A stretch of DNA of 64,000 bases from Nymphaea colorata (taxonomy: Eukaryota; Streptophyta; Magnoliopsida; Nymphaeales; Nymphaeaceae), in the NCBI RefSeq assembly GCF_008831285.2, contig NC_045142.1, positions 1,929,001 through 1,993,000 on the forward strand. The letters run 5' to 3'. Positions within the stretch are counted from its first letter, which is position 1, and each line of letters opens with the position of its first letter. Shown here one piece after another: positions 1-64,000 of the stretch. The notes under the pieces were generated by a model, which was not told the DNA's origin, made no database searches, and saw only the letters and a program-made list of their open reading frames with translations. The position numbers and the translations under genes were made by a program.

Positions 1-3000
1 CCAATTTGCCAAGAAAACCAACACATTGAGTCGCCCATTTGTCCTTTCAAATTTTTACTACTTTTCGCATTAGGAAGACCCGAGCAGAGGTAGAATCCAT
101 TGATGACAACTCGGCAATTCATCTAGCTCCTTCAATAAATGCTGGACCTTTGACTCTACTCTTTCTAGACCAAATTTTCTCCAATTTGAAGACAAAATCT
201 GGGTTGATCCTCATGGGGCCCCAGTTTGCCCTTCAAAGTCTTACTACTTTTTGCATTTATGAAGACCTGAGCAGAAGTAGGCCTGAAATTGGTTTAACTT
301 TAGGAAGCCATAACTCTTACCTTAGAGCTCCGATCTAGGCATATAATAGTTTGTTGAAAAGTAGTAGACATTCTCTGTCTATGTCCAAAATTTGTTCTAA
401 TTAGTCTTCCGAATTCACCACACCATGCAGACTATTTCTCTAGTTATCTATAGAAAACTATTGCGTGAACCTTGAACTACCACCTTAGGACTAGGGCCTT
501 GAAAGATGTAGTTCTAGACCTTATTCTTGTGTTTCATTTATTAACGAGTGGCAAGTCATGCATTTAGATGTTTGGTATTGCATTTCATGACATTTGGAGC
601 ACATGAAATGTGTTGCTTAGTCTCTTTATGGGTCATTAAATAGCAAATAAATTTTGTGTTGTCTCATTAATCTACTAATCAAAAGATTGGGACAAGTTCA
701 TCAAACACTAGAACTATTGTTCAATGCACCTACTTTAATTTTTGGGATAGATCTATGGGGTACACACAAAGTGTTTCTGTTGTCAAACAACTCGTTAGTG
801 TATTCTGCTTTTGTCCTTTTACTATCACTTCCTTTTCTTCGATTGCTTTCATTGCATGTTAAGTATGGACAAATTGATCAAAGGTTAAACTATTGTTCAA
901 TGGACCTATTTTAATTTTTGGGATAGATTTATCGAATACACACAAAGTGTTCCTATTGTCAAACTACCTGTTAGTGTATTCTGCTTTTGTCTTTTTACTG
1001 CCACTTTCTTTGCTTCTAATGTTTTCATCACATGTTAAGTATGGTGCGTTGCTTATTTTTGTACATTTCATTGTCGGGACTTGATTTCCTATAGCTTTTA
1101 GAAGCCTCATTTGTTGTTCTCCAAGCTAAAGCCATTAGTCCCCTTTAGTATTAGAGGCAAGCATTTGCCTCTTTTGAATTCTACTTTCTGCTTTTGCAGA
1201 GAACAAAAAATTAGCTTGTGTTGCAAAAGCTGTAACTTCAAGTTCCAAGCTTAGTTTTTCATGATCTATATGTCCATGAAAAGCTTCAGATCATGTACCA
1301 TAGCTACACCCAAAATTTCATGGAAATCATGTTCATTTGATTGTCTCTCACTTTGTTTTAGCGGAACCTATTTTTTATCATTTCTATAGAAACCCAAAAT
1401 TCCCAAAACTTATAAAATGTATTTCTCTTGTTCTAGAACTACAAATTTTTGTGATTTAGGTGTCATTTGAAAGATACTATTTGTCTAATTTCTAACTCCA
1501 AAATTTCAACTAAAACCGAGCTCATTTGATAGGTTGTTTGCCCAAAATAGTGCAACGTATTTTCTGCAAAGCCCTGAATTTTAGGATTCCTTAAAATCTA
1601 GAACTTGTATAAACTTATTGACTCTCTTTCTTTTAGTCTAGGATTCCGATATGGATTTCCATCGCCTCCAACCAACCCTAGGGCCTGTCTAGAGCCAATA
1701 TCCCAAATTTCATTTCATTTGACCTTGTTTGCCTAGTTTATTTAAGTCAAACATGGACGTTGTGAATCAAGTTATTTTTCATTGCATGACATATTTGTGT
1801 TCTTTTGGTGGCTCAATGAAGCATAAGACGCTATTGGCAACAACTTCTTGTCATTGATATGATATGACGAGGCATAAAACAATGCCCATTTGTTTATATT
1901 TTTATATTTTCCAAATAAATTGAATTATTTGCATTTTATTGAAATATTTCTATCTATATTAAATGGGCATGCATCATATAGTATTCATGCATATACACAC
2001 ACTTTACTTTCCATTCATGCATATGTCTTTTGCCCACACGTGCAACATGAAGAGGTTCATCTCCACTTAATTTCTCCAGGAAACACATTATTTTCCAAAT
2101 TTAGAGGTATGCAAGTTAGGGTTTTCTAAATTCCAAGTTAATTTTTGTTCATTCAAACATCAAAATGCTAGGTCGTCGCCCAATTTAGGCTTTTATTTTA
2201 GCTTAGTCGGATGTAAGTTTACTAACCAGCCTCTTTAAGTCAATTGATCATCCCCTTTCCCTAGATTAGGCCATGTTATTTTCTACTTAAAAATGAATTT
2301 TCAAAGATTCCCTGATTATCCACTTTAATCTAGATAAACTTTCATTTTCCCTCTAGTTAGTTAGGTTGTCCCCTTTAAGATGCAAGAATTGTTCTTGCAT
2401 TCCTTCTCATTTAAATGCTTTTGTTTTCAAATGAATTTCAAAGTTCCTACTAAATTTAGATTTTAAATTTATGATTAGTTTCCTTCTTCGTTTGAACCTA
2501 AACCTGCCGGAGTCGACCCTTAGAATTGACCCTGGATCCAACTCTGAAGCAAGTCTCAATTTCAACATGCCTAGATCAGAACTGTGTTCCAATTAGGACT
2601 GGATCTCAATGCCCCTTTAGCCTGACTTTATTTCTTTTAAAATCTAGGTTTAGCCATCTTTTCATCTTTTTTCAAACATAATTTTTATGCCATCGCTTTC
2701 AAAACTCACGCATCATGTAGATTTAGGATGCACACATGGACCCCATGATGAAAGGGTTTTCCTAAGAATATTATGTGTATTTCTAAAACCCTAAAGGTCT
2801 ACTTAGGGTTTTCCAATCGTGTGTTTTCTACTTGCTTATTGCATCATTTTCCTAAAACAAGCCTATTTCAAATCAGCATGCATTCATATAGGCATTTCTA
2901 GGTCTATGTTGAAACACATAGTCAATATTTAGGCATTGCTCAACACTTGCTTTGGTTACTCCTGGTGAGGGCACCAGGAACAGCTGAAGCTCGTACTGAC

Positions 3001-4770
3001 AGGTGGGGTCCCATTTCCCATTTCATTCATCCCATATTTCAAAACAAAAGCAAGTATATCTTTCCAAGTTTGCCATCGTTTGCTGTCAAAAGTTTTCATA
3101 TATAAACAAGTGTTCAACATTCAGATGAAGCTTTGCCCAAAACAATCTGAAGCTCTATTCTTGGGTCAAGGACGGTGAGTTGAGTTCAAGCTTGGCTTGT
3201 GCTCCAACAGCCGTATCTCCCTCAAGCTCAGCTAATGTGCTCCATTAAGAATAGTAAATTGTGATTTGCATTAATAGCATTCAAGAGCTAGGTGACCCCC
3301 CACTTATTTCATCTCACATCTACCAGCAGTTAAGGAAATTAAGTTTGTCATTTTTGAAAATTGTGAATTTCTAAAACTATTGATTATAAAGCATTTGAGA
3401 TTGTGAAGTCTAAAACGTTCTTTGAACATATAAAGTCCAATAATCCAAGTCAATCTATGAATCTAACTAGATTTGGTTGAAAAGGTGTTCAAAGATGCAA
3501 TCTAGATGGCTCAAAGATTGAGAAGGAAATCATGGGAGGAAAAGATATTGAGAGATAAAATCTAGTTGGCTCAGTCGATTGCAAAAGAAATCATTACTGA
3601 GTCGGTCATGTTGCCTAGAAAACATGCGTTAATTGAGGAAGTCGATGGATGCTTTCAACAAGAAATAGGCAAGTCAATCTGATGATCTTGGAGTGCTGAT
3701 AAATCCAGCAAAAGAATCTCAAATACTAATGTTAAAAAATTTGTTGATGACCATCATGGAAATCTTGTAACCAGCACTCCTAAAATAAAGGAGTGGATTG
3801 AGTTGGCTTCCCACTATATTACCAAGAAGCTTGTCACATGGTATGGCATGGTGGAAGTACCTTTCTCATGTCCTTAGGTGATTCAATCGATCGAACCACA
3901 TAAATATGTCTGTCTTCTCTTTTTGAGCTTTTATTTTGCATCATTTGCATTTCATCAAGGTTCATCCTCTGTAGTTGGTTGTGATCCACCATATGCATTT
4001 TCTTTGTTTTGAATTGATATGATGAATTTGTAAAGAAGCATATAACATTTAGGTTTCTTGAGATCTTGATCATGATTGTGCTCTTACCATTAGGTGCCTT
4101 CTTGCATAAGTACACACAGTAAAGTGGACAAATATTTCACAGTCTTTGTGTTCTCTTTTCCATTCCTCGAGGCTTTTTGTTGTTCAATTTACTTTTTTTC
4201 CTCATAACTTGAAGCTGAAATTGTATATGCTGATTGAATTATGGATCTAAATGCTGCTTGGCAATATTGGTTTATGCTTATGTGATCATTTATGAGGTAT
4301 ATGCCGATAAGCAAGATCCAGATGTACTTGAGACTTGAGAGAAAACCAAGAGGAAAGTATATTTGCAGTTATTGATATTAAGTAGAAGTTTCAGGAAAAA
4401 ATATCCAATCACTACTGGGAACTCTTCTCATGCATTTTGCATCTCTATGATTGAGTATAAGATATATAAAGTATTTTGCTGAAGTGGAATGACATATCCA
4501 GCCAATCAACTGAAAAGATATTACAGAGGAAAAAGAGTACGTAAGCCACTGGGCTGTGTTATGTTGCCGGTTTTATTTCAGCATTATACAAACTATAGTA
4601 TGACTGTCTTTCTATAAGAACTTGCAAAAGAAATTTTGGGAGAAAAGAGTTGCTCATATTCTTTGGTGGGTCTACTACCAGAACTTTCATAGTTACAACA
4701 GTCCATAGAGGAAGACTAAGTTTATAGAAAAGAATGTCTGCCTAAAATATTCAATACTACAACTCTGTGT
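1..4770 (+). repeat. Dispersed repeat family, copy A
   Basis: This AT-rich block has no intact gene. From about 1745 onward it aligns by eye with copies at 15951-18715 (-), 30808-34648 (+), 40876-45117 (-) and 50940-54095 (-). The segment near 345-455 matches 18600-18715 in reverse. The best preserved stretch, near 3640-3880, could encode the peptide KKLVTWYGMVEVPFS, also seen in copy C, but stops and frameshifts interrupt it. Sequence before 1745 differs from copies C and D, so the family has at least two 5' variants. No reverse transcriptase, integrase, transposase or helicase is visible, so the class is undetermined; a degenerate LTR-retrotransposon non-coding region or a Helitron with captured gene pieces are both possible. 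Confidence 0.65.
690..1043 (+). repeat. Tandem duplication, period 177 bp
   Basis: Two adjacent copies, 690-866 and 867-1043, share an opening with TTTTTGGGATAG and a later stretch reading GTTAGTGTATTCTGCTTTTG. They differ by scattered substitutions, so the duplication is old. It lies in the 5' part of dispersed repeat copy A. Confidence 0.75.
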
Positions 4771-4785
4771 TGTAACCATCTCATC

Positions 4786-5803
4786 ATGACTGGCTTTGTT
4801 GGAAACACGTGCACCGAGACGAGGGTCAGTTCAGGTCCTGAAGGAGCTTCAGACAGCAAAGTGAACGGATGAGCCCCTTGGCATGTGCGACACTGAAACT
4901 GATAGGCTTTGTCGCTGGTATGGAGGCCGGACACTGCTGCCGTGGAGCCAGGCCATGAGAAAGGATGGGATGGCTGCTACCACCGCTAGCTGGCGGAAGG
5001 ACACCAGCCCTTCTACCCTGACCCTTCTCTTGTTGCACTGACCCAGCTTTTTCTTCTGATGTCTTCTCCTTCAGAGCGTCTGGTAGTCTTTTCCACACGA
5101 TGCTTCTCTGGTGGAGGAGGTAAATAGTTGATGATTTTACCAAATGCAGAAAAAGGAGCACTAATTGAAAGGCAAAAGGCGCCACCTTCCCTCAATTGAT
5201 TGAACAGAAGTTGAGGGGACTAAGGTATTCCACTTGAGGTATGTGTGTGTCATCATTTTGTATTTGTCACTGGAGAACCTTAGACTTGTCCAATGGTGGT
5301 CGCCGGCATCCTCCGTCCAGCGTCTTCGGCAGTGGTTCATGTCGCTGCCTCATCGCCTTCTCTTCTTTGTTTCCCCATTTAATTCAGTTGAGATTTGGCT
5401 GAAACCATTACCCGTTTACCGACCTTCCCCTTCGAGCAACTGATCAGCCTTCTCTCGCTCCCGCACCATTTGAACTTTTTATTCTTTTGTGAAACTTTGC
5501 TTACGAATATGGCTGTCTATAAAATTATTTCAGCCAAAAAACGACCTGATTTCAATGACACGATCCGAAGTATGATGAGTGGGTTTTAGCCAACAATCAA
5601 GTTATGGGCTGGCTCACAAATTCTATGCAATCTGAAATCTTAAATGCCTACCTATACTAAGAGACAGCTAAGTAGATTTGGAATTCTTTGAAGGAAATCT
5701 ATGAAGAGAAAACGTCACCATCTATGTCTTGGAACTGCAGCAGGAGATACATAAGTATGAAACAGGAGATAAGGCTATTCACGTGTCCGGATACTGAATA
5801 AGA
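4786..5803 (+). repeat. Segment G copy 1 (Copia-derived)
   Basis: This block recurs inverted at about 39800-40735, and its central part recurs at 10262-10460. One half (about 4810-5195) holds an open, non-recognised reading frame on the minus strand, starting near 5195 with residues MREGGAFCLSISAPF; its counterpart starts at 40341 on the plus strand. The other half holds a decayed Copia gag, annotated separately. The two halves are divergent. I read the block as a truncated Copia-type retrotransposon end that moved or was duplicated as a unit; no LTR pair was found. Confidence 0.5.
5395..5803 (+). pseudogene. Decayed Copia gag fragment
   Basis: Translation from about 5571 gives YDEWVLANNQVMGWL, then NSMQSEILNAYL, a stop, ETAK, a stop, IWNSLKEIYEEKT, and after a frame change LELQQEIHKYETGDKAIHV. 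This series (WL.NS, TA.EIW..L..IY, ELQQE...GDK) is the hallmark of the Copia-type gag helical region (UBN2 family). The first part, MAETITRLPTFPFEQ, is also present in the copies at 40163 and 10380 on the minus strand. In-frame stops and frameshifts rule out function. It is a relic of a retrotransposon, not a host gene. Confidence 0.65.
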
Positions 5804-6022
5804 CAAGTAGATCTTCCTTTTAAACTCTTTACAAAAGGAAAAAGTCTTTTTCTTTTAAAATTTGCTTATTTTACAACTTCCTTTCAATGTAATTTTGTCA
5901 TTTTCAAGAAGCAAAAAGTTCTGGCATCCAAATAGATTAGCTGTTTTGGGCAGTCAAACGTTTAAGATAGGAAGAGCAAAGACACCAATCTTTTTTGCTC
6001 TTATATCTTCAAACTACAAGCA
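5804..6022. other. No feature seen
   Basis: AT-rich sequence between the Copia gag relic and a tandem duplication. I see no gene, terminal repeat or splice structure here. Confidence 0.4.
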
Positions 6023-6450
6023 ACGATAAATAAAAGTATGCAGCTAAAAAAAATGCATTCTTAAAATTTCAGAAGATGTCCAATATATACAATGAAATCA
6101 TATTGAAACATCATAAGAAATCCAAATGCTTTAAATTGAGGGGAAAAAATGTCTTTGCAAATATTCACAAATGTGCCCGTGGTTGGAGATTTTAGAATGA
6201 TTGTATGAAACATCCGTGTGGGGTGAGATATCTACTACGATAAATAAAAGTATGCAGCTAAAAAAAATGCATTCTTAAAACTTCATAAGATATCCAATAT
6301 ATACAATGAAATCATATTGAAACATCATAAGAAATCCAAATGCTTTAAATTTAGGTAAAAAAATGTCCTTGCAAATACTCACAAATGTGCCCATGATTTG
6401 AGATTTTAGAATGATTGGATGAAACATCCGTGTGGGCTGAGATATCTACT
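6023..6450 (+). repeat. Tandem duplication, period 214 bp
   Basis: Copies 6023-6236 and 6237-6450 are nearly identical. Each starts ACGATAAATAAAAGTATG and ends GAGATATCTACT. The few differences suggest a recent duplication. No coding potential is evident. Confidence 0.85.
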
Positions 6451-7170
6451 TTGTTCATTAAGAAAGACATAAAAGGCAAAGAAAATACTTGCACTACAGG
6501 AAAGTGGGTAGCTTCTTCTGATCATTAGGTTATTGTTTGGTTTTAGAGAACTGCAAAGTTCCCACTCCTACAATTCTCTCTTCTTCTTTTTTCCTTTCTT
6601 TTTCAAGATGGAGCTGGCGATTCCTTGGACATTTGTTTTGTTTGCTTTTCAAGGTTTGAGTTTGCGACTCTAAAAACCTAACCATCCAGCTATTTGATTT
6701 CACTAAATCCTGAAAGATAAGGACAATGGACAAGTTTGTTGTTACCACAAATTTAGGTTACCTTATCTGGTTTAAATGAGACTAATTTGTTTCTGGGCCA
6801 TGGTACTATCTGGAAATAAATGTCTTCTCCTAGAAATTGGTTTTCAAATCCTACTGTTCCCTTAAGTTTGAATCGGAATTGCTTTTGAGTTAAAAAAAGA
6901 AGGGTTGTTGCCATTGGGGAGAGTTCTTTTATGGTTTACCGAAAAGAAGGCCTTGTCCCATAATGCTGATAGAAACAGAAAGTACATCCAGGAGGCTGTT
7001 GAACTGCAACTTTCCTTTGGATGATGGTGCTTAGTTTTCCTTTTAGTTCCATTGTGTGTTGGCGTTCCTCGAGTCCTTATCTGGAGATAAAGAAAGAGGA
7101 GAGTACAGTGGTCTGTGAGGGGAAGCACCATGTCCCTTTCACCCTTCCCTTTGATTCTTGATGAAAAGCG
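6451..7170. other. Unassigned intergenic DNA
   Basis: Two minus-strand open frames (6530-6748 and 6862-7131) have low-complexity composition and no recognisable motif. Splice sites consistent with a gene were not found. Nothing here can be supported as a gene. Confidence 0.4.
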
Positions 7171-7207
7171 ACGGCCAATTCGGGGCTTTTAGTTTCATGG
7201 TTCTTGT

Positions 7208-7219
7208 TTGTGTGTGTGC

Positions 7220-7292
<73 letters not shown>
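7208..7292 (+). repeat. (TG)n(TA)n microsatellite
   Basis: A TG run interrupted by CG is followed by about 29 TA units. A matching TA/CA run lies at 10196-10228 at the other edge of the compound palindrome, so the microsatellite belongs to the outer arms. Confidence 0.95.
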
Positions 7293-7294
<2 letters not shown>

Positions 7295-7607
7295 GAAGTA
7301 GAAGGATTCAGAAAAGATCGATGAATTGAAGGCGCAAACCGAAGAATCAACTCAAATTGACGAAGACGATGATGAAGAAGAGGAGGAGCATGAGCAGGAG
7401 CGGAAGAATCACATCCACACACATACCGAGACTGAGGCTGTGGAACCAAAGCCTGTAGTAGAAACTGTGATTGATGCTAATGAAGTTGACAAGAAGGCTG
7501 ATGAGTTCATAGCCAAGTTCAGAGAACAAATCAGACTTCCGAGGATAGAATCCGTCAAGAGAGCTAGTGCTTAGAAGAAAAAGGCCAAACCAGCTTCTGC
7601 TACATGA
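7291..7607 (+). pseudogene. DUF761 gene 3' fragment, unit a
   Basis: The translation has an acidic run (IDEDDDEEEEEHEQE), a histidine-rich stretch (HIHTHTETE), then the C-terminal DUF761 signature EVDKKADEFIAKFREQIRL. DUF761 proteins are plant-specific small proteins of poorly known role, usually with an N-terminal membrane region (DUF4408) that is absent here. Two glutamine codons have become TAG, one near the start and one at 7572-7574; the normal stop would be 7605-7607. Upstream is only a microsatellite, so there is no promoter or N-terminus. Confidence 0.75.
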
Positions 7608-7863
7608 CACAGACTGATGAAATAGAATTTCATGCATTTTATAGTTACAGTCTTGAATTATTCAAGATTCGTCTAGGTAGCAAAAAAAAACATATACAGT
7701 TTATATGATCTTGTGATGATGTTCTTGTACTGCTACTACTGCTTCAAATTTCCATTACTAAACAATAAAGGGAAAAATGAGAAAGTGAAGCAGTAGTAGC
7801 AATACAAGAACATCATCAGACTGTAACTATAAAATGCATGAAATTCTATTTCATCTGTCTGTG

Positions 7864-8190
7864 TCATGTAGCAGAAGCTGATTTGGCCTTTTTCTTTTGA
7901 GCACTAGCTCTCTTGATGGACTCTATCCTCAGAAGTCTGAGTTGTTCTCTGAACTTGGCTATGAACTCATCAACCTTCTTGTCAACTTCATTAGCATCAT
8001 AGTTTCTACTAAAGGCTTCGGTTCAGCAGCCTCAGTCTCGGTATGTGTGTGGATGTGATTCTTCCGTTCCTACTCATGCTTCTCCTCTTCTTCATCGTCA
8101 TCTTCATCAATTTTTGTTGATTCTTCGGTTTGCGCCTTCAATTTGTCAACCTTTTCTGAATCCTTTTGCTTCGAGACGTTGCTTTCCTCG
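7864..8190 (-). pseudogene. DUF761 gene 3' fragment, unit b
   Basis: This is the inverted partner of unit a. It reads EESNVSKQKDSEKVDKLKAQ, then the acidic run, then a TAG in place of the glutamine after KHE. A 4-bp deletion before the DUF761 motif (reading ACTATGATGCTAATG instead of ACTGTGATTGATGC) shifts the frame. The same deletion occurs in unit d, so b and d share a recent ancestor. Compared with unit a, the distal arm lacks about 75 bp after the stop. Confidence 0.75.
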
Positions 8191-8217
8191 ATATATATAT
8201 ATATATATCTTACTGCA

Positions 8218-8541
8218 AGAAATATCTCAAAGCAGACGGATTCCAAAAAGATCCACAAATTGAAGGTGCAAACCGAAGAATGAACTCAAATTGACGAAGA
8301 CGACGATGAAGAAGAGGTGGAGCAGGAGCAGGAGCAGAAGAATCACATCCACACACATACCGAGACTGAGGCTGCTGAACTGAAGCTTGTTGTAGATACT
8401 GTGATTGATGCTAATGAAGTTGACAAGAAGGCTGATGAGTTCATAGCCAAGTTCAAAGAACAAATCAGACTTCAGAGGATAGAGTCCATCATGAGAGCTA
8501 GTGCTCAGAAGAAAAAGGCCAAACCAACTTCTGCTACATGA
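8218..8541 (+). pseudogene. DUF761 gene 3' fragment, unit c
   Basis: It reads ISKQTDSKKIHKLKVQTEE, then a stop (TGA at 8280-8282, from a serine codon), then the acidic run, the HIHTHTETEAAE stretch and the DUF761 motif EVDKKADEFIAKFKEQIRLQ, ending at TGA 8539-8541. The N-terminal part of the gene family is missing. It pairs tail-to-tail with unit d across a spacer near 8700. Confidence 0.75.
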
Positions 8542-8858
8542 CACAGACTGATGAAATAGAATTTCATGCATTTTATAGTTACAATCTTGAATTATTCATG
8601 ATTCGTCTAGGTAGAATAAAAAAACATATACAGTTTATATGATACTGTGATGATGTTCTTGTACTGCTACTACTACTTCAAATTTCCATTACTAAACAAT
8701 AAAGGGAAAAACGAGAAAGTGAAGCAGTAGTAGCAGTACAAGAACATCATCACAGTATCATATAAACTGTATATGTTTTTTTATGCTACCTAGATGAATC
8801 TTGAATAATTCAAGACTGTAACCATAAAATGCATGAAATTCTATTTCATCAGTTTGTG

Positions 8859-9184
8859 TCATGTAGCAGAAGCTGATTTGGCCTTTTTCTTCTGAGCACT
8901 AGCTCTCTTGACGAACTTTATCCTCAGAAGTCTGATTTGTTCTCTGAACTTGGCTATGAACTCATCAGCCTTCTTGTCAACTTCATTAGCATCATAGTTT
9001 TGACTATAGGCTGCGGTTCAACAGCCTTAGTCTCGGTATGTGTGTGGATGTGATTCTTTCGCTCCTGCTCATGCTCCTCCTCTTCTTCATCGTCGTCTTC
9101 GTCAATTTCTATTGATTCTTCGGTTTGCACCTTCAATTTGTCGATCTTTTCTGAATCCTTCTGCTTCGAGATGTTGCTTTCCTC
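8859..9184 (-). pseudogene. DUF761 gene 3' fragment, unit d
   Basis: Minus-strand copy carrying the same 4-bp frameshift deletion as unit b, so the DUF761 motif is out of frame with the acidic region. It sits tail-to-tail with unit c and head-to-head with unit e across a short TA-rich spacer (9185-9211). Confidence 0.75.
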
Positions 9185-9211
9185 TATATATATCTATATA
9201 CATATATCTTG

Positions 9212-9546
9212 TGGAAAGCAATATCTCGAAGCAAAAGAATTCAGAAAAGATCGACGAATTGAAGGTACAAACCAAAGAATCAACTCAAATTGATGAAGAC
9301 GACGATGAAGAAGAGGAGGAGCATGAACAGGAGCAGGAGCAGAAGAATCACATCCACACACATACCGAGACTGAGGCTGCTGAACCAAAGCCCGTAGTAG
9401 AAACTGTGATTGATGCTAATGAAGTTGACAAGAAGGCTGATGAGTTCATAGCCAAGTTCAGAGAACAAAGCAGACTTTCGAGGATAGAGTCCGTCAAGAG
9501 AGCTAGTGCTCAGAAGAAAAATGCCAAATCAGCTTCTGCTACATGA
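9212..9546 (+). pseudogene. DUF761 gene 3' fragment, unit e (open frame)
   Basis: This unit is open from VESNISKQKNSEKIDELK through the acidic run, HIHTHTETEAAE and the motif EVDKKADEFIAKFREQSRL to TGA at 9544-9546. No authentic start codon belongs to it: the longer open frame beginning at 9040 runs through the antisense of unit d and is chimeric. The motif has Ser where the other units have Ile/Thr. With its N-terminal region missing, it is probably non-functional. Confidence 0.7.
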
Positions 9547-9864
9547 CACATACTGATGAAATAGAATTTCATGCATTTTATAGTTACAGTCTTGAATTAT
9601 TCAAGATTCGTCTAGGTAGCATAAAAAAACATATACAGTTTATATGATACCGTGATGATGTTCTTGTACTGCTACTACTGCTTCAAATTTCCATTACTAA
9701 ACAATAAAGGAAAAAAACGGGAAAGTGAAGCAGTAGTAGCAGTATAAGAACATCATCACAGTATCATATAAATTGTATATGTTTTTTTATGCTACCTAGA
9801 CGAATCTTGAATAATTCAAGACTGCAACTTTAAAATGCATGAAATTCTATTTCATCAGTCTGTG

Positions 9865-10195
9865 TCATGTAGTAGAAGCTGATTTGTCCTTTTTCTTCTG
9901 GCCACTAGCTCTCTTGATGGACTCTATCCTTGGAAGTCTGGTTTGTTCTCTGAAAATGGCTATGAACTCATTAGCCTTCTTGTCAACTTCATTAGCATGA
10001 ATCACAATTTCTACTACAGGATTTGGTTCAGCAGCCTCAGTCTCGGTATGTGCGTGGATGTAATTCTTCCGCTCCAGCTCATGCTCCTCCTCTTCTTCAT
10101 CGTCGTCTTCGTCAATTTCCGTTGATTCTTCGGTTTGCGCCTTCAATTTGTCGAACTTTTCTGAATCATTCTGCTTTGAGATGTTGCTTTCCTCG
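9865..10195 (-). pseudogene. DUF761 gene 3' fragment, unit f (open frame)
   Basis: The minus-strand frame is open from EESNISKQNDSEKFDKLKAQ through the acidic run to a divergent motif EVDKKANEFIAIFREQTRL and a stop complementary to 9865-9867. The frame continues upstream, through a CA microsatellite, into the Copia gag piece starting at 10380 (MAETITHLPTFPFES). The result is a chimeric 171-codon open frame joining gag and DUF761, created by rearrangement rather than being a native gene. Confidence 0.7.
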
Positions 10196-10232
<37 letters not shown>

Positions 10233-10261
10233 AGCACCGTGAAACTAAAAGCCCCGAATTG

Positions 10262-10460
10262 GCCATATTCGTAAATAGAGTTTCACAAAAGAATAAAAAG
10301 TTCAAATAGCACGGGAGCGAGAGAAGGCTGATCAGGCTCTCGAAAGGGAAGGTTGGTAAATGGGTAATGGTTTCAGCCAAATCTCAGCTGAATTCAATGG
10401 GGGAACAAATAAGAGAAGGCGATGAAGCAGGCATCGGCATCAACCACTGCTGAAGGCGAT
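10262..10460 (-). pseudogene. Copia gag 5' piece (segment G copy 2)
   Basis: The minus strand encodes MAETITHLPTFPFES and LNFLFFCETLFTNMA, matching the segment G copies at 5395 (+) and 40163 (-). The similarity stops at the compound palindrome, so the palindrome joined or inserted within this gag relic. Confidence 0.6.
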
Positions 10461-11563
10461 GAAGCAGGCAGTGTTCCTGTTCAATCTAGGATGTTTGGAT
10501 GTTTTCTGCACTGCTCTTTTGCAACTTTCTTTTTCTTGCATAAGTGTTTTAGCCCATGAAATGGTTAGACACAGCATGGAATATGGATGCATTATGTATA
10601 TTTGGTTATTGTCATTTAGGAGTCGTTTGACGATGAGAGCAGTAACACACTATCCCATGTATTTATCCCAAAGATTGGGGCTGATTTATAGCGCTCTTTC
10701 TACGAATATACTCCAATCTTTGAACCAGATAGATATATTAGACAATATATTACTGATCCTGTTGCCAAAGGATTACCAACCACTCGATATGGCTGAACTT
10801 TTCAAAATAAGTTAATGACATAATAAACCTAAGGGATTTATAAAATTTGTACACGTCAGATTTTTATGAATTTTTAATTGTGCATGTGTCGGATCCAACT
10901 GTAACATTGGAGTTGATTTGCAAGTACCATTCCAAAAATGACCGTGTTATATGAAAAGGAAAAACCAACCCAACCGTAGAGATTGATGTAGGATGCCCAA
11001 ATTACTAGAAGAGATATGAAAATCAGATCTGTGGATGAGATGTTATTATAGCTTTTAAAATTAATGGTTTTAGATTTATTTGCTTATGAAATTCAACCCA
11101 AACATAAATATTCCATGCTTTTTCATATCTGTTACATATTTTATAACTATTACATGGTTGAATTTGTGAGGAAACCTCAAAATGTCAGCGCACATTTAGG
11201 AGATATGTTTGGGGAGACATTATATAAGAATCCTAAGTATGATCCTACACTGAAAACACAGTCAAATAATAACTATTAGATGAATGATCAAACATAATTG
11301 GTAGCATATGGAAATTTGGTAATATAGGGCAGAGGAAACTCAAACCTTCAATCTGGTAAAAGGATGAAAATTAACACAAAATACAAACAAGGAATGACTT
11401 CCTTGCCTGAAAGCAAGTTAATGCTTGGCATAATTAAGAAAAGTACAAATGCCAAGAGCAAGATTTTTTTTTTCACTTAGACTAAAAATTTCAGTTTAGT
11501 TCATTCTAGTGAAGTTTCAGGATTATTTGACTGTTTGATGTACTCATTCATCTTACTCTTCAG
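10461..11563. other. AT-rich spacer with possible Copia pol tail
   Basis: Most of this stretch shows nothing recognisable. Near 10736-10790 the plus strand reads ITDPVAKGLPTTRYG and then a stop. This resembles the Copia pol C-terminus, where a D-P-x-x-K-G-L block is typical, but it is too short and diverged to be certain. No gene structure was found in the rest. Confidence 0.3.
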
Positions 11564-13060
11564 AAAAAAGGTAATTGTGCAGCTGCCCAGGTAAAGTGCA
11601 TGACAATGCTAATGGTGTACTATTTCTGTGTGAATCTTCCAATAATGTTGGTCTCTTATCCGGTCTTTAAAATACATGTGTCTGCGAGCCACTCTTCCAC
11701 TTCCTTCCTGGTACCCTCAGCCAGAACTTCTGAACCAATTTACATATCTGCTCATTTTTTCTTTTTGCAATTAGATATCTAATAGGGAGTTGAGAATTTC
11801 TCCTTCTGATAAATAGTAATCCAGATGAAAACATAAACTTGGTTCTACAGGAAAGTAGTCGCAGTGCAAATTGTCTTTTATTTGATCCTGGAAGACTTCG
11901 TCATCTATTGGGGATACAGGGCTTTACATACCAAATGGTTGTACAAACACGTGGACAGTGTCCATCATGAGTAAGTACCCTCTTTCACCCTATAATCATG
12001 CACACGATAGTAGGCATACACATAACCTTTTATTAATTTGGGTGTCTGTCTCATCCTGCGCAGGTATGCAACACCTTTTGGAATAATTTCATTATATGCT
12101 CATCCCTTCTAGATTGTGTTCCTTGGTTCTGTTACTGTTATTAGACCCACCATTACAAGGCCTCATCTATTTACCTATTGGATGTGGATGGGTTTAAGGG
12201 TCATGGGAACAGTGGATTCCCAATCAATGTCACCTGGGTGCGTTTCCCAGGAGCTCGCACCCGCACCAACGCGTTGCGGGTGCGGGTTCAGGTGCGGGTG
12301 CGCTCCAGGTGTGCACCCAATCCGCACCCGATGATGAGGCGCACCCAAACCGCAACCAGGAGAGTTGGATCAAGTTTCGAGTCGAATCCAAATCCAAACC
12401 AAGTTCATCTGCGTATATGGTTTGGATCTGGATCTGATTTCGGGATGAAACCAGATTAAAAATCCACAAAATCAAATCCCCGTCGGCCATTGCATCTAAT
12501 TTAATACATCTATAGATATATTATATGTTCTCTTTTCTATTTCAAAAAAAACGATACAAGAATAAAGAATGGTGGCTTTCATAAAACGATTTGTTTGCTT
12601 TTTTTTCAAACATTTCTTTTTTTATTTTTTCCCACTATCATAAAAATGTATAATTTTAATTGTGTTATTCAATTTCTACGAAAAATTAATAATAATAATA
12701 ATAATAATATTAATATTAATAAAATATCTTCACTGCACCGCCACACCTAATTTTTTTGAGATGTGCCGCACCGGCACCCACACCCCGCATTCAGGTGACA
12801 TAGTTCCCAATGAGGCTAGGATGTTCCTTTGAGTCTATCAAAGGTGCTACCCATATATGGAGGGTATGATTTTGGTTTGTGCTTAACTATGTTTGTGTTT
12901 TTGCCTGATACAATTACGTGGTAATGTCACCCTTCTCTCTTGGTTTGTTTGGTTGGTCTACTTTGATATTTTTTGACAGGGCCGAATTTCATGAATATCA
13001 TCACCGCTTGTTATATACAAAGTCCGGGAACTATTCATCAACGTTCACATACATGGACTG
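11564..13060 (+). pseudogene. Methylsterol monooxygenase (SMO) pseudogene 1
   Basis: Exons can be traced at 11564-11710, 11851-11970, 12064-12224 plus 12812-12874 (one exon split by an insertion) and 12980-13060, all with GT-AG borders. Translations include CVNLPIMLVSYPVF, EDFVIYWGYRALHTKWLY, SVHHEYATPFG, RPHLFTYWMWMGLRV and FHEYHHRLLYTKSGNYSSTF. These match sterol C4-methyl oxidases, di-iron membrane enzymes with three histidine boxes. Defects: an extra A in the first traced exon (after TTTAA near 11672), first-box His changed to Tyr (YRALH), a TAG at 12110-12112, and a 579-bp hAT-like element in an exon. The 5' exons and last exon are missing. It is non-functional. Confidence 0.85.
12225..12803. 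mobile_element. hAT-like non-autonomous element H1
   Basis: The 579-bp insertion has termini CAATGTCACCTG and, reversed, CTATGTCACCTG (one mismatch). An 8-bp target duplication TTCCCAAT sits at 12217-12224 and 12804-12811. The inside is rich in GCACCCGCACC-type repeats and has no transposase. The paralogous SMO copy on the other strand (29434-29657) has the uninterrupted site with one TTCCCAAT, which proves the insertion. An 8-bp TSD is characteristic of the hAT superfamily. Confidence 0.88.
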
Positions 13061-13666
13061 GTAAAACACTTCTATGATTCAATCATTCAAAAGTCTTTTA
13101 TTAATTGCAATGAAATGTATATCGTTCAGGGTTCATGAGTTATCTAATCTATATTTCATGAGAACATTGCCAGTTCTATAAGAAATTATCATTCATTTGT
13201 CCTGCTTTTTCACGACTCGAATCAAATGTGAATGGGGTGCATGTCCAAAATGGGCAAAAATGACCAACTCTTGTTGACTTGTGTTGGGTGTGAATTCAAG
13301 CCGCACCCCTGTCCTGCGGTCAAACCGCGTCAAGTCAGTTGTAGTCCTTTTACGATATTTTTTATTTTAAAAACTTTTAACGTTAAAAAGAGGGTTTATG
13401 GCAATTTACTGAGCTCATAAAATTTCATTTCCATTTTTTTTATTTTTACAATTTTGTATGTTCCAAATTTGGAACCACATCACTATGGTGCACGTACTTA
13501 CTCCTCCAAGGAAGACCACAACAAAAATCACCCACAAACAATGAACGCAAGCCTATGTCCTTGGTCTAGCAGGGAAAAGCCGATATCCGTGGCCTAGCAG
13601 GGAAAAGATATGAATAAGAAAAAAGTATCCTAACATTGGAGCGTCTGAAAATTTTCAAATCCAAAT
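13061..13666. other. SMO 3' flank and fold-back-family flank
   Basis: About 13061-13215 aligns inversely with 29100-29247, so it is the intron after the last traced SMO exon. From about 13470 to 13720 the sequence matches 50090-50330 in reverse, including the motif GCCGATATCCGTGG-CCTAGCAGGGAAAAG. No coding region was found. Confidence 0.55.
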
Positions 13667-15950
13667 TTAAAAGCTTGAAACCACTTGCCAACATCACCGA
13701 CATCAGTTTAACAAAGTGGTCACAAGTAGGGATGTCAATGGATCAGATACATTTTCAACCATATCCGTTTTTTTGGATATTCATATATTCGGATTCGGAT
13801 TCATATTCGAATTCGGACAAAGCAAAGTCATATCTGAATCTGAATCCGAAATCCAATTTTACAATCCGAATCCGATTTTTATATTTATATCTGAATCCGA
13901 ATCCGAATTTTGAACCGAATTTTGCCATCTTTCAAGCATTAGATAGAGGATATTTGTCTAAAACTGAATCCGATCCGAATCCGTATCCGAATTCAATCCG
14001 ATATTCATGTATATCCGAATCCGAATCCGAATCTGATCGGATGTCATTTATTAAATCCGAATCCGATCCGATTTCTTAATCGGATATTAAATTTTTATCC
14101 ATATCCGTTTTTTCGGATCGGATCGGTCGGATATCCTATTCAAATCGGATATATTGACATCCCTAGTCACAAGCCGATATCGGCTTTTTGTTTTTTTGTA
14201 TTATTTTAGCAGATCAGGGATCGGAGCGTCGAGGAACTAAGCGTGGATTTCATAATTAGTTCTGCCTATTTTGCTTCTTGACCCTTGGGAGTGACTGCTC
14301 TCATGTTCGCGACATTGCACATTATCTCAAAAAAGCGACGGCGAGGACATTTTGGTGCTGATTTACGGTTCCGGATATTGAACATTGCTGCAGAATTTTC
14401 TTATTTTGAAGGAATTATGTGGTTCCAGGTCCTGCCTTCTTCCCTTCTTCTACACAGAGGTCAAATTCACCAGATTATTTGAGGATTTGTGAGAAGAAAG
14501 GAAGACCACGGTCACTCTTCGCTATTTATTCACGGTCTTTGTCTGCCATCGACGAGTTGATGTTTCTGCAGAATAATCATTTGTTTAGCGTCGATAATCA
14601 TCCAATTTCAAGGGATTGAGGGGATTGAGGAAGTTGCCTTTTCGCTCATGCTCGCGGAAACCTTTTGATTCCAGGGGTTTGCAGGCTTGGAATCCAAGTT
14701 AATGCTTCATCTCTTGGTGGAGCCATTGATTCTGCTTTTCTTCATTGTATCTGCTACAGGACTGGAGTTTCGAACTCACTTTGTAGGAGATCAATTGTCG
14801 TTGTTTGTGTTTTTTTCCATATGAATGCTATGGTTACCTAAAACATTATAATTATCAAATCCTAATATTGAAGGACTTTAAAAATTTTGAATATTTGCGT
14901 CATTGAGTAATCTTGAGAGGCTCCAATCTAGCCACTCAGTGTGAGCTGGCGACTTCGCGTGTGAGCTGGCCAGCTCTTTCTTCTTTTCCTCTCTGGTCTT
15001 ATCTTCGCTCTCTGAGATTTTGCATTGCCTTTGGGCAGTGACATCTCCACACATCCTCTCCCCTTCAAATCCTCGACGGTGACAAGGAAATTAACTCCCA
15101 AAGGCAATGCAAAATCTCAGAGAGTGAAGATAAGACCGGAGAGAAAAAGAAGAAATAGCTGGCCAGCTCACACCGAGCGGCTAGATTGGAGCCTTTCAAG
15201 ATTACTCAATGATGCAAATATTCAAAATTTTTAAAGTCCTTCAATATTAGGATTTGATAATTATAATGTTTTAGGTAACCATAGCATTCATATGGAAAAA
15301 AACACAAACAACGACAATTGATCTCCTACAAAGTGAGTTCGAAACTCCAGTCCTGTAGCAGATACAATGAAGAAAAGCAGAATCAATGGCTCCACCAAGA
15401 GATGAAGCATTAACTTGGATTCCAAGCATGCAAACCCCTGGAATCAAAAGGTTTCCACGAGCATAAGCAAAAAGGCAACTTCCTCAATCCCCTGAAATTG
15501 GATGATTATCGATGCTAAACAAATAAATATTCTATAGAAATGTCAACTCGTCGAAGGAAGGCAAAGACCGTGAATTAATAGTGAAGAGCGAGCAAAATGT
15601 GGGAAATTTGGGAAATTTGACCTCGTAGAAGAAGGGAAGAAGGAGGGACATAGAATCACATAATTCCTTCATAATAAGAAAATTCTGCAATCTGAAACCA
15701 TAATTCAGCACCAAAATCTCCTCGCCATCACTTTTTCGAGAAAATGTGCAATGTCGCGAACACGAGAGCAGTCACTCTCAAGGATCAAGAACCAAAATAG
15801 GCCGAAATACTTATGAAATCAACGCTTAGTTCCATGCCACTCTGGTCCCTGATTTGCTAAAATAATACAAAAAACAAAAAGCCGATATCGGCTTGTGACC
15901 ACTTTGTTAATCTGATGTAGGTAATGTTGGCAAGTGGTTTCGAGCTTTTG
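13667..15950. mobile_element. Fold-back element F1
   Basis: Two long arms pair inversely: 13667-15035 (including element H2) and 15097-15950, with a spacer of about 61 bp. Matching landmarks include GAAACCACTTGCC, the perfect palindrome GCCGATATCGGC at 14173-14184 and 15881-15892, and GCCTTTGGG/CCCAAAGGC at the centre. Excluding H2, each arm is about 0.85-0.92 kb. No transposase is visible. The outer part of the arms recurs near 50060-50260, so this belongs to a dispersed fold-back family. Confidence 0.82.
13727..14165. mobile_element. hAT-like non-autonomous element H2
   Basis: This 439-bp insertion has identical 13-bp terminal inverted repeats TAGGGATGTCAAT and an exact 8-bp target duplication GTCACAAG at 13719-13726 and 14166-14173. 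The inside is made of short GGATTCGGAT-type repeats. It lies in the left arm of F1 only, so it inserted after the hairpin formed. No coding capacity. Confidence 0.92.
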
Positions 15951-18715
15951 AACAACAAAAAGTCTCAAGGAATGAGAAACAAAGCGCAGACTGAAATATT
16001 TGACCACTTCACTCTGCCTACTTATGCATGAAGGCACCTAATGGTAGGGCTGTTCATGAGCGAGTTCGAGCCGAGCTTGGCCAGCTCGAGCTCGACTCGA
16101 CTAAAATTACTCGAGCTCGAACTCGACTCGAGCTCGAGTCGAGCTTCTTACAGCAAACTTGAGCTCGACTCGACTACTGAAAGTCGAGCTCGAGCTCGAC
16201 TCGATTAACCCGATTTAGCTCGACAACTTGTTTACCATTTAAGCTCATTTAACTTTAGCTCGTTTAGCTCGAGCTCGACTCGCGTAACAGCAAAACAGAG
16301 TAACAGCAAAACAGAGATGAAAAACATATATGAAAAAACAGAGATGAAAACCACACGACAATAACAACAAAACAAAGATGAAAAACAGAGATGAAAACAC
16401 CAAAAACAACATTATATGTAAAAACAGTTACATGTAAAAACAACACACGAAAACGAGAAGAACGAATTTACTATCAATAACAACAAAATAGAAAACACCA
16501 CAAGATTCAAAGCAATAAACTAAAAAAAAAACGAGGGAGAAGATAAACCCTAACCGGGGAGTCCGGGACAAAGGTCGCGCGTCACTGACCATGCAAACGA
16601 GACCCAGGTGCTTGAAGAAGGGGGAAATCACCGACCACGCAAAGGAGACCCAGGCGCTTGAAGAAGGGGGGAAATCACTGACCACGCAAGCGAAGGCGCT
16701 TGAAGAAGGGGGAAAAAATGAAAACCCAACAGAAGAAGAACCAATTCAAGAAGAAGAAGAAAACCTGCCGCCCGCCACCCTGCCGGCTGCTGCGCTTCGC
16801 GGCTTCACCCCATCGGCCTTCCCCTTCTAGATGGAACATGGTCGAATCACAGGGGCGCTTCTCTCGTGACCTCGTCTGGTCTGGTGGTCGACGGTCGTGG
16901 TCGACGGAAGAGGGAAGACATGGTCGTGGTCGACGGAAACGAAAGAGGGAAGACATTTTGCGGTCGATGGAAGAAGAGAAATCGAGAATAGAGAGAAAGG
17001 CTTTCGACGTTTCGTTTTTACATTTAACCCTAAACCGGTGAACCGGTTTCATGAACCAGTTTGTACGAGTCGAGTCAAGTTTATACGAGTCGAGTTCGTG
17101 CAACTCGAACTCGACTCGTGTAGCGTTTCGAGCTTAATGGGTGAGCTCGAACTCGACTCATTTATAAATGAGTTGAGTTCGAGTCGAGCTTTTCCGGGCG
17201 AGTTCGAGTCGAGCCCGAGTTGGCTCGACTCGTTGTGCAGCCCTACCTAATGGTAAGAGCACAATCATGATCAAGATTTCAAGAAATCTAAATGTTTTAT
17301 GCTTCTTTACGAATTCATCATATCAATTCAGGACAAAGGAAATGCAGATGGCAAATCTCAACCAACTACAGAGGATGAATCTTGATGAAATTTAAATGAC
17401 GCAAAATAAAGGCTCAAAAAGAGCAGACAAACATATTTACTTGGTTCCATGGATTGAATCACCTAAGGACATGAGAAAGGTACTTCCTCCATGCCATACC
17501 ATGTGACAAGCTTCTTCTTAATATAGTGGAGTGCCAACTCAATCCTATCCTTTATTTTAGGAGAGCTGATTACAAGATTTTCATGATGGTCATCAACAAA
17601 TTTTTTAACATTAGTATTGGAGATTTTTTTTCTGGATTTATCAACACTCTAAGGTCATCGGATTGACTTGCCTCTTTCTTGTTGAAAGCATTTATCAGTT
17701 TCCTCAATTAACGCATGTTTTCTAGGAAACACGACTGACTGAGTAATGATTTCATTTGCAATCTGCTGAGCCAACTAGATTTTATCTCTCAATATCTTTT
17801 CTTCCCATGATTTCCTTCTCAATCTATTGAGCCATCTGGATTGCATCTCTGAATACCTTTTCAACCAAATCTAGTTAGATTTAGAGATTGACTTGGATTA
17901 TTCGACTTTATATGTTCAAAGAATAGTTTAGACTTCACAATCTTAAATGTTTCACAATTAACAGTTTTAGAAATTCACAATTTTCAAAAATGACAAACTT
18001 AATTTCCTTAACTGTTGCTAGTTGTGAGCAGAAATAAGTGGGGGTTACCTAGCTTTTGAATAATATTAATGTAAATCACAATTTACTATTCTTAATGGAG
18101 CACATTAGCTGAGCTTGAGGGAGCAAGGGCAGTTGGAGCACAAGTCATGCTCGGGTAGCCAAGCATGAACTTAACTCACCATGCTTGACCCAAGAATAGA
18201 GCTTCAGATTGTTTTGCGCAAAGCTTCATTTGAGTGCTGAACACTTGTTTATATATGAGAACTTTTGGCAGCAAATAATGTCTAACTTGGAAAGATATAC
18301 TTGCCTCTGTTTTAAATATGGGATAAAAGAAATGGGAAATGGAACCCGACCTGTCAGTAGGAGCTTCGGCTGTTCCTGGTGACCTCACGAGGAGTAACCA
18401 AAGCAGGGGTTTAACAATGCCTAAATATTAACTAAGTGTTTCAACATAGACCTAGAAATGCCTACATGAATGCATGCTGATTTGAAATAGGCTTGTTTTA
18501 GGAAAATAATGCAATAAGCAAGTAGTAAAACACATGATTGGAAAACCCTAAGTTGACCTTTAGGGTTTTAGAAATACACATAAGGTGGAAGTCCAAGGTT
18601 CATGAAATAGTTTTCTATATATAACTACAAAAATAGTCTGCAATGGGTAGCAAATTAGAAAGACTGATTGGAATGAATTTTGGATTTAGACAGAGAATGT
18701 CTAACGCGCTTTCAT
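15951..18715 (-). repeat. Dispersed repeat family, copy B
   Basis: Reverse-orientation copy of family A-E, interrupted by element H3. At about 18595 the alignment to copy A jumps from A position about 2770 to about 455, indicating an internal deletion of about 2.3 kb. It abuts intron sequence of an SDR fragment downstream. No intact coding frame. Confidence 0.7.
16045..17245. mobile_element. hAT-like non-autonomous element H3
   Basis: This 1201-bp insertion begins TAGGGCTG and ends with the complement of TAGGGCTG, flanked by the 8-bp duplication CCTAATGG (16037-16044 and 17246-17253). The outer parts are made of GAGCTCGA/CTCGACTCG repeats. The core (about 16590-17040) is GC-rich with short tandem repeats and may be captured host DNA. 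No transposase motif is seen. The termini resemble H2 (TAGGG-TG), suggesting the same transposase source. Confidence 0.9.
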
Positions 18716-19065
18716 CTGCTTCTATTCTGTCCATTATGCGTCGGTGAGTTCCAGATGTTGATTAATCTAAAGGCACGTGAAAAATGAGAAAGAGAGAAGG
18801 ATGCCGATTTTGACATTAACCAACAGCTCAGGATTTTCTGTAATCTAGATCTTAGGCCGTTCATAGTGGATCATTTTTGTAAACATGTTTTGCTGAAAAT
18901 TGGCCACATACTTGGTCATATTTTTCTCTATTGCTATGAGATGTGACATTCAGAAGGTTCACCTCATTCTTGCACTCTTATTCAACAATGTGAGGTCAGT
19001 TTGCACATTAGTACCGTTTTCAATATTCCTGATTGTTCACAGTTCACTAACTTTTTAAAGTTCAG
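18716..19065 (+). other. Likely intron upstream of orphan SDR exon
   Basis: The sequence runs directly into a good acceptor (TTTTTAAAGTTCAG) just before the SDR last exon at 19066. No other exon of the SDR gene is visible here. Upstream of it is repeat copy B. Confidence 0.45.
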
Positions 19066-19254
19066 GCTCTGAAAGACAAACATTATTCAGAAGAAGTGCT
19101 TTCTCGCACTCCTCTGCGTCGAATTGGAAAGCCTCGAGAAGTTTCTCCTTTGGTAGCATTCCTCTGCTTACCAGCTGCTTCTTACATTACTGGTCAAGTC
19201 ACTGCAGTCGATGGAGGAATGACAATCAATGGCTTCTTGGCTTTGATGGACTAA
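19066..19254 (+). pseudogene. Orphan last exon of tropinone-reductase-like SDR, copy 1
   Basis: The 189-nt exon has the same length and phase as the last exon of the intact gene at 25518-25706. It reads [20 protein letters not shown], then [20 protein letters not shown] and [10 protein letters not shown], ending LALMD and TAA. It has no stop or frameshift, but the cofactor and catalytic exons are absent, because dispersed repeat sequence lies upstream. The exon plus downstream DNA is duplicated at 54103-54273 and beyond. It is a relic of a second SDR gene rather than part of the intact one. Confidence 0.8.
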
Positions 19255-20808
19255 AGTCTGAATTTCTTTACAATATTTAGAGATGTACATTACTAGATAC
19301 TCTTGGAACATAATGACACCATCTTCCCTAAAAGAAAAACATGGTATTCTTGGAACACAACGTTCTTACCAAACACCTTTTAAGGCAAACTTCCTTCTAC
19401 TCAAATAACACTTTTCATTTCTTTTCATGTGAATTTTCAGAGTTAATGAGAAGAGATAGACGATGAGATATTTGTCTCAATAGTTGGTTATTAACATGTG
19501 TGTGTGTGTGTGTGTAACCAGTTGCTTTCACTCTTATACAACATCTTCAGGTGCATCATAATGAACAACTTTAGTAGATTAATAAATAATAATAAGACAT
19601 TTAGCCGTTTAGGTTAGACTCCCATCATCTTTGTTGCATTTCTAGTTGCAAGGTCGATGAAGACAAGTCAGACAAAAAAGTCCTTTTCTCCTCGATGAAC
19701 AACAGCAGAGAAAAAGACTTGAAAGATAAAATTTCACTGCCATTAAATCAGACAAGTTGCTTCAAAAAAGAAAGCATTTCACTACTATTAAATGAGACGA
19801 GTTGTTTCAACCATAAAAAGATAACATTTCACTACTATTAAATCAGACGAGTTGCTTTAACCATAGTTTTATATATATGTATGTGTGTGTGTGGTTGAAG
19901 AAAGGATTTTTTTTTCCCTCTAATTGTCTTCATTGGAACCTATTGCCAGACTTTGAAAGCATTTTCCAAAATATTTGTCAGGAATGGCGTTAAAATTTGA
20001 AAGACTTACCTGAGAACTTGGGTTGCAAATGGAAGGGATCCAAATGGCAGGGTTTGGTTGTCTTTTCGTTTCATTGAATCCCACCCCACCGGCTTTTTTA
20101 TTTACCTTAGATCTTTGCCAGATCCGACCTGTTTTCTTTCTCCACAGGGGATGTAAAATCCTAAAATGAAAACAGAAATGGTAAATATTTCATCAAATAA
20201 AGATTGTATCTGGTCGACCGCACAACCTTTTGTAAAATAGAAGTATGGTTCCTCTAGTATGACCCGACACCAGTGTTTCAGATTCAAATCTGGGTCTAAG
20301 CCACCGGGTTGATGCGTGTGAAACCGGTTCATATTCCCTTCTTTCCACTAATTTGGGGAGCCGAACCATGGGACTTCAAAGGCTTAGCTTCGAAACTCAT
20401 ATTCAATAAATCCACCAAAATCAAATCAAATTATTAAAAGTAGATCCTTTTTAGTATTCAAATTTTCTCTCAAGCTTTTGATCCAAACCTGAGCCTAAAT
20501 CCAAAGAAAATATAGACCTTGCTAAGTTCTGAATATTACATAAACATTAGCTAAGTTCTCGTTAAGTTTTGAATATTACATAAACATTAAGTTCTGAATA
20601 TTACATAAACATTAGTATCAAGAGGCAGCAAGACAGCTCAGGAGAAAAGAGTTTCGATTTTGAGTTGCCATGGTATCTGTCATGCTTTTTTACTCTGAAA
20701 TTGAAAGGTGTATTCATAATTTCACATTTCACTTAAGTCTTGCATCTTTGGACTCCAAAGGCAATGGAAAAGGAATCAACAACTCACTCGGTCGGTAGTA
20801 GGTTCCTT
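19255..20808 (+). repeat. Segmental duplication, member 1 (with about 54274-55790)
   Basis: The DNA downstream of the orphan SDR exon aligns along its length with the DNA downstream of the second orphan exon at 54273, in the same orientation about 35 kb away. Shared landmarks include a TG microsatellite, the short tandem repeat, and the AGGTTCCTT site next to a GC-rich element. Member 1 lacks a stretch (after 20006) that is present in member 2 near 55029-55045. No gene is recognised. Confidence 0.8.
19728..19866 (+). repeat. Short tandem repeat, three units of about 45-52 bp
   Basis: Three units share CACTACTATTAAATCAGACG followed by AGTTGCTT. A second, slightly rearranged version lies at about 54743-54885, as expected from the segmental duplication of this block. 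Confidence 0.7.
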
Positions 20809-21060
20809 TTAGACTTGGGCGCCCGACCCTGCCTGGTCTGAACCTGAAAAACTCGGTTCGACCAATGACTTTTAATTAATATTTTTTATTATTAGTAATA
20901 TATATTTTATATTTAAAGTTTATTTTATATTTTTAAAAAAATATTTTTTTATTGTAACCAGGTCAATCAGACATGATGCTTAGGCTCGAACTCGAGTTTT
21001 GGATGTCGGACCAACCCAGACCCAGTTCTTAAGGCCAGCCGGCCGAATGCCCACGTTTAA
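20809..21060. mobile_element. Small TIR element H5 (GC/AT mosaic)
   Basis: Terminal inverted repeats TTAGACTTGGGC and (reversed) TTAAACGTGGGC bound 252 bp, flanked by GTTCCTT at 20802-20808 and 21061-21067. The inside alternates GC-rich blocks with TTTTATTATT-type stretches. The same insertion site, AGGTTCCTT, opens a related element at 55791, the one that has expanded into the large tandem array. Confidence 0.7.
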
Positions 21061-21501
21061 GTTCCTTCAATTATCGACGAACTCGAGCCCAAGCCCCGCT
21101 CAGTTACAATAAAAAATAATTTTTAAAATTATAAAATAAATTTTTTTTTGTAAATTATATTTTAAATAATAAAATATATATTATTAAATTTAAAAAAAAA
21201 TAATATTACTAGGCCCGGGCCTCGCACCCGGACCAAGCCCGTTACAGGCCGGGTACCGGGCCCCAACTGGCGGCCCGGCTCGGCGCCCACGGATACTAAA
21301 TATTTGGGTCTCGAAATCCAATACAATGAGATTTGGGTTGAGTTTTAACTGATTCGATCGCCCGAATCCTCTGATTTGGTTCGGATATGAAGATATTTGA
21401 GTTCCTGAACTCAAACCCCACCATGTACTACCCTCGAGAAATGATACACGTGACACCATCTCAATTGACGCCTCTCACCACTTCGCGGGAAGCGGAGAGA
21501 G
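21061..21501 (+). other. 5' flank of the SDR gene
   Basis: About 21061-21300 is a second GC/AT mosaic repeat related to H5. From about 21300 to 21380 the sequence recurs inverted near 50420-50490. A conventional TATA box is not obvious between there and the start codon. Confidence 0.45.
21447..21452 (+). promoter_or_regulatory. G-box core near SDR start codon
   Basis: A CACGTG core within ATACACGTGACA lies 50 bp upstream of the SDR start codon. G-boxes bind plant bZIP and bHLH factors. Its position, probably in the 5' leader, and the lack of expression data make a role only suggestive. Confidence 0.3.
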
Positions 21502-25706
<4,205 letters not shown>

Positions 25707-25737
25707 TTACAACATTCTATCCTTACATATTTGTGCT

Positions 25738-25743
25738 AATAAA
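25738..25743 (+). terminator. Possible polyadenylation signal of the SDR gene
   Basis: AATAAA lies 32 bp after the SDR stop codon. Plant signals are loose, so the actual cleavage site is uncertain. Confidence 0.35.
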
Positions 25744-26210
25744 GGTCATTTCATTAACTTAGCACCTGTTTTTTGTTTACGAAGTGTAAGAATATATGTT
25801 CCATATCTTCGCACGATGGATATGATGTGCAAGTACCATCAATATCTGTCTGGAGGATGCCCTCATAACATTCTTGTGTTCTAGTTAAATGCATGTAAAG
25901 CTTTTATACTTCAGATCCTCTTTTGGGCTTTTATGGATAGCCATTCATCTTGGTTAGAACATACAGAACACATTCGTAATTGAAAATTTAGAGGAGAAAA
26001 CAGAAAGTGGATTAAAAGACTGTGTGGTGCGGGATTTCGAGGGTAAGGTGAGGGAAAATTTTACCATGCCCGAAGAGAAAAGCTTATAAGTGGCTTCCCT
26101 GGTTTGAGAAAGGAAAATGTCTTTGGTGCGGTAAAAGAAGTGATAGTTTGAGCAATTGTTAGTTTGGAAGACAAGCCTGGGCAGCTTCTTCCCATGTTAT
26201 TGTCGTTGAT

Positions 26211-26272
26211 ATGTTAATTGCAGGTGCATTTTTCTTTTGGTATGTTAATTGCAGGTGCATTTTTCTTTTGGT
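26211..26272 (+). repeat. Tandem duplication, period 31 bp
   Basis: Two exact copies of a 31-bp unit starting ATGTTAATTGCAGGTGC, at 26211-26241 and 26242-26272. Very recent, by identity. Confidence 0.9.
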
Positions 26273-27071
26273 ATTTATGGTGGATGTCGACCTCCATTTC
26301 TTATGGTTCAACCAAATATATTTGCAAACAAACCGCCTAACATCTGGAACTTCACAAGTAACTGCCTAAGCAACAGAATAATTCACAACTGAATTATCCT
26401 CAACAGGAAACCATTAAAATATATTTAAAAAGTACCTTTTACCCCTAATAGGAAAGATAACATCTGAGAGTTTTTTCTTGATCCACATTTCTAATGCTGG
26501 TCTCTCCACGATTTCACTTTTTTCTCTTTAGATGTGATTGTAGTGATGAAAGGCAAAGGAAGTGAAGTTATGAAGAGATCAACGTGAAATATTTCCTCTT
26601 TTTAAAGAAATTCTCTTTTTGTTTAAGGGTAAAATAGTTGTTTTAATATATTATGAACATTTCTCATCTATGAAGTGTGTATTTGTATTTTATAAACTTG
26701 GGCAATTATCTGTAATTTTCAAAACAGTAGGCAGTCCTTTGTGAATACATTGTTATGTAAGTTTCTTTCTATTTGAACGCTTACTCGTTTATTGCCTCTT
26801 TTGACACATTTGCTGAGTTCCCAGTTTGTGCAATATTCTCCCGAACTTCCTTTTTCTCTCTTCCTTTATTGTTTGGGCTAATGCCTTCGCTCGATTGCTC
26901 TATGAATCCTTTGTTCTCCAGAAATGAAACACAGATCCAAGAGAACCCTTTCTTACTAGGCAGGGGATAAGCCGGAAGGTGGGGTCACAGGGGAGCGGAA
27001 AAGGGCGACCTTACCCCTTCATGACATGTTTTTCCAGAAGGAGTGAAGGTTCTAGCCTGGTTCATAATGTT

Positions 27072-27233
27072 TTCCACTGTTTAATCTATGTTATGCTACT
27101 TATATATTACCATTCATTTCCTAAAATTCCTTAGATTTCTTGTCACCATTTCTTCCACTGTTTAATCTATGTTATGCTACTTATATATTACCATTCATTT
27201 CCTAAAATTCCTTAGATTTCTTGTCACCATTTC
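27072..27233 (+). repeat. Tandem duplication, period 81 bp
   Basis: Two essentially identical copies, 27072-27152 and 27153-27233, beginning TTCCACTGTTTAATC. Recent, by identity. Confidence 0.9.
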
Positions 27234-29247
27234 TCAAGATGGCGTTACAGTAATCGCAGCACTGCTGGGATTTCTAGCTTCCTTATGGAACGTGGTTGGA
27301 GAATCCAAGTTATTCTTCTTAGCTGCTAGCCTTTCTTTTTGTAACGTGAAATTCATTTACAAATTTTTATCATCAAATTGTACGTGCAATATAAGCAGGA
27401 TCACGTAGATTGAGATTCACATTTTTCCTGGTGATTTAGTTCTGTAACATTTTGAGACCAGACGGATGGTTGCGACTGCGAGGCAGAAGGCTTATCACAT
27501 TGGAAGTCAAAATGCTTCATGTAACAGTTCAATGGCGTGGACAGCAACAACAGATGGCTGATTATGTGGTTTCTTCACCTAGATCTTGTACCCTTCTCGT
27601 TCATGTAACTTGAGGACAATCTCTTTTTTGCCTCTGGGCAAAGTAATCCGTCTCAGCAACAAGCGTGCTGCTTGATTATACATACCCTTTGCCATCTCTG
27701 TGCTCAATAACAGAAAAGCTAGGGTTAACAATGACTACTCGGTAATCAATCGACTCATCAAAAGCCTTGCCTGAATTGCTCAATCTCAGTTCGCTGAAAT
27801 TCAGATCCTTTCAATCTCTTTGATGTGCAGTCTGTGAAATCTAGATTGGAACTCAAGCTCCCTTGAGAGTAGGACGCTGCCACAGGACTGGTTGAAGTTG
27901 GAATTTTGACCATTACTTCATTCTCTGTTAGGCCTATTCGTCGGGATTGCAGAAAAGCACCAAAAAATGCCACCATATATAGTTGAATTATGTTCATCTT
28001 TATGGATAAATACGCTTGTTGGTACTATACGCCATAATCACAGAATCGTGCATTTGGTGCTAAAAGCAATGCTCAAAGGAATTGATGCCTACACAGTGTG
28101 AGAAGTATGCAAACGCTGCGTACCAAAGTTCTCCCAGATAAATCCCCGAAGATGTCGACTTCATTGGCATCGGATAAGCGTCGTTGATACTCCTCTACGG
28201 TGCTGACCAACTGAAAGCACTGCCAACTGAAAATTCGACGTTGTGAAAAGTCAAGCCGATTTTTCTTCTTTCAACGCTTTCAGTTTTTGATAACCTGGTC
28301 TGTACCGTATTATAACCTGAATATTGGAAAGAAAAATCAAATTAGTTAACTTGTCACCGCACAACAGGTTAGGATGGTGCTGTACTTTGCACAACAGTCT
28401 TGATGTTATGCTTTTGGCAAGTGATGAACCATAACTTCGTCAGAGCTGGTGACAAAGCTTCTAAAATTTCCAGATAGTAAAGTAAAGCAGGTATATATAT
28501 ATATAGGCGTATGACTTTCCCCATTTGGTGAATAGTGTTTGCCAAAGAAGATCGGGAGGAGAAATTGAGAAAACACATGTACGCAAAAAAAAAAACAAAG
28601 GTAGGGAGTGGAGATATTTGGAAATTATTTTCAAAAGAGTGTCCTTTTTAGTCCTTTAATTTTATTGATTTTTTTTGTTCCTACAAAAAGTTTTTTTTTA
28701 TTAATCAGGAACATTTTCATTATTAGTTTTATGCACCAGTATCTGGAAGAAATCGCCTGCTGAAACTGAAGCTCACTCAAAAAAAAAAAACAAACGAAGG
28801 TACCCATGAAGCGAAATTACTTACTTGCAGTACAGGAATGAGGAGGATGGCAAGTGGAAGTGAGCCACATTCTTTTTGCTCGAATGGTTGTCAGTTCTTG
28901 GTGCAAGCTGAAGCTTGGTGCACTGAAAAGCCTAAATTTGCTATTGTCTAGGAGCCGCAGGGGACATTAAAGCTAGAATAAACTAAAAACTGTCACAATG
29001 ATAGCTTTGTGGATCGCAACAACTAGGGCGAACCCAGAACAAAAAAGCGCGGTCTATTAGTTATGAAAGTAATATAAAATAGAAATAGAATGTCATGAAA
29101 AAGCAGGACAAATGAATGATAATTTCTTATAGAACTGGCAATGTTCTCATGAAATATAGATTAGATAACTCATGAACCCTGAACGATATATATTTCATTG
29201 CAATTAATAAAAGACTTTTGAATGATTGAATCATAGAAGTGTTTTAC

Positions 29248-29868
29248 CAGTCCATGTATGTGAACGTTGATGAATAGTTCCCGGACTTTGTATATAACAA
29301 GCGGTGATGATATTCATGAAATTCGGCCCTGTCAAAAAATATCAAAGTAGACCAACCAAACAAACCAAGAGAGAAGGGTGACATTACCACGTAATTGTAT
29401 CAGGCAAAAACACAAACATAGTTAAGCACAAACCAAAATCATACCCTCCATATATGGGTAGCACCTTTGATAGACTCAAAGGAAAATCATAGCCGCATTG
29501 GGAATCCACTGTTCCCATGACCCTTAAACCCATCCACATCCAATAAGTAAATAGATGAGGCCTTGTAATGGCGGGTCTAATAACAGTAACAGAACCAAGG
29601 AACACAATCTAGAAGGGATGAGCATATAATGAAATTATTCCAAAAGGTGATGCATACCTGCGCAGGATGAGACAGACACCAAATTAATAAAAGGTTATGT
29701 GTATGCCTACTATCGTGTGCATGATTATAAGTTGAAGAGGGTACTTACTCATGATGGACACTGTGCACATTTTTGTACAATCCTTTGGTATGTAAAACCC
29801 AGTGCCCCCAATAGAAGAGGAAGTCTTCCAGGATAAAGTCAAAGACAATTTGTGCAGCTACTACTTTG
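29248..29868 (-). pseudogene. Methylsterol monooxygenase (SMO) pseudogene 2
   Basis: Inverted paralogue of the pseudogene at 11564-13060, with exons at 29749-29868, 29434-29657 and 29248-29328 and matching exon lengths (120 and 81 nt for the outer two). It keeps histidine boxes HWVLH and HSVHH and the block RPHLFTYWMWMGLRV, and its middle exon is uninterrupted (VDSQCGYDFPLSL). It carries the same in-frame TAG after AHPF as pseudogene 1. Upstream exons are gone: a Copia LTR begins at 29998 within the preceding intron. It is non-functional. Confidence 0.85.
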
Positions 29869-29997
29869 CTGTAGTGCCAAGTTATATGATTACTGTTTAC
29901 CAGAAGGAGAAATTCTCAACTCCCTATAAGATATCTAATTGCAAAAAAAGGAAAAATGAGCTCATATATTAATTGGTTGAGAAGTTCTGGTTGAGGT

Positions 29998-30327
29998 TGT
30001 AAGATTTTGGGTATCGAACTGTAACCCATGATCAGTTTCGGCAAAGGAAAGGTTAAGAGAGAAAACAAGAAAGGAGAAAATGAGGAAGGGAGGTGAGTGT
30101 ACATTCTCATGCAGCCCATTTATAATGATCCTTCTACACAATTTACAAGAATCTAAAATGAAACAATCACAAATTCTAAAGTCTAGAGCGAAGCAAACAC
30201 AATAATCTAAAGTCGAGATTAAAACAATTACAAAAATTATAATCATAACTCCACCTAGATAAATGTGATCAAACATAGGTAGACGTGTTGGATCTAGATC
30301 AGATTAGATCTATCCAATATCTTATCA
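29998..30327 (-). mobile_element. Copia 3' LTR
   Basis: On the minus strand the 330-bp LTR starts TGATAAGATATTGG and ends CTTACA, directly after the polypurine tract. The bordering 5 bp is ACCTC (minus strand), a possible target duplication whose partner is not found because the element is 5'-truncated. Confidence 0.75.
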
Positions 30328-30370
30328 TCTTTCCTCAAGTTGTATATGGTTTTGCACCATATACAACTTG
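30328..30370 (-). other. Copia polypurine tract and adjacent perfect hairpin
   Basis: GAGGAAAGA (minus strand, 30328-30336) is the polypurine tract priming plus-strand DNA synthesis. Immediately before it lies a perfect 15-bp stem, CAAGTTGTATATGGT, with a 5-nt loop (30336-30370). Confidence 0.75.
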
Positions 30371-30381
30371 TCTTCTAGATA

Positions 30382-30807
30382 TCAAAATTGTTGTTTCGTT
30401 AGTCCTTTTATAAATAAGTGTGCAACTTGTTCATCTGTACGAACATAAATAGGTTGAACCTCCTTGTCTTCCATTTTTTGTCTAATAAAATGTTGATCAA
30501 TCTCAATGTGCTTTGTTCGATCATGTTGTATGGGATTAAAAGCAATGTTAATTGTGTTTTGATTATCGTACATTAGCATTGATATTTTAATTTTTTCTCT
30601 AATGTCTTCTAACAAATGTCTAACCCATGTAACTTCAGTAGTACCTGCAGCCATACATTTGTATTCAGCTTTAGTGTTGGATTGTCCCACTGCCTTTTGT
30701 TTTCGACAACTCCATGACACAAGGTTACGTCCAATGAAAATACGAAAACCATAAATAGAATTTTTTTGACTGGAATCTCCAGCCCAATCTACATTTGTGA
30801 ATTGCAT
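30382..30807 (-). pseudogene. Copia pol C-terminus (RNase H)
   Basis: The 141-codon frame encodes the Copia RNase H end: VDWAGDSSQKNSIYGF, LVSWSCRKQKAVGQSNTKAEY, YDNQNTINIAFNPIQHDRTK, HIEIDQHFIRQ and the tail VAHLFIKGL. Active-site acidic residues (Asp in DWAGD, Glu in KAEY, Asp in YDN) are present. The rest of pol (protease, integrase, most of reverse transcriptase) is missing: the frame ends at 30807, where repeat copy C begins. A truncated retrotransposon. Confidence 0.9.
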
Positions 30808-33800
30808 GGATATCGCATAATTGACAAAGAGATTTGGATTAGGTCAAATCCAGACCAAGATGTTGACCCGTTCGGTGTCATCGAGTTAAAAGTAGAGATG
30901 GCAGAATGGGTGAGCCAAAGTAGGACCCGCTTGGGCCTTGGCCCTACCAACATTTTTTTTTAATTTACATATAAATTTTAGATTTCAATAACGAGTAAAT
31001 CATAATAAGAATAAAAACATCATGTTTTTAAGTAATGTATTTTAATAATATATGTTTCGACAACACAATGTTCTACCTATCAAACACCCTCCAAATGTAA
31101 CATATCCACACAAAACCCTAGATACGATGATATATCAAAATGGAAAAATTCTTTACATATGTTCTCCCCTTATAGACTCACAAGTTTTCAGGTGGGTCAA
31201 CGGTGGCATTCGGTGGCATGTGGTGGTGCCGCTATTATAGGGAGAGCGGTCTGTCACACTATCATCCATAGATGCTTCAAAAGATAGTACAATCGATGAA
31301 GCACTGTCCCTTATTTGAAGGCTGAAGACAATCTAGAATTTGTTTCAATATATAAGGAATGTAGGTCATAATGCTTCAAATTATATGTCGTAGTTTACCC
31401 AGATCCTGATGCAGCCTAGAACCCCAGAGGCATAAAGAGAACCAGGGGGCCTCTGGGTCTTCTTCAGGCAGTGGGTTGTTAGCCTCTTACTTGCCCTGAA
31501 GGTTACAAGGCTTTAAGTTGTGAGGGATAACCAGAGAGATTAAGACAATGGTAAACATGTCACTTCTAATGATACAGACTCTGGCACATTGTAACATAAT
31601 GGATTTCTTTCTCAAGAAAACAAAGCAAACAGGATTTGCTTTTTCTTTCTTAAAACTTATAATAATAGAACATCTGGGATCTCCTATTTGAGAAAGCATC
31701 TGATCAGCATCAGCTGCGTTGCCTCATGCCTTCATTGCATGTTCATGGATTCCCTTAGAAAATTCACAAAAAACATTGCAAACAGCTACACCTGCGGATC
31801 TCCTTAGCATGTGCAGCAAGCACAAAGAATCCGCCAGTAGTGAAGGGAGTCAGATCAACTACACCTTTTTTTTTTCTTTTTTAAAGAGGGGCAAAGGCTT
31901 TCCCTTTTTATCATGCTTCTTGGGTCCAAGATTGTGCTGATGTTTCAAATAGAGTCAGTACACCTTTAATTTGATGCCACGCTCTACCTTCATACACAGG
32001 AAGCAGCACACCACATGTGTGGAGCTGATGACATGCTGTCCTTAGACTGAGAGCCGTGGGTCCTGCAGTCCTTTTTTGGTAGACCGAATTGAGAACCATT
32101 CTTGTGGTTCTAGCAGTCCTTAGACTGAGACCGATGGTTCTTACGATTCACAACTTGGTCCCGCCATTGTTGTCCTCCTTTTGGCCTTTCTGTGACGTGT
32201 TTACATCAAAATGGAGGAACACATTCATTCCATCGGATAAGGGGTCAGGGACTAGCTAGAGATGGGTCGCCCTCTACTGGATCCGTATTTATGAACCTTT
32301 GGTCCAAAACCTGCTTCCACTTAAACAGTTGGGTCCTCTCCTCTTTTCTATTGTTGTTTATCCCGTTTACATCAAAACAAGAATTCTGATAAATCCGCTT
32401 TAGTGAAACCCTTGTGGAATTGACAACGTTAATCAAAAGAGTTAGTGCAACTGGCAATGTTAATCGAAGAATTAGTGCAACATACAATGTTAATCAAAGA
32501 GTTTCCTTGGATGTTGTGAACCAAATTATTTTTCATTGCATGTCATATTTGTGTTCTTTTGGTGGCTCAATGAAGCATATGATGCTATTGGCAACAATTT
32601 GATGTAATTGATGTGATATGACGAAGCGTACACCAATGTCCATTTGTTTATATTTTCCACATAAATTATATTCTTTGTATTTTATTGAAATATTTCTATC
32701 AATATTAAATGGGCATGCATTATATAGTATTCATGTATATACACACACTTTACTTTCTATTAACGCTAAGCACAATGTATGTCCCAACAAAAATAAAAAA
32801 AGATGAATTTAATTTATGCCTTTTGCCCACAGATGCAACATGAAGAGGTCCATCTCCTCTTCATTTCTTCAAGAAACGCATTATTTTCCAAATTTAGAGG
32901 CATGCAAGTAAAGGTTTTCTAAATTCCTACTTAAATTTTATTAATTCAAACATCAAAATCCTAGTTCGTCCACTAATTTAGGCTTTCATTTTAGCTCGGT
33001 CAGATGTGAGTCCACTAACCGGCCTCTTTAAATCAACTGATCATCCCCTTTCCCTAGATTTGGCATGTTATTTTCTACTTCAAAATGAATTTTAGAAGAT
33101 TTCTTGATTATCCACATTAAGCCATAGAAACTTTCAATTTTCCTCTAGTTAGTTAGGTTGTCCCCTTTAAGATGCAAGAATTGTCCTTGCATTCCTTCTC
33201 ATTTAAATGTTTTTCTTTTCAAAATGAATTTCAAAGTTCCTACTAAATTCAGATTTTAAATTTATGATTAGTTTTCCTCTTCGTTTAGAACCTTACTCTG
33301 AAGCAAGACTCAACTTCAACATGCCTAGATCAGAACTGTGATTCAATTATGACTGGACTTCAATGCCCCTTTAGCCTGATCCCTGATTTTATTTCTTTTG
33401 AAATCTAGGTTTAACCATCTTTACATCTCTTCCCAAACATAATTTTTATGTCATCGCCTTTCAAAACTCTTGCATCGTGTAGATTTAGGATGCATGCATG
33501 AACCCCATGATGAAAGAGGGTTTTCCTAAGAATATTATGTGTATTTCTAAAACCCTAAAGGTCTAATTAGGGTTTTCCAATCATGTGTTTTTCTACTTGC
33601 TTATTGCATCATTTTCCTAAAACAAGCTTACTTCGAATTAGGATGCATTAGTATAGGCATTTCTAGGTATATATTGAAACACATAGTTAATATTTAGGCA
33701 TTGCTCAATCGTTGCTTTGGTTACTCCTCATGAGGGCATCAAGAATAGCCGAAGCTGGTACCGACAGGTCGGGTCCCATTTCTCATTTCTTTTATCCCAT

Positions 33801-34648
33801 ATTTTAAAACAGAGACAAGTATATCTTTCCAAGTTAGCCATCATTTGCTGTCATAATTTTTCGTATATAAACAAGTGTTCATCACTCAGACGATGCTTTG
33901 CCCAGAACAATATGAAGCTCTATTCTTGGGTCAAGGAAGGCGAATTGACTTCAAGCTTGGCTACCGAAGCTTGACTTGTGCAACAACAGCCCTAGCTCCC
34001 TCAAGCTCAGCTAATGTGCTCCATTAAGAATAATAAATTGTCATTTACATTAATAGCATTCAAGAGCTAGGTAACCCGCCACTTATTTCTACGCCCATCT
34101 AGCAGTTAAGGAAATTAAGTTTGTCATTATTGAAATTGTGAATTTCTAAAACTGTTAATTATGAAACATTTGAGATTGTGAAGTCTAAAACATTCTTTGA
34201 ACATATAAAGTCCAATAATCCAAGCTAATCTATGGTTCTAACTAGATTTGGTTGAAAAGGTATTTAGAGATGCAATCTAGATGGCTCAGCAGATTGAGAA
34301 GGAAATCATGGGAAGAAAAGATATTGAGAGATAAAATTTAGTTTGCTCAACAGATTGCCAATGAAATCATTAATCAGTCGGTGATGTTGCCTAGAAAACA
34401 TGCGTTAATTGAGGAAGCTGATGGGTGCTTTCAACAAGAAAGAGGTAAGTCAATCTGTTGACCTTGCAATGCCTCATAAATCCAGCAAAAAAATCTCAAA
34501 CACTAATGTTAAAAAATTTGTTGATGACCATCCCGGAAATCTTGTAACCAGCTCTCATAAAATAAAGGAGAGGATTGAGTTGAAACTCCACTATATTACG
34601 AAGAAGCTTGTCACATGGTATGGCATGGTGGAAGTGCCTTTCTCACTT
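30808..34648 (+). repeat. Dispersed repeat family, copy C
   Basis: Aligns along its whole length with copy D (40876-45117) in inverse orientation. It starts sharply at the Copia truncation point and ends at fold-back element F2. The ORF at 34409-34660 (MRKLMGAFNKKEVSQSV, later KKLVTWYGMVEVPFS) is the longest preserved frame in this conserved part, but it has no recognised domain and runs into F2. Confidence 0.75.
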
Positions 34649-36254
34649 ATCTCTCGGTAATAGTGGGATATTTTCTGAATCCATCCACTCCTTTTGTTTT
34701 TCAATTGGGTGGTTAGTGGGATATGACTACACGCTCGAATCTGTGAATAGAAAATTTTTGGTGTTTAGATACATTTTTTCAAAAACCTAGTAACATAGAT
34801 GCGATTTTGCTATCTACAAATTGAAATACAAATTTTCATGTATAATTAAGATTTTATAAGCTGAAAAATGTGGGCCGTTTGATTTTAAGTTGGTCATAGC
34901 ATTTTCACGTATGCATTGCAAAAACTTTTTTGTTGGTTGTTAATTAAGTTCTCTAACACGAAAGGACATCTATGCATTTACTTGTATGTAAGACGTTCAT
35001 ATATTATGTTACAGTTTAGTTCCTGAAACATTTTCTTTACTCATCTTATTTGACGGTCTCCTTTTGTTTAACGGTTTGTATATAACCTAATAGATTTGTC
35101 AATGTTGGAGAATTTGGAAGACCTTGAAAACCAAAGGATAAATTTAAGATATATCCAATAAAATGAGGACCTTCCTGGGAAGGTCTCAGGATGCACATCC
35201 GAAATTAGAAACCATGGGCTTACATGTTCTGACAGAGTCAAAAAAGCAAGATCAGAACAGTTTGATAAGTCGATAATCGAAATCTAAATTCCCTTTGATA
35301 CCTATCAACTGAAACAGGCGACGAAGAAAAAGGTAATATTTGCTAAAGAAAACTTAATCGGGCAGCTTTTGACGAATAGGAGAAACGGAGGGGGAGGTAA
35401 ATATTGTGTACCAGCAGAAGTTAACAAGAACCAAAGGTTTCTGTAACCTTTTGATGAAATTAGAAACCTTTGGTTCTTGTTAGCTTCTGCTGGTAGACAA
35501 TATTTACCTCCCCCTCCGTTTCTCCTATTCGTCAAAAGCAGCCCGATTAAGTTTTCTTTAGCAAATATTACCTTTTTCTTGGTCGCTTTTTCAGTTGATA
35601 GGTATCAAAGGGAATTTAGATTTCGATTATCGACTTACCAAACTGTTCTGATCTTGCTTTTTTGACTCTGTCAGAACATGTAAGCCCATGGTTTCTAATT
35701 TCGGATGTGCATCCTGAGATCTTCCCAGGAAGGTCCTCATTTTATTGGATTTATCTTAAATTTATCCTTTGGTTTTCAAGGTCTTCCAAATTCTCCAACA
35801 TTGACAAATCTATTAGGTTATATACAAACCGTTAAACAAAAGGAGACCGTCAAATAAGATGAGTAAAGAAAATGTTTCAGGAACTAAACTGTAACATAAT
35901 ATATGAACGTCTTTCATACAAGTAAATGCATAGATGTCCGTTCGTGTTAGAGAACTTAATTAACAACAAACAAAAAAAAAAATTGCAATGCATACGTGAA
36001 AATGCTATGACCAACTTAAAATCAAACGGCCCAACATTTTTCAGCTTATAAAATCTTAATTATACATGAAAATTTGTATTTCAGTCTGTAGATAGCAAAA
36101 TCGCATCTATCTTACTAGTTTTTTGGAAAAATGTATCTAAACACGAAAAAAATTCTATCACAGATTCGAGCGTAGTCATATCCCACTAACCACCCAATTG
36201 AAAAACAAAAAGAGTGGATGGATTCAGAAAATATCCCACTATTACCAAGAGATA
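34649..36254. mobile_element. Fold-back element F2
   Basis: Arms 34649-35442 and 35462-36254 are nearly perfect inverse copies of about 794 bp with a 19-bp loop. The termini read TATCTCT(C/T)GGTAATAGTG. It disrupts repeat copy C just after CTTTCTC. The right flank does not resume copy C, so a simple insertion with a TSD cannot be shown. No protein is encoded. Confidence 0.85.
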
Positions 36255-38621
36255 CGTGTCAGAGCCAGACCACTTGAAATTTCCGAACAAGTCACTAGAA
36301 ATTTGGTACATGAGAGAAATCAAGAGGGAAGGGGAACCTGGTCTCTGCTCATTCCTCCTCATGAATTCTTGCCTTGTGTCTGTCTGATGGCAGTTCTGCG
36401 AAGGTGGTTTCTGTTTAAGAAAATTTCAAAAGTAAACCTCAGTTATCTTAAATCACAATTAGATTGACTATTAACTTTCCTCACAAATCTAAACCACATT
36501 TAATTCTTACGTTTGGGGATTTCTACGTCCTTTTGTATGGTTAAGTTTTTGAAAAGAATGCTTAAAAACGTCACGGTCAAAATCTAAGCACTGTGTAATA
36601 AATCGAAAAAGTTGCTTGTCGTTAAGTGGTCTCGTTCTTGGAAGATTCTTTATCATAAGAAAAAAAAGTGAAATCTGAAAACAAATTATTCTCAAACCTT
36701 TTGAACAATAAAACATAAAAACTGGCAGGACTTCTAGGTTTGCCTTTTCTTGTCTTTACACCCATTAAACTAATTAGGAAAAACAAAGGAAAAAGTCTTC
36801 AGATGCCTAAGGTGTTTCCCACCTCGTCTTTTGCGTTCTTCGTCACTAGTAACGGTTGCTTTATCTCCAACGAACCAGTTAATTGAAAAAGTTATCAATT
36901 TGGTACGTAAGGCCAACTTTTGTTTTTAATTCCAAAACAAGCATGAGATCTTTTACATTTGTAGTTCACTCGATTTTTCTAAGGAGGAGGTTATTTGTTA
37001 AGAACTCAACGCCAGCTTCCACACCCTCCCTTATTCTGTCGTAAATTACGGTCGGATCTAGAAGACACGATAAGTGTATCCAGAAATTTTTAGTTGAACG
37101 CCATGAATTCAAAAATTCTAATTATAATAAAATTAATAAGGGACACTAAGCAAATTAATGAAGGCACCAATATAGCAATATATAAGAAAATGATTCGATA
37201 TCACCTAATTACCATGTCTTTGTGAGTAAACACACTTAATTACCATGCCTTGGGTGCAGTGGTGGAGCCACATATGGGCAGGTGTCTCCAACTGACCAGC
37301 CCAACAAAAACTTTTTATCATATTGATACTTAAAGAAATTTACTCATTTAGATATAATACTACTCTTTAAGGTGCGAGAGCTTTTTAGCCATCAGCCCAA
37401 ATTATTGGTTTCTCCACCACATAGGTGAGCAAAAGGTTTCTCGTGCCACTTGAAAAGAGAGATAAAACTCGCACGAAACCCTTCGTCTTCCTAAGGTGCA
37501 AGGTTTGCTTTTGATGTCTCGGAATGCCTCCCTTGCCACACTTCAATTTAAGTGTCACATAAAAATTTAGGTAACTTCCGGCCTTATACCCAAAAGGTCT
37601 CAATTACAACAATGCATCCCCTACATTTTCAAAACTAAACACATTTACCAATTTTTTGGGAGAAATAAAATAAAAACAATGTTTTAAGGGGGCGTTTGAT
37701 CAGTCCTTTTGTAAATTGATAGATGAGGTGATTTGGAGGGTGTTTGATTTTTGTTTTTGTTATTTCACCGGCGACGCTGCTGGCCGTGGCCGCCCTCAAA
37801 CCATTGACGACCCCCCCCAAGTACGCAACATGATGCCATGTTCTGCTTTGTTCATTTTTTGGATTCCTACATCGTTGCCACCGCATGCCACCTTCTCCAC
37901 CAATGTCCGGAGCTCGCCGACCACCACCACCTCTTCCTACCTCCAGTGGCGTCCCTAACGGTGTTTCCCAATGTCAGGAGCCATCTTCGGCCGCTTCGAA
38001 TGTCTCCAGCCACATCTGTACGTGCAACTGCTGGTGACTCACGAGGGTCAGTGAACCGATCGCCATCCGTTCAATGTGTGCCCAAGTCGCGTGTTCCTCT
38101 CTATCCTTTTCACGCATTCAGCAAGGACTTCACTCATCCATTTGTCCACTAAATCCATCCTTTTCGAACATTCAGCGAGGCCTTCACTCGTGCTGCATAT
38201 TCTTTTGCAGGTTTACCATAATACTCTGTAGCTATGACAAACTAGGATCCTGCTTGCCCTTGTGCACATTGGCCTTGATTGATTGTTGCTTCTACCATAA
38301 AGAGATTATTTCTCAAGTCTTCACTTATTGTTGAAAACAATGGAAGAACCCTAGCCTCTGATACCACTTTAACCCAGTGGAAAAGAGGACTGCCCCTCTA
38401 ACCAATAATCAACGTGTAAATTAAACTAAGAAAATCAAAAGGAATGTGAAATGAAATAGCTATAACTGTAAGAAAGGAAAACTTAAAGAGGTTACTATTT
38501 CACTGAACTCAAGAACACTCACAAACGAAGCCTAAACACCCGTAAATTGGGTAATTAACATATGGTTAGAATGGCATGCAATTCCCGCTGATTCTCTTGT
38601 ATCTTAGAGTCATTTTTTGTT
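36255..38621. other. Unassigned DNA with a GC-rich patch
   Basis: No gene could be supported. About 37760-38210 is GC-rich with proline/histidine-coding frames and may be a captured or decayed coding piece. At 38353-38366 the minus strand reads TGGTATCAGAGG, resembling a tRNA-Met primer-binding site of an LTR retrotransposon, but no LTR pair was identified. Confidence 0.35.
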
Positions 38622-38730
38622 TTGTAAGTGATGTCTGTATATACCAAGGGGCGACAGAATTAGTACGAATATTGCCCTTTGGCCTTTGCCCACTCACATG
38701 CCAAGTTCTTTGTAATCTGGTTCAGAGCAG
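38622..38730 (-). pseudogene. SDR exon-4 relic (tropinone-reductase-like)
   Basis: The minus strand after an AG acceptor (38731-38732) reads ALNQITKNLACEWAK, then a 7-bp insertion that shifts the frame, then NIRTNSVAPWYIQTSLT. This matches exon 4 of the intact gene ([17 protein letters not shown] to [11 protein letters not shown]). Neighbouring exons 3 and 5 are not found. It is the third SDR relic in the window and the only one on the minus strand. Confidence 0.75.
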
Positions 38731-38804
38731 CTAGTAGAACAACATTGTCCTTATCTTCTATCCTTTTTTTATGAATGAATTGCTTTCTCCCACTTAATTC
38801 CATA

Positions 38805-39019
38805 GGATGCAGATACAAAGAACGCCGAACCAGCTACTGTTAACCGACCATGGTCGTCGGTGCCTCAGTTCGCCGTGATGGATGTGACCCAAGGTATCCA
38901 TGTATATTTTATCGACAAATTTGATACCACAAATGCGACGCATCAAAAAGATGATGTGCTCTGCACGATCGATCTTAGACTTGGTTTTCTCCATTCGTAT
39001 TATTTAGGGCATCTTTAAC
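38805..39019 (+). pseudogene. Possible NOI/RIN4-like exon remnant
   Basis: After an AG acceptor (TTCCATAG) the frame runs DADTKNAEPATV, PWSSVPQFAVMDVTQGI and HVYFIDKF, ending at a TAA. The order of V-P-x-F, W/M-D and a Y-F block resembles the NOI domain of RIN4-like plant proteins, but the family's conserved FG-W is not intact. No upstream exon was found. Weak assignment. Confidence 0.25.
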
Positions 39020-39799
39020 AGCTTTTTTTTTTAACTTAGAATCCAAGAAATACGCAGAAAGAATCCTTATGCAAAACTTCAAATTCAGTGTACACGTACA
39101 CGTATATGCGCCGTGCTGGAGGTTGGATATATATATATGCAGTGGCAGGACTGCATTAAGAATGAACAGGAGTGTGCACAATCCTTACACCAACTGCGGT
39201 GGCCTCTGTTCCCTCTCACCAGTAAAAAAAAACAGTTCCAAATTCAACGAACAATCCTTATCCTTCTTAACTTACGCAGTTACTGACATGTTTCCAATGT
39301 GTGCAAGTGAAGAAGTCCCAGCATCACCATTAATTCAACACAGAGATACTACTAAAAAACTTGTTCCACTAGCCTATGCTCAGAGTTCTGTGGCCATTTT
39401 GGCTAAATGGGTACCGCACCTCTTCCAAGCAGGGTTGCAGATGGGCCGGAAACAGAACAGGAAATGTTAGCATTTATCGCCGTAATGCCGTATTTGATCG
39501 AAATCCAGACTCCTTAGGCTCCACTCTCTCTTCAACAGTGAGACAACTGATTTTATGAAAAACGTTCTTTCAGGTCATGAGTGAAAGTCATGTGAACCAG
39601 CATCGGTAATGCTTCTCATGACATTTTCCAGGCAAGTCACTTCAGGAGCATATAACTGATCCATGCTACTGAATACATGGGCAAAATACATACCAACTTC
39701 ATGGCTGTCGAAGACAGCCAAATTTGGATGTCCCAACACTTGTCACAAACATGCCCCAATCCAAATTTTTGGTCGATTTCTGTTTCTTTAATTCGTTAA
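39020..39799. other. Unassigned DNA
   Basis: The open frame at 39069-39470 (133 codons, MQNFKFSVHVHVYAPC) has no recognised domain. Nothing else is visible until the Copia gag segment. Confidence 0.35.
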
Positions 39800-40163
39800 T
39801 TGCCCTTTCAATGTACTTAAGTACACGTGAATAAGCTTATCCCCTGTTTCATACTTATCTGTATCTCCTGCTGCAGTTCAAAGACACGGATATTGACGTT
39901 TTCCCTTCATAGATTTCCTTCAAAGAATCCCAAATCTCCCTAGCTGTCACTTAGTGAAGTTAGGCATTTAAGATTTCAGATTGTATAGAATTTGTGAGCC
40001 AGACATATTCAGGTTGTTTGATCGCTGAAGTAATTTTATAAACAACCATATTCGAAAACAGAGTTTCACAAAAAAAATAAAAGTTCAAATAGTGCGGGAG
40101 CTGGAGAAGGCTGATCAGGAGCTCGAAGGGGAAGGTCGGAAGACAGGTAATGGTTTCGGCCAA
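39800..40163 (-). pseudogene. Decayed Copia gag fragment, copy 3
   Basis: Reading 40163 downward: MAETITCLPTFPFEL, LNFYFFCETLFSNMV, EYVWLTNSIQSEILNA, stop, then VTAREIWDSLKEIYEGKT, then after a frame change FELQQEIQISMKQGDK. The TAREIWDSLKEIY and ELQQE...QGDK blocks are diagnostic for Copia gag. Stops and frameshifts make it inactive. Confidence 0.72.
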
Positions 40164-40735
40164 ATCTCAGCTGAATTGACTGGGAGAACAAACAAGAGAA
40201 TGCAATGAAGCAGCGGCAGCGGCATCAGCCACTGCTGAAGATGAAGATGCAGGGCGGAGGATGCCGACGACGGCCGTTGGACAAGGCTAAGGTATACCTG
40301 AAGTGGAATACCTTAGTCCCCTCAACTTTTCTTTGATCGATTGAAGGAAGGCGGTGCCTTTTGCCCTTTAATTAGTGCTCCTTTTCCTGCATTTGGTAAA
40401 ATCTTCAGCCATTTAACTCCACAAGAGAAGCATCATGTGGAGAAGACTACCAGACGCTCTGAAGGAGAAGGCCATCAGAAGAGAAATCTGGGTGATGGAA
40501 AGAGCAGCAGGAGAAGGGTCGGGACAGGAGGGCTGGTGGAGGTGCATTTCCTCCCACCTAATAGCCATGGCAGCAGCCATCCCATCATTTCTCATGGCCT
40601 GGCTCCTCGGCATCGACGTCTGGCCTCCACACCAGTGACACAGCCTATAAGTTTCGGTGTTGCACATGCCAAGGGGCACATCCGTTCGCTTCGCCGTCCA
40701 AAGTTCCTTCAGAAGCTGATCCTAATCCTAGTCTA
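39800..40735 (-). repeat. Segment G copy 3 (Copia-derived)
   Basis: Inverse copy of 4786-5803. The minus strand has the gag relic (MAETITCLPTFPFEL from 40163). The divergent plus-strand frame at 40341-40736 (MKEGGAFCPLISAPFPAFG) is open for 131 codons but has no recognised domain; its counterpart in copy 1 is broken. Confidence 0.55.
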
Positions 40736-40875
40736 AGTAGGCTTATTTTGTCTTAGTTGTCCCTCTGAATTTCTTTTTCTAATGCTTTGTACTCCTCTGT
40801 AAGCTCCTAACTTCTTGTTAGGAGTCTTGCTGTTAGTTATATACAATGTTCCTTCCTTCTGTAAGATCCTAACAT

Positions 40876-43800
40876 CTTGTACAATTTCAGCTTCAAGTTA
40901 GTGGGAAAAAAAAAGTGAATTGAACAACAAAAAGGCTCGAGGAATGGGAAAAAAAAATACGAACACTGTTCACTTTACTGTGCGTACTTATGCATGAAGG
41001 TACCTAATGGTAAAAGCACAATCATGATCAAGATCTAGAGAAATCTAGATCTTTATGCTTCTTTACGAATTCATCATATCAATTCAGGACAAAGGAAATG
41101 CAGATGGTGAATTTCAACCAACTAAAGAGGGTGAATCCTAATGAAATGCAAATGATGCAAAATAAAGGCTCAAAAAAGAAGACAAACATATTTACGTGGT
41201 TCCATGGAATGAATCACCTAAGGACGTGAGAAAGGTACTTCCACCATGCCATACCATGTGACAAGCTTCTTCGTAATATAGTAGAGTTTCAACTCAATCC
41301 TCTCCTTTATTTTAAGAGAGTTGGTTACAAGATTTCCATGATGGTCATCAACAAATTTTTTAACATTAGTGTTTGAGATTTTTTTGCTGGATTTATGAGG
41401 CACCCAAGGTCATCAAATTGACTTACCTCTTTCTTGTTGAAAGCATCCATCAACTTCCTCAATTAACGCATGTTTTCTAGGCAACCGACCAACTGAGTAA
41501 TGATTTCATTTTCAATCTGCTAAGCCAACTAAATTTTATTTCTCAATATCTGTTCTTCCCATGATTTCCTTCTCAATCCGTTGAGCCATCTAGATTTTAT
41601 CTCTAAATACCTTTTCAACCAAATATAGTTAGATTCATAAATTGGCTTGGATTATTGGACTTTATATGTTCAAAGAATGTTTTAGACTTCACGATCTCAA
41701 ATGCTTCATAATTAATAGTTTTGGAAATTCATAATTTTCAAAAATGACAAACTTAATTTCCTTAACTACTAGATGGGAGTAGAAATAAGTGGCGAGTTAC
41801 CTACCTCTTGAACGCTATTAATGCAAATGGCAATTTATTATTCTTAACGGAGCACATTAGCTGAGCTTGACGAAGCTAGGGCTGTTGGAGCACAAGTCAA
41901 GCTTGGGTAGCGAAGCTTAAAGTCAATTCACTTTCCTTGACCCAAGAATAGAGCTTCATATTGTTCTGGGCAAAGCTTCGTATGAGTGCTGAACACTTGT
42001 TTATATACAAAAAATTTTGACAGCAAATGATGGCTAACTTGGAAAGATATACTTGCCTCTGTTTTAAAATATGGGATAAAAGAAATGGGAAATGGGACCC
42101 GACCTGTCGATACGAGCTGCAGTTGTTCCTGGTGCCCACACCAGGAGTAACCAAAGCAAGGGTTGAGCAATGCCTAAATATTAACTATGCTTTTCAATAT
42201 AGACCTAGAAATGCCTATATTAATGCATCTTGATTCGAAGTAGGCTTGTTTTAGGAAAATGATGCAATAAGCAAGTAGAAAAACACATGTTTGAAAAACC
42301 CTAATTAGACATTTAGGGTTTTAGAAATACACATAATATTCTTAGGAAAACCCTTTCATCATGGGTTTCATGTGTGCATTCTAAATCTACATGATGTATG
42401 AGTTTCGAAAAGCGATGGCATAAAAATTATGTTTGAGAAGAGACGTAATGATGGTTAAACCTAGACTTTTAAAAAAAATAAAATCAGAGATCAGGCTAAA
42501 GGGGCATGGATGTCCAGTCCTGGTTGAATCACAGTTCTAATCTAGGCATGTTGAAGTTGAGTCTTGCTTCAGAGTTGGATCCATGGTCAATTATTCTTGC
42601 TCCAAAGTTGGATCCATGGTCAATCATGGCAGAGTAAGGTTCGAAACAAAGAGGAAAACTAAACATAAATTTAAAATCTAAATTTAGTAGGAACTTTGAA
42701 ATTCCTTTTGAAAACAAAAGCATTTAAATGAGAAGGAATGCAAGGACAATTCTTGCATCTTAAAGGGGACAACCTAACTAACTAGAGGAAAAATGAAAGT
42801 TTCTCTGGCTTAATGTGGATAATCACGAATCTTCTAAAATTCATTTTTAACTAGAAAATAACATGGCCAAATCTAGGGAAAGGGGATGATCAGTTGATTT
42901 AAAGAGGCTGGTTAGTGGACTCACATCTGACTTAGCTAAAATAAAAGCCTAAATTAGTGGATGACCTAGGATTTTGATGTTTGAATTAATAAAATTTAAC
43001 TAGGAATTTAGAAAACCTTTACTTGCATGCCTCTAAATTTAGAAAATAATGCGTTTCTTGAAGAAATGAAGAGGAGATGAACCTCTTCATGTTGCACCTG
43101 TGGGCAAAAGGCATAAATTAAATTCATCTTTTTTTTTTTGTTGGGAGGTACATTGTGCTTAGCGTTAATGAAAAGTAAAGTGTGTGTATATGCATGAATA
43201 CTATATGATGCATGCCCATTTAATATTGATAGAAATATTTCAATAAAATACAAAGAATATAATTTATGTGGAAAATACAAACAAATGGACATTGGTGTAC
43301 GCTTCATCATATCACATCAATGACATGAAATTGTTGCCAATAGCATCCTATGCTTCATTGAGCCACCAAAAGAAATATGACATGCAATGAAAAATAACTT
43401 GGTTCACAACATCCAATGAAACTCTTTGATTAACATTGTATGTTGCACTAATTCTTTGGTTAACATTGCCGGTTGCACTAACTCTTTTGATTAACGTTGT
43501 CAATTCCCCTGGGGTTTCACTAAAGTGGATTTATTAGAATACTTGTTTTGATGTAAACAGGATAAACAACAATAGAAAAGAGGAGAGGACCCAACTGTTT
43601 AAGTGGAAGTAGGTTTTTGGACCAAAGGTTCATAAATACGGATCCAGTAGAGGGCGACCCATATCTAGCTAGTTCCTGACCCCTTATCTGATGGAATGAA
43701 TGTGTTCCTCCATTTTGATGTAAACACGTCACATAAAGGCCAAGAGGTGGACAACAACGACGGGACCAAGTTGTGAATCGTAGGACCCACCATTCTCAGT

Positions 43801-45117
43801 CTAAGGACTGCTGGAACCACAATAACGGTTCTCAATTCTGTCCACCAAAAAAGGACTGCATTACCCACGGGTCTCAGTCTAAGGACAACATGTCATCAGC
43901 TCCACGCATGTGGTGTGCTGCCTCCTGTGTATGAAGGTAGAGCGTGGCATCAAATTAAAGGTGTACTGACTCTATTTGAAACGTCAACACAATCTTGGAC
44001 CCAAGAAGCATGATAAAAAAGGAAAGCTTTTAACCCTCTTTAAAAAAGAAAGGAAAAGGGTGTAGCTGGTCTGGCTCCCTTCACTACTGGCGGATTCTTT
44101 GTGCTTGCTGCACATGCTAAGGAGATCCACAGGTGTACCTGTTTGCATGTTTTTTTGTGAATTTTCTAAGGGAATCCATGAACATGCAATGAAGGCATGA
44201 GGCAACGCAGCTGATGATGATCAGATGCTCTCTCAAATAGGAGATGCCAGATGTTCTAGTATTATAAGTTTTAAGAAAGAAAAAGCAAATCTTGTTTGCT
44301 TTGTTTTCTTGAGAAAGAAATCCATTATGTTACAATGTGCATCACTAGAAGAGACATGTTTACCATTGCTTAATCTCTTTGATTGTCCCTCACAACCTAA
44401 AGCCTTGTAACCTTCAGGGCTAGTAGCATGTTAACAACCAACTGCCTGAAGAAGACCTGGAGGCCCCTGGTTCTCTCTATGCCTCTGGGGTTCTAGGCCG
44501 GTATATAGTTTACTATATAATTTGAAGCATTATAACCTACCTTCCTTATATATTGAAACAAATTCTAGATTGTCTTCAGCCTTCAAATAAGGAACAGTGC
44601 TTCATGGGTTGTATTATCTTTTGAGGCATCTATGGATGAGAATGTGACAGACCGCTCTCCCTACAATAGCGGCACCACCACGTGCCGCCGAATGCCACCG
44701 TGGACCCACCTGAAAATTTGTGGGTCTATAAGGGGAGAACATTCAAGAGCTCAACACATGTAAAGAATTATCTTTCCATTTTGATATCATCGTATCTAGG
44801 GTTTTGTGTGGATATGTTACATTTGGAAGGTGTTTGATAGGTAGAACATTGTGTTATCGAAACATATATTATTAAAATACATTACTTAAAAACATGATGT
44901 TTTTATTCTCATTATGATTTACTTATTATTGAAATCTAAAATTTATGTATAAATTTTTTAAAAAAATGTTGGTAGGGCCAAGACCCAAGCGGGTCCTACC
45001 TTGGCTCGCCCCTGCTACCATCTCTACTTTTAACTCCATGACAACGAATGGGTCAACATCTTGGTCTGGATCCGACCTAATCCAAATCTCTTTGTCAATG
45101 ATGAGACATCCATGCAA
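40876..45117 (-). repeat. Dispersed repeat family, copy D
   Basis: Inverse partner of copy C, extending further on one side (40876-41230 corresponds to copy A 3870-4230). Preserved pieces include the KKLVTWYGMVEVPFS frame near 41220-41400. The boundary near 45117 corresponds to the C boundary at 30808, which supports one ancestral element edge at this point. Confidence 0.75.
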
Positions 45118-46001
45118 TAATTAAACTTGAGTCATTGCATTGCATGCAAGCAGCAAGGGTAGGGATAGAAATTTTTCGTTGCAAAGATCAAGCTATACTT
45201 TTAAAATTTTAACAAAGACTAAAATTATAACTTTTCAAAAAATGGCTTATGCTGCTTCCCCTTGCCAGAGTAGAGCCTGCAAGGGCCCTGCCCTCACTTC
45301 AAAAAAAAAAGTTAACTTGTAAATTTTAAAAAAATTTACTTGGCTTATATAATTTTTTTTAAAAATGATATTTCAGTCCATATCAAAATTTAGAAACTTT
45401 AATTCTGCATCCTCATGAAAAAATTCTGCTCCTGCACCTTTACATGCACGCGTAGGGTTGGGTGTCAAATAAGAAGTTTTTTGTCTCATCTAAGCCACAA
45501 ACATCCGAGCAAGCCGAAGCAGGCATAGGCCTTAAGGATGGGGTTCTAACTAGGGTTGAAACCAAGGTAGGGGGCATGCTTGGGTCATGGCCCTACTTTT
45601 AAAAAAAAGTTTTAAAAAAAAGTACATGTAAATTTTAAAAAAAATTCACTTGTATACAAAAATTTTGATAAACGATATTTCTGTTCCAGTGAAAATTTGG
45701 GAACTTTAATTCAATCTGCGTCATAAAAATTTTCTAGCTTTGCCCCTCGTTCTAATACCCTCAAAATTTTCAGGCCCAAATGCAATATCTTCGAGTTTAG
45801 AACTAAAAGAAAGGGAAAAGAATAATAATGGGTGCTGGATTATACCAGATCATGGCTGGTCTTGTGTTACTGTTGCACATAGAAAACCATCGCCTAGGTC
45901 TAAACCAAGCAAACAGGTCAGTCCGACTCTCTGATGACAACCCTCGAAAGGCCAATTGGACCCTTTTCAAAGAACATCAGTCCTATTCATAAGCCGATCT
46001 T
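45118..46001. other. Unassigned DNA with degenerate repeats
   Basis: Several GTAGGGCC/GGCCCTAC-like short motifs recur (near 45000, 45280, 45590), each next to A/T-rich runs with a FTC-like low-complexity context. They look like decayed small elements. No gene. Confidence 0.35.
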
Positions 46002-49000
46002 CCTTGCTCTTCCTTTTTTTAAATTGTAAATTGTGAACAGTGAAGATAGGAAGAAGGAAATGTGTGCCAATAAGCAAGAGGGGAGAAGAAAAAGGGGCCG
46101 GAAATGGACTTCTTAGTTCTTTCTCTCCCTCTATCTCTGCGCGTGTCAATTGTCCCCAACGCTGCCAAGTCCAACACCCAGGGACACCAATGTCTTGGGA
46201 AAAACCGATGGAAAGAAAACCCCACGATATCTGTTTCCTCCTTTCTAATCCGGCAGGAACAATGTGCAAGAGAGGGAGAGTGTCTCTCTTGAAAAGTAAA
46301 AGGCCCGTAATAAAAGGGCAGGGAATTTCACGGGAGAGGATCCTAGCCGTTGATCAGGGACCGCAGGAACAGAAAAGGAACGGTGGCAAGAACTCTGGAA
46401 CGGATTAAAAAGGATCCGTGGCCTGCCTATCAGCAGCTAACTTCTCTGCGTTTTCGCCTCGGGCAAATCCCTCTCCCTCTGTGCCCAGAGGACACCAGCG
46501 CTCTGAAACGATTCTTGGTTCCTGTGCCACGGCCGCCGGTTAATATACTCCCGTTCCTCTTACCCGCTAACAGTAAACAAGTAAGAAAATAAATCATGTA
46601 TATGAGGATTTGTTTTCGTCCGGAGAAGAACGACCAAGCTTCCATGAAACGAAATTGGCATCTTCCTTTGAAATCAGAGCTGCCCAAGAGGAAATGTGGC
46701 GCAGTTCAGGCGCAGCAGTGTAAAACATAAAAGAACTGTCAGAAAGAAGCGGTAGGGTTGGGAGGAGGGAAACTCTTCCGGGTGCTCCCGAATGACTGCC
46801 TGGAACTTCTCGACATAGGGGAATTGTTTAATAAATTCTTACATTGGTGTCCCTGATGAAAGAGGAGATGTAACATACCTCCTCTTTCAAATGCCTGTTC
46901 TTCCAATCTCCTAATAACGTTAATTACATATATGATTTCGCTGAGGCTATTAGAGATATCAATAAGACCAATCTTCTCTATGCTACAGCATGTGAGAGGA
47001 ATATATGCTACAGCTCTTTCATGTTTTGTTTCTTCTCCTTCAAAAGTTAATGAAACAGAACGACAAAACTTATTCAAAAGTAGCCGAGGAACCCTATGAA
47101 TATTCTATTAGATGTATAAAGTTGAGAAAAAGTACCATTCATGAGTCACTGTGAGGCACAGTGTAAGGTCACGCCCACACGAGAGACTGTGCGCTGCAGC
47201 TCGGTCAGATCCAACATGATCATGTGTTGATCAACAAGAAACGGACACCCATTTGAGAAAAGCCACTAATTCATCCACCAAACTCAGAAACAAGCAAAAA
47301 AAAAAAGGAATCAAAACTGGTTTCCATCCACAAAAATGGCAAGAGGAACGATCTGAGGGCAAAAAATAAACACCTCGCTGAGATATCGTTTGTGGGAATG
47401 AAAATTATCCAGATAGACAGGATCTTCAGGGTGTCTACTCCTCTTCCCGCTCGATTCCGACCCCATCATTCTTCTACCTCATGAACACTTGACAGATAGG
47501 ACAGACGAAGGAGAAGCACACACACCCCAACACTCACTTTCTGCCCCAAACATCACAAGGAAGAAAGGCATTTTTGTCAAACCCAAGAGAGGAAAACAAT
47601 AAGACAATCATTCTTCTATTCTCTTTCTTTTTCCACCCAATTTCATATTCGTTTCTCATCATTCCTCAGTAGACGCTGGTTCACGTCCCCATTGACAATG
47701 TCCTTAAAAAGTTAGAGAGAAGCGTGACAAGACGACCACGCAGACGCACCTCCCAACTGTAGGCAGCCGGTCAGTAATTACCCTTTCATGGATCATTATC
47801 ACACAGCCACCCTTTGATCACTTCGTTAGTCAGGCATAATCTAGAGATTAATCCAATGGGGTCTCTCTTTCTATATGAATTTTTAAATATATAAATTGAG
47901 TATATATAAATAAGTTAATTTATGAATCGTCAAATCTCTAGATTATGCCTGACTAACGAAGTGATCAAAGGGTGGCTGTGTGATAATGATCCATGAAAGG
48001 GTAATTACTGACCGGCTGCCTAAAATTGGGAGGTGCGTCTGCGTGGTCGTCTTGTCACGCTTCTCTCTAACTTTTTAAGGACATTGTCAATGGGGACGTG
48101 AACCAGCGTCTACTGAGGAATGATGAGAAACGAATATGAAATTGAGTGGAAAAAGAAAGAGAATAGAAGAATGATTGTTTTATTGTTTTCCTCTCTTGGG
48201 TTTGACAAAAATGCCTTTCTTCGCTGTGATGTTTGGGGCAGAAAGTGAGTGTTGGGGTGTGTGTGCTTCTCCTTTGTCTGTCCTATCTGTCGAGTGTTCA
48301 TGAGGTAGAAGAATGATGGGGTTGGAATTGAGCGGGAAGAGGAGTAGAGACCCTGAAGATCCTGTCTATCTGGATAATTTTCATTCCCACAAACGATATC
48401 TCAGCGACGTGTTTATTTTTTTCCTTCAGATTGTTCCTCTTGCCAGTTCTGTGGATGGAAACCAATTTTGGTTCCTTTCTGTGGATGGAAACCAATTTTG
48501 GTTCCTTTTTTTCTCCTTGTTTCTGAGTTTGGATGAATTAGTGGCTTTTCTCAAATGGGTGTCCGTTTCTTGTTGATAAATACATGACCATGTTAGATCT
48601 GACCGAGCTGCAGCGCACACTCTCTCGTCTGGGCTTGACGTTACACTGTGCCTCACCGTGTGACTCATCAACGGTACTTTTTCTCAACTTTATACATCTA
48701 GTAGGAATATTTATAGGGTTCCTCGGCTACTTTTGAATAAGTTTTGTCGTTCTGTTTCATTAACTTTTGAAGTAGAAGAAACAAAACATGGAAGAGCTGT
48801 AGCATATATTCCTCTCACATGCTGTAGCATAGAGAAGATTGGTCTTATTGATATCTCTAATAACCTCAGCAAATCATGTATGTAATTAATGTTATTAGGA
48901 GATTGAAAGAACAGGCATTTGAAAGAGGAGATGTAAACACATCTCCTCTTTCATCAGGGACACCAATGTAAGAATTTATTAAACAATTCCCCTATGTCGA

Positions 49001-49793
49001 GAAGTTCCAGGCAGTCATTCGGGAGCACCCGGAAAAGTTTCCCTCCTCCCAACTCTACCGCTTCTTTCGGACAGTTCTTTTTTACACTGCTGCGCCTGAA
49101 CTGCGCCACATTTCCTCTTGGGCAGCTCTGATTTCAAAGGAAGATGCCAATTTCGTTTCATGGAAGCTTGGTCGTTCTTCTCCGGACGAAAACAGATCCT
49201 CATATGCATGATTTATTTTCTTACTTGTTAACTGTTAGCGGGTAAGAGGAACCGGACTATGTTAACCGGCGGCCGTGGCACAGGAACCAAGAGTCGTTTC
49301 AGAGCTCTGGTGTCCTCTGGGCACAGAGGGAGAGGGATTTGCCCGAGGCGAAAACGCAGAGAAGTTAGCTGCTGATAGGATAGGCCACAGATCCTGTTCC
49401 CGTGTCCTTGCCACCGTTCCTTTTCTGTTCCTGCGGTCCCTGATCAACGGCTAGTATCCTCTCCCGTGAAATTCCTGCCCTTTATTACGAACCTTTTACT
49501 TTTCAACAGGGAAAGACACTCTCCCTCTCTTGCACATTGCTGCTGCCGGATTAGAAAGGAGGAAAAGAAATCGTGGGGTTTTCTTTCCCGTCAACAACAT
49601 CGGTTTTTCCCAAGACATTGGCGTCCCTGGGTGTTGGACGTGGCTGTTGTTGGCAGCGATGCGGACGAGATAGAGGGAGAGAAAGAAGTCTGTTTCCGGC
49701 CCCTTTTACTTCTTCCCTCCTGCTTATTGGCACGCATTCCTTGTTCCTCTCTTCACTGTTCACAATTTACAATTTAAAAAAAGGAAGGGCAAG
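46002..49793. mobile_element. Fold-back element F3 (3.8-kb hairpin)
   Basis: Left arm 46002-47849 (1848 bp) and right arm 47933-49793 (1861 bp) are inverse copies around an 83-bp AT-rich loop. Landmarks on both arms include AAATTGTAAATTGTGAAC near the ends and CATAATCTAGAGATT/AATCTCTAGATTATG at the centre. Arms differ by scattered substitutions and small indels, for example a 30-bp unit doubled in the right arm only. Open frames in the arms (such as 46040-46408) have no recognised domain and their inverse counterparts are broken. No transposase. Confidence 0.88.
48449..48508 (+). repeat. 30-bp tandem duplication in right arm of F3
   Basis: Unit CTGTGGATGGAAACCAATTT and ten further bases occurs twice (48449-48478 and 48479-48508). 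The left arm has it once, near 47315-47340, so the duplication post-dates the hairpin. Confidence 0.85.
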
Positions 49794-50939
49794 GCATAGG
49801 GCTCCACCAGTCAGTCTCAATTCGAAAGAAGGGCTTTTCCATGCTAGACGACGGATATCGGCTTATGAATAAGAAAAAAATGGCCACAAGTCGATATCGG
49901 CTTTTGGTCGCTAGACCACGGATATCTGTTTGTGAATAAGAAAAAATGGTTACAAGCCGATATCGGGTTTTCCCCGATTTTGGTGGCCCACACATATAGC
50001 AGGACCTCTAATAAAATTCTTGAGGGCAGCTCACACGTAGCTCTCTTACTGTTTTAGGGAATGTAATTGACCACTTTATTAATATGATGTAGGTGATGTT
50101 GGCAAGTGGTTTCGAGCTTTTGGATTTGGATTTGAAAAGTTTCTGATGCTCCAATGTTAAGAAACTTTTTTCTTATTCATATCTTTTCCCCGCTAGACCA
50201 CGGATATCGGCTTTTCCCCACTAAACCACGGACATAGGCTTGCATTCATTGCTTGTGGGTGATTTTTGTTGTGGTCTTCCTTGGAGGAGTAAGTATGTGT
50301 CCCACAGTGAGATGACTCCAAATTTGGAACATAGAAAATTGTAAAAAAAATATATAGAAATGAAATTTTATGAGCTCAGAAAATTGCCAGTTATAATTAT
50401 GAAAAACCGATGTCACTATTCGAATTTGGATTCGGGCGATTGAATCAGTTAATCCAAATCTCATTGTATTGGATTCCGAGACCCAAAAAAATGTTTATGC
50501 AATATTGAGGTACTGCCCGGGTGAGAGGCTAAGATCCTCTTCGTTTTCTATTGTCTTTGGAGTTTTAAGCTGCAAAGAATTCTCTCTCTCTACATTGCCT
50601 GTAAATTGCACACATCACTGCTTTACTTACTACTACCATTGTTTCTCAAACTAAAAGCACTTCACCTGGCCTGCCATCTATCCATTTGTTATCATGCAAT
50701 GCAGCGTAAACAACATGGACAGAACAGTATGTGAATAGAGGTTTAGGAGCTGCCCTGAAGCCATTGCCACCAAAGAGAATACAGGTGAAGGAAGCCATCT
50801 AGAACAAATTTAAGGAAGTTGTTTCCAACACAGTTAGTCATTATGAAAAGGTTGCAACACAGAGTTCCAATTCCCCACTTAAAACGTAAAAGGTTTCAGA
50901 TGATGCAGATGGGAAAGGAAGATGGAAGCAGCATTGGAT
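49794..50939. other. Fold-back-family flank and unassigned DNA
   Basis: About 49840-50260 contains four or more copies of a CCACGGATATCGGCTT-like motif and sequence matching the outer part of F1 (GTTGGCAAGTGGTTTCGAGC). About 50420-50490 matches 21300-21380 inversely. The remainder to 50939 shows no supported gene. Confidence 0.5.
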
Positions 50940-53900
50940 ATTTTAGTTAGACATTATTTTCTACAAACTTAGTCTTCCTCTCTGGACTCTTGTAACTATG
51001 AAAGTTTCGGTTGTAGACCCACCAAAGAATATGAGCAAATCTTTTTTCCCAAAATTTCTTTTCCAAGTTCTTGTAGAAAGGCAGTCATACTATAGTTTGT
51101 ATAATGTTGAAAATGGAACCGACCAGATAACACAACCCAGTGGCTTATGTACTCTGAGTTGTTTCCGTCTATAATATCTTTAGTTGATTGGCTGGATATG
51201 TCATTCCACTTCAACAAGATACTTTATATATCTTAAACTCAATCATGGAGATGCAAATTGCAGGAGAAGAGCTCCCAGTAGTGATTGAATATTTTTTCCT
51301 GAAACTTGTGCTTAATATTAATACTTGCAAATGTACTTTCCTCTTGGTCTTAAGTCTCAAGTACATATGGATCTTGCTCTTGCTTATCAGCATATGCCTC
51401 AAAAATGATCACATAAGCATAAACCAATATTGCCAAGCAGCAACTAGATCCAAAATTTCATCAGCATGTACAATTTCAGCTTCAAGTTATTCAGAAAAAA
51501 GAAAAAGTGAATTGAACAACAAAAACCCTCGAGCAATGGGAAAGAATACACAAAGACTGAAATATTTGACCGCTTTATTGTGTGTACTTATGCATGAAGG
51601 CGGCTAATGGTAAGAGCACCATCATGATCAAGATTTCAAGAAATCTAAATGCTCTATGCTTTTTTACGAATTCATCATATCAATTCATGACAAATGAAAT
51701 GCAGATGGTGAATCCCAACCAACTACAGAGAATGAATCTTCATGAAATGCAAATGATGTAAACTAAAGCATAAAAAAGAGAAGACAAACATATTTAAGTG
51801 GTTCCATGGATCGAATCACCTAAGGACATGAGAAAGGTACTTCCTCCATGCCATACCATGTGACAAGCTTCTTCTTAATATAGTGGAGTGCCAACTCAAT
51901 CCTCTTCCTTATTTTTGGAGAGCTGGTTACAAGATTTCTATGATGGTCATCAACAAATTTTTTAACATTAGTATTTGAGATTTTTTTGCTGGATTTATCA
52001 GCACTCCAAGGTCATGAGATTGACTTGCCTCTTTCTTGTTAAAAATATCCATCAGCTTCCTCAATTAATGTATGTTTTCTAGGCAACATGACCGACTCAA
52101 TAATGATTTCATTTGCAATCTATTGAGCCAACAAGAGTTTATCTCTCAATATCTTTTCTTCCCATGATTTCCTTCTCAATCTGATGAGCCATCCGGATTG
52201 CATCTTTGAATACCTTTTCAACCAAATTTAGTTAGATTCATAGATTGACTTGGATTATTGGACTTTATATGTTCAAAGAATGTTTTAGACTTCACAATCT
52301 CAAATGCTTCATAATTAACAGTTTTAGAAATTCACAATTTTCAAAAATGACAAACTTAATTTCTTGAATTGCTAGATGTGAGCAGAAATAAGTGGGGCGT
52401 TACCTAGCTCTTGAATGCTATTAATGTAAATCACAATTTACTATTATTAATAGAGCACATTAGCTGAGCTTGAAGGAGATAGGGCTGTTGGAGCACAAGT
52501 CAAGCTTGGGTAGCCAAGCATGAACTCAACTCACCATCTTTGACCTAAGAATAGAGCTTCAGATTGTTTTGGGTAGAGCTTCATCTGAGTAATGAACACT
52601 TGTTTATATATGAAAACTTTTGGCAACAAACCATGGCTAACTTGGAAAGATATACTTGCATCTGTTTTAAAATATGGGATAAAAGAGATGCGAAATGGGA
52701 CCTGACCTGTCAGTACGAGCTTCGGCTGTTCCTGGTGCCCTCATCGGGAGTAACCAAAGCAAGGGTTGAGCAATGCCTAAATATTGACTATGTGTTTCAA
52801 CATAGACCTAGAATGCCTATATGAATTCATGTTGGGTTGAAATAGGCTTGTTTTTAGAAAATGATGCAATAAGCAAAGATAAACACATGATTGGAAAACC
52901 CTAAGTAGACCTTTAGGGTTTTAGAAATACACATAATATTCTTAGGAAAACCCTTTCATCATGGGGTCCATGTGTGTATCCTAAATCTACCTGATACATG
53001 AGTTTCGAAAAGCGATGTCATAAAAAATATGTTTGAAAAGAGATGTAAAGATGGTTTATCCTAGATTTTATTAGAAATAAAGTCTAGGATCAGGCTAAAG
53101 GGGCATTGATGTTCAGTCCTAATTGGAACACGGTTCTGATCTAGGCATGTTGAAGTTGAGTCTTGCTTCAGAGTTGGATACAAAATCAATTCTGAGGGTC
53201 AACTTTAGCAAGGTAAGGTTCGAAACGAAAAGGAAAACCAATCATAAATTTAAAATCTAAATTTAGTAGGAACTTTGAAATTCATTTTGAAAACAAAGGT
53301 ATTTAAATGATAAGGAATGCAAGAACATTTCTTGCATCTTAAAGGGGACAACCTAACTAATTAGAGGAAAAATGAAAGTTTCTCTGGCTTAAAGTGGATA
53401 ATGAGGGAATCTTTGAAAAAACATTTTTAAGTAGAAAATAACATGGCCAAATCTAGGGAAAGTGGATGATCAATTGACTTAAAGCGGCCGGTTAGTGGAC
53501 TCACATCCTACTGAGCTAAAATAAAAACCTAGATTGGGGGATGACCTAGCATTTTGATGTTTGAATGAATAAAATTTAACTAGGAATTTAGAAAACCCTA
53601 ACTTGCATGCCTCAAAATTTTGAAAATAATGTGTTTCTTGGAGAAATTAAGAGGAGATGAACCTCTTCATGTTGCACCTGTAGGCAAAAGACATAAAACG
53701 TTCTGTGTTATATGCTACTTCATTTACAAGATCATAACAAAGGTGATGGTGAATAGAATGCAACCCGACCCACAAACTATCAGCTAATCAAGCTTCTTTC
53801 TTGAAGGGCAGGAACATGAAAGAAAGATTGAATTCATCTTTCTTGATTTTTGTTGGGATGTGCATTTTGCTTTGTATGCATGGCAAGTAACATGTGTGTA

Positions 53901-54095
53901 TATGCATGAATACTACATGGTGGATGCCATTTAATATAGATAGAAATATTTCAATGAAATACAAAGAATATAATTTATATGGAAAATGTGAAAATATAAA
54001 CAAATGGACATTGGTGTACGCTTCCTCATATCAGTTCAATGACATGAAGTTGTTGCCAATAGCGTCTTATGCTTTATTGAGTCACCAAAAAAATA
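50940..54095 (-). repeat. Dispersed repeat family, copy E
   Basis: Reverse copy aligning with copy A 1815-4770. The 50940-51480 part matches copy A 4240-4760, showing that the family extends to that end. It stops abruptly at 54095 where SDR exon sequence begins. A minus-strand frame 50996-51217 (starts MLKWNDISSQSTKDI) is better preserved than its copy A counterpart but has no recognised domain. Confidence 0.75.
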
Positions 54096-54102
54096 CGAAG
54101 AG

Positions 54103-54273
54103 TATTCAGAAGAAGTGCTTTCTCGCACTCCTCTGTGTCGAATTGGAAAGCCTCAAGAAGTTTCTCCTTTGGTAGCATTCCTCTGCTTACCAGCTGCTTC
54201 TTACATTACTGGCCAAGTCATTGTAGTCGATGGAGGAATGACAATCAATGGCTTCTTGGCTTTGATGGACTAA
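54103..54273 (+). pseudogene. Orphan last exon of tropinone-reductase-like SDR, copy 2
   Basis: This 171-nt 5'-truncated copy of the exon at 19066-19254 reads [34 protein letters not shown] with Gln for the first Arg, and [10 protein letters not shown], ending LALMD and TAA (54271-54273). The first 18 nt of the exon and its acceptor are replaced by repeat copy E. Downstream DNA follows the copy 1 locus to about 55790. Confidence 0.8.
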
Positions 54274-55790
54274 AGTCTGAAGTTCTTTACAATATTTAGA
54301 GATGTACATTACCAGATACTCTTGGAACATAATGACACCATCTTTCCTAAAGAAAAACATGGTATTCTTGGAACACCACGTTCTTATTAAACACCATTTA
54401 GGCAAACTTGCTTATACTCAAATAACACTTTTTATTTCTTTTCATGTGAATTTTGAGAGTTAATGAGAAGAGATGGACGATGAGATATTTGTCTTAATAG
54501 TTGGTTATTAACATGTGTGTGTGTGTGTAACCAGTTGCTTTCACTCTTATACAACATCTTCAAGTGCATCAGAATGAACAACTTTAGTAGATTAATGAAT
54601 AATAATAAGACATTTAGCCTTTTCGGTTTGACTCCCATCAACTTTGTTGCTGCATTTCTAGTTGCACAGTAGATGAAGACAAGTTGCTGACCAAAAGTCC
54701 TTTTCTCGATGAACAACAGACGAACAAAAAGACTTGAAAGATGAAATTTTACTATCATTAAATCAGACGAGTTGCTTCAACCATAGAAAAGATAGCACTA
54801 TTAAATCAGATGAGTTGTTTCAAGTTTCAACCATAGAAAAGATAACATTTCACTACTATTAAATCAGACGAGTTGCTTCAACCATGGTTCTATGTATATG
54901 TACATGTGTGTGTGTGTGTGGTTGAAGAAAGGATTTTTTTTTCTCTAATTGTCTTCATTGGAACCTATTGCCAGACTTTGAAAGCATTTTCCAAAATATT
55001 TGTCAGGAATGGCGTTATAATTTGAAAGACTCATATCCTTCGGAGTTCTACCTGAGAAATTGGGTTGCAAATGGATGGGATCCAATGGTAGGGTTTGGTT
55101 GTCTTTTCGTTTCATTGAATCCCACCCCACCGGCTTTTCAACTTACCTTGGATCTTTGCCAGATCTGACCCGTTTTTTTTCTCCCTGGGGGATGAAAAAT
55201 TCTAAAATGAAACAGAGATGGTAAATATTTCATCAAATAAGGATTGCATCTGGTCGACCACACAAACTTTTGTAAACTAGAAGTATGCTTCCTCCGGTAT
55301 GACCCGACGCCAGTTTTTTAGATTCAAATCTGGGTCTAAGCCACCGGATTGATGCGTGTGAAACTGGTTCATGTTCCCTACTTTCCACTAATTTGGGGAG
55401 CCGAACCATGGGAATTCAAATGGCTTAGGTTCTAAACACATATTCAATAAAACCACCAAAATCAGATCAAATTATTAAAAGTAGATCATTTTTAGTATTC
55501 AAATTTTCTCTCAAGCTTTTGATTCAAACCTGAGCATAAATCCAAAGAAAATATAGAACCTAGATAAATTCTGAATATTACATAAACATTAGTCAACTGG
55601 GCAGCAAGGCAGCTCACTAGAAAAGAGTTTGAAATTTGAGTTGCCATGGCAGCTGCCAAGCCTGCCATGCTTCTTTACTATGAAATTGAAAGGTGTATTC
55701 ATAATTTCACTTAAGTCTCAACATCTTTGGACTCCAAAGGCAATGAAAAAGAAAGAGGGTCTCAACTTCTTACTCGTCCAATAGGTTCCT
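54274..55790 (+). repeat. Segmental duplication, member 2
   Basis: Same-orientation partner of 19255-20808, ending at the AGGTTCCTT site where the GC/AT mosaic element begins. An open frame at 54968-55168 (MPDFESIFQNICQEWRYNLK) is unrecognised; its counterpart in member 1 is interrupted. Confidence 0.8.
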
Positions 55791-55969
55791 TCTCGACCTG
55801 GGTGTCCGGTCGGGCCGTCGACAGTACCTAGTACCTAGCCCGGTATGGGTCCGAGTTGGAGAACCCGAGTTCGGCCACGATCGAGCAGGCTCGGATCGGC
55901 TCGACAGGGGCCCGATCTGACCAGATAAATTTCAAATAATATTTTTTATTATCAATAATTTATATTTTA
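55791..55969 (+). mobile_element. Left end of the GC/AT mosaic element hosting the tandem array
   Basis: Begins CTCGACCTGGGTGTCCGG directly after AGGTTCCTT, the position at which H5 begins in the duplicated locus (20809). It therefore derives from the same insertion, diverged. The tandem array starts inside it at about 55970; its right end lies beyond the window. Confidence 0.6.
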
Positions 55970-56458
55970 TTACTTAAAATATATTTTATATTTAAAAATT
56001 TATTCTATATTTTAAAAATAATTTTTTATTGTAACCGGGTCAAGCTAGGCTAGGACCGAGTTTCAGGAACCCAAGCTATTTGTGGGCGCCGGGCCAGGCC
56101 GCTGGCGGGGGGCCGATACCTGGCCCGTGACGGGCCCAGCTTGGCAATGTTAAAAAAGCATTTTTTATTATTTTTAAAATTTAAAAATATATATTTTATT
56201 TTTTAAAATATAATTTATATTTAAAAATTTATTTTATAATATAAAAAAAATTATTGTAACCAGGCCGGCCCGGCCTGGTGCCCACTCCTGGCCCGAGTTC
56301 GAGTTTCGGACATCGGGCATGCCGGATCCAGTTCTTACGGTGCCAAGCAGGCCGATGCCCTTCCTTCCGCTCAGTGGCGGAGCGGGGCCACTTGTACGAG
56401 AAGGAAAAGTAAAAATAAAATAAAATGTCACTATGTAAATGAAGCAAATTTAAAAGGA

Positions 56459-56902
56459 TTGAAGGTCAGGAAGACCGGGAAAGCGCGGACATACCGTGCC
56501 CTGTTTGCCGCGGACATCCCTGACCACGCAGAGCACGAGGAGCCAGAGGAACCACCAGCGAATCGCCCCGCTAATATCCCGACTGCCCCAACTCAACCGG
56601 AGAAGACCTTCCTTGAGACACTCGAGGAAGAAATGCGGCAGGCAGACCAAATCTACCAAGGGAGCCGATGGGAGATGGATGTCCCCCTGACTCCGGAACC
56701 CGAGCCACTACCTTGGATAGAGGACCTAGCCCAGGTGGCCGTAGAGGAGCTCGCCCGCATACAAGATACAGAGCCCCAAGAGGAAAGACCGATACTGGCG
56801 GTCTTGCGGGAACAATGGAGGACCTCCATTGCTTTCGACGTCGACCCACCCCCACCGGAAGAAGAGCATAAGGTCAACCAAACCTACCAACAGGACCCCT
56901 GA
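56459..56902 (+). pseudogene. Array unit 1 open frame, shortened
   Basis: Frame starts at TTG, not ATG, reading KVRKTGKARTYRALFAADIP, with central LEEEMRQADQIYQGSRWEMD. A missing G in CAACAGGACCCC (others have CAACAGGGACCCC) near 56892 ends it early. No domain recognised; acidic and proline-rich. Confidence 0.6.
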
Positions 56903-57898
56903 AGGTATTCCTACCCGGGAAGGATTGGCTCGTCTCCTCCTCAGAATGGGGACGAATAGATCGAACCAGGAGATGATCATGGGCTTGGCCTGACGCAATG
57001 ATTGAAAGAAATAACTCTCCGAGGTCCGAATATAAAATTCCATATGACCAAAGCAACGAGCAAATACCATTCATGGGAAGATTTTGGCAAGAGTTATCAT
57101 TGTGCCAAAATATGAATATCCGGATACGTTCATAAGAAGGAACACAAGACATGTATCTAATTGACGTTATTTTATCAAAAAAGTTAATTTTTTCTATAGT
57201 TAAAATCTTGTTATAAGAGCTGTTCATTTTTTTATTATTATAAAACATCATTAAACTCAAAAGATAAATAACTTAGTATATGGTTTCCCTCAAATTGTTT
57301 TAGCATCCAATCTAATGGCAATTTAACGGGTCCGATTAGTCAATTTGTGGGTATTGTGGGATCCAGTAAATTTGCTTCATTTACATAGTGACATTTTATT
57401 TTATTTTATTACTTAAAATATATTTTATATTTAAAAATTTATTCTATATTTTAAAAATAATTTTTTATTGTAATCGGGTCAAGCTGGGCTACGCCCGAGT
57501 TTCTGGAACCCAAGCTATTTGTGGGCGCCGGGCCAGGCCGCCGGCGGGGGGCCGATACCTGGCCCGTGATGGCCCGAGCTTGGCAATGTTAAAAAAACTT
57601 TTTTTATTATTTTTAAAATTTAAAAATATATATTTTATTTTTTAAAATATAATTTATATTTCAAAATTTATTTTATTATATAAAAAAAAATTATTGAAAC
57701 CAGGCCGGCCCGGCCTGGTGCCCACTCCTGGCCCGAGTTCGAGTTTCGGACATCGGGCATGCCGGATCCAGTTCTTACGGTGCCAAGCAGGCCGATGCCC
57801 TTCCTTACGCTTACTGGCGGAGCGGGGCCACTTGTACGTGAAGGAAAAGTAAAAATAAAATAAAATGTCACTATGTAAATGAAGCAAATTTAGAAGGA

Positions 57899-58417
57899 TT
57901 GAAGGTCAGGAAGACCGCGAAAGCGCGGACATACCGTGCCCTCTTTGCCGCGGACATCCCTGACCACGCAGAGCACGAGGAGCCAAAGGAACCACCAGCG
58001 GATCCCCCCGCTAATATCCCGACTGCCCCAACTCAACCGGAGAAGACCTTCCTTGAGACACTCGAGGAAGAAATGCGGCAGGCAGACCAAATCTACCAAG
58101 GGAGCCGATGGGAGATGGATGTCCCCCTGACTCCGGAACCCGAGCCACTACCTTGGATAGAGGACCTAGCCCAGGTGGCCGTACAGGAGCTCGCCGGCAT
58201 ACAAGACACAGAGCCCCAAGAGGAAGGACCGATACTGGTGGTCTTGCGGGAACAATGGAGGACCTCCATTGCTTTCGACGTCGACCCACCCCCACCGGAA
58301 GAAGAGCATAAGGTCAACCAAACCTACCAACAGGGACCCCTGAAGGTATTCCTACCCGGGAAGGATTGGCTCGTCTCCTCCTCAGAATGGGGACAAATAG
58401 ATCGAACCTGGAGATGA
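57899..58417 (+). pseudogene. Array unit 2 open frame, full length (172 codons)
   Basis: Longest form of the repeated frame, ending PGKDWLVSSSEWGQIDRTWR and TGA. It has no ATG start in frame near the beginning, no splice structure and no known domain. Compared with unit 5, 13 codons change the amino acid and only 2 are silent, so there is no sign of selection to keep the protein. Probably a fossil coding piece, perhaps from a retrotransposon, amplified passively. Confidence 0.6.
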
Positions 58418-59340
58418 TCATGGGCTTGGCCTGACGCAATGATTGAAAGAAATAACTCTCCGAGGTCCGAATATAAAATTCCATATGACCAAAGCAACGA
58501 GCAAATATCATTCATGAGAAGATTTTGGCAAGAGTTGTCCTTGTGCCAAAACATGAATATCCTGATACGTTCATAAGAAGGAACACTAGACATGTATCTA
58601 ATTGACGTTATTTTATGAAAAAAGTTAATTTTTTCTATAGTTAAAATCTTGTTATAAGAGCTGTTCATTTTTTTATTATTATAAAACATCATTAAACTCA
58701 AAAGATAAATAACTTAGTATATGGTTTCCCTCAAATTGTTTTAGCATCCTAGGCTAATGACAATTTAACGGGTCCGATTAGTTAATTTGTGGGTATTGTG
58801 GGATCCAGTAAATTTGCTTCATTTACATAGTGACATTTTATTTTATTTTATTACTTAAAATATATTTTATATTTAAAAATGTATTCTATATTTTAAAAAT
58901 AATTTTTTACTGTAACCGGGTCAAGCTGGGCTAGGCCCGAGTTTCAGGAACCCAAGCTATTTGTGGGCGCCGGGCCAGGCCACCGGCGAGGGGCCGATAC
59001 CTGGCCCGTGACGGCCCGAGCTTCGCAATGTTAAAGAAGCATTTTTTATTATTTTTAAAATTTAAAAATATATATTTTATTTTTTAAAATATAATTTATA
59101 TTTAAAAATTTATTTTATTATATAAAAAAAATTTATTGTAACCAGGCCGGCCCGGCCTGGTGCCCACTCCTGGCCCGAGTTCGAGTTTCGGACATCGGGC
59201 ATGCCGGATCCAGTTCTTACGGTGCCAAGCAGGCCGATGCCCTTCCTTCCGCTCAGTGGCGGAGCGGGGCCACTTGTACGTGAAGGAAAAGTAAAAATAA
59301 AATAAAATGCCACTATGTAAATAAAGCAAATTTAGATGGA

Positions 59341-59858
59341 TTGAAGGTCAGGAAGACCAGGAAAGCGCAGACATACCGTGCCCTCTTTGCCGCGGACATC
59401 CCTGACCACGCAGAGCACGAGGAGCCAGAGGAACCACCAGCGGATCATCCCGCTAATATCCCGACTGCCCCAACTCAAACGGAGAAGACCTTCCTTGAGA
59501 CACTCGAGGAAGAAATGCGGCAGGCAGACCAAATCTACCAAAGGAGCCGATGGGAGATGAATGTCCCCTGACTCCGGAACCCGAGCCACTACCTTGGATA
59601 GAGGACCTAGCCCAGGTGGCCGTACTGGAGCTCGCCCGCATACAAGACACAGAGCCCCAAGAGGAAGGTCCGATACTGGCGGTCTTGCGGGAACAATGGA
59701 GGACCTCCATTGCTTTCGACGTCGACCCACCCCCACAGGAAGAAGAGCATAAGGTCAACCAAACCTACCAACAGGGACCCCTGAAGGTATTCCTACTCGG
59801 GAAGGATTGGCTCGTCTTCTCCTCAGAATGGGGACGAATAGATCGAACCAGGAGATGA
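59341..59858 (+). pseudogene. Array unit 3 open frame, frameshifted
   Basis: A missing C in GATGTCCCCTGAC (others GATGTCCCCCTGAC) near 59563 breaks the frame, giving two overlapping pieces 59341-59571 and 59550-59858. Confidence 0.6.
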
Positions 59859-60794
59859 TCATGGGCTTGGCCTGACGCAATGATTGAAAGAAATAACTCT
59901 CCGAGGTCCGAATATAAAATTCCATATGACCAAAGCAACGAGCAAATACCATTCATGGGAAGATTTTGGCAAGAGTTGTCCTTGTGCCAAAATATGAATA
60001 TCCTGATACGTTCACAAGAAGGAACACAAGACATGTATCTAATTGATGTTATTTTATGAAAAAAGTTAATTTTTTCTATAGTTAAAATTTTGTTATAAGA
60101 GCTGCTCATTTTTCTATTATTATAAAACATCATTAAACTCAAAAGATAAATAACTTAGTATATGGTTTCCCTCAAATTGTTTTAGCATTCTAGGCTAATG
60201 ACAATTTATGATCAATTTAACGGGTCTGATTAGTCAATTTGTGGGTATTGTGGGATCCAGTAAATTAGCTTCATTTACATAGTGACATTTTATTATAATT
60301 TATTACTTAAAATATATTTTATATTTAAAAATTTATTTTATATTTTAAAAATAATTTTTTATTGTAACCGGGTCAAGCTGGGGTAGGCCCGAGTTTCAGG
60401 AACCCAAGCTATTTGTGGGCGCCGGGCCAGGCCGCCGGCGGGGGGCCGATACCTGGACCGTGACGGCCCGAGCTTCGCAATGTTAAAAAAGCATTTTTTA
60501 TTATTTTTAAAATTTAAAAATATATATTTTATTTTTTAAAATATAATTTATATTTAAAAATTTATTTTATAATATAAAAAAAAATTTTATGGTAACCAGG
60601 CTGGCCAGGCCTGGTGCCCACTCCTGGCCCGAGTTCGAGTTTCGGACATCGGGCACGCCGGATCCAGTTCTTACAGTGCCAAGCAGGCCGATGCCCTTCC
60701 TTCCGCTCAGTGGCGGAGCGGGGCCACTTGTACGTGAAGGAACAGTAAAAATAAAATAAAATGTCACTATGTAAATGAAGCAAATTTAGAATGA

Positions 60795-61286
60795 TTGAAG
60801 GTCAGGAAGACCGGGAAAGCGCGGACATACCGTGCCCTCTTTGCCGCGGACATTCCTGACCACGCAGAGCACGAGGAGCCAGAGGAACCACCAGCGGATC
60901 CCCCCGCTAATATCCCGACTGCCCCAACTCAACCGGAGAAGACCTTCCTTGAGACACAAGAGGAAGAAATGCGGCAGGCAGACCAAATCTACCAAGGGAG
61001 CCGATGGGAGATGGATGTCCCCCTGACTCCGGAACCCGAGCCACTACTTTGGATAGAGGACCTAGCCCAGGTGGCCGTACAGGAGCTCGCCCGTATACAA
61101 GACAAAGAGCCCCAAGAGGAAGGACCGATACTGGCGGTCTTGCGGGAACAATGGAGGACCTCCATTGCTTTCGACGTCGACCCACCCCCACCGAAAGAAG
61201 AGCATAAGGTCAACCAAACCTACCAACAGGGACCCCTGAAGGTATTCCTACCCGGGAAGGATTGGCTCGTCTCCTCCTCAGAATGA
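60795..61286 (+). pseudogene. Array unit 4 open frame, premature stop
   Basis: The tryptophan codon in SSSEW is TGA (61284-61286), truncating the frame by nine codons. The unit also carries AQ-like changes in the ETL-EEE region (ETQEEEM). Confidence 0.6.
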
Positions 61287-62224
61287 GGACGAATAGATCG
61301 AACCAGGAGATGATCATGGGCTTGGCCTGACGCAATGATTGAAAGAAATAACTCTCCGAGGTCCGAATATAAAATTCCATATGACCAAAGCAACGAGCAA
61401 ATACCATTCATGGGAAGATTTTGGCAAGAGCTGTCCTTGTGCCAAAATAATACGTTCATAAGAAGGAACACAAGACATGTATCTAATTGACGTTATTTTA
61501 TGAAAAAAGTTAATTTTTTCTATAGTTAAAATCTTGTTATAAGAGCTGTTTATTTTTTTATTATTATAAAACATCATTAAACTCAAAAGACAAATAACTT
61601 AGTATATGGTTTCCCTCAAATTGTTTTAGCATGTTAGGCTAATGACAATTTAACGGGTCCGATTAGTCAATTTGTGGGTATTGTCGGATCCAGAAAATTT
61701 GCTTCATTTACATAGTGACATTTTATTTTATTTTATTACTTAAAATATATTTTATATTTAAAAATTTATTCTATATTTTAAAAATAATTTTTTATTGTAA
61801 CCGGGTCAAGCTGGGCTAGGCCCGAGTTTCAGGAACCCAAGCTATTTGTGGGCGCCGGGCCAGGCCGCCGGCGGGGGGCCGATACCTGGCCCGTGAGGGC
61901 CCGAGCTTGGCAATGTTAAAAAAGCATTTTTTATTATTTTTATATTTTAAAAATATATATTTTATTTTTTAAAATATAATTTATATTTAAAAATTTATTT
62001 TATAATATAAAAAAAATTATTGTAACCAGGCCGGCCCAGCCTGGTGCCCATTCCTGGCCCGTGTTCGAGGTTCGAACATCGGGCATGCCGGATCGAGTTC
62101 TTACGGTGCCAAGCAGGCCGATGCCCTTCCTTCCGCTCAGTGGCGAAGCGGGGCCACTTGTACGTAAAGGAAAAGTAAAAATAAAATAAAATGTCACTAT
62201 GTAAATGAAGCAAATTTAGAAGGA

Positions 62225-62743
62225 TTGAAGGTCAGGAAGACCGGGAAAGCGTGGACATACCGTGCCCTCTTTGCCGCGGACATCCCTGACCACGCAGAGC
62301 ACGAGGAGCCAGAGGAACCACCAGCGGATCCCCCCGCTAATATCCCGACTGCCCCAACTCAACCGGAGAAGACCTTCCTTGAGACACTCGAGGAAGAATT
62401 GCGGCAGGCAGACCAAATCTACCAAGGGAGCCGATGGGAGATGGATGTCCCCCTGACTCCGGAACCCGAGCCACTACCTTGGATAGAGGACCTAGCGCAG
62501 GTGGCCGTACAGGAGCTCGCCCGCATACAAGACACAGAGCCCCAAGAGGAAGGACCGATACTGGCAGTCTTGCGGAAACAATGGAGGACCTCCGTTGCTT
62601 TTGACTTCGACCCACCCCCACCGGAAGAAGAGCATAAGGTCAACCAAACCTACCAACAGGGACCCCGGAACGTATTCCTACCCGGGAAGGATTGGCTCGT
62701 CTCCTCCTCAGAATGGGGACGAATAGATCGAACCAGGAGATGA
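62225..62743 (+). pseudogene. Array unit 5 open frame, full length (172 codons)
   Basis: Same length as the unit 2 frame, with 13 replacement and 2 silent codon differences. Begins at TTG and ends EWGRIDRTRR then TGA. Confidence 0.6.
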
Positions 62744-63661
62744 TCATGGGCCTGGCCTGACGCAATGATTGAAAGAAATAACTCTCCGAGGTCCGAATAT
62801 AAAATTCCATATGACCAAAGCAACGAGCAAATACCATTCATGGGAAGATTTTAGCAAGAGCTGTCCTTGTGCCAAAATATGAATATCCGGATACGTTCAT
62901 AAGAAGGAACACAAGACATGTATCTAATTGACGTTATTTTATGAAAAAAGTTAATTTTTTCTATAGTTAAAATCTTGTTATAAGAGCTGTTCATTTTTTT
63001 ATTATTATAAAACATCATTAAACTCAAAAGATAAATAACTTAGTATATGGTTTCCCTCAAATTGTTTTAGCATCCTAGGCTAATGACAATTTGACGGTTC
63101 CGATTAGTCAATTTGTGGGTATTGTGGGATCCAGTAAATTTGCTTCATTTACATAGTGACATTTTATTTTATTACTTAAAATATATTTTATATTTAAAAA
63201 TTTATTCTATATTTTAAAAATAATTTTTTATTGTAACCGGGTCAAGCTGGGCTAGGCCCGAGTTTCAGGAACCCAAGCTATTTGTGGGCGCCGGGCCAGG
63301 CCGCCGGCGGGGGGCCGATACCTGGCCCGTGACGGCCCGAGCTTCGCAATGTTAAAAGAGCATTTTTTATTATTTTTAAAATTTAAAAATATATATTTTA
63401 TTTTTTTAAATATAATTTATATTTAAAAATTTATTTTATAATATAAAAAAACATTATTGTAACCAGGCCGGCCCAGCGTGGTGCCCATTCCTGGCCCGAG
63501 TTCGAGGTTCGGACATCGGGCATGCCGGATCCAATTCTTATGGTGCCAAGCAGGCCGATGCCCTTCCTTCCGCTCAGTGGCGAAGCGGGGCCACTTGTAC
63601 GTGAAGGAAAAGTAAAAATAAAATAAAATGTCACTATGTAAATGAAGCAAATTTAGAAGCA

Positions 63662-64000
63662 TTGAAGGTCAGGAAGACCGGGAAAGCGCGGACATACCGT
63701 GCCCTCTTTGCCGCGGACATCCCTGACCACGCAGAGCACGAGTTGCCAAAGGAACCACCAGCGGATCCCCCTGCTAATATCCCGACTGCCCCAACTCAAC
63801 CGGAGAAGACCTTCCTTGAGACACTCGAGGAAGAAATGCGGCAGGCAGACCAAATCTACCAAGGGAGCCGATGGGAGATGGATGTCCCCCTGACTCCGGA
63901 ACCCGAGCCACTACCTTGGATAGAGGACCTAGCGCAGGTGGCCGTACAGGAGCTCGCCCGCATACAAGACACAGAGCCCCAAGAGGAAGGACCGATACTG
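63662..64000 (+). pseudogene. Array unit 6 open frame, cut by window end
   Basis: Open to the last base of the window. It has HELPKEPP in place of HEEPEEPP. Whether it is complete cannot be seen. Confidence 0.5.

What the first reader, a model, noticed from the sequence alone, without database searches (positions are those of the whole stretch)
55970..64000. Young tandem array of 1.44-kb units built from a TIR cassette nested in a hAT-like element
The array joins two kinds of parts: the GC/AT mosaic of a small TIR element and a 990-bp cassette with its own 37-bp inverted repeats and a GC-rich open frame. The same insertion site at 20801 holds a simple 252-bp element, so the array arose in one copy of a duplicated locus after the cassette entered it. 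This is an unusual origin for a satellite.
Basis: partly seen in the sequence, partly recalled or inferred. Interest (0 to 1): 0.72.

Follow-up and report, generated by a model that had tools for sequence, protein, structure and literature searches.

The report
Tandem-amplified gene-capturing hAT transposon
A small jumping gene that had picked up a piece of a plant gene landed beside an older transposon remnant, and the pair was copied head-to-tail into seven units, mostly within a short time: a well-resolved example of a known way in which repeats are born rather than a new kind of element.

Summary
The array is real. Seven head-to-tail units (six of 1433-1452 bp, the last 1465 bp) run from window 55967 to C5:1995072, 2072 bp past the window; capped genome searches found no second locus. 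Each unit is about 405 bp of GC/AT-mosaic MITE plus a non-autonomous hAT cassette. The cassette's inverted repeats are 81 bp (78 of 81 match), not 37. Only unit 7 has a complete right end; the six junctions between units cut the right repeat after about 41 bp and join it to the mosaic's AT tract through a 6-bp microhomology. An 8-bp target duplication (7 of 8) brackets unit 1's left end and unit 7's right end. The 'GC-rich open frame' is a 487-bp gene fragment, 92% identical to C5:3646232, where the repeats are absent: a Pack-hAT-like capture. The units are nearly star-like (126 single-unit, 18 shared variants), so most copies arose together and were then little homogenised; the frame decays without detectable selection. 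The cassette abuts the mosaic rather than nesting in it. It is a small transposon-derived tandem array, not a satellite.

The parts
55967..64000 (+). Tandem array, units 1-6 (unit 6 cut by the window end); array continues through unit 7 to C5:1995072
55793..56359 (.). GC/AT-mosaic MITE (possibly two overlapping ones) of which the part from about 55967 is in every unit
   Evidence: ends read by eye; family matches; TIR/TSD only at 2 of 12 other loci
55967..57405 (+). unit 1 (1439 bp): 405 bp mosaic part + 1034 bp cassette part
57406..58847 (+). unit 2 (1442 bp)
58848..60299 (+). unit 3 (1452 bp)
60300..61732 (+). unit 4 (1433 bp)
61733..63168 (+). unit 5 (1436 bp)
63169..64000 (+). unit 6 (1439 bp, first 832 bp inside the window)
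56364..56371 (.). left target-site duplication CTTCCGCT of the cassette; right copy CTTCCACT at C5:1995073-1995080
56372..56452 (+). left terminal inverted repeat of the cassette, 81 bp, unit 1; left ends of units 2-6 begin at 57812, 59254, 60708, 62138, 63575
57366..57406 (+). truncated right inverted repeat (about 41 bp) and founding junction into the mosaic AT tract, unit 1/2; the same form at the five other junctions
56461..56946 (+). captured gene fragment in unit 1, about 487 bp, 92% identical to C5:3646232-3646718
20810..21059 (.). mosaic MITE at the paralogous, cassette-free site
   Evidence: ends read by eye
21903..22343 (+). short-chain dehydrogenase (SDR) exon region beside the paralogous site

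Best explanation
A non-autonomous hAT element with Tip100-type ends, carrying a 487-bp gene fragment whose source lies 1.66 Mb away on the same chromosome, inserted at the right edge of an older GC/AT-mosaic MITE in one copy of a duplicated short-chain-dehydrogenase locus (shown by TSD, inverted repeats, source without the repeats, and a cassette-free paralogous site). One founding rearrangement joined the middle of its right inverted repeat to an AT tract 405 bp upstream of its left end through 6 bp of shared A/T sequence, giving a direct tandem duplication (junction shown; end joining or template switching inferred). The duplication grew within a short time to about five units (inferred from the near-star tree; several quick rounds of unequal exchange fit best, one rolling replication also fits), and later exchange or conversion among the right-hand units related units 5, 6 and 7. 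Since then the units have drifted without detectable selection on the open frame. It has no evident host function.
For: 81-bp repeats, 78 of 81, and 8-bp TSD, 7 of 8. Tip100-type element with CAGGGGCGGAG ends, exact 8-bp TSD, DUF4371 and Dimer_Tnp_hAT in this genome; cassette end matches 10 of 11. Source locus 92% over 487 bp without the repeats. Cassette-free paralogous site. Same junction at 6 of 6 internal boundaries. 126 single-unit against 18 shared variants; inner branches 0-0.0054, end branches 0.011-0.021. 37 of 46 single-unit changes in the frame nonsynonymous, 74% expected, P 0.40; frame indels in units 1, 3, 7.
Against: TSD has one mismatch of 8, cassette end one of 11 against Tip100. 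No second complete copy of the cassette was found, so its own mobility is inferred; the C11 relative has a right end only. Six bp of A/T microhomology is weak evidence by itself (2.6% of random breakpoint pairs there share as much). The tree is not a perfect star: (5,6) and (5,6,7) are supported. The mosaic's own ends could not be confirmed at this site.
Confidence: 0.8

Rival explanations
1. Transposase-driven amplification: a failed or alternative hAT transposition during replication re-replicated the element and its flank (as for maize Ac/fAc), giving most of the array in one event, bounded by the original ends and TSD.
For: Near-star history; breakpoint inside the right inverted repeat; maize hAT events give element-plus-flank duplications with 3-4 bp microhomology or none (PMC4270019, passages); a second Tip100-type direct duplication joins a right end to a (TA)n tract.
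Against: Maize events need two nearby sets of ends and gave no seven-copy arrays in the passages read. Only 2 close same-strand pairs among 40 scored right ends of a Tip100-type family, so any effect is rare. A near-star tree also fits fast unequal exchange.
Confidence: 0.12
2. A 1.44-kb circle formed from element plus flank, replicated as a rolling circle and recombined back into the locus as a multimer.
For: Explains near-simultaneous copies and identical junctions; rolling circles are named as a route for transposon clusters (Bari1) in PMC9659126 section 8.
Against: No direct trace; the later (5,6,7) grouping needs extra steps. Sequence alone cannot separate it from fast unequal exchange.
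Confidence: 0.06
3. A selected tandem gene family: the 191-aa frame is a working gene multiplied for dosage.
For: Units 2, 5 and 6 keep a 191-aa frame and unit 4 a 163-aa frame.
Against: Units 1, 3 and 7 are broken by indels and 2 single changes make stops; nonsynonymous share as expected without selection; no Pfam domain above cut-off.
Confidence: 0.01
4. A long-standing satellite that happens to reach this locus.
For: Head-to-tail organisation.
Against: One locus found, seven units, TSD and complete outer ends still in place, little homogenisation.
Confidence: 0.01

Closest known systems
Pack-hAT (Pack-TYPE) elements of plants (PMC8903248, passages read)
   Same: hAT-type ends with 8-bp TSD, no transposase, internal fragment of a host gene
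   Different: That work describes dispersed clusters of elements; here one complete-ended insertion was found, and it is amplified in tandem with its flank
Tip100 of morning glory (PMC12511174, passages read)
   Same: End CAGTGGCGGAG against CAGGGGCGGAG (10 of 11), 8-bp TSD
   Different: Tip100 is autonomous with 11-bp repeats; the cassette has 81-bp repeats and no transposase
Transposon-derived tandem repeats and emerging satellites, e.g. Tetris/TIR-220 of Drosophila virilis (PMC4079207, passages; review PMC9659126)
   Same: Tandem array built from an inverted-repeat transposon
   Different: TIR-220 grew from repeats already inside the element and became kilobase arrays; here the unit is element plus flank, seven copies, one locus
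Maize Ac/fAc tandem direct duplications and composite insertions (PMC4270019, passages; PMC3744419, listing only)
   Same: hAT-linked direct duplication of element plus flank, microhomology at some junctions
   Different: Maize duplications are 8 kb to 5.3 Mb, made by two sets of ends; here seven short copies around one element

Membership tests
hAT superfamily, Tip100 type (cassette) | 8-bp target-site duplication | tested here: met
   CTTCCGCT / CTTCCACT, 7 of 8
hAT superfamily, Tip100 type (cassette) | terminal inverted repeats of the Tip100 kind | tested here: met
   81 bp, 78 of 81; first 11 bases 10 of 11 to CAGGGGCGGAG
hAT superfamily, Tip100 type (cassette) | mobilised by a hAT transposase | not testable with these tools
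   Tip100-type element with DUF4371 and Dimer_Tnp_hAT exists in the genome; no assay possible
Pack-TYPE (Pack-hAT) | host-gene fragment between the ends, source locus without the ends | tested here: met
   487 bp at 92%, source locus in a 241-aa frame, no such repeat in the 6-kb locus
Pack-TYPE (Pack-hAT) | no transposase of its own | tested here: met
   three frames scanned, no Pfam family above cut-off
Pack-TYPE (Pack-hAT) | more than one dispersed copy | tested here: not met
   no second complete-ended copy in the capped searches; C11 relative has a right end only. I therefore call it Pack-hAT-like
hAT-type MITE (GC/AT mosaic) | TAGGGGTG-like inverted repeats with 8-bp TSD | tested here: inconclusive
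   met at 2 of 12 fetched family loci (L035, L038); not confirmed at the window's own sites, whose ends were read by eye
Satellite DNA | head-to-tail tandem units | tested here: met
Satellite DNA | long arrays at several loci | tested here: not met
   seven units, one locus found; assembly collapse not testable
Satellite DNA | homogenised units (concerted evolution) | tested here: not met
   near-star tree; only 5-6-7 show shared history

The most novel reading that the evidence does not exclude
hAT elements of the Tip100 type can seed multi-copy tandem arrays in one event: breakage or re-replication at a right end, rejoined by short A/T homology to an upstream AT tract, then rolled out into several copies at once. 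The array would be a frozen one-burst product, and as a whole it is a 9.7-kb hAT-bounded element with seven left ends and one right end that could move as nested elements of different length. The Tip100-type duplication on C11 (right end joined to a (TA)n tract, 99.98%) would be a fresh example.
Probability: 0.12. Interest if true: 0.55.

Novelty: new member of a known kind. Interest (0 to 1): 0.3.

Why it matters
The steps from single insertion to small tandem array are still legible here: source gene, capture, insertion site, founding junction, burst and decay. In mature satellites such early stages are usually lost (general knowledge). It also shows gene-fragment copies multiplying without selection, which can mislead gene annotation. 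If the novel reading held, hAT right ends would be a defined starting point for new tandem repeats, and that could be tested genome-wide.

Tried and rejected
Considered and rejected: (a) satellite (one locus found, seven units, little homogenisation). (b) Gene family under selection. (c) Cassette inside the mosaic (it begins at 56372, beyond the mosaic's right edge). Left open: (d) an inner MITE within the array-site mosaic: candidate ends 56077-56290 match at 12 of 18 (repeat) and 5 of 8 (TSD). (e) A left end for the C11 relative was sought in L011 and L019: no hit near the right end's score (70 against 36 or less elsewhere). (f) The dispersed pieces matching the right half (29 of 41 rows) look like an old MITE family; in the 7 of 29 fetched the cassette's inverted repeat scored at most 42, against 70 for the C11 right end. 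(g) Is tandem growth typical of Tip100-type elements here? Two same-strand pairs within 12 kb among 40 scored right ends (213 candidates). One was examined (L043), the other (C13) not. L046 has a 92% direct repeat that leaves the right-end region single.

Limits: no reads and no relative's genome, so copy number in the plant, age and polymorphism are untested. With a recalled rate of 7e-9 per site and year, a median end branch of 0.016 would be about 2.3 million years; the rate comes from no call.
Full report
Observation. The window lies at C5:1929001-1993000 of a 408-Mb, 783-contig genome. From 55960 to its end it repeats itself every 1.44 kb at 95-96% identity. With the next 7 kb the array has seven units, starting at window 55967, 57406, 58848, 60300, 61733, 63169 and C5:1993608, and ending at C5:1995072.

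Anatomy. Unit 1 has 405 bp of GC/AT mosaic and then 1034 bp of cassette. The cassette starts CAGTGGCGGAGC at 56372. Its complete right end occurs once, at L009:2472, and pairs with the left end over 81 bp, 78 matching. CTTCCGCT precedes unit 1's cassette and CTTCCACT follows unit 7's: an 8-bp TSD with one difference. In units 1-6 the right repeat stops after about 41 bp and passes into the mosaic's AT tract (41 bp measured at unit 6/7). The letters shared at the junction are TATTTT, by comparing the sequences. Random breakpoint pairs in these two stretches share 6 bp or more in 2.6% of cases. Six of six internal junctions have the same form, with base changes at 3/4 and a 5-bp shortening at 5/6.

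Origin of the cassette. Its left half, 487 bp, matches C5:3646232-3646718 at 92%. There it lies in a 241-aa frame, and the 6-kb locus has no inverted repeat like the cassette's (best score 29 against 70 for the C11 right end). That protein has no Pfam match at E 0.1. Two copies, 72% identical in DNA, lie at C5:19.25 Mb, and a related stretch on C2. The right half matches C11:19954701-19955179 at 78%, including most of the right repeat; no left end was found there. About 150 bp of that half also match an old dispersed family (29 of 41 rows; 7 of the 29 fetched).

Family. A Tip100-type element with exact ends exists in this genome: L044 1367-5521, CAGGGGCGGAG at both ends, TSD CCTATAAG twice, with a 712-aa frame that has DUF4371 and Dimer_Tnp_hAT. 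Of three transposase loci examined that way, only this one gave ends with a matching TSD. The Tip100 end sequence comes from a passage of PMC12511174. The cassette's end is 10 of 11. A search for its first 20 bases (two free positions, up to 2 mismatches) gave 31 sites, 8 of them in the array, against 2 for the reversed control.

Site. Left and right flanks align to window 19072-20825 and 21297-24022. The paralogous site has mosaic MITE sequence but no cassette. Joining the array's two flanks gives a cassette-free site whose flanks align well and whose mosaic part aligns ambiguously. The gene beside both is a short-chain dehydrogenase (Pfam adh_short). The alignment of the array-side copy skips 21418-22575, where the paralogue has an upstream exon, so that copy may be incomplete.

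History of the units. In ungapped columns 126 variants are private to one unit, 18 are shared by two or three, 5 are multi-state. Mean pairwise divergence is 3.5%, range 2.3-4.3%; neighbours are barely closer than non-neighbours (3.3% and 3.6%). The tree has end branches of 0.011-0.021 and inner branches of 0 to 0.0054; only (5,6) and (5,6,7) are well supported. Simulated coalescent or pure-birth trees of seven tips reach an external share of 0.875 in 5 and 11 of 20,000 runs; this treats variant counts as branch length and is rough. Mosaic and cassette parts agree in shape: 46 private to 6 shared, and 80 to 12. So most units separated at nearly the same time, with later exchange or duplication at the right end.

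Selection. Source against array majority: 17 nonsynonymous and 13 synonymous changes (74% nonsynonymous expected, P 0.035). Within the array, 37 and 9 of 46 single-unit changes (P 0.40), with 5 and 3 more shared; 2 changes make stops. Units 1, 3 and 7 carry indels in the frame. C-to-T and G-to-A make up 50 of 126 single-unit changes, 14 of the 50 at CG, no more than a mild CG excess (14 of 130 CG sites, 9 of 118 CHG, 27 of 387 CHH).

Mechanism. Shown: insertion, capture, founding junction, near-star history. Inferred: microhomology-mediated joining, and how the copies multiplied. PMC9659126 (section 8 read) lists microhomology joining between sister chromatids, non-allelic recombination and rolling circles as routes to transposon tandem repeats. 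Maize hAT re-replication (PMC4270019, passages) is a possible driver. A second case was met by chance: in L043 a Tip100-type element is duplicated head-to-tail, period 4417 bp, 99.98% over 4423 bp, joining the outer right end to an internal (TA)n tract. Such identity may also be an assembly effect. Among 40 scored right ends only two close same-strand pairs were seen, so this is rare.

Literature. The listings (15 of 235 shown; 18 of 19; 10 of 11; 8; 2; 6) showed no title or abstract on a tandem array built from a Pack-hAT with its flank. The library is partial and I read passages only. The class is known, so I call this a new member of a known kind.

Noticed in passing
L043, C11:14441500-14451499: Tip100-type hAT with an 834-aa DUF4371 frame in each of two head-to-tail copies, period 4417 bp, 99.98% identical; junction joins the outer right end to an internal (TA)n tract.
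   Followed up: partly
L012, C5:19246500-19254500, continuing to about C5:19255440: Direct tandem repeat of about 3.4 kb, 89% identical, that carries relatives of the captured gene fragment and a weak FHA match (E 0.0016, under the cut-off).
   Followed up: partly
L046, C10:11762000-11770500: hAT transposase region with a 2.0-kb direct repeat, 92%, at an offset of 3094 bp.
   Followed up: partly
G000 C13:3321125-3321616 and 3332888-3333379: Two Tip100-type right ends in the same orientation 11.8 kb apart with equal scores, perhaps a segmental duplication.
   Followed up: no
L011, C11:19952500-19957500: Right end of a cassette relative without a left end, directly upstream of a gene with two Stress-antifung (DUF26) domains.
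   Followed up: partly
window 46002-49794, 34644-36258 and 14166-15899: Large near-palindromes: each stretch matches its own reverse complement at 90%, 95% and 83%.
   Followed up: no
window 1754-4758, 17244-18583, 30801-34646, 40878-45118, 50930-54098: Several copies of one repeated segment, 85-90% identical and in both orientations.
   Followed up: no
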